From Porphyra umbilicalis (taxonomy: Eukaryota > Rhodophyta > Bangiophyceae > Bangiales > Bangiaceae), in assembly GCA_002049455.2 (NCBI GenBank), contig KV919241.1, positions 1 through 42,025 of the forward strand: a DNA stretch of 42,025 nt, in the 5' to 3' direction. Shown here piece by piece: positions 1 to 42,025 of the stretch; positions within the stretch are counted from its first letter, which is position 1; each line of letters begins with the position of its first letter. The translations under genes and the position numbers were made by a program. Below the pieces are notes generated by a model. The model was not told the origin of the DNA, searched no databases, and saw only the letters and a list, made by a program, of their open reading frames with translations.

Positions 1-166
1 GCTGACACCCACCTGACAAGTATGTCATTCCTTTCGTCTGTTACCTTCGTGCACATTTCCCCCCCCTGTTCGGTGCCGACAACCTGGCCCGTGTGATACG
101 GCCTCTACCCCCTACTTCATTCCCATCTCTCTCTCCACTTTCCTCTGTTTGGCCACCCTTTCCGGC

Positions 167-709
167 ATGCGCGGCTCTACGCTTTTTCGCCCACAGCACA
201 CACTCCTCGGTGCCTTTTACGCCCACCACGACCACCCGTACACCCGCCACCAGCGCGTCGTTGTCCTCGTCACTGCCGCTGCTCTCGCCCTCCTTCTCAC
301 CTCCTTCTCCCTCTACATGGACGGACTCCCCAGGAAAGCCTACTCCATCCTTGTCGCGCCCGCTATCCTCAACCTGACACACTGGGGGCTCGATATGATT
401 GGCGGGTGCGCCAAGGCCCAGTCGTCCGACGTGTCGGAAAGCACTGCCGACGCGCTCGCGGTCGCGTCGGATGTTGCCATGGAGCGCGTGGCGCCGGTGT
501 TTGGCTTGGCCGCCGCCGCGGGGGGGACGGTCATCATTGCGACGGCGCACAACTATACCAAGCGGGACGTTGTCTCCCACTGGGCTGTGTCGCAGGTGCT
601 GGGTTGGGGGTGGGGGCTTGTCGTCGAGACCGGCATGTTTGCATGGCGTAGGCGGCTTGAGTTGAATGAGGCTGAGAAGGAGGGGCGCGACGGCGCGGTG
701 TTTACGTGA
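167..709 (+). CDS. Multi-pass membrane protein, C-terminal part or small gene
   Basis: The frame reads 180 residues from ATG 167 to TGA 707-709. A conserved-looking juxtamembrane segment (HTLLGAFYAHHDHPYTRHQR, residues 11-30) precedes a strong membrane span at about 31-50. Further hydrophobic stretches lie near 57-78, 110-127 and 139-159, the last rich in Trp and Gly. A charged tail (RRRLELNEAEKEGRDG) ends the protein. An aromatic/basic stretch followed by a membrane span resembles the segment next to the membrane in polycystin/REJ-like protist proteins, but this is resemblance only and I assign no function. The frame is open a little upstream through a pyrimidine-rich stretch (about 113-150), so this could be the last exon of a longer gene cut by the window edge. 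Base composition is less extreme than in the blocks further right. Confidence 0.5.
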   Translation: MRGSTLFRPQHTLLGAFYAHHDHPYTRHQRVVVLVTAAALALLLTSFSLYMDGLPRKAYSILVAPAILNLTHWGLDMIGGCAKAQSSDVSESTADALAVASDVAMERVAPVFGLAAAAGGTVIIATAHNYTKRDVVSHWAVSQVLGWGWGLVVETGMFAWRRRLELNEAEKEGRDGAVFT

Positions 710-1197
710 GCAGGGATAGCGCAACTGGGATGGGGGTAGGTAGGAAGGAGGAGAAACAGGTATGTCGTGCTGTCAGGTCTTTGGTAGTTTGGTGCAACGA
801 ACAAGAGGCGGCGCGTCGAGCTCGATCCGTGGCAAGCGAGGAGGATGGCGATACCCAAAGCTGCAGCACCTTCGCACTATGGCAATGAACAGGAACGTTT
901 TACGATCGAAGTCATTCGTACCGACACAAAACACACTGTAGCCATGCACTTTCACAGTGACTCTCGCCACCAAACAATGCTGGCTGAGCCACCCACCGTG
1001 CACAAGAGAATGTCCACCCGCAACGCGCCAGGCGCCCGCCGACACCGCCCGCCCACCCGCCCGCCACACATCGGCGGCGACTCCCTCTCCCCCCCCACCA
1101 CACCCCCCACTCTGTCGGGCGGCGCCGGGACTCTGCCCCGGCACCGCCACGGTCCGCACGGCCGCGGCACTCGCACGACTCGCGCAGCGGCCGCGCC
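710..1197. other. Intergenic, nothing recognised
   Basis: Overlapping frames on both strands are proline/arginine-rich products of GC-rich sequence. I see no domain, RNA gene or clear repeat before the hairpin that starts at 1198. Confidence 0.4.
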
Positions 1198-1331
1198 CCG
1201 GCGGCCTCCCCCTGCGCCTCCTCGTCGGCCCGCGCGGCCGACACAGTCGGCTGCGTCGAGCTTCGTGGCCGACCTGCCGATGGTGTCGGCCGCGCGGACC
1301 CCGACGAGGAGGCGCAGGGGGAGGCCGCCGG
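1198..1331. repeat. Long imperfect inverted repeat (hairpin)
   Basis: The arm 1198-1244 is the reverse complement of 1283-1331 except for a small internal bulge where the right arm has two extra bases. The stem is about 47 bp. The 38-nt loop contains a further short complementary pair (GTCGGC / GCCGAC) that would extend the structure. No target duplication is visible. It could be a fold-back element or a small-RNA-precursor-like hairpin. Confidence 0.75.
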
Positions 1332-1967
1332 CGATGAGGGGAGGGGGGGAGGGGTTGGTCAGGGCAGCCGTTCGCTCCCCGTGCAGCGGGACGGGGCAGG
1401 GGGATGGGCAGTTGACAGGCGCGATCGACGCAGCGCCGCGGGGTGGTGATCGCTCTGGCTCGGCTGTATCCCACGCGGCGGGATAGAGGTGCCGGCGGCG
1501 GCAAGAGCTACCGCCGACGCCCGCCGCGCGGTTCTAGGCACGAGCGTGAAGGGTGAAATGGCGAGGAGGAGCAAGGGGGATACACCAAGAAAAAAAAACA
1601 GGCGACAACAGTAGATATGGACAGCACAGACAGCAAAGCCTCTGACGGCAACAACACGTAGAACAACAATGCAGACGCGGGAAACGGATGGTGAGCACAC
1701 AAGGGCACGCGTCTTTATCAATGACATCTGTGGCCGGCATGGACATCAAAAGGGGCTGGAGAAAAACAACGTGATCGTCGTCGGTCAAGCGGCAATAGAA
1801 AGGCAGAGACAGGAGTAACGTGGGTCCACGCTCGATGCCATCAACTTTGTCGCTGACACAGCGCTTGGACGCACGCCACAATCGTCAAAAACGCGGTCTT
1901 ATCCGCTGCGCTGGCGTCGGTTGCCGCTGGCCACCGACCGCGCGCTGGCGGCGACACCACAGAGCAG
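1332..1967. other. Intergenic, nothing recognised
   Basis: Moderate-GC sequence with a short A-run near 1590-1599. No credible coding frame or repeat was found. Confidence 0.4.
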
Positions 1968-2154
1968 TAGGGTCGCTCAGAACGCCCAGGGCGTCGTTAA
2001 GGGCGCGTCGTCAAGGGCGTCACTAAAGCGTCAGCATGGTGCGCCCCTAACGCTCCAACTCGAAAGGGCGTCAGGAAGGAGTCGCGAAGTGCAAGATTAC
2101 AGGGGAGTCTACATCGTCGCGAAACGGTACCACGCTACTTGGGGACTTACCCCG
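1968..2154 (+). repeat. Fragment of hAT-like MITE family (terminus TAGGGTCGC)
   Basis: Read rightwards from TAGGGTCGCTCAGAACGCCC at 1968, this stretch matches the reverse complement of the right half of the complete MITE at 21148-21528. Shared blocks include GGGCGTCGTTAAGGGCG, GTGCGCCCCTAACGC, an AACTC-AAAG block and a final CTTGGGGAC block. The copy is diverged and has only one recognisable terminus; the opposite end was not found. Confidence 0.7.
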
Positions 2155-4225
2155 GCGGTTTTCAGATTGGTGCCAGTACGTCTGAAATGGCTGTACTGGG
2201 CCATATTCGACCCCGCTTTTCCACAGTGTCTACACTATCAGTATAGATTGCTTATTCGCATTTTAGAGCAACAGTACGCGGCCAGCACGGTTCTGACACT
2301 GTTCAACCCCCCCCCCCCCTCACAGCTCCAATTGGGGGCATCACCGCACCTGCTGAGACAAGTCACGTGGCCCCCCTTGGTGCCACGATTGCGAGCGTGC
2401 CTGGGCTGGATTCGTATTCAATCAGCGGTCTGATATGTGATGCCAGCTGGAGAGCTGTCGTACAGGGCCGCACCAGCTGAATACGTTGAAGAAAACAGAA
2501 GCGTCTTTTATGGTTCTGTAGCGCCCTCTGGCTGGGGGTAGTACACCCTCTTCCTACCTCCTCGCGCTCTTCCCCCGCCCCTCGCCACCCGACCCGAACC
2601 GCACCCAAAAAGCCAGAACGAAGCAAGGAGAGGGAGATCAGCACATGCAGCGCCCCACCCCCTCGCCGTCCGCATCCGCGCCGTCTGCAACAACTATAGG
2701 GGTAACACGGGCCGCAGGAGCAAATGAGACTGTAGAAATACATGGTACAGTAGGAGAACAATGGGCAGTAGGGCTAACAGGGGAAGTATTGGGAAAAAAG
2801 GCAGCGGAGGGAAAAGAGCAGTGGGCAGGAAGCAGGCAGTAGGAGAAGAGCGGCAGTAGGGGAAAAGGTGGCGGCAAAGGCCACATGGGCAGAGAGAGAA
2901 GAAGCACATCACTGGACGGGTGCACATTTACGGATGGAGAACGGCGGACCAAACGATACGCAGTGCACACATCATACCACTCTCCTTGTCCTACTAGTCC
3001 TCACGACACATAACGTACTTGAGAACTAAAAATACAAGACGGGCGAGGGGGGTGTCAACGACGCGCAGTTCGGGCGTGACGGGATCTGTACGCGGTAGAG
3101 GAAGCCTTGACGCCGGCGTGACTCCCGGCCCCTCCTTCATGCGCGACGACTGCGGTAGCCGTTAGCGATAGCTGTACTGCGGCCGAACGCCTTTAAGGCG
3201 CAGGGGGTGCGGGGGGGCGGGGGTTCGCGATGGCCGCCGGATGGTGGGGGGCACGGCCAGGTGGTACCATTGAGGGCCGTTGGCCCACTGGACGCCGTTC
3301 CCCGGGGAGCTTCCACGTCGGCTGACCCTCCGAATAGCGACATACGCTGCACCAATCGATGATCGCCCAAAGCAACGGTTAGTCAGAACGCGGCCACTGA
3401 GGATCCGATCCCAGCCTATGTCTGTGAGAACAGATGACCATTGACCGCCCAGTAAGGCTCACAGTGTCAACAAATGAGGGTCGAGATCCCCGCATAAGGT
3501 GTGCCGCCCTCCACACAACTGATGGTGAGGAGTGCTGGGTCCACACACGAGGCTTGCAGCTCTCCACATGGCGGATGGTTGACAGAACAGTACACTGAAG
3601 TATGACACCTCGGCTGACAAGTAACTTCTACACCCGATTTAGTGGCGTTCTTGAGAGGGTTACTTTACTGTCAACTAGTTGGATGGGTGGCCGTGGGCGC
3701 AGTCTGCAAGCCGGTGACGTCAGTTAATACGAGATGTGACCGGCCGAATGATTGCTGGCGGTGGGTGTGTGTAGGGCATTGACGGAGTGGGGGCATGGGC
3801 GCCCGTGAGCAACTGCGCCGGATGTGGGGGGGGGGTGCGTATCAGGCGTCGATGGAGAGTCCGTCGACGCTGGCATCGACGAAGCGGAGGCGTTGGCGTG
3901 GCCGCAGCCTTGTAAGCAGATGCAGTCTTTACGGTGAGATCTGACCTGGGGTATCACTGGGGGTTCAGTGCGGGCCACGTAAAGCGCAGCGCAGCGTTCC
4001 AAAAATCCAGCGATGAACGGCCGGGGTTGATCCGTGACCAGTCTCGTCCAGGCCTTGCATCGAGGCATTGAATCGTCTCACGCACAAGAGTTCCCTCTCG
4101 ACCCGGTGAGGCTACATTAGCGATCCGGCGAGGCTACATGATGGGGATTCCCGCCGAATCCCACAGCCGTCGGCGGGAACACCACCAGGACTGAGGGCGC
4201 CACTCGTAGCCTGCGTTTCCACGGG
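2155..4225. other. Intergenic, nothing recognised
   Basis: About 2 kb without a recognisable gene. It contains a C-run near 2309-2321 and, at about 4100-4140, two tandem matches to a short GGYGAGGCTACAT motif. The small open frames have no family signature. Confidence 0.4.
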
Positions 4226-4233
4226 CTGGTGAG
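4226..4233 (+). repeat. Candidate 8-bp target-site duplication (left)
   Basis: CTGGTGAG here recurs in the same orientation at 7784-7791, immediately outside the inverted termini of the candidate element between them. Confidence 0.45.
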
Positions 4234-7200
4234 CAAGACGGGTAATCGTAGCCTTGACGGCGTCAAGGCAACCTTGACGGATGAATCTGATTGGTTCTCG
4301 CATCATCGATTTGGGCAGGTGGTCTCACCCCTGAGGGGAGCAACCGCCAGCCCCCCTTGCCGCAGTTGGGATGCGGACGGGCCAGACAGGTCCGCGTCGC
4401 TCAGCCTGCTCTATCCTATAGAACCAGGGTCTGCCAGCGGGGGGCTGCCGCCGGTGCAGATGCCACTCGTGGGGGCCCGCGCCGCCGCCCTCCCCCTCTG
4501 GGTGGGTGCTGCCACCCCCCTGTCTGACCGTCTGCCGTCCTTGGCGGCGCGCCCGCTGCGGCGGCTTGCCCCCCCTAGCCTCCGCGTGCCGCCCGCCGCG
4601 GGGCGCCTCTGCCTGCCGCGCGCCCGACCGCTCGCGGCCCCCCCAGCGCGCCGCCACCGTCACCTGTGCATGCGCAGTCAGCCAGGCTGCGCGATGACTA
4701 CCCCACCCGCTCGGTTGCCGGCATGCGCCCGGCGTGCATGGTGGCAGCCACGCCACGGCCGCGGCCGATCGTCGCCGCGCCATGGCCGCGACTCATCGGG
4801 CGTGCCGCCGCCGAGCGGGGGGGCTCTGGCGCGCGGCGGCGCCACGACGCCCACTAAAGCGGCGGTAGCGGCAGCGGTGGCGGCGCGGCCGCGCACAACG
4901 CTATCGCCGCGCGCCCGCCCAGGGGGTGGGACCTCCGCGCGCGGCGGCGCGACGCCGACGCTGCGGCAACGCCCCGACGACCGCGCCTGAGCGCGCGCCA
5001 TCGCGGCACCGTGTGGCGCTACCGACGGCCGCTGCGCCCGCCGCCGCCGCCGCACCCGCCACCGCCACCCGGTGCGCCACGGACGTGCGTTGCCGCCGGC
5101 CGTCGCCGCCGCCGCCGCCGCCCTCTCCATCGCAACCGCAGACGCAGCGGCGGCAGCGGGGTCGCCGCCCCCCCGGCCCCCCCCGCCGCTGACAGCGCCG
5201 CCCCCGCAGCCACCGGCGGTCCTCCGCGGACGGGCGCGGCGGCTGTCAGGCGCATCTCCCGCCGCACCCGTCGCCAGCCGCGGCGGTGCGGCACCGCCCG
5301 CCCCGGCGGCGGCCCTGTCGCTCTCGACACGCCGGGACCGCCGACGCCCGACTGCCCGCCGCCCGAAGCGTCTGGTTCCGTGCTCCTTGCCGCCGCCGCC
5401 GCCGTGCGGCGGCGCCGGCGGTCGCCATCGTGGCGGTGACGGCGGCGGCGACGGCGGCGAAACCGCCGCCGATGCAGCGCCACTCGCGGTGCGGGGGGGG
5501 GGGGGGGGGGATTGAGGGGCGGGGGGGTAGAGGGTGCGAATGGCACCGCCGCCACAGACGGCGACACGGAGCCCGAGCGCGATCTGCCGCCGCGCGTCAC
5601 GCGACCAGACGACGCGCGCGGCGTCAACGCCGTGAACGTTGCCGCAGGTGCGGTGCGCGTGTCCGACCCCGCTGCCCCCCGTGGCGCAGCTGTGGCCGCC
5701 CAGGGACACGCGGGGGGTACACGCTGCGCGTTGCAGCGTCGGTGGCGGCGTTGGCGGCGGCACCCCCCACCGCGCCGTCGCCGGCCAGTGGGGGGAGTGA
5801 CTGCGGGAGGAAAGGAGGTGGGGGGGGCGTCAGAGCTGGACCACGCGCGCGTGTGTGTGTGGGGGCGGGGGCGGCCAACGAGCCCTACGTGCGGGGCGCG
5901 ATTGCCACGGAAACAGAGGCTGACGTCCGCCTCGCCGCCGTCGCCACGGCCGAAGCGGCCGCGGTGCCCGCCGCCGACCGACGGCCGTCGGGCGTCTACG
6001 CCGGCCGCAGCGCACAGCTGGGCGCCCGTCACCCCGCCACCGTCGTGCCACCCGCCCCTCCGCGGTCACGGGGGCTGTCACGGCGACGTCGGCGGCCGGT
6101 CGCACACGCGGCCGCGCCACCACCAGCCAGCCGGCCGGGTCAGGAGCGGCGATGTTTCCCCCATGCGTGCCTGCCCCCCCCGCTTCATCGGCAGGGCCCC
6201 CACGGGCGCAGCGCCCCCCGCCCCCCCTCCCCCACCTCGGCCGCGAAGAGTACCGGCGGGAAGCGGCCCGCCAAGACGCTCTCCCGCCCGACCACCGTCG
6301 GGAGCCCCGCCCAGCGCCTTCCCCCCTCCAACCGGTGCTCGCCGACGGTCGTCCGGCGGGCGCGTCGCGCCCGCGCGTGTGGGGCGGGGGCAGCGGTCGC
6401 TGCGCGGCCGACGCGACGGCTACTAAATTTAGGGAGGGGGGGGGGGTTCGTGCCGCCGCCTTGCCCGCCGCCGCCGCCCTGCCCGCCTCCGTGCCACAGC
6501 GGTGTGTGCGGGCGCCGCTCCGCCGCCGACGCTCTACGCCGCCGTCGGCATATCCTGGCTCCACACACTTTCGAAACTACGTACACACACTTTGGTGTTG
6601 GCCATCTTGCCTAGACTGCCGAGTGTCTCGGCTTGACAGAGCTACTGTTGGGGACGGTCATGTGTTCAGTAGAAGTGTCTTTCGCGCCCCCCGCAAGGAA
6701 CGTATCCTGGGGCCCGTGGAAGAGTACGCTGCAATCGACCGATGCCCGCAAAATACGGCAGTGCCCGTGATACATGAGCACAGCGCCCTTGCCTCAGGGC
6801 GACCCGGACTTTTTGAGTATGCTGAGAACGATGGTGCTACTGGCAGAGCTCGCACATGATTTCTTCATGTTGTTTCCTCCGCGGTCAATTATATCGTATC
6901 GCACGTCACACTATGCACAATCGTTGTCGTGACGATGCGCCCGGCGAGGACAGTCCCCAGCCAGGCGGCTTGCTCAAAATAGGTGTCGATGGCAGACACA
7001 GACGCGGGCGAGTGCTCTGCGGTGCACGCCCAGTACCGGCACAAACCCGCGCGCACCCCTCTCGCGGCCCTCGCCCCGCCCTGTTGTTGACACCGTGGCA
7101 TGGCGGAGCGCTGGCAGTGCCGGGTGGCTGTTCATGCCAAACACCGTGAGCGAGCCGTACACAGCGTGGGCTGCCCCACCCCGAACTGTCGATCATCCGT

Positions 7201-7783
7201 CGGCCTTCTGGGCGGCTCGGCGCCACCAGCCCCCATAAGCACACAAACACACAGCGCCTCACCACCGCACCACCACAGCAGCACAACTCTTTCCTGAAGC
7301 GTCCGGACACACGCGGCACCAGCCTCTGAGCCCTGTACACAACTTTGCCGCCGCCCCTGCCGCAGAGCAGAGTGACAGATGTCAACAAGCAGCGGCAGGG
7401 GCCGCCGTTCTCGGTAGCATACAACCAAGCGGTGGCAGCCGTGCAGCGGCGGCGACCAGCTGGCGTCGGCGGGGAGGCAGCGGTGTTTAGCTGAGGTGGC
7501 GGAGATCATGGCAGCGGGGCAGAGGTACGGGCACGGGCAGTGACAGCGACGAGGAGGGTACAAAGGTGCTGAGCTCACACCTGCTGCCGATATGGATGTC
7601 CTAACATATAGGAATCGCTGGTTCAGGGGGAGCACATTCCCCGTGCCCCCCCGACCGCGCCAGCCCGCCCTCCCACCGCACTCCAGATTCCAAATCTCCC
7701 CCCCCCAAACTAACCTTGACGCAACCTTGACGACGCCTTGACAAGGCCCTTGCATCTCCGTCAACCCTACGATTACCGAGGTT
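4234..7783. mobile_element. Candidate 3.5-kb DNA transposon with inverted termini, no transposase recognised
   Basis: GGTAATCGTAGCCTTGACGG at 4241-4260 is the inverted counterpart of 7758-7777, with 18 of 20 positions matching. CCTTGACG-type motifs are repeated just inside both ends (4251-4280 and 7711-7740), like subterminal transposase-binding repeats. The 8-bp direct repeat CTGGTGAG lies outside both ends, the duplication length typical of hAT-type elements. The interior splits into an extreme-GC part (about 4290-6540) and a moderate-GC part (about 6560-7700). Long frames occur on both strands in the GC-rich part, but none shows a transposase motif, so it is probably non-autonomous or carries captured sequence. 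The call rests on terminal structure only; the outermost few bases of the two ends do not match well. Confidence 0.45.
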
Positions 7784-7791
7784 CTGGTGAG
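7784..7791 (+). repeat. Candidate 8-bp target-site duplication (right)
   Basis: CTGGTGAG, the direct repeat of 4226-4233. Confidence 0.45.
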
Positions 7792-8264
7792 AGGCCAGTG
7801 GAGCCCGCACCACCCCAGCATTGATTTCACTTTCTGGCTACAAATTCTAGGCCGCAGTACGCCCCAGTACACCCTTTGCGCACCCCAGTAATGTGGCACG
7901 TTTTCGAGACGATGTGGCGGCTGTGCACCTTAGTTGGGGACAGGCACCCAGTCTTGACACAGAAAATGACAAATAAGTGCACAGTATGGGTGCCACTTGA
8001 ACCACCTTGTGAATACTAAGACTCTCGGGCGGGCGGCAGGCCCCCAAACGGCGCCCCCGCCCACCACGGCGTGCGTGGGCGTCGGCCCATGTTTCATGGA
8101 CGTAGCGTCTTTCAGCTTTTGAATGTAACCGAGTGAGAAGCAGGGGGGCCACTCGACGATCCGGCGAAATATTTTACAATTTTGAAGTAGGGGATCTGGG
8201 CACCTCACTGGGGCCTGGAAATGGAGAAAAGTTTTCACACACTTTCACAGTGAACCTCTGCAAG
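7792..8264. other. Intergenic with one short dispersed-repeat piece
   Basis: The only recognisable content is 7915-7960, a piece of the hAT-like MITE family annotated separately. The rest shows no gene. Confidence 0.4.
7915..7960 (+). repeat. Internal fragment of hAT-like MITE family
   Basis: A block containing GGCTGTGCACCTTAGTTGGG and GACAGGCACCCAGTCT matches the reverse complement of about 21325-21371 inside the complete MITE at 21148-21528, with only a few mismatches. It is in the same orientation as the 1968-2154 fragment and has no termini. Confidence 0.7.
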
Positions 8265-8571
8265 TGTGGCCGATGACTTTAGAAATCTCATTTTTTTTGA
8301 GGTCGGTCGAACCGAGATACAGGGCTTTGAATATTCCGCTTTCTATAGTCATGGGCGCGGAATCGCCGCCTTCGGCCCTGCTGCGCAGTGTTTTCTAAAA
8401 TCGTGAGAATGTGCAGAATCAGTTGACACTGGATAATGTTTTTTCTGAGATTAGCACTTCGGATTCTGACATGCACGTTCGAGAGATCTCGGTGAGCCCG
8501 ATTGATTGGCGTGCCTTACGTCGATTTGTTCAATGCCAAAAAAAATGAGATTTCTACAGTCATCGGCCACA
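8265..8571. mobile_element. MITE with 35-bp near-perfect terminal inverted repeats
   Basis: The left end 8265-8299 starts TGTGGCCGATGACTTTAG and runs into a T-tract. The right end 8537-8571 is its inverted copy with one mismatch in 35. The internal ~240 bp has no coding capacity. Flanking duplication is not clear; at most a 2-bp AG is shared. The superfamily is undetermined. Confidence 0.8.
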
Positions 8572-9342
8572 AGTGGGTGTGACAGCAACATTCCTTCTCA
8601 CGCTCTTCCTGCCGGCCGATCATGTTCCTATTTTTGGCAACTGGTGCTTTAGTTGTGGAAAACACGGATATGTAGCGTTCTTGTTTGTGAACCTCTCATA
8701 TGTACGGAGTTGGTCCTTGTTGTTCTCTTTTTTTCATACCGTCTTTCATCGGCTGATGCGTTAGGAATCTAGTTAGAAACATCTATCTCATATTGATGTG
8801 GATGCGGGGGTTACAGTTCTAAGATGGCAATTTTTTAATAATAAATTTGTTGCAGTCGTTGCACAATACACAGAATAGAATGCACAGGATCAGGCTGGAT
8901 GAGGTATATCTCCGCATGACAGTGTGACGTCAGACCTGGCGTGTGGCCAATGGCGTCTCGCTGCGCGGGTGGACGTTCTCATGTCAGACGCGCGATTTGC
9001 AGCCGTCCCGTTGCTCTGAGTTTGTGTCCCGAAGGCGTGGCCACTAAGGTTGGCATCTACCGAATGTTGGGATGGATGCTGTTTTCCGATCGGTGTACCG
9101 ACTTATCGAGTTTATTCCGATATCTTGGTAGTCTGATGTTTTATCATCTTTCCGAATCTGTCGCATACATGTATGTGGTTGGAGCCCCACTCGCGTCCAC
9201 ACCCTAACTCACACACTGCAACGGCCTCCGCATGACTCGGACCATACCAACTTCCCGCCTCTGCACTCCACCCCACCAGCACCACGACCTCAATGGTGTC
9301 TGACCTGGGCTCATCAGGGACAAAGGGGGCAACCACGCCCAA
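8572..9342. other. Intergenic, AT-richer, nothing recognised
   Basis: This is among the most AT-rich parts of the window. Short frames at 8573-8764 and 8941-9207 have no recognisable features. Confidence 0.4.
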
Positions 9343-10587
9343 GTGAACAACCCTACCAAAAAAAAAAAAATCAACGCCCCATGGGCGACGCGCACCACGG
9401 CACGCGCGGGCGTCGTCCCCACCCCAGAGCACCCCGTCGCCACCACCCACGGCGCGCGCGCTGCCGCCGGCCCCGCCGCCGGTCGCACGCACCGCCGCAC
9501 GCCCGCGCCGCAGGAGGCCGCCGACGCACGGGCCCCGGCGGGCGCGCCGCCCCCCGCCACCCCCCCGTCACGGGCGCGACCCGTCGCGCCCCGCCGCAGC
9601 GGCGGCGCCCCACCGCCGGCAGCGTCGTCCCCGCCCACGCGCACGGGCGCCGCGGATGCGGTGGGCGCCTCGCCCCGCCCGCGCGGCCGGGCGGTCGGCG
9701 CGCGCGCGGCCGCGCCGGCGGCGACAGGGGCACGGCACCCGGCAGCCGCCGCCCGGCCCCGGCGCCCGCCGCGCACGGCGCGCCGCCCCCGGGAGCGGCG
9801 CCCCCGCCGCTGGCGCGTCGCGCCGCCGCGCGCGTGCCGCCCCCGTCGGCGGCGCCCGCCCCGCCCCGTCGGCAGCCGCCCGTCGGCGCCCCGCGACGGC
9901 GCGTCGGTCGGCGGGCGCCCCGCGCGCGGGGGCGGCGGCGCCTAGGGCGCCGACGCCGCCCGCGGCCGTCCGCGCGTCGTGGCGGCGCGCGCGCGGCCGC
10001 CACCGCCCGCCGTTGACGCAGGCGCCCGCGGCGCGCCCGACCGTCATTGGCGCCGGCGGCGGCGGCCGGGGGTGCCTCGGACGCCGACAGCCGCCTCGGC
10101 CGCCGGCGGCGCGCGGGGGGGGGGTCGGGCGGTGTGGCGGCACGCGCACGGGGGGCGGGGGCGGGGCGGCTCCCCCCGGGCGCCGTCGTCACCCGCCTCG
10201 GCGGCGCGCCGGCGGCGGGGGGCAAACCCCCCGCGCCGCCGTCACTGCGCGCGCGGCGGCGGCCGCGGCGGCCGCGGCGGGACGGCCGACGCGGCACCGC
10301 GCCGGCGGCGGCGGCGGCGGCCGCCGTCGACGCTGCCGCCGGCGCTGCCGCCGTGGCCGCCCCCGCGGCCGCTGGCGCGACCGCCGCGCGGCGCGGGGGC
10401 TCGCCGGGGGGCGTCGGGCGGGGGCCGGGGCCCCGGCCGGCGCGACCGACGCGCCGTCCCCGTGCACCCCCCCGCCGCCGCCGGTGGCACCCACCCCCGC
10501 CCCGCTGCGCGCCGCGCGCAACAGCCGCACGCCGCGCGCGTCGGCGGGCGCCCGGCCGCCCGTCGGCGCCGCCCCCCCCCCCCCCAC
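9343..10587. other. Extreme-GC block downstream of the dynein intermediate chain gene
   Basis: An A-run at about 9357-9370 precedes roughly 1.2 kb of almost pure G/C. The frame that carries most of the WD40 repeats stays open on the minus strand down to 9371, but its product here is Arg/Ala/Pro/Gly low complexity without a motif. It may be non-coding or a low-complexity tail. I do not call a gene. Confidence 0.35.
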
Positions 10588-12109
10588 TCACGCGCCCGCG
10601 CGCCCCCCCCCCCCCCAACCCAGTCTTCCCCCCGCCCCCCCACCCCCCCCCCCCCCCCCAGGCACCACAGGGCCACCCCCCCCCCCCCCCCGCGGCCAGC
10701 ACCCCCCGTCGGGCCCCCACGCCAGGCGGCGCACGCCCCCCCCCCCCCCCCCCCAGCCCCCCCCGACCGCCCCTCCCGCCCAGGGGCCCCGTGGCGCCCC
10801 CCCCCCGCCAGACGACCCCCCCCCCCCCCCCCCCCCCCCCCACCCCCGGCCGCGCGTCGACGAGCGCAATCCCCGCCCCGCCCGCCGCCGCGGCGTACAC
10901 CCCCCCCACGGACGGCGCCCACGCCACGTCCGCAACCGCCTCGGCGCCGACGCCCGCGCGGCGCAGGAGGCGCCCGCCCCCCGCCCCCGCGCCCGACGGC
11001 GCGCCGAGCAACGACACGGCCGCCGTCCAATCGTAGCTCGACGAGGCGGCCACGCCCCGCGCGCCGCGGCCGGGCGCAAACGCCAGCCGCGTGACGGGGC
11101 CCGCGTGGGGGGTGTAGACGCCGCACCCGGTGGCGGCACTGGCGGCGGCGGCGGCGGCGGCGCCGCCGCCGCTGGCGCCGGCGGGGAGGAGGTACACCCC
11201 GCCATCGTCGGCGGTTGCCAACCCGCCGCCGCCGTCGAGTGGCAGCCGCCCGACCGCCCCGCCGTCAGTGCCGACCCAGACGCCCCCGTCGGGCGCAACG
11301 GCGAGCGCCGAGACGCCGCCGCCGGCGGTGCCACGCAGCGTGCCCGACGCGGTGGGGGACCGGAGGGAGCGCGCGTCCCACACCGCCACGACGCCGTTGC
11401 GGCTTGCCGAGATGAAGGGGGTGCCGGGCCCGGCGGGGGCACCCCCACCGCCACCCCCACCCCCACCGCCACCGCCACCGCCACCGCCACCCCCACCGCC
11501 GACGGGCAGCGCCTCGATAGCCACGACCGGGTACCCCGCGTGGCCGCCCGCCGACGGGCGGGCGGGCCCCCGCGCCACCGGCCCCGCCCCCGCCGCGCGC
11601 GGGTCAAAGACGAGGAGGGACCCCGCGGCGGTGCCGACGAGGAGGACGGACCCCCCCCCCCCCCCCCCCCCACCCGCCCGACGGCCGTCGGCGGCGCCGA
11701 CGCGGCCAACACCCGCGTCGGCGTCGGCGGCCCCGCGGCGGCGTCGTAAAAGGCGAGGAGCCCCGCCGCGTCGGGCGACGGGCCGCCCCCATGGGCGGCC
11801 GCGTCGGGGACCCCCCCTGCACCCACCGGCGCGGCCGGCGGCGGCGGCCGACCCGCCGCCGCCGCCTTGGCGGGGGTGCCCCCAAAGCGGGGCGGCCGCG
11901 GGCCGACGCGCCGCCCGGGCGTCCCCGACCGGCCGACGGCAGACGTGCCCCGCGCCTTGGCGGGCGTGCCGCCGCCGCCGTGGCCGCGCGCGTGCGGGCC
12001 GGGCGCGCCCACGGGGGGCGCCTGCGCCGCCGCGGGCGGCGGCGGCGTGTAGGCCACCACCAGCGGCGCGCCGTCGCCGCCCCAGCAGAGAGCCGCGACG
12101 CGCCCGCGG

Positions 12110-12140
<31 letters not shown>

Positions 12141-12738
12141 CGCGGCGCTTGTCGGGCGGCGCCAGCCGCACCGACCGGCGGAGCGTCGGGGGCCCCCCGC
12201 CGCCGACGGGCACCGCTGCCCCGCCGCCGTCACTCCCCGACGACGGATCACTCGACGAGTCGCCGTCGCTGTCGCTGCCGCCCCGCCCGTCCCCGTCGTC
12301 GCTGCCGCTGCCACCCCCGCCGCCGCCGCCGCCGCCGCCGTCACCACCCCCGCCCCAGCGCGCCCAGTCGGCGGCAACCCCCCCCACGGGCACCGCGTCG
12401 GCGACGACGCCCTCCCACCCCGAGTCCTCCCCCGACGCGGCGGCGGGGGACCCCCCCCCCCCCGCGCCGCCCCCGTCGCCGCCACCCCGCCGCCGCCGCG
12501 TCCGCGCTCCGGAGGCGGGCGTGCGGCCGACGCGGCGGCGGCCGCCGGCGGCGGGGGTGACCCCCCACGGCGTCCCCGTCGGCGTCGACGGCGGCGAGCC
12601 ACCGCCGCCGCCGCCGCCGCCGCCCGCCACAACGGCGGGCGGGTAGGCGCGCCCACACGCGCACGCGCCGCCCGACGCGGCGGCGGCGGGCGGCAGGCTG
12701 CCGCTCGACGTGCCCGCCGACGCGGCGGCGGTGGCGGC

Positions 12739-12780
<42 letters not shown>

Positions 12781-13475
12781 CGACCGCCGCGCGCGCCGCT
12801 TGCGCGCCGTGCGCGACGGGGCGGCGCCAAAGGCGGGGGCGCGGGTGCCCCAGGCGGCCGCCTCGGCCGCCTCGGCGTCGGCGTCCTCATCGTCGGGGGG
12901 GGGCGGCGGCGGCGGCGGCGGCGGACGCGGCAGCGGCGAGCGACCGCCACCCGCCGCGGCGACGCCGTCGACGGGCGGCGCCGCGGCGGTGGCGGCGACG
13001 GGCGCCCCCGGCGGCGCCCCGCCCGCCGCCCCCGCCGCCCCCGCGGCGGGCTCCACGCAAATCCCCATGCCGACCATCGGCATGCGCACCCAGTAGTCGT
13101 ACAAGCCGCCCGGGGGGTCCCCCCCCCCCCCCCCCCCCCCGGCGGCCACGCACGACGCTCGTGCGGCGGGACCCCCCCCCCCTCCCCCCCCGCCACCGGC
13201 GCCATCCCCCCCCCCCCCCCCCCCGGCCGGCCGCCCCCCCCCCGACCAAACTCAAACTATCCCGCCGCGCCGCCGCCGACAGCGCCGCCACCGCCGACGC
13301 GCGGCGGCCCGACGCGGAGACGCGGCGGCTGCCCGGCGCCGACGGGGGCGCGCGGGGGCCCGCGCCCCCCTCCCCGCCGAGGCGGTCGCCGCCGCCGCCG
13401 CCGCCGCCGCGCAGCGTCGACGCGACGGCCATGGACGGGCGGCGGCGGCGGCGGCTGCGGTCACCGCCGCCGCCG

Positions 13476-13556
<81 letters not shown>

Positions 13557-13790
13557 GCGCCAGCGCCGGCGAGCGTCGACCGGCGGGCGGGGAGGAACAA
13601 GGACGACGTGCGGGCGGTCGGCGACGCGGCGGCGGCGGCGGCGGCGGCGGCCGCCGCCGCCCCCCGCCGCCCTGCCCCACCGCCCGTCGTGCCGCGGCGT
13701 GGCACATAGGTGCCTGCGGCCGTGTCTGACGGGAGGGCGTCGAGGTGGATGAGCGGCGTGGCCGCCGCCGAGCCGACGCGGACGCGGGGG
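10588..13790 (-). CDS. Dynein intermediate chain-like WD40 protein (frame interrupted at homopolymers)
   Basis: Minus-strand reading gives WD40 units in dynein-intermediate-chain order: RVAALCWGGDGAPLVVAY (about 12109-12050), GLLAFYDAAAG (about 11765), SVLLVGTAAGSLLVFDPR (about 11650-11597), FISASRNGVVAVWDARSL (about 11428-11370), VSALAVAPDGGVWVGTDGG (about 11315-11250), HAGPVTRLAFAPG then SSSYDWT (about 11122-11020), VADVAWAPSVGGVYAAA (about 10945-10890), VRRLAWGPDG (about 10736-10705) and GVALWCLGG (about 10685-10658). A Ser-x-DWT repeat after H-x-GPVT is the family signature. Intermediate chains scaffold light chains and cargo or arm attachment in cytoplasmic, IFT or axonemal dynein; which subtype is unclear. 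The N-terminal half is low-complexity Gly/Ala/Pro/Ser. The frame shifts at C-runs near 11651-11672, 10820-10845, 10702-10707 and 10681-10691. Both outer boundaries are approximate, and introns cannot be excluded. Confidence 0.6.
13477..13553. repeat. (GCC)n trinucleotide microsatellite
   Basis: About 25 consecutive GCC/CCG units with one interruption near the left end. It lies in the region that would encode the low-complexity N-terminus of the dynein intermediate chain-like gene, giving a long poly-Gly, poly-Ala or poly-Arg/Pro run depending on frame. Confidence 0.9.
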
Positions 13791-14163
13791 GGGGGGGGGG
13801 GGACCCCGCACCGTCGCGGGGGGGGGTCCTCGACCCAGAGGGGGGGGTGCCCCGGGGGGGGGGGTCGCCGCCATGGTCGCCGTGGGGGGCGGGGGGGGGG
13901 GGCGCGCGTGCACCCGAGCGGCAGCCGGCGGCCGGGATGACGGGGGGGGCGGCCGCGGCACGCGGCGGGCGGGGGGGGGGGGGGGATCCGCGGCCGCCGC
14001 CCGTGCCGACGGGGCACGCACGGGGCGCGGGGCGGGCGGGCAGCTGCGCGGCGGCGCGGCGTGGCGGCAGCTGGGCGTTTAAAAAAAGACACAAGATCAA
14101 GGCGGCACTGACCATTCAAATGGGCGGCGGGCGCACGATGCAAGGATGGATGCGAGCGAGACT
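13791..14163. other. G-run-rich upstream flank of the dynein-like gene
   Basis: Several G-runs of eight or more lie between 13791 and 13985 (plus strand), potential quadruplex sequence. Base composition changes abruptly to normal at about 14080. The gene start is probably inside or next to this block, but no ATG can be chosen with confidence. Confidence 0.35.
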
Positions 14164-14222
14164 GCGCAGTGCACCTCGTTGCTGGATCCACCACGAGCCC
14201 GGTTCTGGCTCAAATTGCTCGT
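14164..14222 (+). repeat. 59-bp dispersed repeat, copy 1
   Basis: GCGCAGTGCACCTCGTTGCT and the following bases match the reverse complement of 24572-24630 with two mismatches in 59. Similarity stops on both sides. Origin unknown. Confidence 0.8.
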
Positions 14223-14775
14223 TCAGAACTTGCACGACCCCTCGTTAACGCCTCTGTGGAGCGTTTTTCTCGTGCAAACCATGTTTTCACTTGCATACTT
14301 TTGCAGTCGAGCATTTTCCACTGACTTTTTGGATGCATCAGAAGCGTCTCTGGAAACGCCTCCTACGGTGTACAGGGCCATAGCGGCAATGCCCGTATGC
14401 AAACGTATGCAGATGCTCAAAAAGTGCGTGCGAGCTCTCCCGTTCTCTCAACGAGGTGTTTCTGCGATTTCTGCACGCTTGCATTAGGACACCCTTGTCG
14501 AGGCGCGTGAATTAAATCGAGCACGGGTGTCGAGGTGCTGCACGAGTACCGGGTTATCACACTTAGCTCCCCCTTCTCTGCGACTTGACGGTATTTATTA
14601 CCAGCCACCGGAGCGGCAATTGTCCCTCCGTAAACGGCGCAAGGGAGTGTGGTCTTGGTATTGTGAACTTACTTCCCACCAAGTTCCGTGACAATTGCCA
14701 AAGAACTGTGCATCCCGTGCGGAGAAAGCGAGTTCCGACGCCCCCCACCCCGCGCAGTGGGGCCAAACCCGGGTA
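14223..14775. other. Intergenic, nothing recognised
   Basis: Moderate-GC sequence between the 59-bp repeat and transposon A, with only short frames. Confidence 0.4.
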
Positions 14776-14781
14776 TCCGTC

Positions 14782-14821
14782 TGGCACCAATCAACGACCA
14801 TTGGCACCAATCAACGACCAT
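14782..14821 (+). repeat. 20-bp tandem duplication at the left terminus of transposon A
   Basis: TGGCACCAATCAACGACCAT occurs at 14782-14801 and again at 14802-14821. The right terminus has one copy only. It could double the transposase binding site. Confidence 0.9.
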
Positions 14822-15269
14822 ACTGTAATGTGCGTTTTCCACAGTGTGTACGCAATAAATGTTTTTTTCTATTTTCTTATAACTGCGCTCGCCCACTTTG
14901 CACTCTTGCAAACACAAACAGAAGAACGAGACCCAAACATTTCACAGACCAATGGACTCAGCAGCTCACAAGCTTTCCAACGGTGAAGGTTTGGCCTCGA
15001 TTGAAGCATCTGACGGGGAGAACCCGAAGCAGACGTGCAGCCGCACACCCAGAGAAAAAGGCGCCACAAATCAAATACCCACGGCAATTCCGGGCCTGCA
15101 GGCCCCTGTGAGAGCCTTTTCGATGCTTCGGTGCTCGTCCGTCAGGGATGCCGGTTTTATTGCGGCAGCCAAGCGTCGTTGACGTCCCCCCCCCCCCCCA
15201 CCCCTCTCTCTGGAGGCCAGACGGCGTCTTTTTCCCCCTCGTTGTCCCCTATTCACCCCCAAATCAACC

Positions 15270-17180
15270 ATGGCACCCCCCCCCCCCCGCTGTCGTGAGA
15301 CCTCTCCTACGCCGGCCGGCACGTCCGGCCCCATTGCCAAGCCATCTGGAAGAGGCGCTGTCACTCCCCAGCAGCGGTCACAGATGCTGGAGCTGTTGGC
15401 CGCCGGCATGACAGTGACGCAGATTGCGGACGCGGCAGGTGTCACGCGAGGCGTGGCCAGGTACCTGAAGCGGACTGGCGGCCAAGCGATCCGTCCCGGC
15501 CGCTCTCCGTTCTTCACCGAGGAGGAGGAAGAACTTTTGTTCCAGTTTCTACGAGTGCGAGCTCTTATTGGCCGCGGGCTGACGCGCGACGCCTTTCTGG
15601 TCCACTGTCAGGAGTACATCCTCTCGCTGTCGTCAGGTCGGCAAGATGATGCCAAGCGCTACTTTGGGGGCACCACCAAGCCTGGTCGGGCCTTTTTTCG
15701 GCTTTTCATGCGTCGATGGCCGCGGTTGAAGCAGTATCGCGTTGGCATGCTCGAGCAGGCCCGCGCCGAGAACTCGAGACCGGAGGTGTTGGCCAAGTGG
15801 TACGCGGGGTTGGATTTGTGCTACCGGGACCTTGGCATAAAGCAGGGGCGCCAACTATTCAACATGGACGAGACTCACGTGCGGTCTCGTGACCTGCTCA
15901 CCGGCGGCCGGACGTCCATCGTCGCGACCGATGATATTGACAAGCCCGAGGTCGTCGCTCCATCCATCGGGTCCGCCGCTTCTGGCTGTACGGCGGCCTT
16001 CACTGTGTCGCCCGGCGGTGTGGCTGCACCCTACTTTTGTGTGGTCGACGGGGCGGCCAGTGGCCACGCGTATGTCAGTGTGGCTGAGAACGGGCACTCG
16101 AGATTTGTGCCGCTCGCGGCGCGCCTCAACGAGGGCGCCATGGTCACGAGACGGCGGCCACCCGGATTCGACAAGGACATCTTCGACATGTACGCGGCGC
16201 ACTTTTCGGCATTTGCTGCCGGCTATTTCCCTCAGGAGAACAAGCTGCTGTCTGTTGATGGCGCTAAGGTCCACTTGTCGGCGCCTGGGCTGCTCACGCT
16301 CCTCAAGGCCAAGGTGTCGGTGATTGCTGAGCCGTCGAAATTGAGCCACCTCATCCAGGCATTGGACACGCCGACACTTTTTGGGCGGTTCCAACCGGCG
16401 TCTCGTCGCTGCATCAGGGAGCGGGCATCCGACTGCGTGGAGACGGGCCGGCGGTTCAATGTTTTGGACCTAATGGACTGTATCAGCAAGGCGGCCGGTG
16501 ACACCTTCACGCCGACCAATCTCGCGTCTGCCTTCCGTCGAGTCGGCATGTGGCCACTCGATCCGACACGTGTGCCGGTCGGGGCCCTGAGCAAGGGGGC
16601 TGCTCGCCCAGTTGTGGACGTAGACCTAGCCTTCCTGAAGGCGCGGCTGATACCCGTTTTGCGGAAGGAGCTGACAGTGCCTGTCGTCGCCAACGGCACC
16701 CTGTCCACGGCGGGGCGGCCGGTGGTGCTAACGGCGCCGGAGGTTTTGGGGGCGTTACAGTCGCTCGATGAGGAGAAGAAGCGGAAGGCTGCCGCCCAAC
16801 AGGCCACGCGCCAGCGCAGAGCGAAGCGGTCAACGGAGCTTCAGGCCCAGCGGGAAGCAAAGAAAGCGGCAGCTGAAAAGGCCACGGCTCGCGCGGCGTG
16901 GCTCACCATGTGCGGCGAGGGGGTGGAGGTGGCTCGCTCTTGGCAGCTTGCACCACCCTCATCTCGCAAGCGGGCAAGTCGGCGCCGAGCTGCTCAGCAG
17001 CGACGCCGAGTGCAGGCACCGGGACGCCCACTACCAACACGGGAGGCCTGGCGCATCGCGAGTTTGGAGGCGGCGGCGGTGGGGCTGCAGAGAATGTGGG
17101 GATTGCGTGGCAGCGTTGCAAACTCGAGTGGTTGGCGTCACAGCGACGAGGGGTGGGGGGCAACGGATGCAGTGCGGTGA
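15270..17180 (+). CDS. Pogo-like DDE transposase (DDE_1 superfamily endonuclease)
   Basis: A 636-residue uninterrupted frame from ATG 15270, just after a C-rich leader. Residues about 32-70 form a helix-turn-helix (TPQQRSQMLELLAAGMTVTQ, then IADAAGVTRG) for terminal-repeat binding. The RNase-H-fold catalytic core shows FNMDET with Asp200, LSVDGAKVH with Asp330 and LIQALDTPTLFG with Asp366, a D-D-35-D spacing typical of pogo/Fot1-like enzymes. The protein would cut at the TIRs and insert at TA. The C-terminal third (from about residue 500) is charged and helical, rich in Lys/Arg/Glu/Ala, probably a coiled coil, with a basic region that may be a nuclear localisation signal. All three acidic residues are present and there is no internal stop, so activity is plausible. 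It is unrelated in detail to transposase B (different spacing and sequence). Confidence 0.85.
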   Translation: MAPPPPRCRETSPTPAGTSGPIAKPSGRGAVTPQQRSQMLELLAAGMTVTQIADAAGVTRGVARYLKRTGGQAIRPGRSPFFTEEEEELLFQFLRVRALIGRGLTRDAFLVHCQEYILSLSSGRQDDAKRYFGGTTKPGRAFFRLFMRRWPRLKQYRVGMLEQARAENSRPEVLAKWYAGLDLCYRDLGIKQGRQLFNMDETHVRSRDLLTGGRTSIVATDDIDKPEVVAPSIGSAASGCTAAFTVSPGGVAAPYFCVVDGAASGHAYVSVAENGHSRFVPLAARLNEGAMVTRRRPPGFDKDIFDMYAAHFSAFAAGYFPQENKLLSVDGAKVHLSAPGLLTLLKAKVSVIAEPSKLSHLIQALDTPTLFGRFQPASRRCIRERASDCVETGRRFNVLDLMDCISKAAGDTFTPTNLASAFRRVGMWPLDPTRVPVGALSKGAARPVVDVDLAFLKARLIPVLRKELTVPVVANGTLSTAGRPVVLTAPEVLGALQSLDEEKKRKAAAQQATRQRRAKRSTELQAQREAKKAAAEKATARAAWLTMCGEGVEVARSWQLAPPSSRKRASRRRAAQQRRRVQAPGRPLPTREAWRIASLEAAAVGLQRMWGLRGSVANSSGWRHSDEGWGATDAVR

Positions 17181-17733
17181 AGCAATCTGGGCGGCAGCAA
17201 CCGAAGTGGATGTAGCGTGTTTCTAAAGAAAAACCCTAGGGAGCCGCGCCCCGTACAATCAAGTACGAATTCCAACTACTCTGTCGACAGTGGCTGGATC
17301 ATCAGATTTCGCACAAAACGCAATGGCTGTTGTTTGGTGCACCCCCCCAGACCGACCGGCCACCAAGAGTAGAGGTAAGGGGCGTCACAGAAAAAAAAGA
17401 AAAATACCGTCAAACTCGGTAGACTCTCACGAGTGCAACGGTGTGTCTCGATCTGCGAATGGAGCTCCGAGTCCTAGGGAAAGTATTAAATGGTCGTTGA
17501 TTGGTGCCAGACGGATACCTTACAGCTTCGTGTTTTCGTGCTAAGGCTCTGTCTTGACGGCGCGCGCACGGCGTGCACAAGTGCGTTCTAGCCAATGGGA
17601 ACGCGACGTTCCAATCACGCCCCAATCACGTCGACCAGCTGGGACATTATTGGAGTGATTGGGTGACCCGCGCACGAACGGACTTACCGTCCGAAGCGGG
17701 CCGAAACGGACCGATTCGGGCTGATCCGGGCCC

Positions 17734-17786
17734 AGCACGTTCACGTGTGCGAGATTTTTCAAAAATCTCGCACACGTGAACGTGCT
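17734..17786. repeat. 53-bp perfect palindrome
   Basis: Arm 17734-17759 (AGCACGTTCACGTGTGCGAG then ATTTTT) is followed by a single C and the exact reverse complement 17761-17786. There are 26 paired bases without mismatch. It lies near the left end of element B and contains CACGTG within each arm. Confidence 0.95.
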
Positions 17787-18106
17787 CGGAAAGGAAATAC
17801 AGTCATTATTCGACCATCTGGTAGGGGTGCGTCGTGAAGTAGCCCTCTACCCGGGAAGAGCGTGCTCTTCTGAGCGACCCTAAAACCACTCGCAATCGGC
17901 GTGCGATCGTCGATCATTCCCACTCGTGGCATGATGTTTGGCGATCGTCGAGACTCGTGGCACAGTCGATCGTCGATGATTGACCTCACAACCGCTGAGT
18001 CTGCCACCATGCGTTGCCCAGACGACGCTGCACTGGGCCGTGCACTTGGCCGCATTTTTGTTGCGGTGCGTGTGAGCAACTCGTGTTCTTCTAGAGCTCC
18101 TTTTAC

Positions 18107-20559
18107 CTATGGTTGCTCTTCACCACTACATACCGCTCTGCACTCCTCGTCTACAGTGTCCTCTATAGCATGAGGGTCCTCCTCCAGATCCAACCAGCCC
18201 TCAACCGCAAGCTCTTGCTGAGCACGGTCGCCATCACCAAAGCAGCTCTGTGCAACCGCACAAGTCCCCATCAGCTCTAGGAACTCCCTCACGTCATCTG
18301 CAATGACGCGGTCGGAGGCGCGGTAGTCGCCGTGGTCACCCACAACGCGTGCCTCCATTTCCAGCGGCAGGACACAGGCCTTTTCCCAGCAGTGGGCAAT
18401 CGCGGCCGGTGGGACGGCGGCCCACTCCTCCAGGATGAGCTCTGCCACGTCCTGGAGGTGGGCTGGGGCCCCGTCTCGGACGCCCTTGATGGGCCGCGGA
18501 TTCAGCGCGCGTGACGTCCTCCGACGTCCTCGGACAACCGGGGGGGGGGGGTAGGGTGCTCCCACACGTTGGGTCGGGCGCGCAATGCCTCGTCCGCAGG
18601 CGTTGGCCCCGGCAAGCCCGTGAAGTAATTGGGAGTGAACGTAAATGCGTCCACTGAGCGGGGCGGGTCAATACGGACCGCAGGAGCGGCGGCTTCCGAA
18701 ATGGCGGTCTCGGCCCCCGCCGCCCGCCCGGATGAACCGGCGTGAGCTTCTGCCGCCGCGCGCCGGCCTGAGAGCGGCTCAGTAGTGCTGGCCAGCAGCG
18801 ATGGCGGAGCGGCCGAATCGGGCGCAGACGGCGGCACAGCACAGTTGGCGGTCGGGCCAGGCGCGGGTGCGGCCGGTGGTTCACCCGTGCGGGAAGCGGT
18901 AGATCCCGACTCGGCCGTCAATATCGGAGTCTCGAGAGCGCTTCCTCCACCACTGGGGGCCGGATCAGATGCTGCCGCACCGACCGCCGAATTTGGCCCT
19001 GGCGCATCGCTTGGGGGGGGGGGGGGGGGGGGGCTGCGGTCCGACGGACGCGTGTGCGGCCCGACGCGGCGACGGGCTCGAGATGCCGGGCCACTCCCCA
19101 GCACAGGGTGGGCCCAGTCGTACCCCGGCCCAGTCCACAGCCGTCGCGCCGACCACTGGATGTTCCGTCGCGGGTGGTCCACCTGGCGTTGGCCGCGCCC
19201 CCGCCGCTGCTGCCGCAACGGACGCCTCTGCAACCACCGCGTCAGCTGCTGCCGCCGCCTCCGCCGCCTCTCGTCGAACCTTGTCCTCGTGGGCCCGTAA
19301 TACCAGCGCAATCAAACGCTTCTTGTAGCGGCGTTTCACAGACGCTATGACGCCAGCGTCAAGGGGTTGGTGGATGGCCGTCACATTGGGAGGAAGCGCA
19401 CAACTGCGTACTTGCGGATGCGTCAGCTCCGTGTGGGCCCCGCAGTTATCAACGATGAGGATGACGGGCTCCCTGGTCCTTGCCTGCACGCCGGCCACAA
19501 ATACAGACGTAAACCACTTCTGGTAGACGACCGAGTCCATCCATGCTGACTTCTGATTGAAGTATGGCAGAGGGCAGCTGGCTCGCGGCGGCTTAGAACA
19601 CAGCGGCACGGCGGCTGACCCAATGATGGCAATTGGCAGCTTGTGGCTGCCCGTCGCGTTGCACGCCAACACGAGAGTGACTCGATCCTTCGCCTTCATC
19701 GCCTTGGTTCCGCGGGCCCGCCGCCGCTGCCCAGCTGCGATGTAAGCCCGGTTGGGTAGACACCGGAACTGCAGCCCCGTCTCATCCATATTATATATAT
19801 GGTCCGGGTCATACTTGGCCAGCTCCCGCCGTATCTCCGCCATGCGCTCTTCCCTTTGTCTGGCAGCCTCAATCGCCGACCCCCCTTGCCCCCACAGCGC
19901 CACGTTCCGCAGGCTGTGCCGCTGCGCCCACTTCTGGACAAAGCCCGTCGATGCCTTGAATCCAGTCACACCCAGCTCTGCCGCAATCTCCGCCGCCTTC
20001 GCCTCCAGCACTGCCAGCGTCACAGGCAGGTCGCGTCTGGCCATTGTCTGGATGCCATCATACCAAGCACGTAATCCTTGTCCACCGCCTCAAATCTTGA
20101 TCGGCGCGCCCTCACAACGTCCAGTGGCTCTCCGCTCCGCTCTCGCGCCAAAAGTCGGGACCGCTCTCGAGGCTCGCAGATCCGTCGGGCGTTGGATAAA
20201 GAGATAGGTATATCAAAGCTGTCGACCAAACTCTGCATAGAGGTGTGGACCCCTCGGTCAAACAAGCGGATAAACGCAATCTTGTCTCCCAATGACAGGG
20301 CTGTTCTCTCCTTGCGGATGAGCCCATCAGCCACGCCCGACGCCCTTGGTCTCGCCCGACGTGATGCCGCCGATCTGGGTGGCGTTGGAGGCACTGCAGT
20401 CTCGTGGAAGTGCGCAGCGGCGGCTGCAGTGGCAGCAGCGGCTGCAACGCTGACCGCCTGCCTCGTCTCCGAGGATGCCACGGGGAAGATCTCCTGGACG
20501 GCCGCCTCGGCAGCCGCGGCGGCAGCGGCGCGCGCAGCGCGAGGCGTCACGGCCGACAT
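18107..20559 (-). pseudogene. Pogo/Tigger-like DDE_1 transposase, frame interrupted three times
   Basis: Minus strand, probable ATG 20559 (MSAVTPRAAR). The first frame holds a helix-turn-helix (LSLGDKIAFIRLFDRGVHTS onward) and the start of a CENP-B-type DNA-binding domain. The frame then changes near 20050 to one opening MARRDLPVTLAVLEAKAAEI. This carries the catalytic core: YNMDETGL (about 19797-19780), VILIVDNCGAH (about 19470-19437) and IHQPLDAGVIASVKRRYKK (about 19378 on), with 29 residues between the second and third Asp. Two further frame changes occur at a long G-run (about 19013-19031) and at 18541-18550. The last frame ends at 18107 with a typical family C-terminus (VAELILEEWAAVPPAAIAHC). 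Two of three breaks sit in homopolymers, so part of the damage may be consensus error. The break near 20050 is not in a homopolymer and looks real. Confidence 0.75.
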
Positions 20560-20778
20560 GGGATCGGGGGAGCATCGGCCAGAGAAGAAAAGGGTGGCGG
20601 GGGGAAGACGGCATGGGGTGGGGTGGTGAGGGGGGGGCACGGTCTGCTGGACGACGGCGCGTGCTCGACGTCGGTGGGACCGTGCCGCTCAATCATGGAC
20701 TGTCAATCTTGTCTGGCTCGATCGCTCAATATCAGGACGATTGAAGGAGGCTCGGACCTCGCACGCGGTCGATCGTTA

Positions 20779-20810
20779 TTCGTTTATATAGTAGGTACTA
20801 TATAAACGAA
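20779..20810. repeat. 32-bp palindrome
   Basis: TTCGTTTATATAGTA (20779-20793) and its exact reverse complement 20796-20810 are separated by GG. It lies upstream of the transposase B start, is AT-rich with TATATA on both strands, and could include that gene's promoter. Confidence 0.9.
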
Positions 20811-21139
20811 CAGCACATAATTGAATAGTTACTGTAGCCTGTTGGGCGGCCCTGCATCTGACACGAATGATTGGACGAGAGCTCTCTTCGGATCATGTCG
20901 TGCGGCCACGTGACTGCGATGAGGCGAATCCTCATCGGCGGGGCCCGCTTGCGTGATTGCGGCAACGTATCCTAGCAGGCGCGCTGTGTCCGAAACTTCC
21001 TTGCGATCGCTGTGAGATGCGATCTGCCCACTCCAGATGCCGCGTTTCAATAAATTTAATCACGACAGTTGTGGTGGCCCGTCAAGACAGCGGTTGTCGA
21101 ATCACGCGTGCTCGACGGACTTATATACATATTCGGACC

Positions 21140-21147
21140 CAATCACG
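21140..21147 (+). repeat. 8-bp target-site duplication (left)
   Basis: CAATCACG, exactly repeated at 21529-21536 on the other side of the nested MITE. Confidence 0.85.
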
Positions 21148-21528
21148 TAGGGTTGCACACGACGCCCCTATTTCGGGGGCGTCAGGGGCGCGCGACGGAT
21201 GTGACGCCTTACTGACGCCCCATTAGGCAGCCCAAACGCCCTCACGACGCCCCATGTAGCACCCTCAATATTCTCCATATCGTTTAAGTAGCACCCATAT
21301 CGCGCTCTCATATCTCATTTTGTGTACAGACTGGGTGCCTGTCCCCAACCGAGGTGCACAGCCGCCAACTGCTGAATCATGTGGACCCTTCTGAAAACTT
21401 CCTCTTCGCAACGCCTTGTTGACGATCTTTTGAGTTGGGGCGTTAGGGGCGCACGACGCCCAAATGAAGCCCTGAGGACGCCCTTAACGACGCCCTTAAC
21501 GACGCCCCGGGCGTTCTGAGCAACCCTA
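21148..21528. mobile_element. hAT-type MITE nested in element B
   Basis: Terminal inverted repeats TAGGGTTGCACACGACGCCC (left) and TAGGGTTGCTCAGAACGCCC (right, inverted) bound 381 bp of non-coding sequence. A perfect 8-bp duplication CAATCACG flanks it. TAGGG-type ends plus an 8-bp duplication are hallmarks of the hAT superfamily. Subterminal regions carry repeated GGGCGTCGTTAA-type motifs. Diverged relatives lie at 1968-2154 and 7915-7960. Confidence 0.85.
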
Positions 21529-21536
21529 CAATCACG
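21529..21536 (+). repeat. 8-bp target-site duplication (right)
   Basis: CAATCACG, the partner of 21140-21147. Confidence 0.85.
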
Positions 21537-21569
21537 TGCACGTGCACGCGCCGTCAAGACACAGCCTAA

Positions 21570-22748
21570 ATGCGTGCGCGCACGGGTGTCGCACGCGTGT
21601 CGCACGGCCTGACATCCGTACGCGGATGTCTATTTTTCGGACTATTCTGCAGGCAAGATGTAAATCTCGAACATTTATCGCGCTCTTGCCAACAGATGTA
21701 GTGTCATGTGGGTTGGTCACGCGGCGCAAGACGTTTCATGCCGAGCACATAATGTTCGCTCATGCCAGCTTCGCTTGACACGAAAAGTAGGCGAGCCCCG
21801 CACAGATTGAAGCACGAACAGTGCGTGGCCGCCATGTTTCTGCGCAACATCCATGCGCCGGCGCACACACCGATTGATCAAATCCTGTTGAAGACAAGGA
21901 TCTTGCCTGTTCACATACAAGCTAAATTGTCTGGTGAGCACCCTTTGATACCGCAGCTTGTGCACAGCTCATGCCGGCGGAGCGCATGATGTGTCGCCCA
22001 GTCGCACGAGGCGAGGGCAGGCGACATCAAATCAAGTGCTGCAGTTCACTCTTGGTGGCGACGGCGGGGGAGGCGGCGGCGGCGTCCGCGGCGGCGGCAG
22101 CGGCGCTGGAAACGGGGTTGGCCGCTGCGGCAGCAGCGTCGCGCGACGCCGACCGGCGGCGGCGGCGGCGTCGGCCGCGCTGCCGTCGCGACGGCGGGCT
22201 GTCGGTGGCATCGGCGCCGGTCCCCGCGATAGCTGGGGCGGGGGGGTGGGGGACCATTCAAAAGCCGGGGATTCGGCTGGGGGTGCGTGCGTAGCAAGGG
22301 AGCAAAAAGGGGTGGGGGGGGGGGGAGGGGAAAGGGGAGGGAAGGGGGGGGAGGGCCGCCACCTCGCGGTTCGTGCCGTGTCGCCGAGGAGAGGGATGCG
22401 GAGCCGGTCGGCGCGAGAGGCAGGGGGGGGTGGTGCGAGGGCTCGGGGGGAGAGGCTCCACCCACCTAGCCGCGATGCCGCTCCACGGGGCACCGCCAGC
22501 CTTGGGAGAAGCGGTGACGACGGGGTGGAGGTGGATGCTCGACATTCCCGGCCAAATCGGGTCACGAAGGCTTTCCTGCTGGACCACATGTGCGCGGGTA
22601 GTTGGTGCCAACAGACCGCGCGTGCGCTTCCATGTGGTCAGTGGCACGCCTCGTGTGTGACAGACTCGCTCTGTGCCTTCGCAACGCGCATGGAAACTGG
22701 GCTATTCAAGCAACGAACATGTGTGATCTGTGACTCACGTGTTCAATC
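21570..22748. other. Intergenic with a GC/purine-rich block
   Basis: 21970-22480 is GC-rich with long frames on both strands but no domain. A nearly pure purine stretch with G-runs lies at about 22309-22356. No RNA gene was seen. Confidence 0.4.
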
Positions 22749-22750
22749 TA

Positions 22751-23179
22751 TTGCTGATCCCCCAATTTGGTCCTCATCGGCCAAGACTGGGACTGCTTTG
22801 TAAAACAGGCCAACCATTGGTCTAGAACAGAAGAAAACAGCTGCTGAGTGCGAATCTACGACGCGCCATTGGCTCTCCAACCGCCAGGTCCGTGCAGAAT
22901 CGAGATTCTCCGTTTTCTTGAGATATTCTTCCTTTCTCAGTCGTCTCATGGGGTAAAGTATCCCAGAGCAGTTTGTTATCGAGATTTTCTTCGAGATTCT
23001 CAGATAATCTCAGAAAAACGAGTGCGCCGATTGTGCGTTTGCGGGCCGTACGGGCACATTCTGTAAAGATGGGACCCCAAATGCACTGCTGTCGATCCTC
23101 TTGGCCAATCAGGAACGTCCCTGCATCGCTGTTGCACTCCCGTTCTCTGCTGATGAGGACAAAATTGGGGGATCAGCAA
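22751..23179 (+). mobile_element. TA-flanked MITE family 1, copy 1
   Basis: 429 bp bounded by TTGCTGATCCCCCAAT (left) and the inverted ATTGGGGGATCAGCAA (right), with TA on both sides (22749-22750, 23180-23181). The interior has no coding capacity. The same 429-bp unit recurs at 24090-24518 in direct orientation, and a 441-bp relative lies at 25448-25888 in inverted orientation. TA duplications suggest mobilisation by a Tc1/mariner-type transposase; the ends do not resemble those of transposon A or B. Confidence 0.9.
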
Positions 23180-23181
23180 TA

Positions 23182-24087
23182 TGCAAAAAGACAGGATACT
23201 CCGCACAAAAACCGTTCCCAGCATCAAATGCCTTGCGTCCTCTGTTCAAAGTATGCCGCCCTGTCAGATTGTTGTCGCATAGAGCATCACTCGTGCAGAC
23301 ACCAATTTGGACTCGTTTGCATACATGTTGTTTCAATCTTTGTTTGGTGAGGTCATGGACCATGTCGCGAAAAGCCAGAAGTGTGGTACCTTCTCACAAA
23401 CTTGTTGCTCGCAATCCTATTGCCACAGCGTCGTAACGAGGACGGGAAAAAGCGCCCGAACGTACTGTTTTGACCATCTTGTCGCACTCCGCCGGTTGAG
23501 CCCTGGTGGGAAAAATGGCTCATGGCCGACGACTCCTCGGCCTGTGGCGCTGGGATACGTCTCTTGTACATAGCACTCCGACACGAGAAGAGGCCCTCAC
23601 TCATGCGTTCACGCAGGTTTCCGGATTGGGTTGCACGCGTGCGCGCACGCATTTAGCAAGAAAACACGATTCTGTAAGGTACTCGGGTTTGGCCCCACTG
23701 CGCCGGGGGTTCCGGGGCTTGCGGCACGATATCCGCGTCACTCTGCCGACTCTGTGCCGGTTGCCCACTGCTGTTGCCACGCTCCACCTTTGTTACCGTG
23801 CTTCCCCGCCGCCGGCTTGTGCCGGGAGAGAGGCGTCAGGCTGCGAATCCTGCCTGCTCTCTTCCCACCCACCGCCCCGGAGCGGGCGCAACCTTCCTCT
23901 GCTCGTGGGCTGCACGATGGTGTCCTTCTACGTATTTCTTGCCCTGCTCGGCACATATCCGGTACTGAGCACTGCACCCGTTTAGTGTATCAAGTCGCAC
24001 TTGTAACAACTTGAGCGGACTTCATAGAGCTCTTAATCAAGCCCTGATTTCGTCGCCAGCACGCCACAACGAGTTTTTTGGACGGGA
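23182..24087. other. Intergenic, nothing recognised
   Basis: Unique-looking sequence between MITE copies 1 and 2, with short frames only. Confidence 0.4.
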
Positions 24088-24089
24088 TA

Positions 24090-24518
24090 TTGCTGATCCC
24101 CCAACTTTGTCCTTATCGGTCAAGACCGGGACTGCTTTGTAAAACAGGCCAACAATTAGTCTATAACAGCAGCAAACAGCTGCTGAGTGCGAATCTACGA
24201 CGCGCCATTGGCTCTCCAACCGCCAGGTCCGTGCAGAATCGAGATTCTCCGTTTTCTTGAGATATTCTTTCTTTCTCAGTCGTCTCATGGGGTAAACTAG
24301 CCAAGAGCAGTTTGTTATCGAGATTTTCTTCGAGATTCTCAAATAATCTCAGAAAAACGAGTGCGCCGATTGTGCGTTTGCGGGCCGCAAGGGCACATTC
24401 TGTAAAGATGGGACCCGACATGCACTGCTGTCGATCCTCTTGGCCAATCAGAAACGTCCCTGCATCGCTGTTGCACTCCCGTTCTCCGGCGATGAGGTCA
24501 GAATTGAAGGATCAACAA
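24090..24518 (+). mobile_element. TA-flanked MITE family 1, copy 2
   Basis: Exactly the same length (429 bp) and orientation as copy 1 and highly similar along its whole length. Flanked by TA at 24088-24089 and 24519-24520. The right terminus has drifted (GAAGGATCAACAA instead of GGGGGATCAGCAA), so the ends are no longer perfect inverted repeats. Confidence 0.88.
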
Positions 24519-24520
24519 TA

Positions 24521-25446
24521 CGAGCAAACACTCCCAGCGTGCGAGCAGAAGCCCGTTTTCAACGAGCATTTACGATCAATTTGAGCCAGAATCGGGCTCG
24601 TGGTGGATCCAGCAACGAGGTGCACTGCGCTGGCGGCAGCGGGCGGCGCGTCAATTGGCTGAACAACATGCATGGGGTGCATGAAATTCTAGGCACAGTG
24701 CGTGCCATACCCTGGCCTTCAGGGCGGTGGCGCGCTCGGCGACGCATCGACACCGGGCACGCCGGCCGGCTTTGCGGCCGCGAGTGCGCACGGGACCTCG
24801 CACAACCACGTTGCTGAGGTGAAGGGGGCGTGAGGCGGGGAAAGGGGTGCCTCCTCCGCCACCGCAGAGGCGGCGGCCCGCCGGCGTCGCGCGACGCCCA
24901 CGGGCAGGACCGTCACTCCGATGCGCAGCGCAGCTGCGCATGGCGGGCGAGGCGGCTAACACGGCGCACGGGCGGGCGAGTGGGAACTAGCGCCGCGCGA
25001 CGGGGCGCCTCCAACCACGCCGCTAGATGGCTTCAGAAAACGCCGACGAGCCGCCGCAACAGAAGCTGACGCACAGACACGATCACTCGCGGGTCATCGT
25101 GGGCGCGTCGAACTCCGGAAGTCGCTGCGCGCGGTCGCCGCGCGCAACTCGGGGCGGTGGGGGGGGCACGGGGGCAGGCGCCGTCCAAGCCCAGTGACCC
25201 CTGTGGCAGAACAGTCCTTTTCAGCCACGTAACTCCATTCGATTTCACCGTCATCGCGACCCTTCCAACACTGACACGCCCTCAGAACCCTGAGAACACG
25301 AATACAGACTGCCACCTCTGAAACGGAGAGCAAGTCTGTTAATCTAAGTATATGTGTGCATCAGTACACTTTGAGAACACCCTGTCCAAAAGGACATGAA
25401 ATTCTTACGTTAATAGTTGATTGATTCAAATACGATCATACTTCAT
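24521..25446. other. Intergenic with one dispersed-repeat piece
   Basis: Contains copy 2 of the 59-bp repeat (24572-24630) and a GC-rich part at about 24750-25200 without recognisable coding content. Confidence 0.4.
24572..24630 (-). repeat. 59-bp dispersed repeat, copy 2
   Basis: The reverse complement of 14164-14222 with two mismatches. It starts about 50 bp beyond MITE copy 2. Confidence 0.8.
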
Positions 25447-25447
25447 A

Positions 25448-25888
25448 TTGCTGATCCCCCAATTCTGTCCTCATCGCCCCGGAACGGTAGTGGAACGGCA
25501 ATGAATGCAGATCTCTCATTGGTCGAGCAGTCCGACAGCAGTGCATGTCCGGCCCGATCTCTACAGAATGTGCCCGTACGGCCCCCAATCGCACAATCGA
25601 CGCCTTCGTTTTTCTGCATTTTTCTGCGTATCTCCCAGAAAACTTCGATATCCCAACGATTGTGGGCCGGTTGCTCCCTTGACACGGAAGGGATCGGAAG
25701 AAAATCTCAAGAAAAAGAAGGATCTCGGTTCTGCACGGAAGTGGCGGTGGGAGAGCCAATAGGACGTCTCAGATTCGTGCTGAGCAGCTGTTTGCCGCTG
25801 CGTTCAACCAATAGATGGCCAGTTCCACAAGAACCGTACCGCCAGGAACCGTTCCTGGTCGATGAGGACAGAATTGGGGGATCAGCAA
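25448..25888 (-). mobile_element. TA-flanked MITE family 1, copy 3 (inverted)
   Basis: 441 bp with the best-preserved ends of the three: TTGCTGATCCCCCAATTCTG then TCCTCATCG, mirrored on the right. TA lies at 25446-25447 and 25889-25890. Internal blocks such as ACAGAATGTGCCCGTACGGC are the reverse complement of the corresponding block in copy 1, so it is inserted in the opposite orientation. Confidence 0.88.
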
Positions 25889-25890
25889 TA

Positions 25891-28096
25891 TAAGCAATGG
25901 TAAACGTATGATCAATCGTTCCGAGATCGGGTACAATCAATCAAAATATCTTTTCACATCAGGAGATGACTGAAACTGCGGTGACCTGGATTCTGGGGCC
26001 GCGGTCTCGACGGGGAGCGGCGACACGGGTGCCGCCTGGAAGGGCAATGGACTTGCGAAACAACAAAATGTACCAAAAAGATAGCATACTCAAAAACATT
26101 CAACCGATCAAAACTTTGATGTTTTCGGCGACCACTTTTCAGGTTTCCTTATATGCAGAAGAGAGCGTGCCCCTGAGACCCGGTCGTCCACTTAAGCTGC
26201 ATCTCGTTCATGAATGCCGGTGGCTTCCATGCGTGTTCAACCCCGCTGAGCGCGGACTCAGAAAGCCGAATGACACACATTTTTATTCAGGAAGGTAGTC
26301 CAACTTAGCAGATACAAGAATTTGTGGAATGTTCCTTGCTACGGGCACCAAGTCCGCGCCTCGTGATGCGTAAAAAAACATATAGCTCAAAGATTTGGGG
26401 GCTTGTTGAGAACACTTCAAGTGGTACTGGTCAGAGTGCGGTGTTTGGTGACGAGGCGCAACAGCTTTATGAACCTTGGCAAGCCCTGTAGCCAAGTTTT
26501 TGTCGAAAAAGAGCGCTTTTGAATCTCTGGTGGACAGCACAAGACGTGAAGCGCCAGTGTCGTACGGACACGATTTCCACGACCCGGTCAGGTTTGGTCT
26601 GGCGGGCTTGCAGCCACTGGGCCAGGTGCTGCATGCAAGCCCCCCAGTTCAAATATTGGCTTACAGCGAGTGAATCGGAGATGGGGGTTGGACGCAACGC
26701 TTTATGACGGGCACGCGAGGAAGCCCAACTCCCAGTCTTCTAAGAAAAAAGGTACCGTTTGATCTGATCATTATCGCAAGCCCCATACCGTCTCTCTGGA
26801 AGAGTTCGAAGCCCGATGCAGTAGTTTCGACTATTTGGCGACGTTTTTCGCGGAGGGTTTACAGTACGGCACCGAAGTTGAGCGCCCTCGAAGATGGTCT
26901 TCGCGACCATCTTCGAGTGGGTCCAGACCCGGTAGCCCCTCTGTCAGTGAAGCAGCACTGGTTGAGTCAGATTTGGTTTCAGTTAGGAGAAAAAAAGAAA
27001 TTGCAAGTGGCAGCAGCCGAACCGGCAATGAGCAGGTACTTCGGAATTGAGCAGCCAACGGCGAGGCGCGGACGGCGTCCAACTGGGCGCACCCCCCCAG
27101 CGGTCTTCTCTCTGGAGGCGCTGGACGCAAGCGCACGGCACCCTCTTGATCAGACGCGGCCTCCCCTCCATCCCCCTCTCGCTCCAACCGCCGCCACCCC
27201 CAGACTTCGTAGCAAATATCAGTCTCCAGGCAATCACCTTGGCGAAACCGTGCGACGAAGGGCACCTCGCGGGCAAATCATCGATTGCGGCTGCGTCGAG
27301 GATCAAAGGATGTCGGGGTGGTCGTGGTGAGCGCCGGCAATGCGCGGTCGCGAGGGAGGTTGGTTCGCGGATCGGCGGAACGGGGTGTGGGGTGGGGGGG
27401 GGGGGGTGGGGAGAGAGGGTGCGATCGAGAATGGCTGGTGCGCGTGTGCTTCCAGACCATAAAATGCATATTTCTTGGTCATCCAATCCGTTTCCGAAAT
27501 ATAAAATTGCGCAGCAGCCAGACTGTTGCGCTTGTCCAATCACGATTCCAAACTGCAGGTTCCAGTGAGGGTGCTACGCTCATGGCCCAGGAAGGGTGCT
27601 ACGTTTCTGGTCTACCCCAGGCGTTCTTCGGGACCGTACTGTAACGCATGAGATGTAGCGCTGGGCCGTGGCGGGCGCGTCTGGGGCACTTTCTCGGGTA
27701 CAAACGACCGATCAATACGAGAAAAGTCATGAGGATCTCAAATATTCTGTTGCCGAAGGCGTCGCCTACTTCGCGATGTAGAGTGTTTGTTATTGGAGAC
27801 ACATGAAAGAAACCCGCAAAAGAAGTTGCCAAAGCTATTAAATGTCCTCGTGCAAAAGCTTCCCGTGAAGACTGCAATAGAGCACTGACGGCCCACGTGT
27901 CCTGGAGAATCCCCCGTCAGAGGCACTTAAAAGGGGGGTTCGGTGGGTTCAGTCTAGCCACAAGGCCTGCTAAGCAGCAGAAGTGGTGTTTCTTGAGCAG
28001 AAATCACATCGTGCAGAGTAATGGACGCCTCTGCCGGAAAGAGTGCGACGTGGCTTATATTCACAGACTCTGGTGCGTCTGTGACATGGAAGTCAC
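25891..28096. other. Intergenic upstream of the tRNA gene
   Basis: 2.2 kb without a recognisable gene. A 13-bp perfect hairpin with a 5-nt loop sits at 26887-26917. A TTATATT element at about 28053 lies some 40 bp upstream of the tRNA. Confidence 0.4.
26887..26917. repeat. 13-bp perfect hairpin
   Basis: CTCGAAGATGGTC, loop TTCGC, GACCATCTTCGAG. There is no T-run after it and no gene is assigned next to it. Confidence 0.8.
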
Positions 28097-28103
28097 ACGC
28101 CGG

Positions 28104-28114
28104 TAGTGTAGTGG
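28104..28114 (+). promoter_or_regulatory. Pol III internal promoter A box
   Basis: TAGTGTAGTGG at the expected position in the tRNA D arm. Confidence 0.75.
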
Positions 28115-28146
28115 TAATCATCATCGCTTCCCATGCGATGGACCGG

Positions 28147-28157
28147 GGTTCGATTCC
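28147..28157 (+). promoter_or_regulatory. Pol III internal promoter B box
   Basis: GGTTCGATTCC matches the canonical B box exactly; it is retained in the truncated tRNA copy at 36033-36043. Confidence 0.85.
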
Positions 28158-28199
28158 CCGCCGGCGTAGGTACGGTGCGTTAGAGCGTACTGCGCGTGC

Positions 28200-28205
28200 T
28201 TTTTT
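28200..28205 (+). terminator. T6 run, possible pol III terminator
   Basis: Six T residues 31 nt after the tRNA end, preceded by a possible GTACG/CGTAC stem. The same run follows the truncated tRNA at 36086-36091. It cannot be decided whether it is the host tRNA trailer or the 5' end of the retrotransposon. Confidence 0.45.
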
Positions 28206-28271
28206 CGCGGTAGGCGGGTGCGGTGGGGGGGGGGCACCCCCCTGTCGCTTCGGTTTGGCGGGGGGGCCGCT

Positions 28272-31200
28272 ATGGACGCGGATCGGGCCGCGGAGGAGGC
28301 TGTGGGGGCGGCGTTCGCGGCGGCGATCGACGTCGCGATCGCGACGCCGTCGCCGTCGGCGCGATTGGACTTATTTTGGCGCGTATTTGACGCGATTCGG
28401 GCCAATCGGGTGCCGGCGTTTGTGGTGGTCGGCGGCGCGGTCTTGCCGCCGACCACCGCACCGGCTCTGACGGGGGTGAGAGCGGGGGTCGTGCCCCGTC
28501 ACTCCTCTGGTCGCCGTGCTGCGGGCTCCCCCCTCGGGGGGATGGGTGGGGGTGTCTTCCCCCCCCCCCCCCGCACATTGGCGGTGTTTTTTCGGCGGGG
28601 GACCCCGCCGGTCGTGCTGATGCGCCGGCCGGCCTGCGTCCCCTCGTCGCCGCGTCCCCTACGGGGGGCGGTCTGGCGGCAGCGCCGTACGTCGGGCTCC
28701 CCCGAGGGGGGGCGGTGTTCCGGTCCCGGCCGCCGCGGCGGCCGGCGGTGTCGCGGCTGTTGGTGTTGGTGCCGGCGGTGGGTGTGCTGGTGGTGCGGTC
28801 GGGCGTGGCGCTGCTGTCGCTGGCGGTGCTGGCGGTGCTGCTGCTCGGGCGTTCGGGTCGGTCGGCGGCGGTGTCGGTGCGCGCGGCGGCGGCGCTGGTG
28901 CTTCCTTTCGTTCTCGTTTCGGCGGTGCTCTTCCTGTCGGTGGGCGGTCTGTCGGGGGGGCGGGGGGTGTTGCGGCGGGGGTAGCTTTGGGGTGCGGCTC
29001 TGCCGGGGGGGCTCTGGGTGGAGGGGGGGGTGACCCACCGCTGCGCATGCCAGCGCGCGGGGGTCCCACGCCCCCGGCCCATGCCCCGTCGGCGAGTGGT
29101 CGCGCCACAGGCGCCACCCTCGCCGCTGACGGGGACACGCGCGCGGCGGGTACTGCGGGGGTGGTCGTGGGGGGTGCTGCCGCTGGTGCGGGCGGGTGCT
29201 GGGGGGGAAGTGGGGTGCCACCGGGCGGTGACGAGCCCGGTGCCCCCACCAACCTCGGCCCCGTCCCACCAGCGGGAGGACACCCTCCCGCCACCACCGC
29301 CGCGGCAAACCGCGCCGGCGCGTGGACCCTGGTGCGGCCTCGCCGGCGGCGCGGTGCTCGGCGGGGGGGGGGGGCAGTCGCTCGGCAGCCTGGCGCCCCC
29401 TCCCCGCTCGTGCAAGGCTCTGCCGGCCAGGCCGGCCGATCCGCCCGCCGCCCCGATGTGGGCCGCCCTGTCGCCGGCCAATCGGCCGGCGAGCACGGCG
29501 CTGACGACGGCGACGACCGTCCCGACGGCCGCGAGGGCGGAAACTTTTCCGCCCAGCGCGGGTACAAGGACGGCGCCGCGGCGGCTGCTGCAGACAAGGA
29601 TGGGGGCGACGGCGCTGCGCGAGGGGGGTGGCTCGGTGCTGTTTTTCGGGGTGGTCGTCGCGGGGGGGGCGGTGCTCGTGCCTCGCCTGCTGCTGCCGGC
29701 GGGGTGGCGGGCGGTGTCGCCTGGGCGTCGCGTGTCGGGCCGTCGGCGTGGGTCGCCAACGGCTCCGTCGACGCCGACATGCGCGCCGCCGCCGCCGCCG
29801 CGGAACTTTCTCGCCGGCGGCCACGGCCGCCCCCGAAGCTCACCCTCGAGACAGTGTATGTCTCGGGGGTGTCCCGCGACGTCCGCCAGCACCACCTTCG
29901 GGCGATGCTGGCCGACGTCACGGGGGTCGGCGTCCACGCATTCGTGGACGCCGACCGCTTCGGCACGACGACCGCTGTCACGCTGGTGGCCGACGCGGCG
30001 CCAGCGTTTCGCGTCGCCGTCGGTCGCGGGCGCGCGGCGACGGTGCTGCGCCTGCTGCCAGTCGCCGACCCGTGGTCGCCGGCGCTGCTGGGCGCGGCAC
30101 GGCGTCGCGCGCTGGGCGGCGGCGCGCACGCGGCGGACGTGGCGGCGGCCTACTGCCGCCGGCGCCTAACCGCCAAGCTGGGGCAGCTGTCGTTGCGGGC
30201 GGCCATGCCCGCCCACCTGCGTGCGTCGCTCCATGCCCACATCCGGGGCATGCTTGCGGCGCACGAGGGGGGCGCTGCCGCCGCCACCGCGCTCCCCGCC
30301 GGCGTCGCCGCGCGCTCCCCCGGCGCCGGCGCGGACGCGGCGGCCGGGCCGGCGGGTGGTGTAAGCCACCCGCCGGGTTTGGTCGACCACGATGACGACG
30401 ACCCCGCTGTCCGACCGAATGCGGATCGGCCGCCGCCGCCGATTTCGGCTGCGCCGGTTTCGGCGGCCGCGAGCGGGACGGCCGCGACGACGACGGGCGG
30501 GATCGTCGCCGCCGCCGCCGACGCGACAAATTCGATGTCGCCCGCCTCTGTGGGGGTGCGCGCGGCCGGCACGACCGGCGGTGCCTCGTCGGCCCCGTCG
30601 TCGTCGGGGGCGGCCATGTCGACGTCATCGTCCCGGGCCGCCTCGCCCCGAGCTCGTTCTCGCTCCCCACCGCCTCCGAATGCGGTGGGGGCTGGCGCGG
30701 CCCGCACGGTTGGCGCGGCCTCGTCGGCGCCGTCGACGTCCGGGGCGTCGATGTCGACGTCGACGTCGTCGTCGACGTCGGGCTCGTCGTCATCGTCGTC
30801 GCCGACGTCGTCGTCGTCTTCGACGTCGGGCACTTCGTCGTCGGCGTCGGCGTCGGTGCCCTCGCCGACGTCGTCCACGACGTCGTCGCCCATGTCGACG
30901 TCGACGTCGTCGTCGCCCTCGACGTCGACGTCGCCCTCGACGTCAACGACGGCGTCATCAGCGACGTCGTCGTCGTCGGCGACGGCGCAGTCGCCGCCGC
31001 GCTCGACCTCGCCGCCGACGGCGGCGGCCGCCACGCCTCTGCCGCCTCCCACCGACGCGGCCGCGGCGCTGCCCCCGTTGGCCGCGTGGATCGCCACGCC
31101 GCGCTCGCCCCCGCTTTCCCGCTCGCCGGCGGCGGCCGGCTCGCGCCGCCGACGACGCCGCGGGTGGCCCGTCCCCACCCCTGCGGCTTCGATGGCGGTG

Positions 31201-31629
31201 CGGGCGTTTGCGGGGGCCGCGTTGCCGGCCCCACCGCCGGAGTCTCGCCGGCCTTCGGCGGCGGCGCGTGCCGCGGCGGTGGCCGCATCCGCGGTGCCCC
31301 TGCCGGACCGGCCACCGCTGGCGCTCGCCGTGCAGCGCCTCGGCGCGCCGGCGGTATCGCCGAGCCGGCCGGCGGGTCAGCGCACGCGCGCGGCCCGCGC
31401 CGCGGCGCGGCCGCGGCCGGCGTCGCCTGCGCCGTCCCTGCCGGCCGCCAAGCGTCGCCGCCTGCTTGGGGCGCCAGCGGGGTCGGCGACGGCGACGGCG
31501 GCGGACACCGGCCACCCCCCCGCGACGACGGCGCGCACTCGCGCGCGCTCGTCGGCCCTCTCCGCGTCGCCCGGGCCACATAGGCCGGGCGGCGCGGCCC
31601 GCGTTAGCGACGGGGGTCGCCATGAGTGA
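28272..31629 (+). CDS. Retrotransposon ORF1 protein, copy 1 (frame disturbed in 5' half)
   Basis: Probable start ATG 28272 (MDADRAAEEAVGAAF, then ARLDLFWRVFDAIRANRVP). The frame changes near 28700 and is continuous from at least 28987 to TGA 31627-31629. An RRM-like segment at about 29840-30050 starts LETVYVSGVSRDVRQHHLRA, followed by a helical region to about 30260. RNA-binding domains of this kind are common in ORF1 proteins, which package element RNA. Next comes a Ser/Thr-rich low-complexity tract at about 30720-31000 built on GACGTC/TCG repeats, then a basic Arg/Ala/Pro tail. Copy 2 keeps the first frame through the 28700 region because it has one base fewer there. The true frame between about 28700 and 29750 is therefore uncertain; a very hydrophobic alternative frame exists at 28715-28984. 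The stop overlaps the ORF2 start by 8 nt. Confidence 0.6.
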
Positions 31630-34600
31630 CGACCCCGTGGCTGACGCGGGCGCGGGCGCGGGCCCGGTGCTCGGAACCACCGGTCCCGCACCTGCTGGAG
31701 GGGGGGGGAGCGGCCAGTCGCCCTCGGCGGACGGGGCGCCGGGGGTTGGCGGCGCAGGCGATCCCGCCGCCGCTCCCGGCGCTGCGCCTGCCGGCGTGCC
31801 GGCGGCGCCGGCCGCAGAGGCCGCGCTGTGCCCCGCCACGGGCTGCACCGTCGTGCTGCCCGACGGCGTGCGGTCGCGGCGGGGCTACGCCCACCTGGGC
31901 GGCGCCCACGTGGTGGGTGACCTGCCGCCCGGCGTGGCGGCCGAGTACGGGCTGGCGGGGTGCCGCTGGTGCCAGCGGCCCTTCCGCTCGGCGCGCGGCC
32001 GTGCGACGCGCAGCTCGCTCGCGTCGCACGAGTCGCGGTGCGCGGGGAACCCGCACCGCTTTCTCCCGCGCGCTGCGGCGGCCGCGGCGCCGGCGGCGGC
32101 CCCCCCCCCGGCCGCGGGCGCACCGCCGCCTGTAGCGGGCGGCGTGGACAGCCTTTTTGTTGACGACCACGCCGCCTGGGTGCGCGCGCGCGGAGACCTT
32201 TTCCAGCGCGTCGCGCCGGCGGGGGCGCCGTGGGCGCCGCTCATCGCGTCCGGCGCGCGCACGGTGGCGCACGTGCCGGGCGCTTTGGTCGGCGCCTGGC
32301 GTGTGCTGGCGGCGGACGCCCTGGACTGGGTCCGCCGCCAGCCGGCGCACAGCGGCGCGTGGCTCTGGCTGTTGCTGTTGCCGTCGCTGCTCCTGCACGC
32401 GCCGTGCCGGGCGCCGGCCGACGCGCCCGACAGGCCGCGCCCGCCGCTGCCGCACAAGGCGCGCGCGGCGACGCTGATGCGCGGCGACTTTGTCGCCGCG
32501 CTGGCGGACCGCAACGCGGGCGTGTGGCGGCCGGGGTGGGCGCGCCCTGTGCCGGCGGGCGGCGAGGCGGATCGGCGCGGCGGGGGCCGCGCGGCCGCGC
32601 CCACGCGTGCGGAGCGGCGCGCCCTCAAGCTGGTGCGCGCCGGCCGCCTGAGCGCGGCCGCCCGGGCGCTGGGCAGCGCCACGCCGGCGCCCCGCACGGC
32701 GGCCGTGTGGGACAAGGCGGTGGCGCTGTTCCCCCCCGCCTCGTCCACGTCGGCGACGCCGGCCTCTGTCGCCGCCGACTTTTCGGCGGCGCTGGCCGGC
32801 GCCGCCGACTTTGGCAAGCGGCCGATCGTGCCGCGGGCCGTGCCGCGGGAGGCGGTGGTTGACGCCGTCCGCGGCGCGCCCAAGGGCTCGGCGCCGGGGC
32901 CATCCGGCCTCCGGCCCGAGCACCTTTGGGCGCTGTCGGCGGCGGGGCAGGACGCCCTCCTCGACGTCCTGCTCCTGCTGTGCGGGGACGCGGCTGTGTC
33001 GCGCGTGCCCGCGGCGGCCCGCCACGCCCTGGCCGGCGCCGACCTCCTCCTCCTCACAAAAGCGGGGGGGGTCGGTGCCGACGGCCTGCCACGCCTCCGG
33101 CCCATTGGGATGCCGGACGTGTTGCGCAAGCTGGCCGCCGTCGCGTTGGCGCGCACGGTGCGCGCCGCGGCGGCCGAGTTGCTGGTGCCGGCGCAGCTCG
33201 GGGTGGGGGTGTCGAGCGCGTGCGAGCGCCTCCTCCATGAGGTGGAGGCGCACCTCGCGCTCCACCCCGAGCATGCGGTAGTCCAACTGGACTACCGCAA
33301 CGCCTTTAACCTGGTGTCGCGGGCCGCCGCGAGAGCAATGCTCTCGCGCGCGCTGCCGCTCCTCTCCCCCTACCTTGACTGGGTGTACGGGGGAGGGGAG
33401 GCGCCCACCGTCTACGGTTGGGCGCCTGACGCTGGCGCTGGCGCCGAGGCGCCGCTGTCCGACGTCGACTCTGACGTCGGCGACGGCGCAGAGGCCGCCC
33501 CGCTCCCCCCGCCCCCACCGGCGCGGCTGGCGCTGCGGCCGAGCGGGGTGCCCAACAGGGCGACCCGCTCGGCCCCCTACTGCACGCGGCGGCGCTGCAG
33601 CTGCTGCTGCAGCGCCTCCGCGCCGCCCACCCCGACGTCCTGATTCGTGCATTCCACGATGACGTCGTGGGGGTGGGCGCGCCGGCCGACCTGCACTCTG
33701 TGCTGGCGGCCGCGGCGGCGGGCGGCTCGGCGATCGACGCCGAGCTGGCCCCCGCCAAGTGCGTCGGCTGGTCGCCGTCGGGCGCGGCGGCGCCCGAGGG
33801 GTGGGCGGGCGAGTGGGCCGCCCAGGGGATTACGCTGGTTTCTGTGCCCCTCGGCGGCCCCGCCTTTGTCGACGCCGCCGTCACGCGGGTGGCGGCGGAG
33901 CAGGGCGCCCTCGTGGGGGCCATCGGCGCCCTGCCGGCAGTGCAGCTGCAGTCGCAGCTGCTGCTGCTGCGCCAGTGCGCGGGGCCGCGCGCCAACTACT
34001 GGCTGCGCGCGCTGCCCCTCGCTGCTGGCGCCCGGCTCGCCGGCGCCGTCGACGCCGACGCGCGGGCCGTCTTGGGCCGTCTGCTCTTCGACGCGCGCGA
34101 CAGCGCCGCCACACGCGAGGCGGCGCTGGAGCGCGCGGCGCTGCCGACGGCCATGGGCGGCCTGGGCGTCGGCGGGCGGACGCGGGTCGCCCCCGCCGCC
34201 GCGCTGGCGTCCTGGGTGGACGCCCTGCGGGCGGGGGCGGCCTACTCGCCGGCGCTGCGCGCCGTCGCCGACAGGCTGCGGGCGGTGCCCGTGGCGGCGG
34301 CAGACGGCGCACCGGTGGCGGGCCCTGCGGGGTCTTCGGCGCTCGCCGGCGCGGCCGCAGACGCCGTGGGCGGTGGGGGTGCGGCCGCCGGCGGAGGGGG
34401 GCGTGCCGCAACCGGTGGCGGCGGGGGTGCGGCCGGTGACGGCGGCGGGGGGGCTGGTCCCCCCCTTGCGGCGGGGGCCTTGGTGGCGGACGCGGTGGGC
34501 GGTGGTGCCCCGAGTGCGGCGCCGATTGCGCGGCCGGGGCCCGCGCCCCGCGCCGTCGGCGCGGGGAACGGGGCGGCAGACGCGAGTGCGCCGCCGTCCT

Positions 34601-35935
34601 CTTTGGGGTCACCGGGGCGGGAGGGATCTGCCTCCCCGCCCCCGCCCGGCAGCGGTGTTTGGTTCTGGGGCCCGGGGGGTGTCATCCAGCGCCCCCCGCC
34701 CCCATCGGCGGCGGACCTCGACCCCGCCCCCCCCCCCTGCCCCCGGCCCCGCACCCACAGGCGGCTGTGGCCGAGGCGTCCGCCGCCCTGGCCCTGCGTC
34801 GTGGCCTGCTGGAGCTGCTGGACGCCCAGCAGGCCCACGCAGTGGCCCCGGCGTCGGCTGGCCTGTGGGCTCCGCCGCCACCCGACGCGGCCGCGCCGCC
34901 GCGCGACGCGGACGCGCTCGCGCTTCCCCTCCCCTACCCCCTTCCCCCTACGTGCGACGCCGGTGCGACCACCGCAACGGCTACGGGCCAACACAGCCCG
35001 GCGTCGCACTCGCCCGCCACGTGGCGGGCGCTGTTGGGGGGGAGGCGCGGGCCACGCAGCGCGAGCTGTCCCGCGCTGCGCACGCCGCCGCCCGCGCGCG
35101 CCTCTACCACGAGTTATCTCTGTGGCGGCGCGCGGGGATGGCGGCGTGCCAGGGCGGGGGCGCCGCGCTCTGGCTCTCGGCGCTGCCAACGCCGGGCGTG
35201 GAGGGCACCGCCATCGCGGGGGCGCCCATGCGCGTGGCGGTTCGCCTGTGGCTGGGCGCACCGCCGCGCTCGGTGCCGCCGGGCGGGCGGTGCCGCTGCG
35301 GGAGAGGCGCCGACGCTGAGGGGCGCCACTTCATGTCGGCGTGCCTGGAGTTGGCGCCCCTCCGCGCGCGCCTCCACCACCACGTGGTGCACCTGGCGGT
35401 GGAGGCGCTGCGCGCGGCCCCGTCCTGGAAGGACGTGGTGGCCGAGATCGCGCTGCCCGCGTCGCACGGCGCCCTCCGCCCCGACCTGCGCGCGACGCAC
35501 GCCGCGTCGGGCGTCGTCGTCTGGGCCGACGCGTCCATCACGACGCCGTTCTACGAGCGGGCGATGCCCGACGCGGCGGTCGCGCCGCTGCGGCCGGTGA
35601 CGGCCGCGGCGCGCGAGGCCGCCAAGGTGGCCAAGTACGCCCCCGCCCTTGTCGGGCGGGGTACCACCCACACCTTCACCCCGTTGGTGTGGGAGTCGTA
35701 CGGCCGCATCGGCCCCGCCACACGGCGGTGGCTGCGCGACGCGCTTGGCGGGCCTCTGCGTGCCGACGCGCGCGCGACCCTGCTGCGGCGGGTGTCGGTG
35801 GCGCTGTGGCGGTCCCACTCCCGCGCTGTAGCCATTGGGTACAGCCGGTGTTTGGGAACCGCCGCGGTGGTTGAGGGTGAGGGTGAGTGGGGGCCACTTG
35901 GTCCGAATTCTTTGGGTGCGCATGTTGTTGAGTGA
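31622..35935 (+). CDS. Retrotransposon ORF2: zinc fingers, reverse transcriptase, RLE endonuclease, copy 1 (frameshifted)
   Basis: ATG 31622 (MSDDPVADAGAG). N-terminal zinc fingers: C-x4-C-x15-H-x4-H (CPATGC...HLGGAH, about 31831-31911) and C-x2-C-x18-H-x3-C (CRWC...HESRC, about 31962-32042), probable target-DNA binders. Reverse transcriptase: APGPSGLRPEHLW (about 32893), LRPIGMPDVLRK (about 33097), QLDYRNAF with catalytic Asp at 33290-33292, a QQGDPLGP motif near 33551 and FHDD at 33652-33663 (in place of the usual YADD). C-terminus: CCHC knuckle CRCGRGADAEGRH...C (about 35291-35343), then a PD-(D/E)xK-like endonuclease with RPDL (about 35478), WADASIT (about 35521-35543) and KVAKY (about 35623-35638). 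The stop is TGA 35933-35935. The frame changes near 33540 (one base fewer than copy 2), in the C-run at 34722-34740 and near 34947, so as written it is not continuous. Full length would be about 1,440 residues. Confidence 0.8.
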
Positions 35936-35968
35936 GGGGGGCCACCCCCGAAGGTGTGTTTGAGGGGG

Positions 35969-35995
35969 AGTTTATTCTCGACCGCTGAATAAACT
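35969..35995 (+). repeat. 3'-terminal hairpin of the retrotransposon
   Basis: AGTTTATTC (35969-35977), 9-nt loop, GAATAAACT (35987-35995): a perfect 9-bp stem. Its last pair uses the first base of the adjoining tRNA piece. AATAAA is contained at 35988-35993. It is a plausible recognition structure for the reverse transcriptase or a 3'-end signal. Confidence 0.8.
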
Positions 35996-36054
35996 AGTGG
36001 TAATCATCATCGCTTCCCATGCGATGGACCGGGGTTCGATTCCCCGCCGGCGTA
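35995..36054 (+). pseudogene. 5'-truncated tRNA-Gly(CCC) between the retrotransposon copies
   Basis: 60 nt identical to 28109-28168: part of the D loop, the whole anticodon arm, the T arm and the 3' acceptor strand. The 5' acceptor strand and 5' D stem are missing, so it cannot fold as a tRNA. The B box is intact (36033-36043). With the last bases of copy 1, TAAAC, it forms TAAACTAGTGG, a partial A box at the original spacing. It is best explained as a target-site duplication or as tRNA sequence carried by the element. Confidence 0.85.
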
Positions 36055-36085
36055 GGTACGGTGCGTTAGAGCGTACTGCGCGTGC

Positions 36086-36091
36086 TTTTTT
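36086..36091 (+). terminator. T6 run after the truncated tRNA
   Basis: Identical in position and context to 28200-28205. Confidence 0.4.
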
Positions 36092-36158
36092 CGCGGTAGG
36101 CGGGTGCGGTGGGGGGGGGGGCACCCCCCTGTCGCTTCGGTTTGGCGGGGGGGCCGCT

Positions 36159-39100
36159 ATGGACGCGGATCGGGCCGCGGAGGAGGCTGTGGGGGCGGCG
36201 TTCGCGGCGGCGATCGACGTCGCGATCGCGACGCCGTCGCCGTCGGCGCGATTGGACTTATTTTGGCGCGTATTTGACGCGATTCGGGCCAATCGGGTGC
36301 CGGCGTTTGTGGTGGTCGGCGGCGCGGTCTTGCCGCCGACCACCGCACCGGCTCTGACGGGGGTGAGAGCGGGGGTCGTGCCCCGTCACTCCTCTGGTCG
36401 CCGTGCTGCGGGCTCCCCCCTCGGGGGGATGGGTGGGGGTGTCTTCCCCCCCCCCCCCCGCACATTGGCGGTGTTTTTTCGGCGGGGGACCCCGCCGGTC
36501 GTGCTGATGCGCCGGCCGGCCTGCGTCCCCTCGTCGCCGCGTCCCCTACGGGGGGCGGTCTGGCGGCAGCGCCGTACGTCGGGCCCCCCGAGGGGGGGCG
36601 GTGTTCCGGTCCCGGCCGCCGCGGCGGCCGGCGGTGTCGCGGCTGTTGGTGTTGGTGCCGGCGGTGGGTGTGCTGGTGGTGCGGTCGGGCGTGGCGCTGC
36701 TGTCGCTGGCGGTGCTGGCGGTGCTGCTGCTCGGGCGTTCGGGTCGGTCGGCGGCGGTGTCGGTGCGCGCGGCGGCGGCGCTGGTGCTTCCTTTCGTTCT
36801 CGTTTCGGCGGTGCTCTTCCTGTCGGTGGGCGGTCTGTCGGGGGGGGGGGGTGTTGCGGCGGGGGTGGCTTTGGGGTGCGGCTCTGCCGGGGGGCTCTGG
36901 GTGGAGGGGGGGGTGACCCACCGCTGCGCATGCCAGCGCGCGGGGGTCCCACGCCCCCGGCCCATGCCCCGTCGGCGAGTGGTCGCGCCACAGGCGCCAC
37001 CCTCGCCGCTGACGGGGACACGCGCGCGGCGGGTACTGCGGGGGTGGTCGTGGGGGGTGCTGCCGCTGGTGCGGGCGGGTGCTGGGGGGAAGTGGGGTGC
37101 CACCGGGCGGTGACGAGCCCGGTGCCCCCACCAACCTCGGCCCCGTCCCACCAGCGGGAGGACACCCTCCCGCCACCACCGCCGCGGCAGACCGCGCCGG
37201 CGCGTGGACCCTGGTGCGGCCTCGCCGGCGGCGCGGTGCTCGGCGGGGGGGGGGGCAGTCGCTCGGCAGCCTGGCGCCCCCTCCCCGCTCGTGCAAGGCT
37301 CTGCCGGCCAGGCCGGCCGATCCGCCCGCCGCCCCGATGTGGGCCGCCCTGTCGCCGGCCAATCGGCCGGCGAGCACGGCGCTGACGACGGCGACGACCG
37401 TCCCGACGGCCGCGAGGGCGGAAACTTTTCCGCCCAGCGCGGGTACAAGGACGGCGCCGCGGCGGCTGCTGCAGACAAGGATGGGGGCGACGGCGCTGCG
37501 CGAGGGGGGTGGCTCGGTGCTGTTTTTCGGGGTGGTCGTCGCGGGGGGGGCGGTGCTCGTGCCTCGCCTGCTGCTGCCGGCGGGGTGGCGGGCGGTGTCG
37601 CCTGGGCGTCGCGTGTCGGGCCGTCGGCGTGGGTCGCCAACGGCTCCGTCGACGCCGACATGCGCGCCGCCGCCGCCGCCGCGGAACTTTCTCGGCGGCG
37701 GCCACGGCCGCCCCCGACGCTCACCCTCGAGACAGTGTATGTCTCGGGGGTGTCCCGCGACGTCCGCCAGCACCACCTTCGGGCGATGCTGGCCGACGTC
37801 ACGGGGGTCGGCGTCCACGCATTCGTGGACGCCGACCGCTTCGGCACGACGACCGCTGTCACGCTGGTGGCCGACGCGGCGCCAGCGTTTCGCGTCGCCG
37901 TCGGTCGCGGGCGCGCGGCGACGGTGCTGCGCCTGCTGCCAGTCGCCGACCCGTGGTCGCCGGCGCTGCTGGGCGCGGCACGGCGTCGCGCGCTGGGCGG
38001 CGGCGCGCACGCGGCGGACGTGGCGGCGGCCTACTGCCGCCGGCGCCTAACCGCCAAGCTGGGGCAGCTGTCGTTGCGGGCGGCCATGCCCGCCCACCTG
38101 CGTGCGTCGCTCCATGCTCACATCCGGGGCATGCTTGCGGCGCACGAGGGGGCGCTGCCGCCGCCACCGCGCTCCCCGCCGGCGTCGCCGCGCGCTCCCC
38201 CGGCGCCGGCGCGGACGCGGCGGCCGGGCCGGCGGGTGGTGTAAGCCACCCGCCGGGTTTGGTCGACCACGATGACGACGACCCCGCTGTCCGACCGAAT
38301 GCGGATCGGCCGCCGCCGCCGATTTCGGCTGCGCCGGTTTCGGCGGCCGCGAGCGGGACGGCCGCGACGACGACGGGCGGGATCGTCGCCGCCGCCGCCG
38401 ACGCGACAAATTCGATGTCGCCCGCCTCTGTGGGGGTGCGCGCGGCCGGCACGACCGGCGGTGCCTCGTCGGCCCCGTCGTCGTCGGGGGCGGCCATGTC
38501 GACGTCATCGTCCCGGGCCGCCTCGCCCCGAGCTCGTTCTCGCTCCCCACCGCCTCCGAACGCGGTGGGGGCTGGCGCGGCCCGCACGGTTGGCGCGGCC
38601 TCGTCGGCGCCGTCGACGTCCGGGGCGTCGATGTCGACGTCGACGTCGTCGTCGACGTCGGGCTCGTCGTCATCGTCGTCGCCGACGTCGTCGTCGTCTT
38701 CGACGTCGGGCACTTCGTCGTCGGCGTCGGCGTCGGTGCCCTCGCCGACGTCGTCCACGACGTCGTCGCCCATGTCGACGTCGACGTCGTCGTCGCCCTC
38801 GACGTCGACGTCGCCCTCGACGTCAACGACGGCGTCGTCAGCGACGTCGTCGTCGTCGGCGACGGCGCAGTCGCCGCCGCGCTCGACCTCGCCGCCGACG
38901 GCGGCGGCCGCCACGCCTCTGCCGCCTCCCACCGACGCGGCCGCGGCGCTGCCCCCGTTGGCCGCGTGGACCGCCACGCCGCGCTCGCCCCCGCTTTCCC
39001 GCTCGCCGGCGGCGGCCGGCTCGCGCCGCCGACGACGCCGCGGGTGGCCCGTCCCCACCCCTGCGGCTTCGATGGCGGTGCGGGCGTTTGCGGGGGCCGC

Positions 39101-39509
39101 GTTGCCGGCCCCACCGCCGGAGTCTCGCCGGCCTTCGGCGGCGGCGCGTGCCGCGGCGGTGGCCGCATCCGCGGTGCCCCTGCCGGACCGGCCACCGCTG
39201 GCGCTCGCCGTGCAGCGCCTCGGCGCGCCGGCGGTATCGCCGAGCCGGCCGGCGGGTCAGCGCACGCGCGCGGCCCGCGCCGCGGCGCGGCCGCGGCCGG
39301 CGTCGCCTGCGCCGTCCCTGCCGGCCGCCAAGCGTCGCCGCCTGCTTGGGGCGCCAGCGGGGTCGGCGACGGCGACGGCGGCGGACACCGGCCACCCCCC
39401 CGCGACGACGGCGCGCACTCGCGCGCGCTCGTCGGCCCTCTCCGCGTCGCCCGGGCCACATAGGCCGGGCGGCGCGGCCCGCGTTAGCGACGGGGGTCGC
39501 CATGAGTGA
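36159..39509 (+). CDS. Retrotransposon ORF1 protein, copy 2 (frame disturbed)
   Basis: ATG 36159 opens the same N-terminus as copy 1. The first frame stays open to 37385, including the stretch where copy 1 breaks near 28700. It loses register with copy 1 in the G-run near 37083, where copy 2 has one base fewer. The RRM-like part (VYVSGVSRDV, about 37737) is in another frame, and a further shift occurs near 38150 (ACGAGGGGGCGCTG, one G fewer). The Ser-rich tract and basic tail then run to the stop at 39509, again overlapping ORF2. The copies break at different places, so the ancestor was probably one continuous ORF. Confidence 0.55.
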
Positions 39510-42025
39510 CGACCCCGTGGCTGACGCGGGCGCGGGCGCGGGCCCGGTGCTCGGAACCACCGGTCCCGCACCTGCTGGAGGGGGGGGGAGCGGCCAGTCG
39601 CCCTCGCGGACGGGGCGCCGGGGGTTGGCGGCGCAGGCGATCCCGCCGCCGCTCCCGGCGCTGCGCCTGCCGGCGTGCCGGCGGCGCCGGCCGCAGAGGC
39701 CGCGCTGTGCCCCGCCACGGGCTGCACCGTCGTGCTGCCCGACGGCGTGCGGTCGCGGCGGGGCTACGCCCACCTGGGCGGCGCCCACGTGGTGGGTGAC
39801 CTGCCGCCCGGCGTGGCGGCCGAGTACGGGCTGGCGGGGTGCCGCTGGTGCCAGCGGCCCTTCCGCTCGGCGCGCGGCCGTGCGACGCGCAGCTCGCTCG
39901 CGTCGCACGAGTCGCGGTGCGCGGGGAACCCGCACCGCTTTCTCCCGCGCGCTGCGGGCGGCCGCGGCGCCGGCGGCGGCCCCCCCCCGGCCGCGGGCGC
40001 ACCGCCGCCTGTAGCGGGCGGCGTGGACAGCCTTTTGTTGACGACCACGCCGCCTGGGTGCGCGCGCGCGGAGACCTTTTCCAGCGCGTCGCGCCGGCGG
40101 GGGCGCCGTGGGCGCCGCTCATCGCGTCCGGCGCGCGCACGGTGGCGCACGTGCCGGGCGCTTTGGTCGGCGCCTGGCGTGTGCTGGCGGCGGACGCCCT
40201 GGACTGGGTCCGCCGCCAGCCGGCGCACAGCGGCGCGTGGCTCTGGCTGTTGCTGTTGCCGTCGCTGCTCCTGCACGCGCCGTGCCGGGCGCCGGCCGAC
40301 GCGCCCGACAGGCCGCGCCCGCCGCTGCCGCACAAGGCGCGCGCGGCGACGCTGATGCGCGGCGACTTTGTCGCCGCGCTGGCGGACCGCAACGCGGGCG
40401 TGTGGCGGCCGGGGTGGGCGCGCCCTGTGCCGGCGGGCGGCGAGGCGGATCGGCGCGGCGGGGGCCGCGCGGCCGCGCCCACGCGTGCGGAGCGGCGCGC
40501 CCTCAAGCTGGTGCGCGCCGGCCGCCTGAGCGCGGCCGCCCGGGCGCTGGGCAGCGCCACGCCGGCGCCCCGCACGGCGGCCGTGTGGGACAAGGCGGTG
40601 GCGCTGTTCCCCCCCGCCTCGTCCACGTCGGCGACGCCGGCCTCTGTCGCCGCCGACTTTTCGGCGGCGCTGGCCGGCGCCGCCGACTTTGGCAAGCGGC
40701 CGATCGTGCCGCGGGCCGTGCCGCGGGAGGCGGTGGTTGACGCCGTCCGCGGCGCGCCCAAGGGCTCGGCGCCGGGGCCATCCGGCCTCCGGCCCGAGCA
40801 CCTTTGGGCGCTGTCGGCGGCGGGGCAGGACGCCCTCCTCGACGTCCTGCTCCTGCTGTGCGGGGAAGCGGCTGTGTCGCGCGTGCCCGCGGCGGCCCGC
40901 CACGCCCTGGCCGGCGCCGACCTCCTCCTCCTCACAAAAGCGGGGGGGTCGGTGCCGACGGCCTGCCACGCCTCCGGCCCATTGGGATGCCGGAGGTGTT
41001 GCGCAAGCTGCCGCCGTCGCGTTGGCGCGCACGGTGCGCGCCGCGGCGGCCGAGTTGCTGGGCCGGCGCAGCTCGGGTGGGGTGTCGAGCGCGTGCGAGC
41101 GCCTCCTCCATGAGGTGGAGGCGCACCTCGCGCTCCACCCCGAGCATGCGGTAGTCCAACTGGACTACCGCAACGCCTTTAACCTGGTGTCGCGGGCCGC
41201 CGCGAGAGCAATGCTCTCGCGCGCGCTGCCGCTCCTCTCCCCCTACCTTGACTGGGTGTACGGGGAGGGGAGGCGCCCACCGTTACGGTTGGGCGCCTGA
41301 CGCTGGCGCTGGCGCCGAGGCGCCGCGTCCGACGTCGACTCTGACGTCGGCGACGGCGCAGAGGCCGCCCGCTCCCCCGCCCCCACCGGCGCGGCTGGCG
41401 CTGCGGGCCGAGCGGGGTGCCCAACAGGGCGACCCGCTCGGCCCCTACTGCACGCGGCGGCGCTGCAGCTGCTGCTGCAGCGCCTCCGCGCCGCCCACCC
41501 CGACGTCCTGATTCGTGCATTCCACGATGACGTCGTGGGGTGGGCGCGCCGGCCGACCTGCACTCTGTGCTGGCGGCCGCGGCGGCGGGCGGCTCGGCGA
41601 TCGACGCCGAGCTGGCCCCGCCAAGTGCGTCGGCTGGTCGCCGTCGGGCGCGGCGGCGCCCGAGGGTGGGCGGGCGAGTGGGCCGCCCAGGGGATTACGC
41701 GTTTCTGTGCCCCTCGGCGGCCCCGCCTTTGTCGACGCCGCCGTCAGCGGGTGGCGGCGGAGCAGGGCGCCCTCGTGGGGGCCATCGGCGCCCTGCCGGC
41801 ATGCAGCTGCAGTCGCAGCTGCTGCTGCTGCGCCATGCGCGGGGCCGCGCGCCAACTACTGGCTGCGCGCGCTGCCCCTCGCTGCTGGCGCCCGGCTCGC
41901 CGGCGCCGTCGACGCCGACGCGCGGGCCGTCTTGGGCCGTCTGCTCTTCGACGCGCGCGACAGCGCCGCCACACGCGAGGCGGCGCTGGAGCGGCGCGCT
42001 GCCGACGGCCATGGGCGGCCTGGGC
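39502..42025 (+). CDS. Retrotransposon ORF2, copy 2, partial and frameshifted
   Basis: ATG 39502. Both zinc fingers and the reverse transcriptase motifs up to QLDYRNAF (about 41158) are present, and the GAQQGDPLGP motif reads correctly at about 41420, unlike copy 1. FHDD follows at about 41519-41530 in another frame. Single-base losses begin near 39606 (one G) and become dense after 40950. The coding sequence continues beyond the window. Confidence 0.65.

Follow-up and report, generated by a model that had tools for sequence, protein, structure and literature searches.

R2-type non-LTR retrotransposons arrayed behind RNA polymerase III genes in the red alga Porphyra umbilicalis: probable repeated insertion into tRNA and 5S targets

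Targeting of tRNA genes by non-LTR retrotransposons with a restriction-like endonuclease (RLE) is already known, as are arrays of such elements in small-RNA genes. NeSL-1_TV, LIN15_SM and LIN25_SM are found in tRNA-Pro, tRNA-Arg and tRNA-Glu genes, respectively (Kojima & Jurka 2015, PMC4640811); they are like the family described here in being RLE non-LTR elements in tRNA genes and differ, as judged from their description, in host and in tRNA; in sections 7 and 10 of that paper nothing is said, for these three elements, of arrays or of a duplicated remainder of the gene. For Utopia (Phytophthora; U2 of Nasonia), the relevant part of the same paper describes strict targeting of small-RNA genes, several families within one U2 array of Phytophthora, and truncated U2 genes without a 5' end that follow element 3' ends and outnumber the intact genes; Utopia differs in its U2 target, in its host groups and in its duplications, which are absent (arthropods) or 20 bp long (reptiles), whereas most of the gene is duplicated here (PMC4640811). 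R2, for which solved structures are available, has the same order of reverse transcriptase (RT), CCHC finger and RLE (profile match at E 1e-27), and target-primed reverse transcription is expected here as well; it differs in its rDNA target and in having a single ORF, whereas the present element has an ORF1 and the RT motif AFHDD. TRE5/TRE3 and NLTR of social amoebae are also non-LTR elements at tRNA genes (TRE5 also at 5S genes), but they belong to the L1 clade, carry an APE endonuclease and insert outside the gene at variable distance; the ORF1 protein of TRE5 binds TFIIIB (PMC5911963, in part). In the same extract of this review of retrotransposons targeted to RNA polymerase III (Pol III) genes, the non-LTR elements are of the L1 clade and the term 'restriction-like' is absent. 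Dada elements target tRNA and snRNA genes and shift between tRNA types, but are DNA transposons with a 6-bp target duplication in one example (PMC8869645, in part). A sequence-only reading of the locus analysed here was aware of no described RLE element with a tRNA-Gly target; RLE elements in three other tRNA genes had been published (PMC4640811), and what stands of the claim is that no red-algal tRNA-targeting non-LTR element was seen in the open-licence literature, which is weak evidence, with Repbase reports and subscription papers outside its scope. Likewise, nothing was seen in the open-licence literature that unites four Pol III targets within a single host, intron-marked arrays and the duplication of most of the gene up to its 3' end.

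The window and its element

The window, that is the whole analysed stretch of 42,025 nucleotides (P. umbilicalis contig KV919241.1, here C481), was compared with the P. umbilicalis genome (83.8 Mb, 665 contigs). The window very probably contains the 5' end of an array in which R2-type (RLE) non-LTR retrotransposons, with Pol III genes as targets, were inserted repeatedly. The order seen in the sequence-only reading, an intact tRNA-Gly(CCC), an element, a 60-nt truncated tRNA and a second, near-identical element, was confirmed by ARAGORN, by Rfam and by the exact junction, and the two-ORF organization holds (Table 1). The trailer behind the head tRNA belongs either to the target duplication or to the element 5' end, and copy 1 proper may start after the T-run, at 28206. 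Its 3' end at 35994 reads ...GACCGCTGAATAAAC (also given as ...CGCTGAATAAAC). No Rfam tRNA call was obtained for the truncated tRNA at the gathering score; a second ARAGORN call at 35982-36054, in which the fragment is padded with element sequence, was taken as a false positive. Between the two element copies, 10 substitutions and 33 small indels were counted in an alignment of 6,028 bases. The final kilobase before the contig end contains about half of the differing columns, and 20 of 30 copy 2 gaps are close to homopolymers; because of this clustering, many of the differences are probably sequencing errors.

Table 1. Features of the tRNA-Gly array in the window
Feature	Position	Strand	Evidence or remark
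Intact tRNA-Gly(CCC), array head	28097..28168	+	ARAGORN; Rfam RF00005, 58.5 bits; identical 72-nt copies head two other elements
tRNA 3' trailer with T6 run at 28200-28205, Pol III terminator-like	28169..28205	+	T-run at +31 in 7/7 scored Gly copies
Element copy 1, RLE non-LTR retrotransposon	28169..35994	+	
ORF1	28987..31629	+	880 aa as listed, TTG start; block VYVSGVSR at 29854 common to copy 2
ORF2	31622..35935	+	Two frame changes in copy 1; tblastn of P0004
Two zinc-finger-like patterns, ORF2 N-terminal (CX4C..H..H, CX2C..H..C)	31829..32041	+	Residue pattern in translation, read by eye
RT core: APGPSGLRPEHL, QLDYRNAFN, GDPLGPLL, AFHDDV	32891..33666	+	Motifs; profile of relatives against solved R2 proteins, E 1e-27
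CCHC-type finger and RLE (RPDL...WADAS...KVAKYA)	35291..35641	+	R2 profile match reaches through here
3' UTR, G-rich/C-rich inverted repeats	35936..35994	+	Identical 3' end in 6 copies, 1 at a non-tRNA site
5'-truncated tRNA-Gly, positions 13-72, junction target duplication	35995..36054	+	Exact join to element 3' end
Element copy 2, cut by contig end	36055..42025	+	

The motifs of ORF2 in copy 1 are spread over three stretches of alternating frame. In tblastn with P0004, a metagenomic relative of 1438 aa, residues 1-639 were aligned to 31622-33538 at 98% and the remainder in two frames up to 35932; P0004 itself runs from the zinc fingers through the endonuclease in a single frame, so that RT, CCHC finger and a PD..D-type restriction-like endonuclease stand in one ORF there and in a frame-broken ORF2 in the window. 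A profile of 30 ORF2 relatives matched solved R2 proteins (9nl3, 9dou; E 1e-27) over RT, CCHC finger and RLE, and Pfam returned RVT_1 in 22 of these 30, plus one stray match; the window's own broken ORF2 frames had no Pfam match, and no Pfam family was found for ORF1 at E 1. On the basis of the R2 match over all three domains and of RVT_1, the element was assigned to the RLE-type non-LTR retrotransposons, which agrees with the sequence-only reading. Precise 3' ends together with some 5'-truncated copies, as in RLE elements, were also seen (6 Gly copies; one on C49). No protein named NeSL, CRE, R4, HERO or Utopia was among the matches listed (47; best 120 of 1239). The targets read were tRNA-Gly, tRNA-Asp, tRNA-Ile and 5S genes and not the 28S rRNA site of the R2 clade; likewise the junctions hold tRNA or 5S sequence and not the U2 snRNA or spliced-leader target of the NeSL/Utopia clade; tRNA genes do serve as targets for other families related to NeSL (PMC4640811). 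An RLE with a junction inside the tRNA is found in place of the APE endonuclease and insertion outside the gene of the TRE type. Single-sequence folds of the 3' RNA differ between element lineages.

Target genes and extent of the duplication

All genome counts are lower bounds, the searches scoring best candidates only. With 395 bases of the element 3' end as query, Gly-type 3' ends were found genome-wide at six places, five of which (C481, two on C210, two on C596) continue into tRNA-Gly 13-72 and a next element. Being base-exact at five places on three contigs, this junction is not due to chance, and the tRNA fragment is not confined to the pair in the window. At the sixth place, on C49, the last 310 bp of the element end exactly at the shared 3' end, 5'-truncated, at a non-tRNA site and followed by unrelated sequence; target-primed reverse transcription can give such a fragment. 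Copies with unrelated 3' flanks had been named in the sequence-only reading as counting against it; one of the six ends is of this kind and the other five join tRNA-Gly. The tRNA-Gly(CCC) gene was found at full length three times, each time with an element behind it, truncated five times, and empty once, on C147, where the search for an uninserted gene thus succeeded; the empty gene has a 31-nt D-loop intron that is missing from all three intact heads. Head and tail of one and the same Gly insertion were not found in the genome searches, and the Gly duplication is therefore read from junctions only.

Targeting of tRNA-Gly, as proposed from the window, is borne out by the five exact junctions, but the wider family is not Gly-specific. 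Relatives in tRNA-Asp(GTC) genes have 3' ends with 84-85% identity (lineage A) or 73-76% identity (lineage B) to that of the window; 6 heads, 13 junctions, 1 tail with a non-element flank and 3 empty genes make up all 23 matches listed. For tRNA-Ile(AAT), 9 junctions, 1 probable tail, 2 heads and 2 empty genes were read, with most copies on one contig, C57, ~8 kb apart; C57:86805 was counted as the probable tail and not as a junction, element likeness reaching only ~50 bases behind its tRNA, and fragment C455 was left out of the counts. The 5S-targeting relative lies on C241 beside at least 39 further 5S units (best 40 of 220 candidates): at ~115.8 kb (L073) a head consists of native spacer, 5S gene, T5 and element 5' end, and at ~104 kb a tail consists of element 3' end, the matching spacer point, 5S gene and native spacer, the two being ~11.5 kb apart and having ~212-224 bp in common. 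The junctions read, in which a 3' end is followed by a partial target gene and then by the next element, number 27 over all tRNA targets (5 Gly, 13 Asp, 9 Ile). No tails were seen for C17, C210, C438, C491 and C24; of the C17 array the first part alone remains. Among 19 distant RT-relative stretches (~44-60% identical, ~1.1-1.2 kb), Rfam found a Pol III gene in L093 only (5S); the other 18 have no located 3' end and so carry no information on the target. Short introns interrupt the D loop of several nuclear tRNA genes at about 20/21; in Cyanidioschyzon, another red alga, introns likewise occur in the D loop, and 20/21 serves as a permutation junction (PMC3978253, in part). Contig C665, on which tRNAs are densely set, resembles an organelle genome, probably that of the plastid.

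The 3' junction lies at 12/13 in tRNA-Gly, at 7/8 in tRNA-Asp, at about 4/5 in one tRNA-Ile subfamily and in the anticodon-loop region in another, and ~90-100 bp upstream of the 5S gene. Target sequence downstream of it was found on both sides of the element, up to the gene 3' end or terminator, and the left junction was at the gene 3' end in the copies read; the duplication of at least 60 bp deduced from the window is in this way supported by junctions across the genome. Reportedly, the corresponding length in R9 of rotifers, which has an rDNA target, is 126 bp, whereas the length in the red-algal family varies with the gene. A T-run of at least four was present within 0-31 nt behind the gene in 37 of 38 scored head or junction copies (the L018 junction being the sole failure), against a background of 3.5% of 40-nt element-body windows. 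The 5S repeat unit matches through GTACGTTTTT and the head diverges immediately after; the tRNA-Ile trailer is similar to the trailer of an empty gene as far as the T-run (CGGCTGT..TTTTT), and in the probable tail, C57:86805, ~50 bases match the element trailer at 82%, through two T-runs. The Asp tail on C457 has the intron common to the C36 array, and the two contigs appear to be one locus, but its trailer is different; the right edge of the tRNA-Asp duplication is for this reason uncertain by ~15 nt and may lie at the tRNA end itself. We read these ends as one rule across targets, by which the join falls approximately at the end of the Pol III gene or at its terminator.

Origin of the arrays

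Whether one tRNA-element unit was inserted once and then multiplied by unequal crossing-over or segmental tandem duplication, without re-insertion, was weighed on element lineages. The few substitutions between the window's two copies are as this explanation predicts, tandem units recombine readily, and copies on one contig share intron and trailer variants; a recent local duplication could explain the two window copies taken alone. In a midpoint-rooted tree of the last 900 bases (21 rows; the C49 row with ~590 bp and the 5S row with ~90 bp of non-element sequence have long branches), the Asp elements formed two lineages, AspA and AspB, and the Gly group adjoined AspA. The arrays on C394, C271 and C628 each contain elements of both Asp lineages, with the identities to the window 3' end given above, and therefore were not built by duplicating a single unit. 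The same junction form has moreover arisen for three tRNA genes, and the third element of C210, which is interrupted by other sequence, has a 3' half at most 84% identical to that of the window copy. As the origin of the whole family, tandem duplication is thus unlikely, and re-insertion into the duplicated target, proposed from the window, is supported genome-wide for the family. Divergence tends to be greatest in the copies farthest to the 3' side (C210c, C596c, C24c, C271d; C394 is an exception), a pattern consistent with 5' growth of the arrays, though no more than suggestive.

The tRNA might instead belong to the element, as a Pol III promoter that was captured at the 5' end and is carried in the RNA, in which case the head tRNA would be element-borne from the junction on. 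The tRNA stands before the element in a fixed register, and this explanation was favoured at first because the Gly heads lack the intron seen in the empty gene; it was later disfavoured because of an intron test on 12 of the 13 Asp junction copies (L020, a near-copy of L019 on the same contig, was left out). Identity of the D-loop intron was 0.72 within and 0.55 between contigs (permutation p 0.018), whereas identity of the element body was 0.841 within and 0.837 between contigs (p 0.415), and the correlation between intron and body identity was 0.13. In a tree of the 5' kilobase (rows of at least 500 bases, labelled A or B by 3' end, L018 left out), C394c was nearest to C24b (support 100/99), yet it is located behind the C394 intron. 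The Asp introns thus track the locus more closely than they do the element, and the tRNA that separates the elements is therefore regarded as duplicated target and not as cargo. Introns are also kept in the 6 Asp heads; judged by eye, the C394, C438 and C36 heads have similar upstream flanks, as paralogous native loci would; for 5S, head and tail alike are set in native spacer; and the C49 copy has no tRNA. Two intron types occur in the one array of C271, and the tRNA-Ile head on C57 has an intron that the junction at 78736 lacks; these exceptions, which a carried tRNA would explain, may reflect conversion of the head gene in the interval from one insertion to the next, or a degree of tRNA carriage by the element. 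As a general account, carriage by the element is improbable, to about the same degree as multiplication of a single unit. Collapsed or chimaeric assembly joins between repeats can be considered because copy 2 lies at a contig end and is indel-rich there, and C596 might continue C481 and have been misplaced; against this, base-exact junctions recur on many contigs with different genes, in part at least tens of kilobases inside the contig (C57, C210), and an artefact is very improbable. That the family-wide observation is real is well supported.

Proposed mechanism and consequences

For repeated insertion into Pol III genes, the following course is proposed. The endonuclease would nick the bottom strand at a fixed site in the target, reverse transcription would be primed at that nick (target-primed), and the other strand would be joined at or near the gene 3' end or T-run. 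Such joining would duplicate the rest of the gene and restore an intact gene upstream, which could serve as target for the next insertion, so that the array would grow from its 5' side. Whatever its length, the duplicated stretch ends near the gene 3' end or T-run, and therefore the gene upstream is intact. The D-arms of tRNA-Asp, TAGTATAGTGG, and tRNA-Gly, TAGTGTAGTGG, differ at one position, and a switch of target from tRNA-Asp is the most likely origin of the Gly lineage. A broader proposal, which we make tentatively and hold to be somewhat short of probable, is that a red-algal RLE clade is specialized on Pol III genes as a class, with the left junction set at the Pol III terminator for any gene and nick site and with each insertion rebuilding a complete, terminated gene upstream. 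If this were true, an element could fill most copies of a low-copy essential gene and stack indefinitely, and the stacking would leave fossil copies of the tRNA gene, introns included.

An element was found directly behind 11 of 17 intact target tRNA genes (Gly 3/4, Asp 6/9, Ile 2/4; lower-bound searches), and a gene-restoring duplication would explain this occupancy without obvious gene loss. T-loop introns, which interrupt the B-box region, were present in none of the 11 occupied compared with three of the six empty genes (hypergeometric 0.029; noticed post hoc). Further copies can go on accumulating behind the intact gene, apparently at little cost to the host. R2 and other site-specific RLE elements are in development as gene-insertion tools. 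In P. umbilicalis, one host holds related lineages with four Pol III targets, the Asp/Gly pair being apparently split by a switch between near-identical D-arms; target switching can therefore be tested directly through the N-terminal fingers of natural proteins.

Transposon-like features of the C210 array and the window

In the array of Gly-type elements on contig C210, the third element is broken up at about position 56500 (locus L046) by a sequence with an inverted repeat, and this interrupting sequence is likely a nested transposon. Within the window, two open reading frames, one encoding a DDE_1/Tc5-type transposase and one of transposase-like appearance, are flanked by the arms of an inverted repeat lying 10.3 kb apart; a large DNA transposon may have these arms as its terminal repeats.

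Features located in the window (contig KV919241.1)
Feature	Position	Strand	Remarks
tRNA-Ala call	11146-11236		ARAGORN
Inverted repeat	14164-14222 and 24572-24630		59 nt, 97% complementary
Second ORF, transposase-like	15270-17180	+	weak helix-turn-helix matches, under cut-off
Transposase gene, DDE_1/Tc5-type	18965-20044	-	Pfam E 2e-26
Dispersed repeat	27510-27646		~30 genome copies among matches listed
Upstream sequence	27843-27949		~100 bp, 5' of tRNA-Gly

Sequences near tRNA genes and a tRNA-Ala call

The upstream sequence also occurs at the intact target gene heading the C210 array and, on C160, in the region 5' of a tRNA-Val(AAC) gene; four dispersed copies (C7, C88, C34 and C419) had no called tRNA. 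It reads as an upstream element of Pol III genes or as some other repeat settling in the neighbourhood of tRNA genes. The tRNA-Ala call lies inside a GC-rich simple repeat, was unsupported by Rfam at the gathering score and is probably false.

Introns in nuclear tRNA genes and tRNA-Ile subfamilies

Short, locus-specific D-loop introns were observed in nuclear tRNA-Asp, tRNA-Gly and tRNA-Ile genes; intron-bearing loci were L048-L056, L061, L066, L102 and L103 (contigs C394, C438, C36, C24, C334, C179, C188, C491, C137, C147, C57, C169 and C122). T-loop introns, alone or beside D-loop introns, were present in tRNA genes on C137, C169 and C122. ARAGORN returned no tRNA call for the intron-bearing genes at the loci scanned (L048-L056, L061 and L066). 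The same tRNA-Ile gene was hit at different places by two element subfamilies on C57, C15 and C415 (loci L031, L062-L065, L067-L070 and L107), and in one of these subfamilies the element 3' end is similar to the target's own anticodon-arm sequence (GTGCTAATAA).
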